Assembly (NCBI RefSeq): GCF_038396675.1 | Contig: NC_088934.1 | Coordinates: 40,999,501-41,063,500, forward strand | DNA from: Hydra vulgaris | Taxonomy: Eukaryota > Cnidaria > Hydrozoa > Anthoathecata > Hydridae | Direction of reading: 5' to 3' | DNA: 64,000 nucleotides | In this document: positions 1 through 64,000 of the stretch, one piece after another | Numbering within the stretch: position 1 is the stretch's first letter | Layout of the letters: each line of letters opens with the position of its first letter | The notes under the pieces: model-generated | What the model saw: the letters and a program-made list of their open reading frames with translations, nothing else | Told to the model about the DNA's origin: nothing | Databases searched by the model: none | Position numbers and translations under genes: made by a program

Positions 1-788
1 AGCTCCTACCTGCCCCCTCCCCCCCTATCCCCTATCTCATATAAGAAAATATGATAAAATGTAAAAGTGTTTGTATTATTTCAGATCATTTGCAACACAA
101 TACAAACTCAGTTCATTGTTTCATTTATGAAGTAATAAAACACTTAAAAGAGTTGATGCCTTACTTTAACCACTGCATTTATTTTAGTGATGGTGCAGGT
201 TCACAATATAAAAATTATAAAAACATATCTAATTTATGTCACCATGAACTAGATCATAAAGTATCTGCAGAATGGCATTTTTTTGCCACATCACATGGAA
301 AGAGCGCTTGTGATGGCGTTGGGGGCTCTGTCAAAAGACTTGTAGCTAGGGCCAGTTTACAATCACTAACAGATCCTATCAATTCACCTGAAAAAATGTA
401 TGATTGGTGTAAACAAAATATTAAAGGAATATATTTTCAATACATTTCAAATGATGTAATTGTATTACATTGCATAAAGTTTAAATTAGAAGAATGTTAT
501 GCTACTTGTTCAACAATTCCAGGAACAAGAAGCCACCATTGTTTTATACCACAATCATTAACTACTTTACAGATGAGACAGGTGTCATTTGATAATATGT
601 ATACTAATGTAAATGTTTCTAAAATGCATCATATGGTTCCACTTTCTTCTCTTTCACCAGGAATTAATATAGCATGTGTTTATGATGCAAAATGGTTTTT
701 AGGCAATATTGTGGAAATATCTGAAGAAAATCAAGATGTTCTTATCAAGTTCATGAAGCAGTCTATTTTGTTAAACACTTTTACTTGG
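1..788. repeat. Left arm of a 788-bp inverted repeat
   Basis: Base 1 pairs with base 2283 and base 788 with base 1496. The coordinate sum stays at 2284 along the arm, so there are no net indels. The shared 245 residues of the two encoded proteins are identical. The arm starts exactly at the window edge, so it may continue upstream. Homology ends at 788, inside a Trp codon of the reading frame. The C-rich outer end reads AGCTCCTACCTGCC. Confidence 0.93.
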
Positions 789-815
789 ACATGCACATTT
801 TTGTCCAGAACTTAG
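51..815 (+). CDS. Truncated copy of a transposon-like open frame
   Basis: This is a 254-residue open frame starting at an ATG just inside the inverted repeat. Residues 1-245 are identical to the minus-strand copy at 1334-2233. The last nine residues come from unrelated spacer DNA, so this copy is 3'-truncated. The motifs FSDGAGSQYKN and FFATSHGKSACDGVGG resemble those in transposon-associated proteins common in cnidarian and insect genomes. FSDG may hold an acidic residue of an RNase H-like fold, but I cannot name the superfamily. There is no intron or internal stop in the shared part. The start is the first ATG of the frame; upstream coding beyond the window edge cannot be excluded. It is probably not an independent host gene. 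Confidence 0.55.
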   Translation: MIKCKSVCIISDHLQHNTNSVHCFIYEVIKHLKELMPYFNHCIYFSDGAGSQYKNYKNISNLCHHELDHKVSAEWHFFATSHGKSACDGVGGSVKRLVARASLQSLTDPINSPEKMYDWCKQNIKGIYFQYISNDVIVLHCIKFKLEECYATCSTIPGTRSHHCFIPQSLTTLQMRQVSFDNMYTNVNVSKMHHMVPLSSLSPGINIACVYDAKWFLGNIVEISEENQDVLIKFMKQSILLNTFTWTCTFLSRT

Positions 816-1495
816 AAAAAATTTGTAATTGTACACTTTTTATCACACGGTGTGTCTGGTTTTATCTCTGATGTATGAAGTGCCTTAATACCCAAACACA
901 CCACTAAACATACACATATAAAAACTGTGAAATTTAGTTTTAAATGTCAGACAGTAAAAAGACTACATATAAAACTTATAAGTAGCCTATTAGGTTAAAA
1001 TGAAAAAAAAGACTTTCTAGTCTAATTTACCCAATATTTAATACCATGGCCATTAATTTTGTAATATTTTTCCAATACACTCACTATTCCACCCCTCCTT
1101 ATTAATTTGACTTATTTCATTATCATGTTCAAATTTAGATTGCAACTTATACCAAGTTAATATAATAACTTATATAAGTTATTTGATTTGTCAACACAAT
1201 GCACAAGTGGATTATGTAATAAAAAATATTATCTAATAAACAATCAATAAACATTGCATCTTTCTAATAAATTTTTGCTAAAAAACTATGTTTAAAACAA
1301 ATAAATCTAATTTATAATAATTTTGCTAAATTGTTATTTAATTATGTTCCTTATGCTATTGTACAAATGTAATATTTCAGTTTTTTCTTGAGCTGATAGT
1401 TCATAGCATCTACCAGTTGTTGATTGAACGTTTAAAGATGAAATTTTGCATAAAATGTGCGTTATTGGAACCCAGCAAATATCTTCTTTATGTGG
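789..1495. other. Spacer between the inverted arms
   Basis: This 707-bp AT-rich spacer separates the two arms. The last part (1334-1495) is coding for the minus-strand copy, whose extra C-terminus is unique to the right side. In 816-1333 I see no gene, only AT-rich DNA. Confidence 0.8.
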
Positions 1496-2233
1496 CCAAG
1501 TAAAAGTGTTTAACAAAATAGACTGCTTCATGAACTTGATAAGAACATCTTGATTTTCTTCAGATATTTCCACAATATTGCCTAAAAACCATTTTGCATC
1601 ATAAACACATGCTATATTAATTCCTGGTGAAAGAGAAGAAAGTGGAACCATATGATGCATTTTAGAAACATTTACATTAGTATACATATTATCAAATGAC
1701 ACCTGTCTCATCTGTAAAGTAGTTAATGATTGTGGTATAAAACAATGGTGGCTTCTTGTTCCTGGAATTGTTGAACAAGTAGCATAACATTCTTCTAATT
1801 TAAACTTTATGCAATGTAATACAATTACATCATTTGAAATGTATTGAAAATATATTCCTTTAATATTTTGTTTACACCAATCATACATTTTTTCAGGTGA
1901 ATTGATAGGATCTGTTAGTGATTGTAAACTGGCCCTAGCTACAAGTCTTTTGACAGAGCCCCCAACGCCATCACAAGCGCTCTTTCCATGTGATGTGGCA
2001 AAAAAATGCCATTCTGCAGATACTTTATGATCTAGTTCATGGTGACATAAATTAGATATGTTTTTATAATTTTTATATTGTGAACCTGCACCATCACTAA
2101 AATAAATGCAGTGGTTAAAGTAAGGCATCAACTCTTTTAAGTGTTTTATTACTTCATAAATGAAACAATGAACTGAGTTTGTATTGTGTTGCAAATGATC
2201 TGAAATAATACAAACACTTTTACATTTTATCAT
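1334..2233 (-). CDS. Longer copy of the transposon-like open frame
   Basis: This 299-residue open frame shares its first 245 residues exactly with the + strand copy. It then continues for 54 residues through PHKEDICWVPITHILCK to its own stop. It has no internal stop or frameshift, unlike almost every other element gene here, which argues for recent activity or very recent duplication. FSDGAGSQYKN and ATSHGKSACDGVGG are the memorable motifs. They recur in repeated, unnamed proteins of invertebrate genomes. A transposase-like or accessory role is inference. The ATG at 2233 is only 50 bp inside the arm edge, so an upstream exon is possible. Confidence 0.6.
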   Translation of the reverse strand: MIKCKSVCIISDHLQHNTNSVHCFIYEVIKHLKELMPYFNHCIYFSDGAGSQYKNYKNISNLCHHELDHKVSAEWHFFATSHGKSACDGVGGSVKRLVARASLQSLTDPINSPEKMYDWCKQNIKGIYFQYISNDVIVLHCIKFKLEECYATCSTIPGTRSHHCFIPQSLTTLQMRQVSFDNMYTNVNVSKMHHMVPLSSLSPGINIACVYDAKWFLGNIVEISEENQDVLIKFMKQSILLNTFTWPHKEDICWVPITHILCKISSLNVQSTTGRCYELSAQEKTEILHLYNSIRNIIK

Positions 2234-2283
2234 ATTTTCTTATATGAGATAGGGGATAGGGGGGGAGGGGGCAGGTAGGAGCT
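1496..2283. repeat. Right arm of the 788-bp inverted repeat
   Basis: This is the reverse complement of 1-788. The outer end (about 2251-2279) is a G-rich strand with runs of up to seven Gs. The sequence after 2283 (AGGGCTATTTAAAAAC) is single copy relative to the window. Confidence 0.93.
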
Positions 2284-3290
2284 AGGGCTATTTAAAAACT
2301 GAGTTTAATTCAAGCTTGATTAAAAACTTATTTCTAGTACTTATTGCAAAATACTTTTAAATTCTTACATACTTTGTATTAGAATATATAACACAAACTA
2401 AAGTACAACAATAACTTTGTTTTTATTGTTTTTAATGCATTTTGGGCAATTTTCATTGTTCTTGTCATTGTTATTTTGTAACTTCCCTATGAGTACCCAC
2501 TATTTATTTTTTCTGAAATCACTGAAATAAAGTCTATTAAATTGGAAGAAAAAAAAAAAATTATTAAAACCAGTGTTGGTCCTTGGTTACCGGTGGTTTG
2601 AAGTGGAGGCACATTTTCCTTAGATTTAGCTGCAGCCATTTTTAGAAGTCTATAATTTTTTACTGATTTGTATCTTATCAGTAAATTTTAAAAAATTTGG
2701 AAGCCTACCATATATAGAAACTAAATAAGTATGTCTTTTCACTTCTTAAACTGCAGATTTTGTATATTCAACTCATCAAAAATCAACTTTTTATATTTGC
2801 AAACAATTTTTTAGCTTTTTTAGGTAGCCATTACGGAAAAAATGTGATATTTGAGAATTCAATGTCAAAGTTTTATTAAAGTAGGTCAAGAGTTGTATAC
2901 AATAAAAAAAACTAGAAGGTTTTCTGAAATTTTGTTTTTAAAATATAGAGCATCAAAGTATGAACAAGACATGTTTTTGCTACTGAAGTTTTTATTTTTG
3001 GAAAAATCAGAATTTTCAAACGACTGTACCTTATGAACCACAAAAGATTTTATGCTGAAATTTTCAGGAATTGCTTTCCTCATTGATATTAACAAACCTA
3101 CTAAGATTCATCAAAATCTGAGGGGGTCCATGTTGGACCTTGGTCCAGTTGGCATGGAATGACCCAGAAGTGTTTTTTAGTCATTTCACACAGTATAACT
3201 GGTACTGATTTGAGTAAATTTACTAATTTTTTTTGTTTTATATTGGATCTATTTTATATTAGATATATATTTTATGTATTTAACACGGAA
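2284..3290. other. AT-rich stretch with a decayed repeat, no gene
   Basis: No convincing gene is seen. Short frames around 2851-3036 (+) and 2886-3095 (-) overlap each other and match nothing. The segment near 3120-3180 (GGGGGTCCATGTTGGACC, then CATGGAATGACCCAGAAG) looks like the edge of an interspersed repeat: it is GC-richer than its surroundings and contains a small palindrome around GGTCCA. Confidence 0.35.
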
Positions 3291-3296
3291 AACTAA

Positions 3297-3356
3297 CTGT
3301 AATTTGTTGACACGAAAGTGATCAACAAATTACAGTCAGTAATTTGTTGATCACTT
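3297..3356. repeat. Two overlapping, mutually exclusive hairpins
   Basis: Hairpin 1 pairs CTGTAATTTGTTGA (3297-3310) with its complement at 3322-3335. Hairpin 2 pairs AAGTGATCAACAAATTAC (3316-3333) with GTAATTTGTTGATCACTT (3339-3356), an 18-bp perfect stem with a 5-base loop. The middle strand can pair with either side but not both. Confidence 0.85.
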
Positions 3357-5196
3357 ACTTTAGGAATTTTGTGCATTGTAGTCTAGATTTTTTGTTAAAT
3401 TAAAAATAATTGATGTAAATAAATATTGTTTAATATTTTTAATAAACGACTTATGTATATAAACATAAAAAGATTTCAATAAATCTTAAGTTTAAATATA
3501 GTCTTTGATTAGAAAAGATCACAATTTGTAAGATTCTTTTACATTTTTTTGTTATTCAGTTGTAACAATAGTAATATTATTGGTAATATGTTTAATGATA
3601 ATAGTGAAATTGAAATGGATAATATTAGGCTCAAAGTTATTAGTGTAAATGATAATAGGCAACTTGAAAATAGTAGTTGTCAAGTGAAAGAGATATATAT
3701 AGGCAAAATGAAATTAATCGTTGTTGAAATCTAAGAAATGCTGCTCAGCAAGCAGAAAACTTATTTGCCAGAATTCAGTGTCAAGCAGTGTTAGTGTTTG
3801 TTAATTTGATTTTACTTTAAACAATTTAGAACAAAGCAAAGTATGAATTTTACTATTTATAGGAACAATTAATAACAGTTTTAAATAAAAATGATTTTAA
3901 ATTTTTTTATAATTTCAAACTTAATTATGTTCTTTTCTTTTTTTTTTTTAGTTGCTTTTGTCGTCACTTGATTAGTTTGCTTACTGTTGAAACATGGTTT
4001 TAATTTTGTAAATTTAATATGATGTGAAATTTACTCTATTAATCATTAGTCAACAGTTAGAGAGAAGCTGGAGGTTAATTAAGAAATGCTGGAAATTAAA
4101 TCAAGGTAAAAATAATTTTGTTTACTGGTAACAATAAAACCAGTTACTACTATTTATTGCGTGTTTTTTTACTTTTTTCAACATGCTGCTTCGGAAATAC
4201 TTTCTTTCTCTCCCTCTCTCTCTCTTAGATGAGAGGGAGAATTAATAAAACTTATGTAATTACCGAGCTCTTATGTATTTCTTAATACCACAATTGATAA
4301 TGATCATTTATAGAAATATTTTATAAGTTGCTTGCTATTTTATGGTACAATTGTTCAAATTGTTTAACTATAATTGTCCCTCGATAAAATATCTTATTAA
4401 ATCGTGGTGTTATATGCCAGTGTTACTACATTGTGTTGTCTAGCCTTTTTATGTTGTCTTTTCTTTTTTAATTAATCTGGAGACAGTAATGTGTGCTTTC
4501 AAATCTTTTATGCTATGCGCTATTGTTACTGTGTTTTGTGTTGATAGACCTAGGCTGTTATAGCTATTTTTTTATTCTTTATATTTTCTGTAATATTATT
4601 ATCCTAATTCTACTAACAATAAAATGCATATAATCTTTTTTAATTAAAAATTGTAATTTCTTTTTTCATTTCTTTTTTTAGGTATTTGCAGGCTTTACTT
4701 GACTTTCTTCTTCTGGTAACTGTGTTTTGGCAGATTTTAAAAAGAACTTAACTGATGTTAATGCGGTTTTTATGTCGTTAACTATAAGCAATGACATTAC
4801 TGATAGAGAGTTAAAGTTAAAATATTATTTATAGATAAATTTGTATTTAATTTTTTAGATGATGTATCAAGTTATTAATGTGTTTTTGTTATTAATGATT
4901 TAATTACTCATAACCCGTATTAAGGGTTGCTTACTGATAGTTTTTTATTATTGTTACTGTTGTAAATTACTGCTGTTATTATTATAATTGTAGTTGTATT
5001 ACACGGGTCAACAAATAAAAAAAAAATTTCTGGTGCCAAGCAAACAACTTGTTTTTTGTATAGCATTTCTCATTTTGATTTCAAATATGCAACTCATTTT
5101 TCACCATCACGTCAAATTGTAAAGATAGTTGTAAACATTTATAACATATGCGCTTTTAATAAAAGTGCAAAAGCGAATTTAAAAAATCGCGAAAAA
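3357..5196. other. AT-rich stretch, no gene recognised
   Basis: Only short unconvincing frames occur. The 61-codon frame at 3549-3734 (+) is Asn-rich, which follows from base composition. A small pyrimidine tract with an inverted purine match lies near 4206-4235. No promoter or RNA gene could be supported. Confidence 0.3.
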
Positions 5197-5205
5197 AATC
5201 ATATA

Positions 5206-5415
5206 GTTGGGCCGGTAATGGTACCAACTGTTAGCCAACTGTTTTATTACTGTTGGGCCGTTAATGGTACCAACAGTTTCTAAAACAGTTGGCTTAATGT
5301 TTGGTAAAAGCGTTACATTTTTATCACGGTACAAAGTAAATAGCCGTTTGTTGGCCCAACTGTAGCTAATAGTTGGTTATTAGGATCGGGCCAACTTCTT
5401 ACCAACTGTACTGGG
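5206..5415. repeat. GGTACC-centred repeat cluster
   Basis: Two direct copies of a unit reading GTTGGGCCGKTAATGGTACC begin at about 5207 and 5252. Several inverted variants (GTTGGCCCAAC, GGGCCAACTTC) follow to about 5410. Each unit contains palindromes (GGTACC, TTGGCCCAA), so the cluster can fold. It may be the end of a MITE; no target duplication was found. Confidence 0.55.
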
Positions 5416-5806
5416 TCTGCGCCACTTCTTAAAGATATGAAAACATTGAATGTTTATCAACTTTGTTTATCAATATTTTTAATATTTTATGCTTTATCTT
5501 CAAGTGTAAAGCAAATGTAACCCCACAGGTATTTCAATATCTTGATTCTAAAAAAACGAAAAAAAAAATATAACTTACGAATTGACAACAATCTCAATGC
5601 TCCTTATGCAAAACAAAATGCAAAGAATTTTGTATGCTCTATCGTGGACCTCTTATTTGGAACAAAATAGTTTTACCTAATTTTGAATATTTCAATCCAA
5701 AGAAATTATTCTGCATTTAAATTAAAATTAAAGAAATTATCTTTTCTATTGAAAACATCTTTAATCTATTTTTGAGTTTTTTTTTTTTCTTTCATTATTG
5801 CTGGTA

Positions 5807-6560
5807 GGGTAGATTAGGGTAATATGAGCACCATGGTAATATGAGCATACTTAAAGATTTCTTAGATGTAAGCAGTAAAGTTAAAGTTGCTATGTATTTT
5901 TTGAATCGACTTTTTGTGGTGATTACAGGAATCAGTACAATTAGCGTAAATCTATATGCAGTAATTAGCGGGTATCATCTAATTAAAACGCTGTTAAATT
6001 TTTTGCGTTTTTAAAATAATGTCATCACGCATGAATGCATCTGTGGCGCGAAATTTTGGTGCTAAAATAATGAAATTAATTTTTTCGTAAAGAAAAATAT
6101 GTTAGCTAAAAATCCAATCCCTTTTGGCTTGAAAAACAATGCATAGAAATATTTTGTTTTGACTTTATTTAAAGATGCCATTTTTGTGTAATATGAGCAT
6201 GCTCAAATTACCCAGTGATTTTCATTGAAATTACCTAGTTTAAAGTCCTAAAAAAGTAGTGGTTTTAATTGGTTTTTTGAATAAAAATAAAATATAGTAA
6301 AACTATTTAATATTTTAACAATACTAAATATTTTTCTGTAATTTAAATCCAAAAAAATTGAATTTTTATCGTTCAAAGGTTTGAGTTGATAAAATTGAAA
6401 AAAAAACGAACTATTTTATTTTTATTTTCTTGTGGAAAACATAGTAGTATTCCATAAGCATATTTGACTCAAATACTAACAGCAAAACCCTACAATGTGC
6501 TCAAACTAAAATTCTGGGAAAGTGCTACTTCAAATTAAAGTGCTCAAAAACTTAGTTTGG
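5807..6560 (+). mobile_element. GTAATATGAGCA element, copy 1
   Basis: The left end reads TAGGGTAGATTAGGGTAAT then ATGAGCACC. The internal block at about 6085-6245 (containing GTAATATGAGCATGCTCAAA) is the reverse complement of a block at about 57665-57825. The element is therefore present in opposite orientation near 57-58 kb, with a third fragment at about 55636-55770. The right end is unclear because a decayed coding region begins near 6590. No intact transposase is seen inside, so it looks non-autonomous; the family is unassigned. Confidence 0.6.
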
Positions 6561-6589
6561 TGAATTTTAAAAAGACTTACATTTTTAAA

Positions 6590-8760
6590 AATACCAAATT
6601 CTGCAAGATCGCATAAAGACAACAGGAAGGTTGTCTGCTTCTTGTGCTTTCAAAAGTGTGATAGACAAGTGACAACATTTATCAATGAAAAACTTCATTC
6701 TCTACTTGATAAACCAATTGATTTCTCTGATAATTGAGTCCCAAAGGAAATATATGAGAATTGCAGAGTAAAACTGAGGAAAAAGGATTCTGGTCAGCCT
6801 GTCCTCTTGCAACCTATCTTCAACTACAAGAGCATTCAAGTCAGACCAGAGACACGAGAACAAAACTGTGACTGTCTTATTTGCAAAGTTGGAAGGCTAA
6901 AATTGAATGAAAATCATCCAATTAGTACTGATCCGATGCCATCATCAGCAGCGAAAACTCACAGAAGATTCCCAGAGTGTCTTGATTTTGTAGGCAGAGG
7001 CCTTCCCCATGAGTGCAATCAGGCAACATATAGAAAAAATATGCAAACCCTTGTGACAAAAGACCAAACATTAGCAGAACAGATTACATCTTCAGTGATT
7101 TCTTCAAGAGATGCATCTCCACATGGAACAATCAGAGCTGCACAACATAGTGGAAGACCTCTCCCCATCACGAAAGGTAAATTGTTAATATCATTTTAAT
7201 TTTATAAAGTATAAAACTTACTATAAAAATAATAGAACCTCACATCATTCAAAATTTATTATCAAACTGGTTTAGCGAAATTTAGATCTGATTAAGCTTT
7301 GTTACACTATTCAACTAATTGTTCTGTATTTTAGGATCTTCTAGTGCCAAAACACCTTTTGACAATGCTCTAATCATGACAGTGAAAGACCTTGTCACTG
7401 TTCAGGTGAATACTAATTTGTCAAGCTCTGGTGTTAAAAAACTTGCATCAACAATCAATCAAGTTAGCAGAACAAAAGTTATTGAAAGCTTAAAAAAAAA
7501 GTTATTTTCATGCAAAGTTTTATGCCTTTGGAAGACATTTATCAGATCATTTCACTCAAACTGGCATTGATGTGCCAACTAAAAAAGCTTTAAACACCAA
7601 AAAGTCAAAAACTGTTGTTCATTCCAATGACCTGAAAAAGCTTTTGAATGAAGTTTAAGAGTCTCGACAATCATTCTCTGCCAACATTGTCAAGCTTGGA
7701 ATAGATGGTGGAGGTGGATTCCTGAAAGTCAGTCTGGGAATAATTGACACAAGTAGTATCAGTCACTCTCCCTCAAGTGAGCGATCGCTCACTGCACCAC
7801 ATGCCAAAGATAGTGAAGTTAAACGACAACTTTTGGTTGCAATTACAGAAGATATGTCAGATACATATGAAAACATCAGACAATCGCTTTCATTGATTCA
7901 AGCCAACTCTACAAACTTCTTCATTTCTTGTGACTTAAAGGTTGAAAACATTGTCTGTGGTTTACAAACACACTCCAGCACTCACCCCTGAACATGGTGT
8001 ACTGCTGATTGTCAACATCTTTCATTTCCTGGGCAACTTAGGACTTTTGGCTCTATCCGAAAGAGGTTTAGAGACTTTGAATCTGCAGGATTGGACTTGA
8101 AAAAGGCAAAGTTTTACAAGAATGTCATTCATATACCTTTGACTGATCTTCCTGACCAAAAGCTTGTTTTTGATCTCATACCTCCCATGGAGCTACACCT
8201 AATGCTTGGGGTTTTCAATCACTTATTTAAGGCCTTTCAGAGACAATTGGCCCAAAGATGGTGATTGGCCAAGACTCCTAAACATTCAACCACAACCCCA
8301 TCATGGATGTCAATTTTTTGGCAATGAATACCACAAGTTTTTGAAGAATGTTGATCTCCTTCAAAAACTAGCAGAAACTGACTGTGCATTACAAGCTATT
8401 GGTATCATTGATGCCCTTCAAAAATTTGGAGCAGTTGTGACTGCCTGCTTTTGACAAGAGCTTGGTCCACATTATGCAGTAAAAATTGATGCATTTCGAA
8501 CCTCATATCTGGCTTTGTCAAATGTTTCAGTGACGCTTAAGGTACATGCAGTCTTCTTTTACATCAAAGAATTCATTGAAATGAAGCACACTGCTCTTGG
8601 ATCTTACAGTGAGCAGTCAACAGAAGCTCTTCACAACTCATTTGATGAACACTGGAAAAGATACAAAAGAGACGCAAGTAATCCTAACTGTGATAGCAAA
8701 TTGAAGACGTGCATTGTGGACTACAATAGCACATGTACACATGTAAAACCAACGAAGACC
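6590..8760 (+). pseudogene. Decayed transposon protein gene with Cys-rich start
   Basis: A coding region can be followed in several frames. It begins with a Cys-rich part (CFLCFQKCDR, then CDCLICKVGRLKLN) that probably binds zinc, then GRGLPHECNQ. A splice-like GT-AG intron at 7177-7334 joins PITK to GSSSAKTPFDN in frame. Further on are LGIDGGGGFLKVSLG (possible acidic catalytic residue), PPMELHLMLGVFNHLF, FFGNEYHKFLKNVDLL and LGSYSEQSTEALHNSF. This motif order recurs in repeated proteins of cnidarian and insect genomes. The gene is broken: a stop near 6736, a frameshift in the A-run near 7495, a stop near 7656 and further shifts near 7970, 8230 and 8450. A RAG1/Transib-like origin was considered but is not supported. 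The superfamily is unknown. Confidence 0.7.
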
Positions 8761-9051
8761 GGAATTCATTTACTTCAATATGTTTTCAGAATAAGTTATT
8801 AATCAAATCAGAAGATTTAGCATTACTTCTTTATTTTTATAGAGTTCTTCAAATTAAATGTGCTGTAAAAATGCAAAAAAAAATGTATGCTGTCATTTGT
8901 GTCATGTGCTCATAGAATAAAATTTCAATCCCAATTTTCTTTCTTGGACGTAATTCGTTGATTTCAGTTTTTACATGTGTGTACTTTCATCCCTCCAAAG
9001 GGTTTTTTCGGAAAAAGCGGGTTGAATTTTTTTCTAAATTTTGTAACGATG

Positions 9052-9105
9052 TAATATATATAATATAATATGTAATATAATATATAGTATAATATATAAT
9101 ATAAA
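9052..9105. repeat. TAATA-type AT repeat
   Basis: Low-complexity run of TAATATA units downstream of the reverse transcriptase relic (which reads on the opposite strand). Confidence 0.8.
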
Positions 9106-9109
9106 TCAA

Positions 9110-10835
9110 ATGCTGCTTTCTTGTTTTACCTAGCAAAATGAGTCTAACGACAGTAGATGTCAGATTATAACAGCCGTTTTTCATTGAAGCGTTTTAGTTT
9201 GTTTTTAAAATCATTTACAGAAGTTGCATTAATAAAATCTTGATCTAGGATATTCCAAGCTTCTTCAACACGGTTGGTGAAGAAATTATGCCTTCTTAAT
9301 TTCTGATCATGCCCTTTCGTAGTTTTAGTTATTCTTTCAGGTTCGATATGCCAGTTTATTTTATCTATACTGTTTTGAAATCTAAAAATCTGAATTAGAT
9401 CACCTTGCAACCGTCTATCAACCAATTTTGAAAGTTCAATACTTTGTAACCTTTGTTCATAGTTAATACCTTTTGGGAAACAAATTTTAGTTGCTCGTTT
9501 TTGGACTCTTTCTATAAGATTAATATCTTAAGCGTAGTATGGTTCCATATTTGAAATGCATACTCTAAGTGAGGTTGCACGAGTGATATGTATAATAGTT
9601 TCATAGTATTTTTGTCGATATAGTTGAACGCGTGTTTTATTAATCCCAACTTGCTACTAGCTTTGTTAACAATAGACTCAATATGATGCTCCTATTTTAA
9701 ATCATTTTATATATATATATATATATAAATCTAAGTCTCGTTCTAACGATGTCTTTTTAAGTTTTTTTCTAGAGGTTTTTAATTCTTCAATATTGCATTT
9801 TAATGTGTATTTATTTTTTGGGTTATCACTATTAAAGCTTATTAGCCATTTAGTCAACCATTAGAAGAGATAATCCAAGTCATCTTGAAGGGAATTATTA
9901 TGCAAATTTTATCATTTTTATCTATTTTTGCTATCACTTTTGTGTCATCTGCAAATAATTTAGCTTTGTTATATAAACCCTGTGTTAAGTCATTGATGAA
10001 AGTTACAAAAAGTAAAGGAGCAAAAACTGATCCTTGTGGTACTCCATGTTTTACAGTTTCCCATTCTGATACATGTTTCCCTAGAACTACTCTTTGTTTT
10101 CTGTTATTCAAAAACGACACACACCAATTATGTAATAACCCCTTTATACCGATTGACTCCAATTTGAGAATTAATCTTCTATGTGCAACCAAATCAAAAG
10201 CTTTTGCGAAATTTAAAAAGGCAATATCAGCACAAATACATTTTTCTTTAAGATCAGTAAGCAAATCTAAGGTTTCTAGCAGGTTTGTAATGCAGTTTTT
10301 TGTTTTTATAAAACCATGTTGATCTTTGGTTATTAAATTGTTACCAACAAGGTGTTTCATTATTGTATTTCAGACAAAATTTTCCATTAGCTTGCATACT
10401 ATCGAGGTTAAAGAAATTGGTCTGTAGTCGTCAGCCTTTAAGTGATCTCCTTTTTTAAACAACGGTGTAATGTTTACTTTGAGGCAAAGTTCTGGTTGTG
10501 TTCCCAATTCTAGCGATCGATTGAAAATAATGCAAAACGGTTTGCTAAGACTTTCTGCACAATTATTTAGGAACAATGGGTGAATTTTGTCACTTCTTGG
10601 AGATTTGTTTATATTAAGTTTAGATAATCTGTTTGCTATATCAGTTTCGTTATACAAAGGAATCGGACAAATTGGATTTGTTACACTTTGACATTATGGA
10701 ATAACTTTAAAGTTTTCATCTGTAAATACGGAATAGAAGAACCTGTTTAAATAGCTTGCTATAAACTGTACATCATTTGATAACTCGTTTTTATTGGTAA
10801 TAAGTGACCTTATGTGATCCTTAACTGTAAGCTTT
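9110..10835 (-). pseudogene. CR1/L2-like non-LTR retrotransposon, 5'-truncated
   Basis: Reading leftwards, the fragment opens with NPICPIPLYNETDIANRL, then LNINKSPRSDKIHPLFL and ITPLFKKGDHLKADDYRPI (fingers of the reverse transcriptase). FLNFAKAFDLVAH, HGVPQGSVFAPLLF and KLFADDTKVIAKI follow; the FADD box is the polymerase active site. A later frame gives HLEYAFQIWNH and the C-terminal RHNFFTNRVEEAWNILD. This order is that of CR1/Jockey-type elements. There is no endonuclease domain, so the copy is 5'-truncated as usual for target-primed insertion. Frameshifts lie near 10365 and between 9425 and 9854, and a short TA tract sits at about 9708-9727. The element is inactive. Confidence 0.85.
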
Positions 10836-10923
10836 CTATGTATTATAACTATCATGATTATTCGTTAAGATCATAATTATCATAACTAATCATTAATATC
10901 ATAATTATTCAATGTTTAAAAAA

Positions 10924-10975
10924 AAATGGTCAAAAACTACTTGAGCTGAAAACTCATAGTAGTTTTTGACCATTT
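10924..10975. repeat. 18-bp perfect hairpin
   Basis: AAATGGTCAAAAACTACT (10924-10941) pairs perfectly with 10958-10975, with a 16-base loop. It lies 5' of the retrotransposon relic. It could be a small MITE end or terminator-like structure; nothing else is nearby. Confidence 0.8.
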
Positions 10976-11799
10976 ACAGGGTGAAACTACAATGTTTCCT
11001 GACTCATCTAAAATTAGGAAACCACCATTAGGAAATACGAAAACGAATGTTCAACTCAATAAACTCTTATAACTATCTAAAAAACTCTATATTTCTCCTA
11101 AAATTTTTGAGGTTAAAATGTGTAATTTAGATATTCTTTACATTGTTCACTTTTTACATAATTTTTACTGTTAAGGTCTTATCTTAACTCTTAAGGTCAC
11201 GTTGTAACACAACTTTCAAATATTTTTGCCTTATCCAACCATAGTTTGTTTGGCCGAGTTTGTTTGTCAAATTTTTTTTTTTCTAGTGAACTGTTTCAAA
11301 AACATGTTTAAAAATGAGCTTTTTGATTAAATTAATATTGTTGCTTTGAAATCTTTTTCAATGTCCTTCTTTCAACGCGACGCTGTATCTCACTTTAGAC
11401 ATGCTTATTGCATCACCATTTTCTCAACAGAAAATAACAATGATATAGGTTGCTTCTGCTATTTCATCCTAAAAATCAGCATTTTTAATATCAAGATCCA
11501 GTCTCTTCTTTGGTATTTGATAATTGTTGCTTCACTTAGTCCGCTCAGTTGTGCAACTGTGTTTCATCCAGATATGAAACAATACTCACACAATAGTATT
11601 ACAATCTTATTTCACAGTGTATGTATTGAATTAACAAAAATTTGTGATTGGTTTAAAATGAATCTATTTTAAAATTTTGAGTCTATGCTAATACACCCTT
11701 TGCGTCATTTTAAGACACCTATGTTGAAGTTTTTAATTTGTTTTGATTGTCATTTGACAATTGTTCTTCTTCTATACAAACTTACTTGAGCGATTACTA

Positions 11800-11871
11800 A
11801 TCATCGTTCTTATCATTGTTACTATCATCGTTCCTATCATCATTCCTATCATCGTTCCTATCATCGTTCAT
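11800..11871. repeat. 12-bp tandem repeat (ATCATCGTTCCT)n
   Basis: About six imperfect units of ATCATCGTTCCT lie in a row. Confidence 0.75.
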
Positions 11872-12270
11872 TTTTCTACTAATCATTATTCTTTAATAAC
11901 TATATCTTTTTTAAAAGAATAGTTTATTTCAAAAACAAGTCTTTTACTTAAGGTAAAAATCATCGCAGGAAGAATGGTGAAACGTATTATTCTTAGGTGG
12001 CTGAACCATGTATATCATAATGTTCTTAAATGTGATAAATAAAAACTCATATGTGCTATTTATTAAAGTGAGACTATAAATAACGAGCAGGAAAATGTAA
12101 TGACTAAAATGAATTTCATCAGTTTACTTAATCTTCGTCTTGAGACTATGTGGTTATACGAGGTTACCTTGGTTACATAAAATCTTGTGCTACGAAAATT
12201 GTTAAATAAACAACTTTTTTGTGTGTAATTCTTAAGTTACTTCTAGTAGACCAATAAGTAAAGTATTGTA

Positions 12271-12301
12271 TGTATGCATGACGCGTTGAGTCATGCATAC
12301 A
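12271..12301. repeat. Hairpin TGTATGCATGAC
   Basis: TGTATGCATGAC pairs with GTCATGCATACA across a 7-base loop. A further ATGCATACAATGCG copy follows at about 12320. Confidence 0.7.
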
Positions 12302-13206
12302 ATGCAACACCTCGTCTTATGCATACAATGCGTTTTTCTGTTACCGATGAGGCCGACAAATAATGTTTTTTTGTTCTTTTTCTTACCTATCAAAGTTTAT
12401 TGATGAGTAAGAAAAAAGATTATTTATCAAAATACATGCATATTATTATTATATTAATTATTTATATGCATATTAATATTATTAAATATATGCACATTAA
12501 TATTATTTTAATTTTTTAAGGACACTATATTAATATTATCTTAGTTTTTACTGTGCTTGTACTGAATTTACTTGTACTTGTACTTTATTTGTACTGCAAA
12601 TATACAAATTTATTAAAGACCATTTAAATTTAATTCTGTTTGCAGATACTTAAGTCATATATTTAAATGGTTAACAATAAATTCATTCAATTTGAATAAA
12701 TTTTAATATTACCTTATTTTATATTTCAAATACAGCCGAATATACATTTTGTAAAATGCATTTAATCTTAGAATTAATAGAACGCATAAAAAAGCTATGA
12801 GCAATCAAAATTCCTAAGTGCAAAGGTTGATAAAATTTATTAGAAAATTTTTACATTACTACTTTAGAAAAAAAATCGAGAAATATTCCAATCTTATATA
12901 AAGGTGAATAATTTTTAAATAATAATTCTTTAGTATTTTTATTATGGTAAAATTTTCTACAGAAATTTTTTAATTTGATCGAGTTTTTTTCATTAATAAT
13001 TCTATATTTATTACTTTATCTTTAAAATGTTTTTTTTTCTCTTATAAATCAAATCTTTTTAAGTTGGCTCTAATAGTTTTATTTTATCACTCTACAATAA
13101 ATGGAAATTAAAAGTAAAAACCAAAATACATTTTTTTAAGGGTAATTTAAAATTCATACACTATCTTTGTAGAATAAAACTTAAAATAAAATCATATATA
13201 TATAAA

Positions 13207-13208
<2 letters not shown>

Positions 13209-13285
<77 letters not shown>

Positions 13286-13287
13286 AA

Positions 13288-13345
<58 letters not shown>
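13209..13345. repeat. (TA)n microsatellite
   Basis: Nearly pure TA dinucleotides, interrupted once near 13283. The Tyr/Ile-rich frames across it are artefacts. Confidence 0.97.
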
Positions 13346-13346
<1 letters not shown>

Positions 13347-13347
<1 letters not shown>

Positions 13348-13536
13348 TTATATGCAGTGCCGGTTTTAGCACTACCAGCGCCCTGGGCGAGATTTCTACG
13401 GCGCCCCTAGCTCAATTTAACCCCATTCAAAAAAAAGGCAAAGGGTAAAATAACCAATTAGTTTCGCCCCTTTATATTCGGCGCCCTGGGCCATCGCCCA
13501 ACCAGGCCCTACCCTAACGCCGCCACTGCTTATATG
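13347..13536. mobile_element. hAT-type MITE with 8-bp target duplication
   Basis: The element runs from 13355 to 13528 (174 bp). Its ends are CAGTGCCGG and, inverted, CAGTGGCGG. It is flanked by the 8-bp direct repeat CTTATATG (13347-13354 and 13529-13536). An 8-bp duplication and CAGTG-type ends are the mark of hAT transposition. The inside is much GC-richer than its surroundings and includes GGCGCCCTGGGC-like blocks near both ends. No coding capacity is present, so it was mobilised in trans. Confidence 0.85.
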
Positions 13537-13563
13537 AATATATACATATATATATCAATGTAC

Positions 13564-13769
13564 GTATGTATGTATGTATGTATGTATGTATGTATGTATG
13601 TATGTATGTATGTATGTATGTATGTATGTATGTATGTATGTATGTATGTATGTATGTATGTATGTATGTATGTATGTATGTATGTATGTATGTATGTATG
13701 TATGTATGTATGTATGTATGTATGTATGTATGTATGTATGTATGTATGTATGTATGTATGTATGTATGT
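13564..13769. repeat. (GTAT)n tetranucleotide microsatellite
   Basis: About 51 uninterrupted GTAT units. It gives open frames in both strands (Met-Tyr-Val-Cys and Tyr-Ile-His-Thr repeats) that are not genes. Confidence 0.98.
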
Positions 13770-14318
13770 TGTAGAGAATTTAAAGATGTATTTAATTGAA
13801 ACATATTATTTCTTTTTATCTTTTTATTTGGGAAGAATATTTTATTAAAGAATTACTTGTGTACACATTTTATTATATTAGAATAATTATTCTTTCAAAA
13901 TAAAAATACATTAATGTTTACAAAGCAATTTAATGTATATAATCTGACATTAGATGTCATCTAATATATCAAATAATGTAAAAATCAAATCATAACTTTT
14001 CTATTAAACGTGATTCAAAGCAAAAATATAAATTATTAATTCAAATAGAAAACGCTAAACACTCCCTACCGGCTAGTAAAATTTAACGCAAACATATAAA
14101 TTCTTTTTTGCAAACATATAATCGCTATTTACTCTTTAAAATTTATAATTCAATTTATAATTTAAATGGCATTGGGTTCTTTTTCCGTATTAACAATTTC
14201 AATTCGGTTATTTCAAGTGATTAAGTAAGTTTTAAAATTTTCTTTAATTTTCTTACTTATTTCTTTAATTTAAAAAGTAATATTTTGTTTTAATATATTG
14301 CCGAAACATTGTTTTATC
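13770..14318. other. AT-rich stretch before the hAT gene, no gene seen
   Basis: Nothing coding is recognised. The 5' end of the hAT element must lie here, but I could not identify its terminal repeat. Confidence 0.4.
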
Positions 14319-14737
14319 ATGGTTGATTCTGTGTGGCAATATTTTTTAAAAGATAAAAGAGGCGAAAAAGCCAATTGTTTAAAATGTGCAAATAAATTCT
14401 TAGGTTGTAAGGGCTCGTCATGTTTATAACATTAATATTATGAAAGAAAACTTAAATGACAATCAAATTGCTGGTCCAAGTAACTGTGAGACTGTCCCTG
14501 CAAAAGAGAGTAAGTCTTTCGCATCGTTTTGCATCAGCCTGACTTGCGGCCGTTGTGAGTTTTTTCGTCATGCATTAAGTGAGAAACAATATCATCTTAT
14601 AAAAGGTTAAAACAATACAATTAAACTAACTCATGAATTTTGTGCTGTGCACAGTGGGTCAGTTGCCCATTTTTGTGCCAAATTTATTTTTTTATTAAAT
14701 ATTATTAAAATTGATATAAATAACATACTTAGAGCTT

Positions 14738-16436
14738 CTAAAAATATTTGTCACTTGGCAGTGAGATTCTATTAATGATGGCTGGGCCGTGGATTAGCAG
14801 TTTGTGGAGGCTTTGTGGCATGTCGTACCACGGGTACAGTTTCACAAATAACTTTGCAGTTTCTGTACACATCATGGTAAACTTTTCAGTATTAATTTCA
14901 TAGCCACTTGATATGCTTGACAAAATAATGTGCAATTTTAAAATTAGTTCCTTATTGACACCTGTTATATTTGCAAAAGAAATGGCATCAGTAAATGCTC
15001 GTCGAGAAGTGTTTCCATCATTAGATGTACCAGATCCTCCAGACTTTGGTTGATCAACAACAAGGCTCATCTGTTGAAGAAAAGCTTGTTGGATGTGAGA
15101 CTTTGTTTCAGCAACTTGTGCTTTGTCTTCTGCTGTTCTTGCTTGCCACTTTTTGATAGGCAACTTGTAACCAATATGCAGAAAACATTCAAAACATCGA
15201 ATCCAGCAATGCAGTGTAGATAAACCATACTGCAAGTCTTTTGCCTGGTAATTTCTTACTATGCTGGCATCAATGTTGTTCACCTCTTTTGGTAAGCATC
15301 AGATAGAGCAACACTGACTTGAGTTAGTGGCCTCAGATAAAGCTGTGTGTACTGTTCCATCAATCATTGTTATTTCAATCACATGCTTTACTTGAAGTAC
15401 TTTTCCATTGTTTAATATAATTTTTGTACAATTTAAATTCCTTATTTCTTCTTTTAGCTGCGCTTCTTCAGAGATTATAATATCTTTAGACTCTTTTTCA
15501 AACTGAAAACGCAAAGGGCGACAATACAGAGTTGATGATGGTTTTAGGTTTCGCCACAAAGTTGTCTTTTTTCCACCAGCAAATGAGCTCAAGTCAAGTG
15601 GTACTATTCTAGTTAAAAACAATAACTCTTCTATTTGCATATTACGGATACCATCTTTAGACACTGTTTGCTTATAGGCACTTTTTCCTGCTGAGCCATC
15701 AAATCCTGCCTTGTGTCTTAAAGTAACAAATATGGTTGTATCACCAGTAACTGTTTCAATAACTTCATTCTGTACTTGACAGTCTTTGTGCAGTATGGTC
15801 GACCAAGCTCTTCATTAAGATTTTAGCAAAAAAATCATCTATTTCTATTTCATTTGGATAGCAAGATAATTTTGCTGCCTTTATTATGTGATATGAAGGA
15901 TAAAGTTCACAGTTTTTTCTCAAAGCAGCATTTAAATGTAGTTGATATCCATCTTTGGTCATATTTGTATCTAAAAGTAAAGCTAGAGCCTCATTGCCAG
16001 AGAGTTGTTGAGATATTTTGTTACTGCTGTCAAAAATTCTCATCAAGTTTATTTTTTTTTTAAGAGAAACTTATGCTGCAAAAAGTAGTTCATTCTATGA
16101 ATGCCCATGTTGCAGAGAGTTGGTACGCCTGTACTTTGTTCGAAGTGAATAGTCATCAAAATTCTCAATTGAAGGCCTGCCACGTGTATCTTGTTTCACA
16201 GGAATATCAGTAAAAACATCAATCTTTGTCTGTAGCCACTCTTTATGCTTTTTTTCGAAACAAATACGGTTACCTTTTAAGTCCTGCGATCTCTTTCTTA
16301 TATGAATTAGCAATGTTTCCAGCTTAGGGTTAGGTTTTACTAGATTCATACCATTGATAACATCCTTTAAAACACCATGGTCAAAGATTTTTAATATATT
16401 TCCTAGCATGTAGGTATATATATCAATGTATTTCAT
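14738..16436 (-). pseudogene. Transib (RAG1-related) transposase, degenerate
   Basis: Four open segments follow the Transib order. The N-terminal part ends in GRPSIENFDDYSLRTKYRR. Next come LSGNEALALLLDTNMTKDGY and CELYPSYHIIKAAKLSCYP. The core has GFDGSAGKSAYKQ (first acidic residue) and ITMIDGTVHTALSEATNSSQ (second acidic region), then a broken CxxC. The C-terminal part has LHCWIRCFECFLHIGYK, KKWQARTAEDKAQV, SNDGNTSRRAF and YPWYDMPQSLHKLLIHG. There are stops between the first two segments, a frameshift near 15765 and a TGA near 15299 in the Cys pair. The frame ends at about 14738, before the usual SEEAQ block with the third acidic residue, so the catalytic triad is incomplete. No intron is needed. 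Confidence 0.88.
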
Positions 16437-17113
16437 TTTAACCTATAAACTCTAAAATGCATTCATTAGAAATCATTTAAATGACAGTATTTTTATGCCT
16501 AAAAGTTTAAAGATGATGTGTTTTATTTTTAATTAAAAAGCCAAGTGATTAATTAAAAATTAACTAATTAAAAAAACTCGTGATTTGTTTGTCGCGGGCA
16601 AAATTTTAGTTATAACCTGCTATCTAAAAGTTAATTTGTGGGCAAGGTGGTGCTTTGTTGAAGCTAAAACTAACTTTAAATTATAATATATATACTTAGT
16701 AAAGATTTTAATGCATTTTCAGACTGGAGGATATTGTAGGTTTTTTTAATTAAATAAAGTAAGCAAAAACTTACACTTAAAAAACCTGTCAAAACACATC
16801 ATCTTAAAAATTAAATAAAATTTCTTACTTACAAGCAAAAAATTTGCAGGGAAGCTATTTTGTTTCAAAGAGTATCAAACTATCAATATATAAAAAAATT
16901 ATAGCGCAAATAATTTTAATTAAAAATTGTTGACAGTTTCTGTGTAGCAACACATATATTTTATTAATTTTTATTTTAAAACTTACAAATCTGGCAAAAA
17001 AATTAACTTCAACAGGCCATATAAAATTTAATATAAAAACTAATGACTAAAAAATATCTTTTTTAAAGCTTGATAAGTATGGAAAACAACTATTACCATT
17101 AAACCTACGTTGG

Positions 17114-17154
17114 TCAAGGTGTGCCAAAATTTTTTTAATTTTGGCACACCTTGA
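17114..17154. repeat. 18-bp perfect hairpin next to the Transib end
   Basis: TCAAGGTGTGCCAAAATT (17114-17131) pairs perfectly with 17137-17154 across a TTTTT loop, 9 bases inside the right end of the Transib element. GTGCCAAA is also present in the left end, so this is a doubled terminal motif. Confidence 0.88.
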
Positions 17155-18310
17155 ACTACTGTGCTGTGGCAAAAAAAGAACTTATTGTTAAAGTAAAATC
17201 ACATAAAGAATATAATGGCAATTTTAGTCTTACGTTTGATGAATGGAATAGTCTAAGCTAATAGTCTACGCAATAGAAGACATTTGAATATCAATATTCA
17301 TTTCATTACGTTATTTATTAATTTATGTCTGGTTAATATTCTTGGAAGCTTTATTCTTGTACAGCTAAAGTAACAATTGATCTAGTTAAAGAGAAGCTAT
17401 CAGAGTTTGCAACTATTTTTTCAGATGTTGTTGCATCAACTACTGACGCTGGAGCAGTTATTTAGGAGATTGTCTAGCTTTATACACCGATTATGTTATA
17501 AACTCGGCATATACTTGGTTGTTAAGAACGTTATTTATAAAAGAAATAAAAATTCTAATAATCGTTACATTGATTCTTCAGAAATTGATTCTAGTTTTTC
17601 CAGTGGTAACTCTAGTGAATCTGAAACTGAAAGTAATACTTAAAACAGTTTTGAACCTCAAATGTGTGAAGGAGATGATAATAATGCAGCATTATAAATG
17701 GTTAGAAAAATAGTCTAAAATAAGTTTTTTAAGACCATGTAAAAGTGAGGTGCATTTAAATGGTTGAAAGATTTTTAAAAGTGATGGAATCAGTAAAAAA
17801 AGCATTAAATGACCTGAACTCCTTACAGCTTTACGATATAACTTAGAGTTTTTAAACAATATTTATGTCTAAGCTTTGAAAAATATTTCGTAAGCTCTTA
17901 ACCAATCAAAATAGCTGTAGAAGCATTAGGTAAACGTAATGCAAATTTGCTAACTGCTGATTCAATTTTAAAGTATTTATTCGATTCCCTGCATGATAAT
18001 AATGATTTAATTTTTAAGGAGATGTTACTAGCCCAGTCTTTTTGCTTAAAAGAACGAAGAAATCAAGATCTATTAAATTTGATTAAATACCTCCGAACGC
18101 TCGATTTGCATTCAACCGCAACTCCTTAGCTTCCTTCATCATCAAAAGCTGCAATTATTCGTTATGACTTATTTAATGGATTATTCAGTGAAGATGTCGA
18201 TATTGGAATTGAAAGTGAATCCTCTGAAGAGAGTGATTGTTTACCAGTTACAAATTTTAAAGACAGATTGACGATAGCTATAAATGTAGCATATAAACCT
18301 ATAAAATTAT

Positions 18311-18901
18311 AGTTCTATAGTTAAAAAAATATAATTCTATAAAAACTATAATTCTATAAAAATTGTGTTAAAACTAAAGATTGTATTCAAATGTATTGGA
18401 ATATTACAAATAATTTTAAAAAGATGCCCTAACTTGAAGACAAAAAACCTCAATAGAAAACGAGAAAAAATTTCCATCATCGTCTAATTTCTTCACAAAA
18501 CGAGGTTTGTCACTTTTAGTGACTCATCTTTTCCTTCACAATTTTAAAGAGTAATTTTCTAACTAAATAAGTTTAAAAAACGTTTATAAGGAAAAAAATA
18601 TTTCAATATATGTATGTACAAATTTTAAATACACATACAAATACAAATTTTGTATGTAAATACAAATTTGGAAAAAAAAAATGTCTTTTAATGTTAAAAC
18701 TTAGTTGCGGTTGGCGCTCTTGTGTTTATATATTTATTTAAAAAATAGTTTTTCCCGGGAAACTCTTGGTAAACCGGGAAATACATTTTAAATTTCTCGT
18801 TTCCGGGATCAAAAAATAGCGGGAACTGATACCCTCTAGTTGGAAAGAACCAGTTACGTTTGTGAGTTTTGATTGGTCAGAAAAAACGCAGATTTGCGTA
18901 T
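18311..18901. other. 3' flank of the hAT gene, CCCGGGA-rich patch
   Basis: No gene. At about 18750-18815 several inverted copies of TTTCCCGG/CCGGGAAA occur, followed by TAGCGGGAACTGATACCC. This local GC-rich palindromic patch may be a MITE or element end. Confidence 0.4.
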
Positions 18902-18912
18902 GCGTGTGTGTG

Positions 18913-18982
<70 letters not shown>
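18902..18982. repeat. (TG)n microsatellite
   Basis: About 40 TG units with one TTTT interruption. Confidence 0.97.
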
Positions 18983-18984
<2 letters not shown>

Positions 18985-21283
18985 ATTATTCTTTTTTTGT
19001 AAATTATTAAGAATCTTCTTTAAGTATTTAATATTTTTTTTATGAGCGAGAATAAATAAAATTAGACATTCTCATATTATTTTAAATAATTTAAATAAGC
19101 TTTAATTTTTGACTTTTAAGCCTAATTTTTGATTATTTTAATATGAAAAAGATTTTACTTATGATATTCTTAATAAAAACAAAATTCGTTTATACACCCT
19201 AATAAAATCATTTTATACATCCTAATAAAATCATTTTATATAAAGGTGTGCATATTCTTTGTTTAATTTAATACCCCGTTGGTACTGACAATAAAGCCCA
19301 TTTTAATTTAATTTAGTTATTATTCTAATTTTAATTTAATTATCATTCTATTAATCTTGAATTGTCTTGAGCATTATTTTGTTGGTTAATTTAATGAGAT
19401 AATATATTAACCAAGTATTTACTTTTAATTAAATTAATAATTTTTCAGTAATGTACTTATGCTGGTTCATTCTTTTATCAAACAAGTAAAACCTGGGAAA
19501 CCCTAAGTGATGCAACTCTAAGCTCTTATTAAGCCTGATTGTCTTGCAAGTGAGACAATAAAAAAAATGTGTCACTTTTCATCATGATGTTTTCAAACAA
19601 TAACTCAATTCTTTTTATCAAAGTCTGTATACTTCAATTCATAACAAACTGGAAATATAAGGATTAGTTTTAAAACACCAAAATAAGTACATTGATTACG
19701 TCATTTTTTTTTTTTATGTCAAATGCTTTTTTAAAAAAAAAAAATTTTAAGGGAAATATTTTTTATTGAAACTTTTTATTAAATAAACAATTTTAGCTAA
19801 TTTTAGACTGTTTGAGATGAAAAAAAACGATTTTAATAAATAAAAAACTTCGTACAATTTGATAGGCAATTTTAGTTTTCTTAATTTTTATTTATTTTTT
19901 TATTTATTTTTAGTTTGTACTTTAATGCCAAATAAATAATAAATTCAATTTATAAAGTATACAACTTATTAAAATTTATAATAACAAATAAATGCACATA
20001 ATCAAATAAAAAACGATGATTACAAAAAATCAATAGTTTTTACGATATTAAATGATGATTGCATAAAATCAATGATTTAAACGATAATTACAATAGTAGT
20101 AGTAATAGTCGAAGTTAAAAAAATTATTGTGAAAGTGACTCAAAAATATATTTGATCAACTGACACAAAACACTAATGGTAATAGATTTAAAGAATAAAT
20201 AATAATAGAAATAAATAAAATAATAAAATAAAAACACAGCAACTTAAATAAAGCTTTTAATATTTATTTTATAATTTATAATAAAAAAAAGTGTGTTATC
20301 AAGTAATTTTGATCAAGTAATAACATAAATAATAATAACGGCAATAAATATGTAAGAACGCTATAAACTACAAAAAACTTATGTACACGTTTATTCTAAA
20401 GAGATTTTTTTAAAATTGACGGACAAAAAAAAAAGGCATTACTAGTTTATTATTTGTTTTTATGCTTCTGGGTATTTGCAGAAATTATTTTCCATGAAAC
20501 TATCAAAGTACTTTCTCACAGCAATAAGAGTAAGACAGACAAAAGTATAGATAAATCAATAAAAAACATTTCTATATTGATTCGATGTCATTTTTGTCTT
20601 CACATTGCATGCAATGCCGTGATATCATAACAGTGTGTACTACAACTAAAAAAAACTCTGTTAATAAAAATGTTTTTCTACTGTTTCCACAGATGTATAT
20701 ATACCGATCCCTATGTTATGTGAGGTAAATTTTAAACCGTAAACGGGTAAATTGATACAACCTATAAGATGTCTAATATTTTTTCTACTCTAAAGTTTAT
20801 TTAAAAAAAAATTAAAATACTTGAGCAAAAAAGCTACAGTTAGATTTAGACATAAAATTTTAGCTTAAATTGGTTATTTTATTTTATGATATCAAGAAAT
20901 TAACAGATTTATTGTTTAGTAATAAAATACTTTGACATCCCGTCATTTTGTTACGCAAACAAAAATTGCCAGTAAAGTTTTGCGCGTACTTTTTTTAAAT
21001 TTCTTTGTCGGAAAAATCTTAAATATAAAAGAAAATCTTTGTCATATCAACTCCAATTTATTTATCAAACAGTTTAGAGAATATAAATTAAAAAAAGCAA
21101 ACAAGTGTATATAGGTATTATTAAATTAAGTTGTGTTTATAGAACTCATAAAAAAAATATCTTAGTTTGTAAATATATGTTTACAATTACTTATGCTAAA
21201 TTTTTATTGAAAACAATGGTTAAAAAAATAACATAAAAATTGTGGTACTTCTTATACGTGAGCATTTACGTTTTATCTATCTA
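18983..21283. other. AT-rich stretch, no gene recognised
   Basis: Only a short direct duplication of CCTAATAAAATCATTTTATA near 19198-19240 stands out. No frame longer than about 60 codons has any recognisable feature. Confidence 0.4.
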
Positions 21284-21287
21284 TTTA

Positions 21288-21877
<590 letters not shown>

Positions 21878-22020
21878 AATTAGTAAAAACACTTATCTAA
21901 TTTATGATTACTTTATTCACCACCAGTAGGTTCATCAGGAAGAATCTCATCAGGAAGAATCTGATGAGATTCTTACCTACTGATGGTGAAACACAAATTA
22001 GATAAGTGTTTTTACTAATT
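21878..22020. mobile_element. Foldback element between TA tracts
   Basis: AATTAGTAAAAACACTTATC (21878 onward) and ATCTCATCAG form one side. CTGATGAGAT and GATAAGTGTTTTTACTAATT (ending 22020) form the other. The 143-bp unit folds back almost fully, with an indel of about 18 bp in one arm and a short duplication (ATCAGGAAGAATCT) at the tip. It has TA repeats on both sides, as expected for insertion in a TA target. No coding. Confidence 0.75.
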
Positions 22021-22068
22021 TATTATTGCTCTGTTTGTAGAATACACTAACATAATTTATATATAATA

Positions 22069-22069
<1 letters not shown>

Positions 22070-22150
<81 letters not shown>
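22070..22150. repeat. (TA)n tract
   Basis: Pure TA run bordering the foldback on its right. Confidence 0.95.
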
Positions 22151-22151
<1 letters not shown>

Positions 22152-23482
22152 TACATTTTATCTAGGTATCACCATAATGGCAATGATGAAAAAATCTATA
22201 TTGGTATGATAATTTTTTGCTGTTTGTAAATAATTCTTTTTTATTTCATATGAAAATTGTGAGAAATATACTTATAAAAATTTATTTGTCGAAAAAATCT
22301 CAAAACAACATCATTAAAAACTTTTTATAAGATCTTTTTAATATTTTGAATAATTTTTAAACGAAGTATTTAAAATTTGAATTTTAAAAGCTGAAGTTTC
22401 ACCTTCGTTCTATTTAAACATTTGATGTATTTTTTATAAACTATTATTAGCCTTTAAAATATACTCAGGGAAGATTTTCTGCGGAGGGGTGTGTGACACC
22501 CTCCCTAAAGAAGACGACTTGTAAATTATAGTCGGTTTTTAAAGGAATATAGTCGGCAAGTCGCTATTTCGCGAGGTTAGAGCTATTTCTACATTTTAGA
22601 GTTTTGAGATCTATTAAAGAGAGAACTATTTTTGTTTTGAGATCTGTTTAAAAAAAAAACTTGAGGCATTTAAAAAGGTTTATAACTTATCTTTTCACTA
22701 CAACGTTTTTGATTATAATTTAGGTTTCAATCAAGTAGAAAATCATTATTTTGAGGTACATAACACAATAAATAACTCGAACTTTTCAAAAAGTGGAGAT
22801 GGGATACGCCCGGCATACACTTATATAATTTTTTGCTAAAGCTTAAAAGTTACGGTTTGTGTAATGACGTCAATGCATAAATTCTTTAGAAGTTTAATTA
22901 TAAAAAATAAATGAAATAAGAAAAAAATAACTCTGTTAAAAAGCACTGTTAAAACTCTAAGCAATTTTATTCATATTTGTTTAAAGCTCAGATATACATT
23001 AGATATTTGATTGTGCTTGCACAGTCAGGGTCTTCCTTACAAATGATATGTTACCTTATAGAACTTTTAAAACTGACAACATGTCTTTTTTATCCCAAAC
23101 GGTAATAAATTATTTTTTGCTTCTATTTAGAATAATAGATCAACAAGGAAAGTTGAAAACACTCTAACAATCTTGTTTTTTATTTCAAAGTTTGGATTTT
23201 TAGGAGTTAGGATAGATATGAAGGAGATTTGATTTTTCTTAAATTGATTTTTCTTAAATTTGCATGCAATAAAATCTTCTAAACTATTCATTTACGGATT
23301 AACGAAAAGTATAAAGGTGTTCTACGACAAACACTTTGTGCTTTCTAGATTTTACCGCCTGAAAAAAAGCTTTCAAATAAAAAAAAATGAATGTTATCAC
23401 GCGAATTAATTACCACGAATTAAAGACGTAGTATGAAAAATTTGGGAAAAGTGATTACAATATCTAAACACTTGTTTAATGG

Positions 23483-23671
<189 letters not shown>

Positions 23672-23703
23672 CTATTAAAAATTACAAAAATATTACAGAA
23701 TTA

Positions 23704-23778
<75 letters not shown>

Positions 23779-24053
23779 TATCTTAGGTAAATCATAATAA
23801 CACGTATCAACATTTTTCGGCCATAATAAAGCTGAATATTGAAATACTATATATCTCCTTGTGCATTTTTTTTGTATATATGCACGGTATATAAAATTTA
23901 TAGTGTAAAAGCAACTTAAATGCAACTGAGATACAATAATATTATCCATATTAATCTAATGGTTAAAGTTCAATGCTTTCAATGCTAAGGCTTTAATCCT
24001 TACCTAAACAACGTAGAAATGTAGATACATAATATTGCAGTTTACTTATACGA

Positions 24054-24128
24054 GCGAGGTTTACTTAACGATATACATGCGAGGTTTACTTAACGATATA
24101 CATGCGAGGTTTACTTAACGATATACGT
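24054..24128. repeat. 25-bp tandem repeat, three copies
   Basis: Unit GCGAGGTTTACTTAACGATA followed by TACAT, starting at 24054, 24079 and 24104. The third copy diverges at its end. Confidence 0.92.
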
Positions 24129-24256
24129 GTGAGTAACGTTATACGTGTATATTAATATCTTATCAATACTATATAATGTTCTCAAAATAAAATAAAAGTT
24201 CATAATACGTTGAGAAAAATTAATTATGTAGCTATAGCATTTTTAAACACGCATCT

Positions 24257-24330
24257 ATAGTTAGATAAATTATATCATGATATAATTTATCTAACTATAT
24301 ATTATAATAAATGATATCATTTATTATAAT
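24257..24330. repeat. Two adjacent perfect palindromes
   Basis: 24257-24298 is a 42-bp perfect palindrome centred on ATCATGAT. 24301-24330 is a 30-bp perfect palindrome centred on GATATC. Only two bases separate them. Neither has a loop, so both could extrude as cruciforms. Confidence 0.93.
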
Positions 24331-25227
24331 TAATGCAACTTGCTATTATCCTAAAATATTATCTTGCGTTAATTCTAAATTTAGAAAGAAAATCTTGTTT
24401 TTAAATTTTATTTCATTCATTTATTTAATAAGAAAAAATGTTTAACGAAACATTAAAATAATAATAATAATAATAATAAAACCAAGAAGCAGAAAGAAAT
24501 AGAAAAAAAGAAGAAGTAATATTTTATGAAAACATTTCAACTATTTCATAGCATTTAATTTGAAGTATGCAAATAATTTTTTATTTATTGTTAAATTTAC
24601 GCGTTTAACATTTTTGCAAGCAAAAATGTGCACATTGGTGTTTCTATTAAATTTATATCTTATTCAATTTCATTATAATTATTTTATTATTAAAACTAAT
24701 TTAACAATAATTAATAACTTTTTCTTTAACATTGTTTATGACTTATGACTTGACTTTATTTTAACTTTGTTTAAAACTTATTACTTGATTTTATTTTAAC
24801 TTTGGTAAAATGTTTTATAAAGTACTTTTCTTATTATTCATTGTTCAGTGTCTGTTCAGTGTTTTATAAATGTGTACAACATGAAAAAGAAAGAAATGTT
24901 AAATTTAGTTTGTAATTATTTTTAAAGCAAGTTAAAATTGATTCTATCTTTCGAATAAAAGAAATTATTATGTATTCAAATGCAGTTTAACTAATTAAAA
25001 AGTATTTATTGTAATTTTAAAAAATTTATTTGAAATATTGTGGTTTTATATATATAAAAAAAAACAATCTTACAATGACAATTGGTCTAATGCATTTAAT
25101 GCAAAAAAAAACAAGTGTCGTTTAGTGTCAAAAATTAACAAACTGTATCAAATTCCCCAACCCTCCTTAAACGATTCGTTGAGGCGATTTATAAACACTT
25201 TTAATCCATTTTTTATAGAATTCATAA

Positions 25228-25938
25228 ATGGAGCTGAGATATGTGTTTACTAGCAGCCATATATTAAGATGCATTTATTCAAATGGATATTCAGTTCCTG
25301 TAGAAGTTGTTGACATGGTTGACGTTTTAGAAAATTTCAAGAGTAATCTTATAATGCAAGAAACGTCGTGTAAGCTTGCATTGGTAAACACAAATAATTG
25401 AATATTACGATCATTAAATTTGAAAATATGATGACCAAATATTTTTTGTTTATTTTATGATTTTAATTTTCAGAACCTTGGCATAAAGAAAAAGCCCTTT
25501 TTCAATAGCCCTGCAACTATAAACAGCTCATTGGTAAATCTATTTTCGACAAAAAAGTCAATGCTCCACGATCAAACAGACTTTTTTATTTCAAAAATAT
25601 CATCGACTATGCAGTTAAGATGGCATAAACAACCAATTGATGACAAAGAAGTTCTAGAAAAGATGGAGGCGGGAAATATTAGCCATTTAAACGATCCAAT
25701 AAAAATAGATGATAAGACACTAGACTTTATTTACATCAGCACTTTTTATAGATATGAAGAAGTAGAGTATTTTTTACGTCAACTCAAAAGCACAAAGTTA
25801 ACGTACGCTGTGGAAATAGATGTCGGAGTTGGAAATCAGATACTAATTACATATCAGCAACTTTTTGATTTTGATCATAGTTACATGATTTTAAAATGTT
25901 ATAAAAAAGAAGGACTGGCTTTTATAAAACCATTTTGA
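25228..25938 (+). CDS. Gene A, two-exon gene of an unrecognised family
   Basis: Exon 1 is 25228-25383 (52 codons), starting MELRYVFTSSHILRC. It contains VPVEVVDMVDVLENFKSNL and ends TTG|GTAAAC. The intron is 90 bp, phase 0, with acceptor TTTTCAG. Exon 2 is 25474-25938 (154 codons), starting NLGIKKKPF and ending FIKPF. The protein is about 206 residues. It has no signal peptide, membrane segment or zinc motif that I can see. The well-conserved block near its end is LDFIYISTF, EIDVGVGNQI, ITYQQLFDF and YMILKCY. Gene B on the opposite strand has the same structure. In EIDVGVGNQI the two genes differ at five third positions, all silent, so the protein has been selected. An upstream 5' exon is possible, since TTTTTATAG lies just before the start. 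The function is unknown. Confidence 0.75.
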
Positions 25939-26854
25939 GGTGTGACTTAATTGTTGTTGTATTTATACTTGTTTGTTTTAGTTTTTAACTATATTTAATA
26001 TATAAATCTTTAATACTAATTTGAAAGCTGTGTGAAGTATAGTGATGTAGAAATTTCTAAAAGAACCTTTAACACTTTAACGCCATGTTTAAAATTTAGA
26101 AACGTTGTATTTTAACAGCGCAGTTTTAATAATTTATAATAAATTTAACTTTAAATATAAGTTGTTATTGTTGCTAATTTTAGGAAAATAGAACCCAAAG
26201 AATTTTATTTTAAGTCCACCACTAAAAAATACAAACACACACGTTTAATGTAACACATTTAATATAAACCGTTAAACCGGGTTATTTAAATAGGGAAAAT
26301 AACTTTGAATAAATAAGTACGCTTTTTAATATTTATTTAATAATTTAATAACCTTTTAGGATTAAGAGGCTGTTGTGGGTTATGTGCTTGGACAAAACTA
26401 CCTTTTGTAGGTTGTGTAAGCTTTGTATGTTGTTTATGCATACGTTTTATACGTGTTGACTATATTAATATTACCTGAACACTGTTGACTATTTTAATAT
26501 TATATGACATGTTAATATTACGTGTTGACTATGTTATTATTACATGAGCACCCCGCATATTACTAACGTAGTTAATGCAACACGTAGTTGAGCTAAAATG
26601 TTTTACTTAAGACTTATTAATTTATTTCTAATTCATTACTTATTTTAAAACAATTTTAACACTATACACTATATAACTAACACATCAGTAATCAATTTCT
26701 TTTTGAAACAAGTTTTTAAGAGTGTTTTTAAAATATTTTTCGTTCCTATGCTTTATATGGAGGCTTTTACAAAGATTTTTCTAATTTATCTATTAATAAA
26801 CTGCAAGATGTGTTGAACTCAGTCAAAACTATAGTCGAGGCGCAGTAGCACTTT
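25939..26854. other. Gene A 3' flank, no further gene
   Basis: AT-rich. A degenerate repeat of GTTGACTATATTAATATTAC lies at about 26453-26548. An AATATATAAA stretch near 25995 could serve as a poor polyadenylation signal for gene A, but this is uncertain. Confidence 0.35.
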
Positions 26855-27040
26855 GTAGCCGTGGCGCAGCGGTTAGAGTTCTGGCTCAGTACAAAGATAT
26901 TTCACGTCTGCTCTAGCCCAATAAACGACATTGACATAAAGGGAGGCGTAAACTTCTTAGGTCAATGCGCTTCCGCGGTGCTCAGTGATAAGAACCTCTA
27001 GGTGCACTTTTCTTCAGAAAAAGAAAAAATAATAATTATC
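26855..27040 (+). mobile_element. tRNA-headed SINE, copy 1
   Basis: The head GTAGCCGTGGCGCAGCGGTT resembles a tRNA 5' half with an A box (TGGCGCAGCGG). The B box is degenerate. The body has GGAGGCGTAAACTTCTTAGG and CGCTTCCGCGGTGCTCAGTG, shared with the copy at 49286. It ends in an A-rich tail. A partial GAGGCGCAGTAGC just upstream suggests an older head duplication. Confidence 0.7.
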
Positions 27041-27842
27041 TAACGTATTCAAATTAAAACAAATCTAAAATACTTTTTTAAGTAATCTAAAACCATTGTT
27101 TTACATATTTTTAACATAATTTATGTAAGTATTCATTAAAAATAATTCTAAAATACGTCTTCATTATAAGTTCTTTTAAGTTATTGTTTTTGTAAGTTTA
27201 TAGTTTGTTTTTTGTTTTTAATAAAATTCTTAATATTTAATTTAAAGTTCAGTAAACCGAGCATTTAGAGCAAAAATTTTCGTATCAAATTGACGTTTAT
27301 ATCTTAGCAATCGAAACCTAATATGGGTTTTAACTCCACCTTATAACATAATAAGCTGCATTTATTTTATTTTTTTAAAAAGTTTCCAACATTTTTCTTT
27401 ACTTAATTTTCTTTAATTTCTAACTTTAATCTTTCAAGTTTCTTTCAATATTTGGATAACGATAGCAAACTTTTGACTCAATAGCCCTTCCGTTTCAATG
27501 ACATTAGGAAACTTTACAGTTTAGACTTCTAGTATTGATATACAACATTTGAATAAGTTTATTATGGCAATAAGCAAAAATTTTAAAGAACCTATTCCAC
27601 AGAAAAAAAATGTTTCTGAGGAACTTTTAAAAAGTTTTTTAAAATTTTCATCTTTTAATGGCATAATTAATTCTGCTTTTATGAGTTTGTTTATTTTTAC
27701 TTTTTATTGTTTTAATATATGATGCATTCCGCAATTTTACTCAGCGTAGTTAAGGAGAGATCCAAACCATTTGCATTTCTTAAAAAAAAAATATACGTTT
27801 TCAAACTTCAATTTTTTGTGTTTTCCGTTTTGTTTTCTACTA
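27041..27842. other. AT-rich stretch, no gene seen
   Basis: No coding or RNA gene can be supported. Confidence 0.4.
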
Positions 27843-28000
27843 GGGGTCATCCATAAATGATGTCAGTATTTTTTCTCAATTTCTCGAATCCCCCTCCCCC
27901 CTTTGTCAAACTTTTGGCCAACTCCCCGTTATATATGATGTTAGCTTTTGTGTACTCCCCCCCTAAAAACAATAAAAATGCTTAAAAACCATTGATTTTT
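27843..28000. repeat. C-rich transposon end (GGGGTCATCCATAAATGA)
   Basis: GGGGTCATCCATAAATGATG starts the segment, followed by C-rich blocks (CCCCCTCCCCCC, then CTCCCCCCCC). The same kind of end, GGGGTCGTCCATAAATTACG, occurs at 50608. Such ends border DNA transposons and MITEs in many invertebrates. It is probably the 3' end of the element whose gene lies at 28105-30810. A partial match (TGACATCATTTTGGCC with CCCCCCC) at 31409-31440 may be the other end. Confidence 0.6.
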
Positions 28001-28104
28001 TTTCTGACTAAATTATACATTTACATAATAGTAGATCTCATCAAATTATATTATATGATAGTCGATATCTCATTAAATAATCAACTAAGCAAATAGTGTT
28101 ATAT

Positions 28105-30810
28105 ATCTTTAATATAATCTTCCCATGGGTTGTTGAAGTGATCATCGATTGAAACAATAGGTAGTGAATGCTCTCCGCGCTCTAAAAGGATATCGTATTC
28201 TTGAGGTACAATCAAATTCGTTGCGTCAACTTCATTTTCATCTAACTATTCAGTAGTTTCCGAACTCTTCTGCAAGGCGATGATTGCCAAAAATTCTGTC
28301 TGACGCTTGGCAGCGATACGAACAGGTTGGTAACAACCCTTTTGATTAGAGGGAGTGTTATAGCAGAAGAATGGATAGAAGCGTGCTTTTTCAACATAGC
28401 TTGAGAGGCAAAGTAGATATTGCACTTTTTACAGATTCCATCAGCTAGGCTAGACTGAATTGATGGACAAAACGCATCATACAGCAAAATTGGAAATCCT
28501 TTGGCAGTACGAGGAAGAATACTTTCAATGTTTGTTGCGATGAGCATAAAGATGGATGATGGAAACAATTCTTTTGCTCCTTCTGAGACATCTACTGCTT
28601 TGAGCCCGCCTCTCGTTTGGTTGACAGGGACAGGAGGCGGAAGAAATCTTGCTCTCATTAGAGTAAAGTAAGAGCTTCTAATAGTCCGACAACAAGAACG
28701 ATTTTCACCTTTCACAATTTGAGTAAAATATTGACTTGTACGGAGATAATCGGCAATCCAACGTTGATCTTGTAATAAAAGGCTTCTTGACTCTAGCTCT
28801 GATTTGTCTAGATCAATATACTCTGCAATGGTTGGATAAACGTTAATTTGTAGAACCGACCAAATATCAGCCAAAGCCTGTCCAGCAAAACCAAAGTTCT
28901 GTTTTTACTGAATTTTCATCTATTGTCCTGCTTGATTTAAAAAGATATGTTGGTTATTATAGGTTAAAAATTATATTAATAATTATATTAATAACCTTGA
29001 GAATCAAGATGAGCTCCGTAATGTTCGTGCGGAAGAATCACCCCAGATAATTCTTTACTTAGAGGTGCCATTCGTTGCTTAGCTCTGTTGAATGCACTGC
29101 GGTCTGGAGCGTTCGTCATGATGAAAAGAGCGTCAAGGTTAATATTCTTCAAGAAATGGTGAATTCCGATTTCAATTACTTTCTGGTATCTGGGATTTTC
29201 GTCGGATCCTCCATCGACGCTAAACACAACGATAGGCTTAACCATATTAATTTGAGGATCTCTGATAATAGAGTCGAATTCTTTGATATCCAAGAGCCGC
29301 TGAAAGTATAATCCATGAGCAAAGGTCGAGGATGCGTGTTTTCCTGATCGAACAGCAATGTAGGTAGGTCCAGAATAAGTAACAGCATCTGTTTTTCCGA
29401 GACCATCTTTTTTGATCGTAATTTCAGCATATACAGATGGTATAAGCTTGTGTTTAGCAGCCACTACCCAGTCGTGGTCCGGGAGAGTTACCCGGTACTC
29501 CAAATGTATCAACAACGGCGCCTGTTTTTCCAATTGGCACTCTAGTCTTGTCGTCTTGGCTAATGAAACACAATTCATCTGGCCCTAAAATAGAACAAAC
29601 TTCTTCCACATATTTTATAGTTGAACTGCAAAAGAGTCCGTCAACATGTTTTAAATGAGATTCATTCTAAGGGCTGATCAATCTAACAGGGACTGTTTTG
29701 ACGTGCCTTTTGCCTTCTAATGTTCCGTAATGTTTTTCGGAAGTAGACGAGTATAGAGGGCGCTCTTGCTGATTGCAAATCCAATTTTGTTCATCTCGGA
29801 TGTCAATTCGTCGAAAGTTTTAATGCTCTAAATAATAAAGAAATATATTTGGATATAATTAACTTTTTTACAGAAAACAGGATTTATTTTGTAAATTATA
29901 TTCAAATCAAATCTTGAAACTAGTTGTTAACATTTCAAGGATTTTTACAATAGTGTAAGTACTAATTAAGAGTAAAATATTAATAAATACAATACTAACA
30001 AATACAATATTAACAAACATAGCTAAGCTATCATTATCCAAAGAACCTCTGACCGACGTCTTTCATCAGCGGAAGAACCACGGAGAGCAATACCCATAAT
30101 CGTCTTCAAAAGAAGAGGTTGATCTACTTCTAATGATGGTCGACCATGTTTCTTTCTGATTTTTAGTTTTTCTTTGACTTCTGGATGCTCCAAGCAGATT
30201 TCCTCCATTCTAGCTTTTTTCGGTTCTCTAGTTTTCTTCTGTTGAGCTTGATCAAACTTTTTTTTGGCCAGTTTTTTATATAGATGAGCTAGTTTCTTCT
30301 TTTTCTTTTTCAAATCATCCTCTTCAGCTTCAGCAATAAATCCACTTCTCTTTCTAGCCTTCAGTCCTACAACTTCACAATTTAAAGCTGCAATCTCAGA
30401 ATTCAGTCGATTTTGAGCAACTTTTGAGTTCTTGCATTTTTTTGATTTTTCGTGGTCAACAAACTCAAAGTTAATGTACTTTGTTGATCATCAATAACAA
30501 ATCGATCATTGGTGGGTTCAACAAACTGTGAGGAATTCTTGTCAAATTCAAGTGGAGTATACGTGGGGGCAGACTGTTTTGGATTATTGGCCCAAAATGA
30601 TAATTGCTTGCTCTTGAACTTGATTGTCTTTTCATTAAATAAATTGATTAAGTACATTACTCTTGATTCAAGATTCTTATGCACCAGTTTCTCTTCTTTT
30701 AATTAATTCCATATTTTATGGACTTCTTTCTGGATATTAGCCTTTTTTTTATCGGGATGACCATTTCCATACGAGACCATCAATAAGTTAAGTAATGCAG
30801 TTTTATCCAT
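28105..30810 (-). pseudogene. Large decayed DNA-transposon gene
   Basis: The gene reads from an ATG at 30810 (MDKTALLNLLMVSYGNGHPD) leftwards. Next come a Lys-rich region and GRPSLEVDQPLLLKTIMG. After a shift follow TFDELTSEMNKIGFAISKSA and LYTRLLPK, then EYRVTLPDHDWVVAAKHKLI, SGPTYIAVRSGKHASS, VVFSVDGGSDENPRYQKV (probable catalytic Asp) and TNAPDRSAFNRAKQRMAPLS. The last part has YPTIAEYIDL, a classic C2H2 finger (C-x2-C-x12-H-x3-H in CKKCNIYFASQAMLKKHASIH region) and, after a further shift, PQEYDILLERGEHSLPIVSI. This motif set is widely repeated in cnidarian and arthropod genomes. I cannot name its superfamily. Stops at about 30705, 30400, 29715 and 28258, plus frameshifts, make it non-functional. 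Confidence 0.78.
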
Positions 30811-31660
30811 TTTTTAACATTGGTTTATTAGTATTGTTTACATCACAATCAGAATAATGATTTTGCTAATTGTTAGCGCGAGCTTTTTAAAAGAGTTTCT
30901 TTAACCCACTAGGGAGAAATTAGCGCTTCGAATTTTCAATAGACTTTATGTGTTTGCATTGCATCACGTTTTACAATCAACTAGAGAGTAATCTTATTTG
31001 AAATAACGACAATATAATTTCAAAAAATGAAAAATTTATGAGTTTATTTTTATGAGTTTATTTTGAACCACATTTTATAGTCCGCTAGGGAGCGAATAAC
31101 GATTGTGAATTTTATATACAAAGAGTTAATATTTCTAACATAATTTGATTCGCAGTCAAACGGTAATGTATTAATAAAACAATAGTCATTTTTATTTTAC
31201 GTTAGTAGTTGTTATTAATTTAATGTCTCTGGGAAACTTATTATATTAATTTATAATATTTTATTATAAATAATTTAATAAAATATAATATCAAGTTCCC
31301 CGCATTTAATATTAATTTCCCCCACAAACAAAACATCATTTCTATACCATTTAGTAGATGTAAATACCGTTAAAATCTGCTCATTAAAACTAAAAAAATA
31401 ATTTAAATTGACATCATTTTGGCCTCAACACCCCCCCTCCCCATTGTTAATTAGTGTCAAACTTTCCAGCACATGGAGTTAGTTGCAGAAATTTTATATA
31501 AAACAATAATACTGCTTCTTCAAAGTTGTAAAATCAAATTGCACTCCTCTGAGATTAATTTGAGAACATAGGAAAAAAATTTTGTATTTGGAAGATTCAT
31601 TTTTTTTCATTTCATTATAAGTAAATAAAAGTCTGTAATTTAGATAATATTAAATGGCAT
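30811..31660. other. Flank of the decayed transposon gene
   Basis: No gene. Short GC-richer repeats (CCACTAGGGAG at 30906 and CCGCTAGGGAG at 31082) and a C-rich patch at 31428-31442 may belong to the 5' end of the element. Confidence 0.35.
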
Positions 31661-31670
31661 TTCTAAATTT

Positions 31671-31815
31671 AAATGGTAGCGGAGAAGCGCTTTAATTTTT
31701 TTTTGGTAGCGACCTTAGTCTGCTACCAAATTTTCTCAATGGAAGCGCTTTCGCAACTCCGCTACCAAATGGAGAGCCCGCATGTAGCCGAGTTGCAAAG
31801 TCGCGCTACTGCCCA
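31671..31815. repeat. GC-rich inverted-repeat patch (GGTAGCGGAG)
   Basis: ATGGTAGCGGAGAAGCGCTT near 31671 is inverted at about 31742-31771 (GAAGCGCTTTCGCAACTCCG then CTACCA). Another GTAGCGCGA-like inverted piece lies at about 31790-31812. The patch is far GC-richer than its flanks and looks like a small MITE. Possible flanking ATTTAAAT/CTTTAAAT repeats were not clear enough to call. Confidence 0.5.
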
Positions 31816-32198
31816 GCTTTAAATGTTGCTACAATTATAACAATCTTTTTTTTAATCTAGTTTGAAACTAAGAAATGCATAATTAAAATTTAAATTGCTT
31901 TAAACAATGCGAATTCAAAGGTTTTTAGAACAAGCCCAATATTGCTCTCGTATGTAAACGGATGTATAAACTATCTAATAATATTGAACTTTAAACATTA
32001 AATTTAAATGCTTTAAAGCAACTTGAAATAAACCACAAAACAAAGAAACAAAGACAAAAAATACAAACTAATTTAAAAAAAAAACCGTTATTCAAAAACA
32101 CGAGTTCAATAAAATGTTTTAATGACTTCTATAAAGCAAGTTCAAATTGTTTACAAATATATTTGATTAAAGGCGCAACTTAAGCTATGTGTGTGTGG

Positions 32199-32221
32199 GA
32201 GGGAGGGGGAGGGGGAAGGGG
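32199..32221 (+). other. G-quadruplex motif
   Basis: Five runs of three to five Gs separated by single or double As (GGGAGGGAGGGGGAGGGGG, then AAGGGG). This fits the G3+N1-7 rule on the + strand. It stands out in an AT-rich genome. Confidence 0.8.
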
Positions 32222-32684
32222 TTATAGCCTCGTCAAGCCCCCAGATATGTATGACCAAGCTTTATAAAATTAAAAAAATCTATTTCATTCAGCCATCTCT
32301 CCTTTTTTTGTATGTAACCTTTTTGGAATAATATTACCTGTAAACTTATTGATTTCTTTAATACCGGAATTTTGGCAGGTTTCAGTTCCAACATTCAATT
32401 CCAACGTTTTGATTTTTTCCAGTTTTAATTTTACTTAATCGTTGCGTTGCATCATACTTATTTTATTGCAACATTCTAAATTCTTTATTTTTTTTAAGAT
32501 CATCTTTATAATTGTATTGCATCATGCAAGATTCTTTTTTTTTAAATCATTCTTATACTTGTATTGCGTCATGTTAGATCTACTTGTTATTGTTATTTTG
32601 ATTTAAAAGATTGACTCCAACTCAACTTTTTGGAATTACTGACAGATGCTTGAGGTTTAGTTAAACATTTAAAGAAATGTATTT

Positions 32685-32777
32685 AAGGAGACTAGGTCTA
32701 GTGAAGCCTAGTTTCACTAGACCTAGTCTCCTTGGCTCCTCCGAGCCATAATATCTAAAGTATTTTGGCTCGGAGGA
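32685..32777. repeat. Pair of consecutive hairpins
   Basis: AAGGAGACTAGGTCTAGTGA (32685 onward) pairs with its complement ending at 32733 (21-bp stem, short loop). Immediately after, TCCTCCGAGCCA (32737-32748) pairs with TGGCTCGGAGGA (32766-32777). Confidence 0.88.
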
Positions 32778-32942
32778 AGAGAAAACGTGTCTTACTGCGT
32801 ATACCCATAAAATATGACATAAATTATAACTATTTGATCAACCTGAGTCAATGAGTTAAACAAAATCAATATTTAACGTGGCATCAAAATAAAATTGAAC
32901 TCAATTGGTTTGAAAACGTTTAAAAACCTAGAGAAACATGAT

Positions 32943-33012
32943 ATTGTAACATAGCATATCCCTCTGTAAACAAATTTAAATTTGTTTTCAAAGGGATACG
33001 CTATGTTACAAT
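32943..33012. repeat. 70-bp imperfect palindrome
   Basis: ATTGTAACATAGCATATCCC pairs with GGGATACGCTATGTTACAAT. The palindrome is centred on AAATTTAAATTT, with about four mismatches. It may be a tiny foldback element. Confidence 0.85.
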
Positions 33013-33429
33013 ACTATGTTTCATAAAAATCTTGGAACTGTTAATATGGGACTAATGTTTCCATTATATTTTATTACAATGTAATGAATATTATTACAGG
33101 CTAAAAGTAAACTTTCAAAGACAGATTCTGAATATTTTTGCAAATTTCTAGATATTTTTAAAAATGGGTAATGTTACCGGTTTTTGCATTTAATCTGCTC
33201 GTTTTTTGTACGAATCTAGTGGTTTTTTGCATTTAATCTGGAGGGTTTTTTTTATTTTAACAAATACTTTTGATTTCATTGCTTTGCCTAATTTAACTTG
33301 CTTATATACAATTTAAGCCCTTTTTTGCTTTAATTTTTTAAAACTCTAAAATGAATAACGCACAAAGATGATGCACAGAAATTAATTTTAAAGTAAAAAA
33401 TTAGATCATTTATCTTGTAACTATTGAAT

Positions 33430-34330
33430 GGAAAAGTGTGAAATAAGTATTGGAACTCTTGCATAGAAGTAAGGCTTCGATACAACGCCTGTTCCATCAA
33501 TATATATCAACAAGTAATAACAACCTGGTGTTAGAAGTGGTTTTCGACAGTCAGGTTGAACTGAGGAAATAAGAGATAAACAGCATAAGTTAATTGGAGC
33601 TAAAAAAATAATAATCTATAGGAGACAAAGGTAGAATTGGGAGTTTATGTCAGTTTCACTAAATTATGGTGATGATTAAATAAATTAAATTTTACATATA
33701 AAATTTTAATTTCCATTATTGAAAGACGAAATAAAAATACTGGAGAGATAAAAGAAGAAAAAAAAACATATGTTTCATGGTGTTTAAACATGGCATTGCA
33801 ACAACATTACAGAAACATCATTTACATCAATGAAAGTCCGTTCAATCTTCATATGTTAAGAAGCCACGGATACAGTCTGCAAGAAACAACCCCAAATCAA
33901 AGTGTATTGTCATCAAGTGGCCGTAACATAACCATGATATTAACTTTAAATTTTTTAAACACAGTCCACAGTGAAGCAATAATTGGTGTTGGGGTGACAG
34001 CAGGTATCTTTAAGAGTTTTTTAAATACACTTAAAAGTATTTTGATGGAGAAAAAAAAGTTTACCTTGGTAATGGACAAAGCAACTTTCATCATTCATTA
34101 TCATATTTTTATGGTATTTATCTCTATGATGTTCGTTTTTTACCCTGATACTCGCCTTTTCTAATTCCTTGTAAAGAACCATTCTTAAAAACTAGGAAAA
34201 CTATAAGAGGACAAATAGCTCTTATTGGAAATAACGATTTATTAGAACGGATGAGGAACAGTTGTGAACATATTACTTTTGAGCTTGTATGTTCAATCAA
34301 AGTATTTTTAATTAGAGGTTAATTGCAAAA
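33430..34330 (+). pseudogene. Tc1/mariner-type transposase relic
   Basis: The catalytic half reads IIYINESPFNLHMLRSHGYS, then SGRNITMILTLNFLN, LVMDKATFIIHYH and, after a shift, SPFLIPCKEPFLKTRK and LLERMRNSCEHI. These are the DDE blocks of the IS630/Tc1/mariner superfamily: [D]E in the first, VMD in the second, PxxxPCxE in the third. The first acidic residue is Asn here (YINE), so this copy could not cut DNA even if open. Weak N-terminal similarity (ASIQRLFHQYISTSNNN and VFDSQVEL) precedes it from about 33430. No terminal repeats were found. Confidence 0.75.
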
Positions 34331-34585
34331 GAATAACACGTAAAAATCAGACAAATTAGTCTCAAATGGGCCCCCTAAATTCAATAGGTCTCCTCCCGAT
34401 TGGGGGATTTAGGGTAGCTTAGCCACAGCTCTGATTTATAGTATTAAAATATTAAAATTACTAAGCAAGTAAGTCGGAAAGTAGAAAAGGATATTTTTCT
34501 AAAGTGTAGAAAATGTCAAAAAGAGTATTTATTTAAAAACAAACATTGGTTCAACTGTTACCAGTTAAATCAATGAAGAATTTGT

Positions 34586-34690
34586 AGACCTTGGATTAAG
34601 TTTAAACAAAAGTTTTATAAAGACCTTGGATTAAGTTTAAACATAAATTTTATAAAGACCTTGGATTAAGTTTAAACATAAATTTTCATT
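34586..34690. repeat. 35-bp tandem repeat, three copies
   Basis: Unit AGACCTTGGATTAAGTTTAA then ACATAAATTTTATAA, starting at 34586, 34621 and 34656. Confidence 0.93.
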
Positions 34691-34774
34691 TAACCAGAAT
34701 AATTGGTAGCTAAAATGTTTGACTTAAAAATAACTTAAAATAGTAAGGCTACCAAAGAAACTGTAAAAAACTAC

Positions 34775-34835
34775 CTGTTGTCAATGTTGTATAATGTTGT
34801 CAATGTTGTCAACGTTGTACAATGTTGTATAATGT
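34775..34835. repeat. TTGTCAATG/TTGTATAATG tandem cluster
   Basis: Six or so alternating 9- to 11-bp units of TGTTGTCAATG and TGTTGTATAATG. Confidence 0.75.
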
Positions 34836-35275
34836 TTTTAAGTTAAAAAGATGGAAAAAATAAAAATAGAAAACAATTAGATTTTTGTTGTATAATTGAG
34901 CAAGAAATGATAATTATCTTCTTGTATAATAAACAAAAAGATAAAACGGCTCCAAGCCTTTCATTGTAGCTCAAATATATACTTTTTAAAAACATACTCA
35001 AACGTATACTTTCTAAATTTAACTATAAAGCAACTGAAAAAATTCTATAAAAAAGGTTCGCTCAAAATTTTGTCAAGTAATTTTTTCTTGCACTTGTCAG
35101 GGCTAGGATTTTCCTGGTACTTGTGATAAAGCAAGAAAACATTTGTTTAGATAAGTATTTATTCTCATTCAGTTTGTAGACTATAGGTTAAAAATCTTAG
35201 AAAGTAGGCAAAGAGAAGTAGAAAAAGGATTAACATGGTATTGAAAAAGGTAGTAATGATATTGAGTACATGGAT

Positions 35276-35780
35276 ATCGCTACAGAATCACAATCACCAC
35301 AGGTGTTTTCTCAAAGCAAACTAAACAACTTGGTCAGAGATTTAAATCTCTTAAAGTTAAGTTGTTAGGCTCGAGATTATCTGAAAAAGAACTTGCTGAT
35401 TCAAGGAAAAGAAAGAATTACTATCACTGTTTCCAGAAGAAGATAACTTCGTATTCTGTAGTGATATTTGTTCTCTGAATCAGAAAATGAGACACTGCTA
35501 TAACTCAATTGACCTTTTATTGAAAGCCCCAAAAGTTAAAAACTTTTCCTGCTATACAATGACATCAAATTAGCTTGTATTCCAATTGGATATTCAATAG
35601 TACCGAAGGAAAGTTATGACATCATAAAGATGTTTTTAGAGAAGATTTATTGTAAAGAGCATAATTTGATCATCTGTTGTGATATCAAAGCTGACAACAG
35701 CTGATTTTTAAAGAGAGATTAAACATGCTCAAAAATCAAAAAAGCAGTTTTTTTCCTGCTTTAATGCATCTAAGTCTGTA
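35276..35780 (+). pseudogene. Relic of an unnamed transposon-associated protein
   Basis: FSQSKLNNLVRDLNLLKVK and LLGSRLSEKELAD open the fragment. After several shifts it gives IKLACIPIGYSIVPKESYD and FLEKIYCKEHNLIICCDIK. This motif order (a conserved lead part, then an I-P-I-G...C-D-I-K segment) recurs in repeated proteins of cnidarian and insect genomes. The usual continuation with a CxxC pair is missing. There are at least three frameshifts and a TGA at about 35701. Its superfamily and role are unknown. Confidence 0.55.
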
Positions 35781-36299
35781 AATTAGAACTTACTGGTGCT
35801 TGTCTAACATATAGCTTTGTACAAAGTTTGTTTTTCTATCTTTTTTTTTTATGTTTTAAGGGAGGGGGGCAATATTCTTGATTTTTCCCCTCAATCTACG
35901 GATCTGCCTCTGCAATGTATACCATAAACTAAGATCTTGTCTATATTTAAAAATACACTTTTTTATCCTTTTATTTATTGTAAAAACGAGACGTCCAATG
36001 AAAAAAGTACTGCTGTTATTGACATCAGTATTATTGAATTATATATAAAAAAAAACTCAAATTGTAATCAGCAAAATAAAATTAATTTGCAGAGTAGCGT
36101 AATCCAATTATAATAATACTTATTTCTTTATCTCAATCTTTAAGCTGCTTAAACTTAAAACTTAAAAGTAAATTTTAAATAAGCACTATCTATAACAGTA
36201 TTTAAAAAAAAAAAAAAATTGAAAGGTACTTATGTTACTATTGTAACGGTTTAATGGATAAAAGTATGAGTTCCAAGGACATTTGGATTACTACTCTTT
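35781..36299. other. AT-rich stretch, no gene seen
   Basis: A G-rich/C-rich patch (GGGAGGGGGGCAATATTC, 35859-35876, followed by CCCCTCAATCTACGG) resembles a repeat edge. Nothing coding. Confidence 0.35.
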
Positions 36300-37430
36300 T
36301 TCAAGATGTAATTGAGAACTTGAAAGCTGTAATTAAGGAACGTAAGATGTAATTTAGAACATGAAAGTTATAAATAAGAAATCATAAGATGCAATTGAGA
36401 ACATAGTAGTTGTAATTAAGAAAAGTTTATAATATAGGTTTACAGAACAAAGTTTTTGTACTTTTAATTTTTTCGTCTAATTTAACTTGTAATTAAAGAT
36501 TGGTTTCTAATTTAGCCAGGGTGGCCGTATGGGTTGGTTTTCAATAAATAATAATATACTATCAATAAAATAAAAAAGTGATGAAAAAGGCATTGCGGTT
36601 TCTGCGGTAACTGGAAAAATCCTATCGGGTGTTTTTTTTGTTTGTTTGTGAAAATTATATTTGAGAAATCAGATGAATAATAAATAAAACACAAATAACT
36701 TATTTACAAAAAAATATAAAAATTTAAATCGAATTAAAAAATGTAATTAAAAACTATTGTAATATTCAGTTAAACACCAACTTGGGCATCTTATATATTT
36801 AAAATCGTTGCGTAAAGCTTCGTAGTATGTTGAGAAAAATCACCTTCTATTATTATACTAATTGCCGCAGAACCAATTCTTTCCAAAGCTGCATTCGTTG
36901 TTCGACAATGTCAGCACCAAATACAAATGAAATGCGTTTTTAACGTTACTTTTTATTTTAGACTAGATTATTTCCACCGGGTTCTACAATGGATTGTGGG
37001 GTTCTAAACGTTACAACTGAGCGGGAGAATTTTTAAACCCCTTTTCCAAACGAGCGTGACATGCAGCATAATCTGTTATAATGACCAAATCCTCTAAAAG
37101 GCTCCTGGATGTAACTGACTGGTGAAACATAACTAACATCTACTTGTTACAAGATTCTGCATTAAATGATGAGTTTCCATTATGACAGGATGAATTAAAG
37201 GCTAACTTATATTTGACCCCTAAATTTTGTGCCAGAGTCATCCAATCGTCATTTTGCTCAATACATTCAGCAATTCTTCTTCTGTCATTCGGTGAAGGTT
37301 AAACATAATGTTTTCTTTTAACTCAATTACATTTTACAACTTTTTAATTACATGTTGTGTTTCTCAATTACGTATTGCAATTTCTTAATTACAAATTCCA
37401 TGTTCTTAATTACATCTTGAAAAGGTGAAG
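36300..37430 (-). mobile_element. DNA element with 21-bp sub-repeats in inverted ends
   Basis: The outer ends are CTTTTTCAAGATGTAATTGA (about 36298) and, inverted, CCTTTTCAAGATGTAATTAA (about 37425). Each end is built from about five to six units of roughly 21 bp around TGTAATTAAGAACATGAAAG: 36310-36435 on the left and 37315-37425 on the right. The middle holds a minus-strand relic near 37215-37300 (RRRIAECIEQNDDWMTLAQN then LGVKYKLAFNS), which reads like the N-terminal helix-turn-helix of a Tc1/mariner-type transposase. The rest is full of stops. Target duplications could not be decided. Confidence 0.65.
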
Positions 37431-37435
37431 AGATG

Positions 37436-37500
37436 CCACGAATATACGGTGACTATTCGGTATTCGGCCGATTCAGCGACTTTTTTTAACTATTCGGAAT
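37436..37500. repeat. ATTCGGTATTCGGCCGA repeat end
   Basis: ACTATTCGGTATTCGGCCGA and CTATTCGGAATTCGGTATTC are short clustered inverted and direct repeats typical of MITE ends. No partner end was located. Confidence 0.45.
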
Positions 37501-37855
37501 TCGGTATTCATCAATAGATCTTATTTTTTATTAATATAAAATCTATTGGTGGTAAGTTATGAATAAAAATTTTTATCGTTTGATGATAGCAAATGATTGC
37601 ATTTTTCATATGTCAATAAATGTGTGCTGTAACATAACGCAATCACAAATGAAAAAAACTAGGGCTAAAACTTTGACAAGAAAAACTGCAAAGAAATTTA
37701 AGTGCAAGTGTCCTACATCGTAAAAACATTAAAAAATAAAACAAGCATTTGTGACATATAGAACAAAGAAATTCGCACTGATAAGTATAAAGAGCAGTTT
37801 TAACTGTAAGGTGGATGAATGTGTTGTAAGTTTAGTAACCGTGAATTTGCCATTG

Positions 37856-38264
37856 ATGACGAGCATAGGCGTGTCCAGACCTTACTCACAGGTCGTGCAC
37901 AACAGTGGCATATTAGAGGAATTAGGTTTCTACTCCCCCTGGTTATACTGTAGGTAATAATTAGTATTAGTTAGGCTATACCTGGATAACTAAATGATAA
38001 AAAAGGCTTTCTATATCTAAGAAAGTCTTTTTTTCACATCCATTTTTATAATTATAGTTCTTTTCAGTGATTTTTTCGCGCTTTTGACTCACTAAAAGGT
38101 CAAAAAAAAGGAAGAGTCACTAACAGCACTACTACTAACACTATTAAGTAGCGTATTGTTATATAGAGATTGCTATAGCAATTTATAATGTAAGTTTGAT
38201 CAAACTTTGCCGGTCATGCCTGTGCATGACAAGCAAGAGCCGTAGACACGCCTATGATGACGAG
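37856..38264. mobile_element. hAT-type MITE with ATGACGAG duplication
   Basis: The element runs 37864-38256 (393 bp) with ends CATAGGCGTGTCCAGAC and, inverted, CATAGGCGTGTCTAC. It is flanked by the 8-bp direct repeat ATGACGAG (37856-37863 and 38257-38264). An 8-bp duplication with CAxxGGCGTG-like ends fits hAT. It has no transposase; the short frame crossing its left end is not a gene. Confidence 0.88.
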
Positions 38265-38907
38265 TTGTATTTTACATAAACATAAAAATTTTGGAAACTG
38301 AAAATGAAGATCAACTGTGAAAAAAAAATTTTTTATTGCTTAAGGAAAGTTGATAAAAATGTTGAACAACTAATGTGCAAACTTGTATACAGAAAAATTG
38401 ATGCAGTATGTCGTAATGGCAAGAAAGTATTTTTTCACTCCCGAGAGTAAAAAATAAACATATTGCTTATTATTCTGTACAAATTTTTTTTTCATTAAAT
38501 TTTTCTTTGTACTTTTGCTACTTTTCTTTATTTTATGCTGAATTTTTGTCACAAAGGGTTACTAAAATTTCGAATACCACTTTATCATAACTTAAACGTA
38601 ATTTAAATAGTTATGAAACGAGGCAATGTAAATTCTACGGTTTTGTATAAGGAGACACTCAGCTTTTTTTTTAATTTCAATCTGTAGATATAATTAACAA
38701 TAACAATAAAGCTCTTTTTCTACGCGTAAATTTTTTATACAGAGATTATATAACAATCTGATATTTATACAACTTTAAACACGCCCGTACCCAGCTTTCA
38801 GACTTAATGCCTAAAAGTTATCTATAATAAACATCAAATATATCTGGGTGAGAGCCTGTTAAACATTTATAAATTAAATGAATTAAATTTTTAAAAGTCA
38901 AGAAACT
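38265..38907. other. 3' flank of gene B
   Basis: AT-rich, no other gene. A polyadenylation signal for gene B could not be pinned down. Confidence 0.35.
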
Positions 38908-41900
38908 CTAAAACGGTTTGATTAAAACAAAACTGTCCGTTTTAAAGCATTTTAAAATCATATATTCACAATCAAAGTTTAAAAGTTGCTGGTAAGATAT
39001 TGAAATTTGATTACCAACCCCAACATCTATTTCAAGGGAGAATGTTTTTTTTGTGTTCTTGATTCTTCTTAAAAAATTCTCCGCTTTGTCAAATCTATCA
39101 AAAGTACTAATGTAAACAAAGTCTAATCGTTTATCGTCTTCACTCCGATTACTTGAATTTTTTGAATAATTAAGAAACTTTTCGTCTTCAGTCTCCAAAT
39201 CTTCTGGACTTTCTTCGTTGGTGACAGGATATAATGTTCGACGTCTTAATTTCATGGCTGGCGACATTTGCAAAATTACAGAGTTGGCTTGTTCAAAGTA
39301 TACTCGGTGTTTGTTCAAAGTATGTACTGGGTGAAAAATTTGTTTTCTTGACTCTAAAGTTTCGCAACTTGGAGATAAAATAAGATTTTTTAAAATGTGA
39401 AACGGTTTTCTTTTCAAACCAGGATCCTAAAAATACATCATGTACATTCATATTTATGGTGCAAAGTTAGAAAGCTGGACTATTTAATTTAGTCAACTAA
39501 TAACTTGTTTGAAAGTTTAAAAATGTAGAAACATGAATTAACTTTAATAATTTAATATCAAACTTTATCTTATACTTTTAAAAACTTGTTACAAATAAAT
39601 GTGATAAAACACTTTTTATTTAAAATGTTGCATAGTTTTTCATTTATTGTTATTTTTTTGATTATTTTTATTTAATGTGCATAATCTGGTAATAACTAGG
39701 GGTGCGCCAATGTATCGGCATTGATATTGACCTGCCGATGCATCGGCATCGGTTTTGGTAATCATCAGCCGATACCATTTGTTTTGAAAACACCAGTTTT
39801 TTTTTTAGTTTATTTCTATTTGCATGTGAAAATATAGTTATTCCGTAAACAAAAATGCATGCATAAGCCTAAATTATTATGTAGACATACCTGCAACCAC
39901 TAAATCTTTAGCTATTTTGAACAGATTTTTATCAGAGGCTTCCGACAATTTTAGTGTTTTCCAAACTATACAAAGAGACAATAAATGTAAACGTAATGAA
40001 AATTGTAAAAAAGTATATTACGCCACATTCTTTCTTTTGATATTTTTGTTTGGCAAAGTTTACAAATTATTTTTTTATCTCAAAAATAGATTCCTTTACC
40101 TAAAACATCCAAAACGATTATATTTATTTTGTTTCTAAAATGGTATTTTGTTTCTAAAAAGGTATTTTGTTTCCAAATGTTTTTGAGGATACTAATATAC
40201 AATAATTAACCACGTAACTATAAGAAATATGGAAATTTAACCACGTTTAAAAATGATTGCAAGATTAAGCTTTTTTGTTTCAGCAACAGAAATACATTTT
40301 GAAACTGCTCATCGTCATTCAAATTTTCTACATTGACGCAAGCAGTTTGTTTTTCGTTAGGTTATAAGTAATTACGTTTTAAAAAACAAGATAATTCGAA
40401 TAAAAATAAAATACATAACCAAATAGTCATAAAACCTTTAAATTTTCACATACAAAATCGTGAAAAGAAATCAACAAAGAACAGCTTGTCGCTTTGTTGT
40501 TCAAACATTAGGTAAATTAAATGGACTATTACAAGCATAAATTAATTTATAATAATAATAACAAACTATGTAATTAATTATTTTTTTAATTTGGAAAGTT
40601 CAGTAAATCAGAAAGTTGGAAATCAGTGTAATGTCTCAGTGTAAACTCTCACGTGATTCGAAAATAAAGAAAGCAGCTATTACTGTATAATATGATATAT
40701 AAAAACTTCATATATTTTTAGAAAAAATCATTTATTTAATTTTGTTTTAAATAAAATAACTTTTGTCTAATTTCTGTGTCGTAAGATATTTTAGTTAATT
40801 AAGACCAATTGTGTTTTAAAATTTAAAAGTAGTTTTACAAGCATAGAAAAAGCATAAAAAGTTATTTGTAATGTGATGTAAAAAACGTGACGTAAAAAAC
40901 CATGTTTTTGTAAGTAGATAGTAAATCTCGTGCAAATAATAGTGTTATTCTTAAAAAGATGAATGTTAACTTTAAAGCATAAGGAAAAGTCAAAAATTTT
41001 AAAAGGTTGTACTTTAATATTCCCTGCATATTAAAAAAGCTATTCTGAAAATAATTGACGAAAAAAAAGTGCAAGTTAATCTCTTTAATTTTTGAAGAAA
41101 AATCGTTTCAAAACGTTTTTTTTTTAATTTATGTTATGTAATAATTATATAACAACAACGAAAATAAATAAAACACTTTTTTAAATCATTTCACAAACAA
41201 TTAATAGATAAGCTCGCACATTTTTGTTTTTGCACAAAGTCCGCAAATTTGAGGAGGTTACAAAATTTAGATCATAATTTCCAAACATTTTCAATAAAAG
41301 TAAAGTTTTCCAAACATCTTTAATGAAAATAAACATAAGGTTGGTTTAAAACTGTAAAAAGTTGAACTCTCACCTTTGGTTAAGGGCGTGATACACAGAC
41401 ATCTGATTAGGAATGTGCTACACTTATATTTGGTAAAAGTCATGCTTTACATTTAGAGCTTTTGTTATTCCTAGGGTCCAATGATTGTAAACTTTCTCAA
41501 AGTCATCTTCATTTGTCATTTATGAAGATGCCTAAATTTGCAATGTGATTAATGCTCATAAGTTGTTGCAATAACAATTAACTTTTGTTCAGGCTGTGGA
41601 TTTTAAACGTTGTTAGGCAATTATTTTGGATCACTTTTCGTTTATAATGCTCGTGAATTTATAACTTTGTTAGGCAATTATTTTAACTAAACGATTACTT
41701 CGCGGTTCAAAATTAAACTAGAAAAACAACTTGACATTCACAAAACCATTGTTTTGGATTATTTTTGGTGTATAATGCCCATTCATTATAAACATTATAA
41801 GGCATTTACTTTAATCAAACGATTACTTTTCAGTTCAAAGTTAAGCTAAAAAAGCAACCCATTGTTTAATAAAATTTTATTGTTCAAAACGTCTTTGAAC

Positions 41901-44900
41901 TTAAATTTTAGAATAAATTTTACTTCTCATTAGTTTTTTACGCAGCTTTGTCCACTTTATAAAGTCCAGGACTTATGCAATAAAAATTACAGATTCGCAA
42001 CAGATCTTTTGATTTTTATCAGTTTTTAGTCTTTTATCAAGTTTTTTATCAGCTTTTTTTTGTTTTGTTTCGATTTATGTTGACTTTTGGTTCTCTCTTT
42101 ATTAATTTCTCGTATTTTCCGTTTCTTAGCTTAGCGTTAATTATTTTCAGTTTTTAAAAAATCTTTTCACCACTTATTTACTGCAGAAAAATTATTTTTC
42201 TGTTATATTCATTGTCTATAACATTTATGCTCCAACTCTAACAGAAGGGTGAAAAATAAGGTTTCTTGTTTCCAGCAAGATTTGGTAGTATGATGGCAAG
42301 AGTGTACACCGATGAAGTATTACAAACCAATTCTAACTAAATTTACAAACCGCGAATGAGTTTCTAACTCATTCGCGGTTTGTAAATTTAGTTAGAACCT
42401 GATTATTTGGAGATTGAAGTTTGTTGGTTCACAGAACATTGAATATTGATGCTGGTCCATCAATAAAGGTCGATTAAGGTTGGGGCAGTCTGTTACCCTA
42501 AAAATATTAACATACATTTTACGTATTTTATTTGAAAACATATAATTTGTATCGCGAAACATTTAATTTGTCATACCTTTTAAATTGAAAATATAAAATG
42601 TATATTGAATATAGTTCCATATCATTCGATAATCATTAAAACGATAGGTAATTTTAAAGGAAATAATGGGGAGTAATTTCCCCCCCCCCCTTCCCTTTCT
42701 AAAAAAGAATTTTTATATTTACCTTAGTTTTTAAGGATTCGCCCCACCCCCATCATTTTATAGAATCTCCCCTAATTAATGCTGTTTATAATATTGAGCA
42801 ACTTCTGAATAAACACATAAAGTATACGATATTAGAATTAATACCTGGTTAAAATAAAAGTTGTCATCTTTCTATTTTTCTACTTAAAAACGGAAACTTT
42901 TAATACCGGATTGATCCAAAAACTTTACTTCATGATTGTAAAAGCGCTAAAATGACCTGTAAACACTAACAGCGACAAATGATGCAGACAAATGACACTG
43001 AAAGCTGGCACCAACACTGACACCGACAACTGGATGAAGTTTGTTTTAAATGAGTGCCAGCAAAGTTGGCAAATTAAATTATTTTTATTATTATTATTTT
43101 ATTTTTTTTTGCATCAGTAAAATTAATTTTTAAATACAACTCATAATTGTTTAAACTAAAAGAATCGAATTCTACTTTGAAAATCTTCTATTGACTTGTT
43201 GTTCTATTGACTTGTTGTTCTATTGACTTGTTCTTCTATTGACTTGTTCTTCTATTGACTTGTTCTTCTATTGACTTGTTCTTCTATTGACTTGTTGTTT
43301 TACGTCAGAAAGACCTTAAGCGTTAGGAATACTTTTTGAATAAATGGATCTATCAAAAAGCGTCATTGAATTGTGTCTGTAAATATCATAGCTGACAAAT
43401 ATGCAACAAAAATGTGACACATTCAGAATGTTGTATATGGGTTAGTTATTATAACATATTAAAAACTTCTACTTATCTATGATTTATTGTATTGAAATAA
43501 TCAAGAATATTACATGAAGTTGTTGTTTCAGTACCTATACTTCTCATTATTTTAGCACTTTGACCTCGTATTTTTTAAAACATGAATAAAAGTTACACCC
43601 TTTGAAATTGATTTGTTGTTTAAAATTATAATTAATTCTGAATTTACTATGATTTCTCACTATATTTTACCAAAAATTTATTTTAAAAACATCCAAACGT
43701 AATCTATTGTATATTTTTATTCATTAAACTAATTTTAATGAATCAAATTGTTTATCAAATTACTTTTAATAAGACATTCTGCAAAAAAAAAATTACTTTT
43801 TTTTGGTTATTAAGGCATTTTAAAAAAACCTTAAGGTTTTGTTACAGAGCACTCTTTCAATGAGCGTTTAACTAGTAGGTTCATGCTCCTATACCTATGT
43901 TTTATATATGGCCAGAGCAAGCTTCAAATCATGTACTCTTGATTCTGAAGCTCTAACAACTGCGCCACGGCTGCCTAAAATCTTTTACTTTATTTGAAAC
44001 AATAACTAACAAGAACTCAAAACATATTGGCTTCTGCCTAAAACAGACATTTTGGAGAGCGACAGTTAGTTTGGTACCTGGTTATCTGGAATCAATCTCT
44101 CTTAAGTATACTGTAGAGTGGAGAACGTTGACCAAATCTTTTTTTCTTTAATGTTTTTATTATAGGCATTTTGTTTTTTATTTCTTTTTTTTTTATACCT
44201 AAAAGTTTGGGAAAATCTAAAATTATTATAACTAATAATTATATATAAAATTGTTATATAATAACTGGTAAAATCATTAAAAGTTTATGTTCAGTTTTCA
44301 TTTCATAACATTTTTGTTAGAGCATATCACCTGGGCCAAAATTTTCCAAAGATAATTTTTTATTCTATTATTAATTTTTTTAACTATGCTTATGTTTGTT
44401 GAAACTTAAATATCAAATATTTAAGCATGTTGATTGAATATTTGTTATTTAAAGTTATTGAAACTTGTATATTTTATGTTAAGGTTTGTTGAAACTTAAA
44501 TATTTTATATTTAGGTTTGTTGAAAGTTAAATATTTTATATTTAGATTTGTTGGAACAAACCACATAGTACAAAACTTAAAAAATGCATTACTTATTTAA
44601 TAGGCCATGTTTATTTTCAAAATATTTCGAACATAAAATATTACAAATCCGAAGTAAAAATTTTTATTTGTTGTTTAGGATAGGTTTTAACATATACCCA
44701 ATATGTATTAAAATTAGTATTCACAAAAGGGTTGCATGTAGCATTGCAATGTGCAACCCTTAACGTTTGAACAACCTGCTTTAAAAAAAGCTTTTTGCTA
44801 AAATTATCAATTGATAATATGTAATATTATATAGTAAAATAATTCTTAAACTATAACCATTAAACTTAATACTCATATTTGCAGAACTGTTAAACACCAG

Positions 44901-46462
44901 TAAAATCATCACCACCACCACCACCACCACCACCACCGCCACCAGTGAACCGCCATCGGTTATAAATACTTCAAACAAATTGTTCAAAATATATTTCGGC
45001 TAATTAAAAAGACTAAACTTCCCCCGAAAGTAATATTTTTTGGTGAAGCCATACTCTAAAAATCAGTTTTTGATCTTCATTTTCGATCTGATTTGAACGA
45101 TGACAACAATAAAAAATATTATTTGCAGTTATCGTAAGCACTCTAAAATTCAATAGCAGCATTCAAATATAACCTTACATGTGCTTACACTGACGCATAT
45201 ACTTTATAATTTTACTTTTTAAATTAGTTTGTATATTATATCAGCAACTTTATTATGGTTAAGTTTAATTGCTTTTTTTCCAATGTACGTTTGTCATTTA
45301 TAAGAAGTTCCTAATTTATAAATAATTATTTTATAATTATAGACAGAAAAAGTAATTTATTAACGCGTAAAACACAAAAGGAAATCATACACATAAAACA
45401 CGTAACGATATTATAAACACGTAAAACACATAACGTAATTGAGTTTATTTAGATTTAGATAAGGAAAATATGTGTGTATATCTTTATACAGTAAAGTTTT
45501 TTAAGAAGACATGTACTTTAGATTTTATTATTTTCCAGCAACAATTACAAGAAACTAAACTAATCTATTAATAAGTCAACAGTTAAATCAAAATTTGAAT
45601 ACTTTAGTCAAGTATACTAATATAACAACCTATTAATAAGAAGTTTGAAGTAAAACTTTAAACCAAATACTATACAAAAGTAGAATTAAAAAATAGCTTG
45701 AAAAATGATAATTATTAATAGTTATTATTTCGAGGAAGTAGGGAAGTCAATTACCTCTTTTATTTTTTTTGCTGCATGGAAAAAATTGTTTTTCAAATAG
45801 GAAACACATATTGTGAGATGAAAAAATAAAGATCTTTGAAAATTGTATTTATAAAGCAATTTATTCAGCAAATTAAAAAAAATTTATTATTTGAAAATAA
45901 ATAATAGTTTTTATTAAACTAAATTATAAATGTTTCTTTTCAATAATATAAAAAGTTAGTAGAGAATATTAAACAACATTCTCACCTCGTCCAATTTTAT
46001 AATATGTTTAGGCATATATATCATTATGAAAAAATTGGTCTTTAAAACAATAAAAATCTTAAATTACCTCACGGTAAATATGAAATATATATGAAACTGA
46101 CAAAAAAATAATTCTTCATAAGGCAAGTAAAAAAGTATATACAAACAAATAAATAAAGTATATCATATTGATAATAGAGACAGTAAGTTAAAATAATAAC
46201 GACATAGTACAAAAGCTGTACAATTTTAACAAAACAGCTTATTTATCTAGTTTGAACTAATTAGACAAAAAATAAGTACAAAAATTAATATTTTTACCGA
46301 AACAGCTCGACTTCTCAATGATCCTTGAGTTTTAAGGCAACTTTTTAGCTTTTCCAAAATATCAACTAAGTCAACTACCTCGATTGGAATTGGATGTCCG
46401 TTTGTATATCTACATCTTAAAATGAGATCGCTTGAGAATACGTACTTTAACTCAACTTCCAT
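38908..46462 (-). CDS. Gene B, paralog of gene A with a long intron
   Basis: Exon 1 is 46462-46298 (55 codons): MEVELKYVFSSDLILRC, then PIPIEVVDLVDILEKLKS, ending TCG|GTAAAA. Exon 2 is 39426-38908 (172 codons), beginning DPGLKRKPF after acceptor ATTTTTAG and ending LIKPF. The product is about 227 residues. Aligned with gene A, the phase-0 intron falls at the same place. The shared blocks are ELKYVF/ELRYVF, VEVVDxVDxLE, LDFVYISTF, EIDVGVGNQI, YQQLLNFD and YMILKCF. The middle is acidic and poorly conserved (ESPEDLETEDEK). The intron of about 6.9 kb is filled with repeats; extra small exons there cannot be excluded. No known domain is recognised. Confidence 0.68.
39708..39790. repeat. GGGGTGCGCCAATGTATCGGC repeat edge in gene B intron
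   Basis: GGGGTGCGCCAATGTATCGG with several CGATGCATCG/ATCGGC palindromic pieces resembles a widespread MITE/hAT end. No partner end was found. Confidence 0.5.
39791..41600. other. Gene B intron, AT-rich filler
   Basis: No exon or RNA gene is recognised. Short frames here have no features. Confidence 0.35.
41620..41865. repeat. Diverged tandem duplication (~125 bp)
   Basis: The first unit runs TTATTTTGGATCACTTTTCG ... AAACGATTACTTCGCGG. The second runs TTGTTTTGGATTATTTTTGG ... AAACGATTACTTTTCAG. Two copies lie head to tail, roughly 80 percent alike by eye. Confidence 0.65.
42331..42397. repeat. Perfect 32-bp hairpin
   Basis: TTCTAACTAAATTTACAAAC and the following 12 bases (42331-42362) pair perfectly with 42366-42397, with a three-base loop. 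It lies inside the gene B intron. The perfect stem and short loop are unusual. Confidence 0.92.
43186..43297. repeat. 16-bp minisatellite, seven copies
   Basis: Unit TTCTATTGACTTGTTS repeated seven times, with G/C variation at the last base. Confidence 0.95.
43890..43978 (-). mobile_element. tRNA-like SINE head
   Basis: On the minus strand it reads TAGGCAGCCGTGGCGCAGTT, GTTAGAGCTTCAGAATCAAG and then a weak B-box region (ATTTGAAGC). It matches the head of the SINE at 26855 but lacks the shared body. It could also be a decayed tRNA. Confidence 0.55.
44390..44560. repeat. GTTTGTTGAAACTTAAATAT imperfect tandem repeat
   Basis: Four to five units of about 30-36 bp centred on TTTGTTGAAACTTAAATATT. 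Confidence 0.7.
44727..44761. repeat. Hairpin AAGGGTTGCA
   Basis: AAGGGTTGCA pairs with TGCAACCCTT across a 15-base loop. Confidence 0.75.
44909..44944. repeat. (CAC)n trinucleotide run
   Basis: About eleven CAC units within the gene B intron. The Val-rich frame across it on the minus strand is an artefact. Confidence 0.93.
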
Positions 46463-49285
<2,823 letters not shown>

Positions 49286-49479
49286 GTTGCCGTTGCGTAG
49301 TGGTTAGTGCGCTTGTATCAGAAACTAGAGATCCGCGGTTCAACGTCACCTCAACGCAAGTTTCATAACATCCGTAAAGAAAGAGGCGTGAACTTCCTTT
49401 CGAAGGCTCTTCCGCGGTTCTCTGTGATAAAACCGTAAGGGCTTGGGACAACTAAAACAAATTTTGAAAAAAAAAAAAA
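49286..49479 (+). mobile_element. tRNA-headed SINE, copy 2 (best preserved)
   Basis: The head GTTGCCGTTGCGTAGTGGTT has an A box, and CCGCGGTTCAACGTCACC a B box close to GGTTCRANNCC, so an internal polymerase III promoter is visible. The body has GAGGCGTGAACTTCCTTTCG and CTCTTCCGCGGTTCTCTGTG, matching copy 1. It ends in a 13-base A run (49467-49479). Confidence 0.82.
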
Positions 49480-50607
49480 TTAACCTTCTTTATGAGATTT
49501 CCGTTGACCTTTTTAAATTCTGCTTGATTTTAACTTTTAACAATAATGTAAACTTAATTTAAAGCAACTTAAATATTTTTTCTTGGATTTTTGTTGTTAA
49601 ATTTATAGAATCTCTAGGCCAGCTGAATAAAAAAAGCAATTGCTTTTACTCAGCGTTTTATTCTTATTTCTAAATTCATAAACTCGCTAACTTTACTTTT
49701 AGTGACAAAACTTAACCAATCCTATGGTAATACAAATTAAAAAAACAAACAAACAGCAAAGCTTTCATTTCATGGCTACAGTCTGTGACATAATTAACAT
49801 TTATAAAGCTTTAGCTTCAAAGCGATTTTGGTAAACGAAAGAAAAAAACAGCAAATAGCAATGAAAATATCAGTTTGATGTTTTTACTTTAATTTGTTGT
49901 TTGATGTTTAACAATTTATATATTAGAAATTTAAATCCAAACTCAAATTTCAATTATAATCTTACTTAATTTAAGAAGTTTAAGAACCATACTTAACAAA
50001 GTTTGATTTTTCTTTTAAAGAATAAAATCCATAGAGGTATACTTTTACAATCTTAACTCAATCACTCTCATTACTTTTACATCTTAACATATAAATATTA
50101 CATACAATATATTTATAACATTGATAACATATAAATATATATTTATAAAGATTGTGCGATAAAATAAAACGTTAAAAAAAAGCGTTAAAAACTTCACGCG
50201 CAGCTTAGTTATAGTTTTTGTAACACAATTTTTTGTTGTGTGGTAAACAGAGACCGAGGAATAACTAGGAATCTCTTTTTTTTTAGTTTGGCTAACAGGG
50301 CTAAAATAGCAAAATGAAGCTTTTGTTTGGTAAAAAATTGATTTTTAATGTAAAAAGTTTTTGAAATTTTGAAGTTCTTTCAGGTTTAGTATTGATTGCA
50401 AAAAAAGTGATATTCTAAATTATGGCAAGGTTTGAGTCCTGCATAGATTTTATCTGTTGTCATATAACCGGACTCTTCCTTTAGCCTATCAGCAATAACT
50501 GTTACATAATTTATAATGTGATCATGACTTACGGTTTCATTTTGAATCGTTTTGATAAGATTATTTTCATTTAAAGTAATAAGTTACTGTCTCCGCTGAT
50601 TCCACAT
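49480..50607. other. AT-rich stretch, no gene seen
   Basis: Nothing coding or structured is recognised. Confidence 0.4.
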
Positions 50608-50770
50608 AGGGGTCGTCCATAAATTACGTCCCACAATTTTTGACACTTTTTGACCCCCTCACCCCTCTCCCCCTCCTCCTTCTTCTCCTCGTCGTAAAGC
50701 ATCCGTAACACTTTATTGACCCCCCCCCCATATTACGCAACAATTTTGAACCCCCCTCTTCTCCTAAAAA
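50608..50770. repeat. C-rich transposon end, second copy
   Basis: GGGGTCGTCCATAAATTACG is followed by GACCCCCTCACCCC and further C runs. It is the same class of end as at 27843. No transposase belongs to it here, so it looks like a solo or MITE fragment. Confidence 0.6.
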
Positions 50771-50976
50771 ATTTTTTTAATTTTTTTACAAAGTCTATTC
50801 TTCCGATATTATAATATATAATAATATGTAATATATGAATAAGTTGGTAAAGTCATATGTTCCTAATTTTTTTCTATTTTTATTGAATTTCTTAAGTATA
50901 TTTTCAATTTTTCTTTGCACTGTAGATTTCCGTTGTTGAATTAGAAAATCTAATTTACCTCTTTAACCATAATCAC

Positions 50977-50978
<2 letters not shown>

Positions 50979-51056
<78 letters not shown>
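50979..51056. repeat. (CT)n microsatellite
   Basis: About 39 CT units. Confidence 0.97.
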
Positions 51057-51059
<3 letters not shown>

Positions 51060-51138
51060 CTACAAGTAAAAAAGCTACTGTATACATCAAAAAAATATTT
51101 TTTACAATTCAGCATAATTAAAACGTACTATACAGTTT

Positions 51139-52406
51139 TTACACTTTCTTAGAAAAAATTAATCTTAGCTGGAGGTTCTCTTTCTTTTTACTGATATCAA
51201 AAATATATTGAGACACTCGATTGCTCGTTCTGCGCATTATCTTACAAATGGGCGGACCATTAATTGTCTGTCCATCTGTAAGATATGAATCTAAAAATTG
51301 AGGCGTGAGTCTCTTTTCTCTTCTAGAAGAATATATTTCAAAACAGCTAGTACTGCTTGGGAACTCCATTTTGCATTATTTAATTTAGGTATTTTCTGAA
51401 ACTTCACTTTAGGAAATACTCCAGATTCTTCAAAAAAGCGGATTACCCGAGTTAAATGAAATTGAAATTTCATTTCATTACGCCATCCTGCTTCAGTATT
51501 CAGTATTCAGCATTCTGTTTTAGTAATCTTCTTTACCATTTTTCCTGAACTGTTCGTAAATCTTTACAAGTTCCGGGATAAACGGATATACGATATTGAG
51601 CAATATGTTGTTTACTCCAAGTTTTTCATCCATTACTACGCGAAGAACTCGGTCAAAAATATGATGTTGACAATCAATGAACTGTGGTTCTTCCAGTTTT
51701 TTTTTCAGTAAAACATCTTTGTAACTGCTACAATCATTTTTATATTCTTCGTCGAGAATAGCTGTTGTAACTTTAACAACTGTATCTGCTTTTCCGTCAG
51801 GTAGATCTAAAGCATGTATCTTAACTTCTATTTGTTCATTCTTCAACACTAACACTTGTTTTTCTTGGTGGCTAATACGTTTACCATCAAAGTGCAATGA
51901 CCAGCATTTTAAATGTAGTGTTTTTATTTCATTTTTAAGTTTGACAGCTTCTTAAATAGTTGATATGAATAAACCAGACTGTGAGAGTGTTTGAATGTCA
52001 ATTCCATTATGAGTTAACTACCAACAAATGTTTGCTGCGTTACTTGTTGATTACTTTAAGGGTATTTTTTTCTTTTGCAGTTTTAATTTTGAAGTAGTTC
52101 TTGTTGGTTCTTTTGGAGTGTTCTCCTGAATCTTCAGATTCGAAATTAGCGTTGTTGCTGAAGCCGTTACTGTTGTTGAAGTAGGCTTCACGAATATTTT
52201 CCGTTTTTAGGATGGATAGTTTTTGAACTAGCAGTCTTTTGAGGGAAACTTGGAAGGTTGCTGAAGGGAAGGTAGTTGAAAGCAAAGAACAGGTCGGATT
52301 GTATACCCGACCTGTTATTTGCTTTCAATCTGAAGATAATACAATCTTTTGTCCTCACTGCAAAGTCTTCCACCATCTTTTTTTTCGATGTCAAAACTTC
52401 ATTCAA
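51139..52406 (-). pseudogene. Decayed transposon protein with CQHH motif
   Basis: The best segment (51520-51897) has MHFDGKRISHQEKQVLVL, EVKIHALDLPDGKADTVV and PQFIDCQHHIFDRVLRVVMD. It continues at 51291-51473 with FHLTRVIRFFEESGVFPKVK and KIPKLNNAKWSSQAVLAVLK, then a shifted tail. HFDGK...CQHHI(F/L)DR...HLTR is a motif order of repeated cnidarian and aphid proteins, probably an RNase H-like transposase; hAT kinship is a guess. An upstream part at 52040-52406 contains TSKKKMVEDFAV in another frame. At least three shifts are present, and residues between CQHH and HLTR appear partly lost. Confidence 0.5.
52276..52328. repeat. Hairpin within the relic
   Basis: TTGAAAGCAAAGAACAGGTC and CCGACCTGTTATTTGCTTTC pair with two mismatches around TTGTATA. 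Confidence 0.8.
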
Positions 52407-52908
52407 TGGATTGTTTTACACATTTATTGTACGTCTTCAGCCCTTGATCCAGCTTTTCTAGTACAACTTGAATTGATAAATGTGGTAGTGTTTCCACTAG
52501 TTTTTGTAGTGGAAGCACTTTTCTTATAGAACATTATAAAATAATAAATTTAAGTTTTAATTGTACTTCAATATTATTCAGCTGTTATCTGGCGAATACA
52601 GACTTATATATAATTATTAGCGTTTCTTAGTCAGGCAGCTTTTATAGTCTTTACTTTGCAAATATTCATAAACTTTTAGAAAATTCTTGAAAGTTTTAAA
52701 AATTTCTAAAAGCATTCAGAACAGTCCAAAAAATTCCAGAAATTTCCATAGCGTTCATAAAAATTCTTCAGAAAGCCTTAATGCTGCTGCCTGCAAATAC
52801 TACTTATATACCATTTTAAAAATTTCTTGTTTTGGGTGAATTTTTTTGATAACTAATCAGAATAAAACCCGTTTTCATTACTTTTGATCAAAAGTTTATT
52901 GATTTATG

Positions 52909-52913
<5 letters not shown>

Positions 52914-52999
<86 letters not shown>
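52914..52999. repeat. (TA)n microsatellite
   Basis: About 42 TA units. Confidence 0.97.
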
Positions 53000-53005
<6 letters not shown>

Positions 53006-53034
53006 TATTGGTGAAGAGTATATGTCATATAAAT

Positions 53035-53475
53035 ATTGTATGGGTAAGTACACCCAAAACTAAAATAAAATCTTTTTATCGGCATCAGAAACACGCAACT
53101 CGCATAATAAATTTAAAAGTTAGTTTTTCGAACAATGAACCGCTTTTTAAAGAAATGTACGCCTTAAATGTTTATCAACTAAATGTATTTAATGTTTGGT
53201 GTTTTATGTACAAATGTAAAGAACTTATGTCCCCGATGTTTTTGTAAACCTTTACAAAATTAAACCCCAAAACAAATATAACCTATGTTATAATAGCATT
53301 TTAGAAAAACTTATTTGCAAAAATATACAAGCTCAATTTTATATATTTTATTTTGGACCTTTCTTCTGGAATGAATTAGTACGGCCTAATCTTGTTTTTT
53401 CATCTGAATTGACCTATTCCTTTTTCAAACAATCTATTAAAAAATTATTTTTTCAACAAAAGATATTCTTGATTT
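53035..53475 (+). pseudogene. 3' end of a non-LTR retrotransposon
   Basis: HQKHATRIINLKVSFSNNEP, LFKEMYALNVYQLNVFNVW and FMYKCKELMSPMF are followed, after a stop, by YFGPFFWNELVRPN in another frame. This is the post-polymerase tail of CR1/L2/Jockey-type elements (the QKHATR block, LFKE, Y-Q-LN, then a W-N-L-P block). It is preceded directly by a TA tract, so it is 5'-truncated or interrupted. It differs from the element at 9110-10835, so at least two lineages are present. Confidence 0.6.
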
Positions 53476-53750
53476 TTTTCGATTTAAAAAAAAAAAATTT
53501 CTGTTACTATACTGCATAATGATTTGTTACGTTTTAGTGTAGGTTTCACTTTTGAAGTATTAAATTTATGATATATTTAATGGTTATATATTTTCGGTAT
53601 GTTTTTATTGTAGCAGAAAATAGAGTTTTGTTAAAGGCCTCGTGATAAGGTCATTGCAATCTTCTTGAAGTCCTGCCCGTACAATATTATAAATGTTATT
53701 GTAAATAATATTATACGGCAAATAAAATAGATTATAATAAAAATAATAAT

Positions 53751-53757
<7 letters not shown>

Positions 53758-53831
<74 letters not shown>
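53758..53831. repeat. (TA)n microsatellite
   Basis: About 37 TA units. Confidence 0.97.
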
Positions 53832-53836
<5 letters not shown>

Positions 53837-55635
53837 TTTCCTCTCCAACCCAAATGTGAAATGTTTTCTCTCCAACCCAAACAATGAGCTAATTTAAATG
53901 ATTTTTTTACTGTTGTATACTAAATTTATATTCATAAACAGGTCTAAATTTTTAACTAATTTAACTTTTCAAATGTTGCACCCTCACACGTTAACGATTG
54001 GTAAAAATAATTAATTAACTTCCTGTAATTGTTATGTCACAGCTCTGGATTAGTAATTTTCTAACTTGTGCTGATTCTGCAATATTAAAACTTTTAAATT
54101 TTAAAATGCATAAACGCGCTCAACATTTGTAGTATACAAGAAAAAAAAACTTGGGATTTCATTTTTACAATACAATGTTTTATAAACATATTTTTTTTAA
54201 ATCCTATTAAAGTAATTAAAATAAATATAAAAATAAAGTTAAAAAGTTATTTCACAGGTCACGACTTTCATACAAAAATAAATGAAAGAGCTTATAGACA
54301 TTGTAGCGATCTAGGGCCTGAAGGATGTAGACTTTACGTTTTGGGGTACAAAACCTTAACCAGTACGTCACGCCACGTCAAAAATTTTTAGCGGCCGTAC
54401 GGCTGCTTATTAAAAACGTCAATAAAACGTACCGTGCAGTAAATTTTTGAAACATTTTTGCATGATATTTTGCATTAGAGAGTATAACAATAGTTGCTTG
54501 CAAACCTTTATTAGTATTTTAATAAAATAGTTACTTTTAATAATATCAGATATTCGAGTGAGAATTTCACAAGTCTTAGAAATCAGAGATAAACAAGCCG
54601 GGTTGTTGAATAAAAATCAGCGATAGGCATGTCGGGTTGTTCAATAGTTTGATAAATAGATTTAATTTTTTTTAAATAAAAATTGGAAACGTCTTTAATT
54701 ATTAAGAAAGAATGTATATAGTTTTTGCTGTATATTTATATGCTAAAGAGAAACTTTATTGTCGATCTTTCAACAGCGCCTATTAAAATGATGAATTTAT
54801 AATTGTACTTACGATTTTCTAAGCCATATGATAAACTTGGTACAGCCAGAAATTCAAACAATTGCGCTGTTGATAAAATACAAACTAAGTTTCAATTAAT
54901 TTTTGAAGTGTTGAGAGTCGTTAGCTTAAATTGTGTTTTTGTAACATAATTTTGACCGGAGGTAATACATTTGGTTTTTCATAATTTTTTGTTGTTAGAC
55001 CCAAGCTTAAAATAAGCTTTTTAATGTCGGAAATTGAGATTAGAATGTTCTAATATAACGATGTTTGTAATTGTTGCCAGTAATTGTGGGAAATTTTTAT
55101 ATGCTAGCTAGTATATATTAAAAGCATTCCTGCAAAGTAATTCTTGTTTATTGGATTTATAATGCATATATTTTGTGTTACTGAAGTATATAATGTAATT
55201 AAAAATTCTGTTTTTTTATTATTTCAATGTCCTTTAAAATGTGTCCTGCAGCACTTATGATGGTGTTGCAGCGCATATGATGACCGTATTTAAAAAAATA
55301 ATAAACGCTGTACTCCGCAATAGAGCACCTCATAAACGTGTTAAACAAAGAAGAATATGCAAAAGTAGTTATTTTTAAATTTTTTTTTGGCGATCTGAAA
55401 AAAAATGTTGATTTTCGCCATGAATTAAATTGTATAATCTAAGTTATATTTCTATGGATAATGAGGCTGTGTTTTTAACTTATTATCGGTCGGGTAATTT
55501 ACTTTCCATTAAAAAGAAAATTTTAATGAAATAATAAAAAAAACATTTCAATTTTCATATATCGTAGGTTAAAAATGTTATGTTTGTCAAAAGTTACCAT
55601 AAAAAACAAAAATATTTTTCATTAATATTTACGCA
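53832..55635. other. AT-rich stretch, no gene recognised
   Basis: An imperfect tandem pair of about 34 bp (AAATCAGAGATAAACAAGCC and AAATCAGCGATAGGCATGTC, each followed by GGGTTGTT) lies at 54580-54648. Nothing coding is supported. Confidence 0.4.
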
Positions 55636-55770
55636 AAAAGTGCTTATATTACCCAAACCACCTTGTAAAATTAGCACTTTAAATTAGTTAGAAAAAAATT
55701 ACATTAATTAAAAAAATACTAACCTGACAATTTTACGCCACTTTATATTAAAACAATACTACATTGTATT
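55636..55770 (+). mobile_element. GTAATATGAGCA element, copy 3 fragment
   Basis: TGCTTATATTACCCAAACCA and CTTGTAAAATTAGCACTTTA match copy 2 at 57308-57430 in the same orientation, with about 10 percent differences. The rest of the element is absent. Confidence 0.75.
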
Positions 55771-57125
55771 ACACAAAAAAAATCTTTCAAAAACTTTTCA
55801 AAAAAAGTTTTTGAAAAGTTTTGAATAAAGATGCCCTATAAAAGCGGATTGAGTTTATCCACAAGTTCTTACAAAGCTGCAGACTTATTAAATTCAAAAA
55901 ATTATTTCAAATATTTCAATAAAATTCACAACACCGCAGAAATCCGATGTAAACATTGACCCGTTTCTTTGCTTTATCTTTCTGTGTAACGTAAAGCACA
56001 TATCATACTATAATAAGAATAAACTTGAAACTGGTATTCCTGTACCAACAAAATTAAAACAGTTCTTTAACTGACTAAAAAGAGTATAGAACGCCGTAAT
56101 ATTTATTTGCACGTATTCAAAATTGTTTTCCTAAAATGATCTATGTGATACGTGCTACCAATTTTGCTTTATTGAAAATGCAACAAAGAACAAATTCAAA
56201 AGCATAAAAAGCATATTGTATCAAAGTACGAAAAAAAAAGGAGAGAAAGAAAAGGATTGAAAGCTGAACTACGACCATAGTTTGTATTAGCATATAAAAT
56301 GGCGTCAGCTTGCTAAAAAGTAATGTGGCAAACAGATCCGATTTAAGTACTTCTTGGCCTGCCGACATTATAGACCTTCTAACTTCAACTGGTCTTCTAG
56401 TTTTTAAATTTAACAGCAGTTTAAAATAAATAAAAAGTTAAAATTGTTACAGTATGGCTTGCAAACGTATTTTTTTTTTTTTGTATTTAATAACGCATCG
56501 CGCGTGATTTATTACACTAAAACACATTGTATGATGAAAATATAGCACTAAACTTATCACTTTTGTGGTAAAGTGATAAGTATAGGTTTTAACACTTTGC
56601 CGGCATTTTTCATTCGCAAATGCAGAGATGATTACAAAATGCAAACAAATCGCTAAAAAACCTTGTGTGGATGCGAGCCCTAAAATATATTTACGTTGGT
56701 AAGACCGTTGTTGAAATTGCAGCAACATCAGCTGTTTTGTCATTCAATGATGGAGGAATTTGGGATTTGAGGTGGAATAGTGTAAAGTAAATATTTTGTG
56801 AACCTTTTTTTTTTTAATTTTAACACATAAAGTACTATATACATTTAATCTTATGAAAATTTTAGTATTTAACTCTTTTTCGTTTTTTACTAATCTTTGA
56901 CCAAATATTGTTAAATTTTTTGCTAAAATCGGCTTTAGTTAGTCCTAATTAGGTACTTAATTATAATTTTTTTAAATACTTTTTTATTTTTTAATATCAT
57001 TTCAAATGTGCATTAACAGTTTAGAAACATAAGATATCAAGAAGATTTTACATTAAATAAATTGATCTATTTTCCTATTTACCCAAAGACGATCCACACC
57101 TTCCCCTATAATCGCCTCTATATGT
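55771..57125. other. Stretch between element copies
   Basis: A TTTCAAAAACTTTT hairpin lies at 55785-55816. At 56660-56770 the + strand reads LKYIYVGKTVVEIAATSAVL then SFNDGG, which resembles part of another repeated invertebrate protein. It is too short and broken to call. Confidence 0.35.
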
Positions 57126-58016
57126 AGGGTAAATTAGGGTATTATGAGCACCTTGAGCGAAAATTGGAATATTTTCAAAAAATTATGTTGGATCCAAAAT
57201 TTTAGTGAATAAATAATTTTGAAGGATCACTACTCATGATCCACTTACATATTGGGCAACCGAAATTTTTTCTAAAAAACACAGAGGTTTTAGAAATATA
57301 GCAAAAGTGCTCATATTACCCAAACCACCTTGTAAAATTAACACTTTAAATTAGCTCAAAAAAATTACATTAACTAAAAAAATACTAATCAGACAGTTTT
57401 ACGCCACTTTATATTGAAACCATACTCTAAATACGCATTACGCAAAAAAAAAAAAAAAAAAAAGAAATTAGTTCGTTATTTAACAATTTTTTAACTCCAA
57501 CCTTTAAACATGGTACAAGACAACTCAAACCAAAAAATTTTACAAAATTTTTGAAGTTAATTTACAAAAAGATATTTAGTATTGTTAAAATAATAAATGT
57601 TCACCATGATTTGTTTTTATTCAAAAGCAATTAAAACTACTGCAATTTTAGACTTTAAAATAGGTAATTTCAATGAAAAACACTGGGTAATTTGGGCATG
57701 CTCATATTACATAAAATTGTTATCTTTAAATAAAGTCAAAGCTAAATGTTTCTATGCATTGTTTTCGAACAAGTATGGAACGGATTTCTAGCTAACATAT
57801 TTTTCTTTATGAAAATTCATTTCATAAAAAATGAAAATTCATTTCAAACTTTAGGCAATATCTTTTTAAAAAATCAAAAACTATTTTTGTAACAAATGTT
57901 AAGCAGGTTAAATTATCTTTCAAATAGTAAAAAAAAAAATATGTAAATCTGACGCAACGTTCATGATATTTTTTAGATTTAGTAAAAATTGTTCAACTAG
58001 CCCCCGGCTCTACCCT
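57126..58016 (-). mobile_element. GTAATATGAGCA element, copy 2
   Basis: The left end is TAGGGTAAATTAGGGTATTA. The right end, inverted, starts GTAGGGTAGAGCCGGGGGCT. The two ends share GTAGGGTA only. Internal blocks match copy 1 in inverse orientation (GGGCATGCTCATATTAC and TCTTTAAATAAAGTCAAAG). The 64-codon frame at 57597-57791 is not a transposase. This is a roughly 890-bp non-autonomous element of unknown family. Confidence 0.68.
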
Positions 58017-59035
58017 ACACGCTATATTAGATGAAAAAACAAAATCATATTGAGAAAAACCAGCGTAAACCAATCCCAACATTTTTCGACCACTGATTAT
58101 AAGATTAAATAAAAAAAAGGAAGTTGTTTGGAAGCATTTGAATAATGAATAAGGAAGCATTTGACAAATCAAACTAAAAAAAGTTGCAAAAACATTGGAA
58201 TTATTGTGCGAATCAAACTAAAAGAGTAAAAAAAGCATTGGAATTATTGCAAAATAGTAAAAATTAAAAAAAAAATGAAACTGCTTTATAGCAAATCAAA
58301 TAAATCAAATTTTTATTAACATTATAACTAAAAAAAAGATATAACTAAAAAAAAAAAACATTATAACTAAAAATTGAAGTTATTATAATCATGCTAATCA
58401 AAACACGTGAGGATTGAATAAAATTGATTTTTTTATATTGCGTTAATAAATTTAATATTAAAAAAATTATAATTCAGAATTTTATGCTGAAACTATATTA
58501 AGTATGGACATGAAATAAACAGTGAAAAAATAAACAGTGAACTATGTCTTATTTTGCCAATTCTATTAGGTTTCATATTAGGTTATTCATCAAAACTTTG
58601 ACCAGTGAAATATTTATTAACCGTTTAAACTTTTATTACTGTGTATAAACTGATATGACATTGAAACGTGGGTTGGTTATGAGACAGGGGGTAAAATTAA
58701 ATGAAATATCGCGAATCTTAAGTTTAATTTTTTTTTCTGCTTTTAAAACGAATTTCTGAAAAAAAATCCTAATGTAAACAAATTTGAATATCTATTAATA
58801 ATATCGAATAACGTTATCGAATAATGTCTGAACTGTTTTAGAAAACTTGAAATAACTTGTTCTAAATGTATGAATAATAAAAACTATTATTATTACCATT
58901 ATTTTTATTATTATTTTTGATGAGATTTTCTGGATTAGTTGTCGAGGGTTACAATTAGCCCATTCTGTATATTAAATATTTAACGGTAATCAAGTTTTGG
59001 CGTCTTAGGGCGTCAGTATCAAACAAATTTTCGTT
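58017..59035. other. Upstream region of RNMT
   Basis: AT-rich, with repeated TTGGAATTATTG/AATCAAACTAAAA motifs at 58180-58300. No gene. Confidence 0.4.
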
Positions 59036-59143
59036 TTGCAATTTAATTCTTATGGCTATGATGGCGCGCCATATTCAAGTTTTTCTATCAGAAACTCGAA
59101 GATTTATCACGTGACATTTATCAGTATCTTGTGCGCGTTAAAC
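59036..59143 (+). promoter_or_regulatory. RNMT 5' region: E-box, palindrome and short uORF
   Basis: A perfect 12-bp palindrome ATGGCGCGCCAT lies at 59061-59072 and a CACGTG E-box (TCACGTGAC) at 59108-59113, within 85 bases of the start codon. GC content rises here relative to the flanks. A 20-codon upstream frame opens at ATG 59052 and stops at 59112-59114, out of frame with the main start. Whether it is transcribed depends on the unknown start site. Confidence 0.5.
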
Positions 59144-62100
59144 ATGGCCGATGTAGAGAATGTCATTGAGAATGTTGAAGAGAATGTTAATACCAAAGAT
59201 ACTGTCGTTTTAGACAAAAAAGACAAAGAATTAGTAGTGGAAGATGAAGTAGTTAAGGAAGATGCTTGTGTTTTGAATGGCAATTCTGGCCAAGAAGAAG
59301 AAGAGAAGGAAGAAGTTCAAGGTAAGAGTATATAATTTTTTAAATCGGGATAAAAAAAAAAGAAAGTTAAAAGTAGTTTAAAAAAATATTTCGTTATTGT
59401 TTCCAAATATGTAAAAGTATTTCCAGTTAAGAAGTTGATACTGTATCTTTTTGGAGAAAGCAGACAAATGACTGCTTTCTAAAGCTAAAAGCCTATCTGG
59501 AAATAATGTGAATTCAAAATGAAACTTGTATATATATTTTTTTTCATGTGCATAACTAGTTCTTAATCAATTTTATTTAAGAATTCTCTATGTTACTTAC
59601 TCATTTTATAGTTCTAAAGTCTGAAACTACTCCAGTCCCAGATGAAAAACCAAGTGAGACACCTACAGTAGAAGAGAGTTCTGAATCAAAGGCTATTGAA
59701 GAACCAAAAGAAAATGGCTTGATCGCAGAAGAAAAGCCAAAAGAAGACAAAGAAGTTTCGAAGGTTTAGGCAAAACACTATAGAAATGGCCAAATAAATG
59801 ATTTAACTGCTCTGCTTCATATCTAAGATTTATAAATTTTATAAGGAATTGAAATAACACAAAAGCCATTTTTGAACATTGCAATTTTATAGACTAAATT
59901 TTTATTTTTTTAAACAAAATTGGAAAAAAAATTTTATAAAAAATATTCAAAATTATAAAAAACTTAGGAAACAAATGATCATTTAATCAATTTTGTGTTA
60001 TTTCTCTATATGTGATTATTGTATTTTTAATTTTTCTATTTTGTATGTGCTATTTGATTTAACAGGGAGATTCTGTGGGAAATGCAGTAGCTAAACATTA
60101 CAATGATATACCTGCTGGTACTAAAGAATCTCGCAAGGAAAGTCGTATTTTTCATCTGCGTAACTTTAATAATTGGGTCAAAACTGTAATTATCACAGAA
60201 TTTTTGGGGAAAATTAAAAGGTTTGATATATTTTTATGTAACAGCGCCATTTAACAGCATTCTATATAAAAGCTTTTCTTAAACTTATATTTGTATAATC
60301 TTTTTCTCTTGCAGTTAAACACTAATCTTTTCATATTGTATTATATATATTATCTTACAATTATAAATCTATAAATTCCCTTAAATAATGTTAAGTGCAA
60401 GAGAAAACCAATATATTTTCAATCAAAGTTTATAATTATAAATAGTAATGATATTTGCTATTATTATAAAATAATACCTGAATTAACTTATGTTCAATTA
60501 ATATTTTCAATTTCATAGTGTTGTGTATTATGCAATATCTTTAGTTTAACTATCTTTATTGGTCATAAGCTCAAAATCTAATTGAAATTACATTTTAAAA
60601 TATTATTTCTAGTTAATATCATAATATATTCCATTTTTTAGTATGCTTATAAGCTTTGGAATTTTATTTTATTGAGATTTTATAATTTTCTATTATTACT
60701 GTTTTTTTGTTTTGTTTTTTATTATTATCTGACCATCTTGAAATATTTTTTTAATAAGCTTACTGTTAAACTTAATGTCAACTTAATGTTTATGATATAT
60801 AGAGGTTTATTAGAGTATAATAGGTGGATCATTTTTAATTTATAGAAGAAAACGTCTCTCTGATGAAATCAATATATTAGATTTAGCATGTGGTAAAGGG
60901 GGTGACTTGTTAAAGTGGCAAAAAGCTAATGTTGATCATGTCATTATGGCAGATATTGCTTCAACATCAATTGATCAGTGTAAAGAAAGATATGCAAAAC
61001 TTGAAAAAGAATCAAGGAGTCGCCATTCTAGAGAGCGATTATTTACAACAGAGTTTTATGCTGCTGATTGCACTAAAGTATTTAGAAATTTGAATTTTTA
61101 TAGAATTTATATGGTTATTTATATTTGATGAATAATTGAGTTTTATTTAATTTATGTAATTTTAATCAAAATTTTATTGTTATTTATAAACTCAGGCTTG
61201 GACAGGAATGCAATTAAGCACTATTGCTGACCATGCAAATGATTTTATTTTTTGACAGCTTGACCATGATTGTTTAAATGATTTTAAACATTTTAGAAAT
61301 GCGCTAAAAAAAAAAGAAATGCTAGCTAAACTTAAACTAGGAAAAAAATTTAAAAAAGTTCCCTTACAGAAAAAATAAATATATATATAAACTAAAATAA
61401 AGCTCAAAAAACTTAAACTCAAAGCAAAAATTTCTTTTAGTTACGTTTTTTATTGCATTTAAAATAAATTACTTTACAAACTTATCTTTTGAAATGTTTT
61501 ATTAAAGTTATGCAAAACGCTTTAACAAATTACTTCTAATGATTGTTTAATGAATGAACAAGTTTTTTTTAAATTATTAAAAAGTGATATATATATATAT
61601 AAATATATATATATATTAACTGTATAAACATTTTTTTCCAAAAAATTGTTTAAAAAAAATACCATTGTCTATTTAAATAGTAATTTTTAATCATTTTATG
61701 CTCTAATTAGTTAGTCAAGTTGAAAAAAAAAAACATTTTAAGCAATTCTCTGTAAAATAAAAAATTAAAAAAAATAAAGCAATTAAATCTATCCATTGCA
61801 ACAGAAGATTTAATTTAACTTATTCATAATTTAAGGAACTTGAAAAATTATCTTTCATAAGATTTTCAGAAAAACATGGAAAAATAATTTCAAACATTTA
61901 AATTTATCATAAAAAATATATGCCTACATAATAAAAAGTTAAATATAACATTTGTTAATTTAAACAAAATGTGTATATTTTTATTTTATTTAAAGCCTTT
62001 GTGTGGAATAACAACTTTAGGAAAGATCAGCAATTGAAAGTTATTCATAACATAACAATTTTTTTATAGCATTTGTTAAAACATCAAAACTGCCATGGTT

Positions 62101-63322
62101 AAATTTTAAGGGGAAAAAGTGTGGTCAGTTACAGTGTGTAATTGCACGCTATTCCTATCCAAGCCTGTAAACTGTGTAAATGCCTTGGCAAACAAGGCTG
62201 CTATGCAGAGAAACAAGTTAAGTGCAATGCAGGTATATGGCAAAGATCAAACTTAAAGTAAGCACTACATCAATACTGGTGTGTAGTTGTATAGTGCTTT
62301 ATCATCAAAATGCTATGTTCTCCCAAACATGGCACTTTGATGTTAAAATCTGTCAAAGTTTTCTATTTGTCTTTTAAAGCACCTCTTATTGATATATCTT
62401 CATATTATCAATTGTATATTTTTGAATTATTAAATAAAAGGATTTATATATAGAGAGTGCAGAATAAGACCTTAAAAGTTTTGATTATTATGTAAAAATT
62501 ACTTTTTAATATTATTTTTAATGATATATTAATTATATCTTCAGGAGAATTTATGTGAAAAATTTAAGAATCCCGATATCAAACTTGATTTAACAAGTTG
62601 TCAATTTGCTTTTCATTACTCATTTGAATCCTATTCTCAAGCAGAACTGATGTTCAAAAATGCATGCAAAAATCTTCGTACTGGAGGTTATTTTGTTGGT
62701 ACAACTCCAGATGCTCATAAGTTAGTGTAAGTAGAAATGTATATTTTATTAGGCTTTGCAAAATGCTTTTGATCAAATGAAATTTACAAACAAACATAAA
62801 ATATATATTTTTTATATTACTTGATGTTTTGATCATTTAAAAGAATTTGCTCCGTGGTTGAAATTACTTAAAAACTTTATTAACCCAAGTTTCAGTTCAT
62901 ATTTTTAAAAACTGTTAATCGTTTCTAGAAAGCGTATTAAATCAATGGAAAGCGATTCATTTGGTAACTCAGTATACAACATCAAGCCGGATTCTAAAGA
63001 TAATTTTCCACTATTTGGAGCTAAATATATGTTTCATTTAGAAGGTGTTGTTGATTGCCCAGAATTTCTTGTCTACTTTCCTGCTTTTGAGAAGTAATTT
63101 TTCTAATAATATCAATCATAAACTATTCTGATATATAAATTATAATTAATTGTGATTTTTTTTTTGATTTACCATTTAAAATTTTTTATTGTTTTCTTAT
63201 AAAATCACAGAATTGCGGCTAAATATAACATGAAACTGGTTTGGAAAAAGAATTTCCATGAACTTTTCAAGGAGCATGAAAAAGAGTATTCCAGTTTGTT
63301 ATCTAAAATGAGCGCACTTGAG
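59144..63322 (+). CDS. mRNA cap guanine-N7 methyltransferase (3' end off-window)
   Basis: RNMT transfers a methyl group from S-adenosylmethionine to N7 of the guanine cap of nuclear mRNA. Seven exons can be joined in frame: 59144-59321, 59612-59763, 60066-60220, 60846-61077, 62545-62726, 62929-63093 and 63211-63322 (392 residues). Residues 1-110 form an acidic, Glu/Lys-rich low-complexity leader. The catalytic domain begins at [19 protein letters not shown], then [13 protein letters not shown]. Motif I is [18 protein letters not shown] (SAM site), with [14 protein letters not shown] next. [25 protein letters not shown] and [17 protein letters not shown] follow, as in the animal family. The final block (normally ending in a short aromatic C-terminus) lies past the window. 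Donors after exon 2 (GTTTAG) and exon 4 (GTATTT) are weak. ATG 59144 lies in AACATGG; no upstream in-frame ATG exists. Confidence 0.93.
61078..62544. other. RNMT intron 4
   Basis: The largest intron (1467 bp) holds a short TA run at about 61588-61617 and no exon-like sequence. A GC-richer stretch at 62130-62230 has no recognisable content. Confidence 0.6.
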
Positions 63323-64000
63323 GTATTGTTTTAAAATATATCTAATTTTGCTTCTGAAAATATTATTACTTGTTATATTTACACAACTTGTGTAAATAAT
63401 CTTACTTTTGTTAAACCTTTACAATAGCCATATAATTACAAACATAATATTTCAAAGGAGTAAATTTTTCAAGTTTTGCTTGGCGTCTAAAATTGTAAAT
63501 GTTACAATCAGACTGAAGTTTTGCTTTTATCAAAAAAAAGTGTTCCTAAATATTTTAAAATTAATTCTGTGAAGCATTTTTTGCAAAAAATATTTTTTTT
63601 ATATATGTGTTTAAGCTTCCAATAAAAAATCACATTCAGCATTTTTTTTATTAAACTATTTTTTATTGCATTTATATGTAAACTTTTTTAACAATGTAAA
63701 AAATTGTAAAAATAGCATGTGTTTTTATCAAGTTACAAACATAAAAAAATATGTTTATTAGTCCTCTGTTTAGCCAATGATTTCACACATGCCAGTATGT
63801 CTGCCAGTACTCCTATCACTTATTTTCAGCGCTTTTTTTATTAACTCAAGTTTTATGTTTCGATGATACTGCATTTGCTAACAAGGTTTAGATGGAACTA
63901 GTTAATGAAAACCTAACATATGGCAATGGCATGATTATCTATTTAGTAACTTTATTCTTAGGTTCAATATGTCAAATGTTGGAAATAAGTAGAAATTCTT
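63323..64000. other. Start of RNMT intron 7
   Basis: No match to the expected RNMT C-terminus is seen before the window ends, so the last exon(s) lie downstream. Confidence 0.6.

Follow-up and report, generated by a model that had tools for sequence, protein, structure and literature searches.

Taxonomically restricted genes have been described in Hydra, and among them the Hym301 family, reported to be restricted to this genus, offers a described system with which the two genes presented here can be compared (PMC2586386). Hym301 proteins are 87-106 aa long, carry a putative signal peptide and are encoded by four exons in H. magnipapillata (PMC2586386). Like Hym301, the genes that we call A and B would belong to a family of few members, whose short proteins have no recognized domain and differ strongly in part of their sequence. 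They differ from Hym301 in that their predicted products of 206 (A) and 227 aa (B) are encoded by two exons.

The window, meaning the whole 64-kb stretch of DNA that was analyzed, corresponds to positions 40,999,501-41,063,500 of contig 15 in a genome of 911,502,276 bases and 15 contigs, the one animal sequence that the searches for relatives covered. The coordinates of its features are collected in Table 1, together with those of the RAD9 gene located on another contig.

Structure of the gene pair

Gene A reads from left to right and gene B from right to left, so that their coding ends face each other at a distance of about 13 kb. Both introns are in phase 0 and interrupt the genes at an equivalent alignment boundary, ahead of which B is one residue longer. 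The G+C content of the exons is 0.34 and 0.31 in gene A, vs 0.18 in its intron, and 0.36 and 0.32 in gene B, vs 0.26 in its intron. The preliminary description had proposed a facing pair of two-exon genes with a phase-0 intron at a matching alignment position, and both the coordinates and the splice sites agree with this; the shared blocks that it listed, EIDVGVGNQI, YQQL and YMILKC, can likewise be read in A and B from the codons. The predicted spliced products are 42% identical over 225 columns (BLASTP; E 5e-57 in this single comparison), and the sequence supports A and B as two real paralogous genes.

Table 1. Features of the window, and the RAD9 frame found elsewhere in the genome (positions refer to the window unless a contig is named; a slash marks an exon/intron boundary)
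Feature	Coordinates	Strand	Remarks
Gene A exon 1 (52 codons), N-terminal module	25228..25383	+	Matched genome-wide only by itself and gene B exon 1 (E up to 10)
Gene A intron, 90 bp, phase 0, GT-AG	25384..25473	+	Boundaries TTG/GTAAAC ... TTTTCAG/AAC
Gene A exon 2, stop codon included	25474..25938	+	
Gene A conserved C-terminal core, 78 codons	25702..25935	+	62% identical to gene B core; model pLDDT 56.7
Gene B exon 1, 55 codons	46298..46462	-	
Gene B intron, 6871 bp, phase 0, GT-AG	39427..46297	-	Boundaries TCG/GTAAAA ... TTTTTAG/GAT
Gene B exon 2, stop codon included	38908..39426	-	
Gene B conserved C-terminal core, 78 codons	38911..39144	-	Recovers A and C in the genome
Reverse-transcriptase frame, retroelement part	9857-10369	-	RVT_1, E 1.3e-18
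DDE_3 transposase fragment between A and B	33676-34161	+	E 1.6e-06, just under cut-off
mRNA cap guanine-N7 methyltransferase exon	60814-61125	+	PF03291, E 3.1e-25
RAD9, single open frame, 448 codons	L046 982-2328, contig 9, 18.935 Mb	-	PF04139, E 4.6e-82

Ten frames of the window were scanned, among which the exon of an mRNA cap guanine-N7 methyltransferase was the sole ordinary cellular gene recognized. An inverted pair of sequences (1-791 and 1493-2283, 99.9% identical) holds a common frame, located at 45-815 on the forward and at 1334-2239 on the reverse strand, to which Pfam returned nothing at E up to 0.01. No RNA families or tRNAs (the latter sought with ARAGORN) were reported across the window; a sequence near position 26858 looks tRNA-like by eye and is perhaps a SINE. 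A scan for bacterial-type promoters and terminators, a method not apt for this DNA, found promoter-like sites no more commonly than in shuffled sequences. A search with PF14865 (macin) returned no match, which is not to be read as absence of the family.

Selection on both genes

The differences between A and B within the shared blocks are silent in five of five cases in EIDVGVGNQI, in two of two in YISTF and in YMILKC, and in the single case found in YQQL; for EIDVGVGNQI and YISTF this had been noticed before and was borne out codon by codon. Over the 206 aligned codons, the differences are distributed 77/56/107 among the three codon positions (chi-square p 0.0003), and the Nei-Gojobori estimates are 0.696 for pS, 0.313 for pN, 1.98 for dS and 0.405 for dN. 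The resulting pN/pS ratio of 0.45 (95% bootstrap range 0.36-0.57) is unevenly spread along the proteins, being lowest in the last 72 codons (0.29), 0.30 in exon 1 and highest in the middle (0.70). The dN/dS comparison of A with B that had been recommended gives a value of about 0.2, well below 1 (0.205 by Nei-Gojobori, and 0.14 over the last 72 codons), which is only approximate because a dS of 1.98 is close to saturation.

The fate of an unselected reading frame was simulated with the coding sequence of gene A, using substitutions only, without indels, and 2000 runs per level. At 0.1 substitutions per site, 36 of the 2000 simulated frames were still open; at each of 0.25, 0.5 and 1.0 substitutions per site, none of the 2000 was, and it would be very unlikely for neutral drift to have left both frames open. 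The pN/pS ratio and the loss of the frame in the neutral model therefore make it very likely that A and B were maintained for most of the time since their duplication. Together with the silent excess, these results uphold the purifying selection suggested in the preliminary description: as judged from the codons, purifying selection has preserved both genes through most of the period that followed an old duplication. Since a comparison of paralogues reports the mean constraint over their entire history from the duplication onward, the constraint could also be the record of a past in which one or both genes were still alive, followed by recent death or loss of expression. We regard this as highly improbable, because both frames and their GT-AG splice sites are intact and because the frame of A outlasts even 0.1 neutral substitutions per site in just the 36 runs mentioned above.

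Copy number and mobile elements

Genomic matches were evaluated among the best candidates, which alone were scored by the search program. Within this scope, the close matches of gene A exon 2 (E up to 0.001) in the 911.5 Mb lie at A and B alone, and when gene B exon 1, the B core and the A core served as queries (E up to 10), the only close matches were again A and B. The many scattered genomic copies that had been named as the mark of a transposon protein were thus not seen among the candidates scored. At the DNA level, the region of A (20001-30000) and that of B (36001-50000) share three matches at E up to 1e-3, namely one of 230 bp within exon 2, one of 100 bp within exon 1 and a 55-bp stretch outside both genes, so that similarity follows the exons with this last match as the one exception. 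The 55-bp stretch (26943-26996 vs 49383-49434) is 80% alike between its two copies.

The window does contain pieces of mobile elements, the RVT_1 and DDE_3 frames of Table 1, which would fit with A and B being themselves proteins of a transposon or of an integrated virus. This origin is nevertheless extremely unlikely, given that close copies are limited to A and B among the best candidates scored, that the flanks common to both reduce to the 55-bp stretch beyond the exons, and that both genes are predicted to be spliced. A viral source is also disfavored by the searches of viral and prokaryotic contigs, in which no relative was found (a result that says little on other animals), and by the weakness of the PHROGs matches, both to families of unknown function and not taken as real (E 0.018 for B and 0.2 for A).

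Candidate relatives in the genome

An open frame on contig 12, here called C, was picked by genome-wide searches at E-values that are not significant in themselves (1.54 with the B core as query, 8.2 with the A core and 0.83 with the candidate D described below). It can be read as two predicted exons (L018:860-1090 and 1192-1719) separated by a GT-AG, phase-0 intron with a weak predicted donor, AAG/GTTTTA, and it terminates in step with A and B (with a single gap, YMVLKISRTHCMVMRAF in C vs YMILKCFKTDSFVLIKPF in B). On the C core, the A/B profile reaches a score of 44.2, vs 19.8 for the best shuffle, so that none of 300 shuffles reaches the score; nor does any of 5000 in either of the pairwise core comparisons, A-C and B-C. 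In exon 1 of C little similarity was seen (8 of 300 shuffles reach the score), and in its middle part none (338 and 581 of 1000). From the likeness of the cores, C is probably a distant third member of the A/B family.

A search with C led to the candidate D, located on contig 14 (E 0.83), which returns C at E 0.83. Shuffles reach the pairwise score in 0 of 2000 cases for C-D, 83 of 2000 for A-D and 27 of 2000 for B-D, whose best alignment is out of register, and a profile of A, B and C is matched on D by none of 300 shuffles, vs 9 of 300 for a profile of A and B. D is consequently tied to A and B only weakly; its upstream exons were not found, and it may be a fourth family member. Neither C nor D has a Pfam match above cut-off or a significant PDB sequence match. 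Two below-cut-off matches of the unspliced first frame of C, PF00216 (E 0.0026), which extends into the predicted intron, and PF16808 (E 0.1), were not accepted. Six other genome matches (L038, L039, L050, L052, L053 and L054) were examined and put down to chance; we take L052 to resemble an exon of CCDC47.

With C a probable and D a possible further member, the "two-gene family" of the preliminary description is probably too small a count. A and B have the block EIDVGVGNQI in identical form, whereas neither C nor D conserves it, and it therefore marks the A/B pair.

Searches for a named family

Neither Pfam nor NCBIfam returned a family for full-length A and B at E up to 10. Four pieces of the proteins yielded a single below-cut-off Pfam match, that of PF05907 to the B core (E 0.081), which is weak and was not accepted as real. 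A PDB sequence search with B alone returned no match, and the profile searches of the PDB gave E 0.27 at best (PrimPol) and 0.32 and above for the others, none of which was accepted as real. The predicted products of A and B are thus without significant match in Pfam, NCBIfam, PHROGs or PDB, and for these four libraries the earlier statement that the protein cannot be placed in any family holds. AlphaFold models are not reliable for gene A with pieces of B (pLDDT 33.5) or for the core, modeled as strand, helix, strand, strand, short helix, strand; Foldseek matched the core model to 70 PDB entries at E up to 10, none of them at or below 0.001, and nothing is concluded from these matches because the pLDDT of this low-confidence model is 57.

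That A and B are highly diverged members of a widespread, named animal family missed by these searches is an unlikely alternative, against which the lack of any Pfam match for the full-length proteins speaks. In the form in which it was pursued, the core would be the beta-alpha-beta-beta-beta unit with which a sliding clamp of the RAD9/HUS1/RAD1/PCNA type ends, and A and B would be clamp fragments binding partners of the DNA-damage machinery. The order of strands and helices in the core and near the end of D does resemble, by eye, that of the last unit of a clamp, and it is in this possible order, seen by eye only, that the A/B core may be likened to RAD9-type clamps (PF04139). However, the core alignment against a small clamp profile is equaled by 17 of 300 shuffles, full-length A/B against Hydra RAD9 by 149 of 200, and the last 110-130 residues of A-D by 146 of 200 (local) and 148 of 200 (global). 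With a RAD9 segment, the shuffles of 2000 that reach the score number 1441 for A, 1919 for B, 835 for C and 1079 for D. A Rad9 profile recovers the real RAD9, which lies apart from A and B, on contig 9, and none of A-D at E up to 10. No significant sequence similarity of A and B to RAD9-type clamps was seen in what is a low-power test, and such a negative means little, as RAD9 itself, compared with HUS1, RAD1 and PCNA, is equaled by 12, 4 and 3 of 100 shuffles, respectively. Since accepted clamp paralogues barely pass the shuffle test, the clamp idea is unsupported rather than excluded.

PrimPol was raised because residues 45-100 of the human protein, in its N-terminal module, were what the core matched best in the profile searches of the PDB (E 0.27), and dropped when 56 of 200 shuffles reached the score of the A/B core against Hydra and human PrimPol. 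We also take A and B to differ from PrimPol by stopping short of the position of the catalytic motif. A likely Hydra PrimPol gene lies on contig 15 near 20.717 Mb (L013, 9060-9999 onward), where a human PrimPol segment matches the start and a UL52-type zinc-binding end follows about 10 kb on (PF03121, E 1.0e-10).

CIDE-N (PF02017) was raised by eye from a resemblance in a series of residues toward the C terminus, and dropped in a control that used 5 of 10 fetched loci, where 125 of 200 shuffles (A, B and C) and 76 of 200 (A and B) reached the score. The genome itself has 53 CIDE-N matches at E up to 10 (e.g., L028, L030, L032, L034, L035), 21 of them over the cut-off, with two nearly full domains (L026 and L027). 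Many of the matches are half-domains (about profile positions 29-76) that lie in short open frames and are spread over most contigs, two of them with a piece covering positions 3-30 immediately upstream. The pattern suggests that the domain has expanded or that a mobile element carries it.

Proposed nature of the family and its product

The reading that we favor, and hold to be rather probable as a whole, is that A and B are old, selected duplicates in a small, unnamed and diverging family with a soluble binding or scaffold product. A and B would be the closest pair of this family, C its probable third and D its possible fourth member, so that the family is probably somewhat larger than two genes and fast-changing. 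Most likely, the product is soluble and resides inside the cell: the maximum mean hydropathy over 19 residues is 0.88 in A, 1.03 in B and 1.24 in C, which, by the usual hydropathy threshold for a membrane span, suggests that no stretch of the three predicted proteins is hydrophobic enough to cross a membrane. In this layout, exon 1 would encode a short module at the N terminus, which is followed by a middle that varies and, near the stop codon, by a conserved alpha/beta module. The simplest reading is that the protein binds partners or serves as a scaffold, its C-terminal module forming the contact surface, because start and end are conserved and the middle is loose; it is drawn from this anatomy alone, and no enzyme family was named by the library searches of A and B. 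EIDVGVGNQI may be an element special to the A/B pair.

A bolder proposal, which we consider improbable as it stands, would make A-D part of a fast-diverging family, four proteins strong or larger and found in Hydra or close relatives only, with an undescribed small alpha/beta fold, in which A and B are a specialized pair sharing an invariant EIDVGVGNQI surface.

Of the constrained and unplaced two-gene family proposed at the outset, the paralogy, the constraint and the absence of library matches have stood, whereas the number of genes probably has not. Unplaced genes are common in individual lineages, and such findings are real and not rare; the A/B family does not on its own settle an open question. 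If confirmed, it would add a selected gene family of unknown fold to an animal that serves as a laboratory model, and C and D, if confirmed as members, would provide part of the spread of sequences that structure prediction requires.
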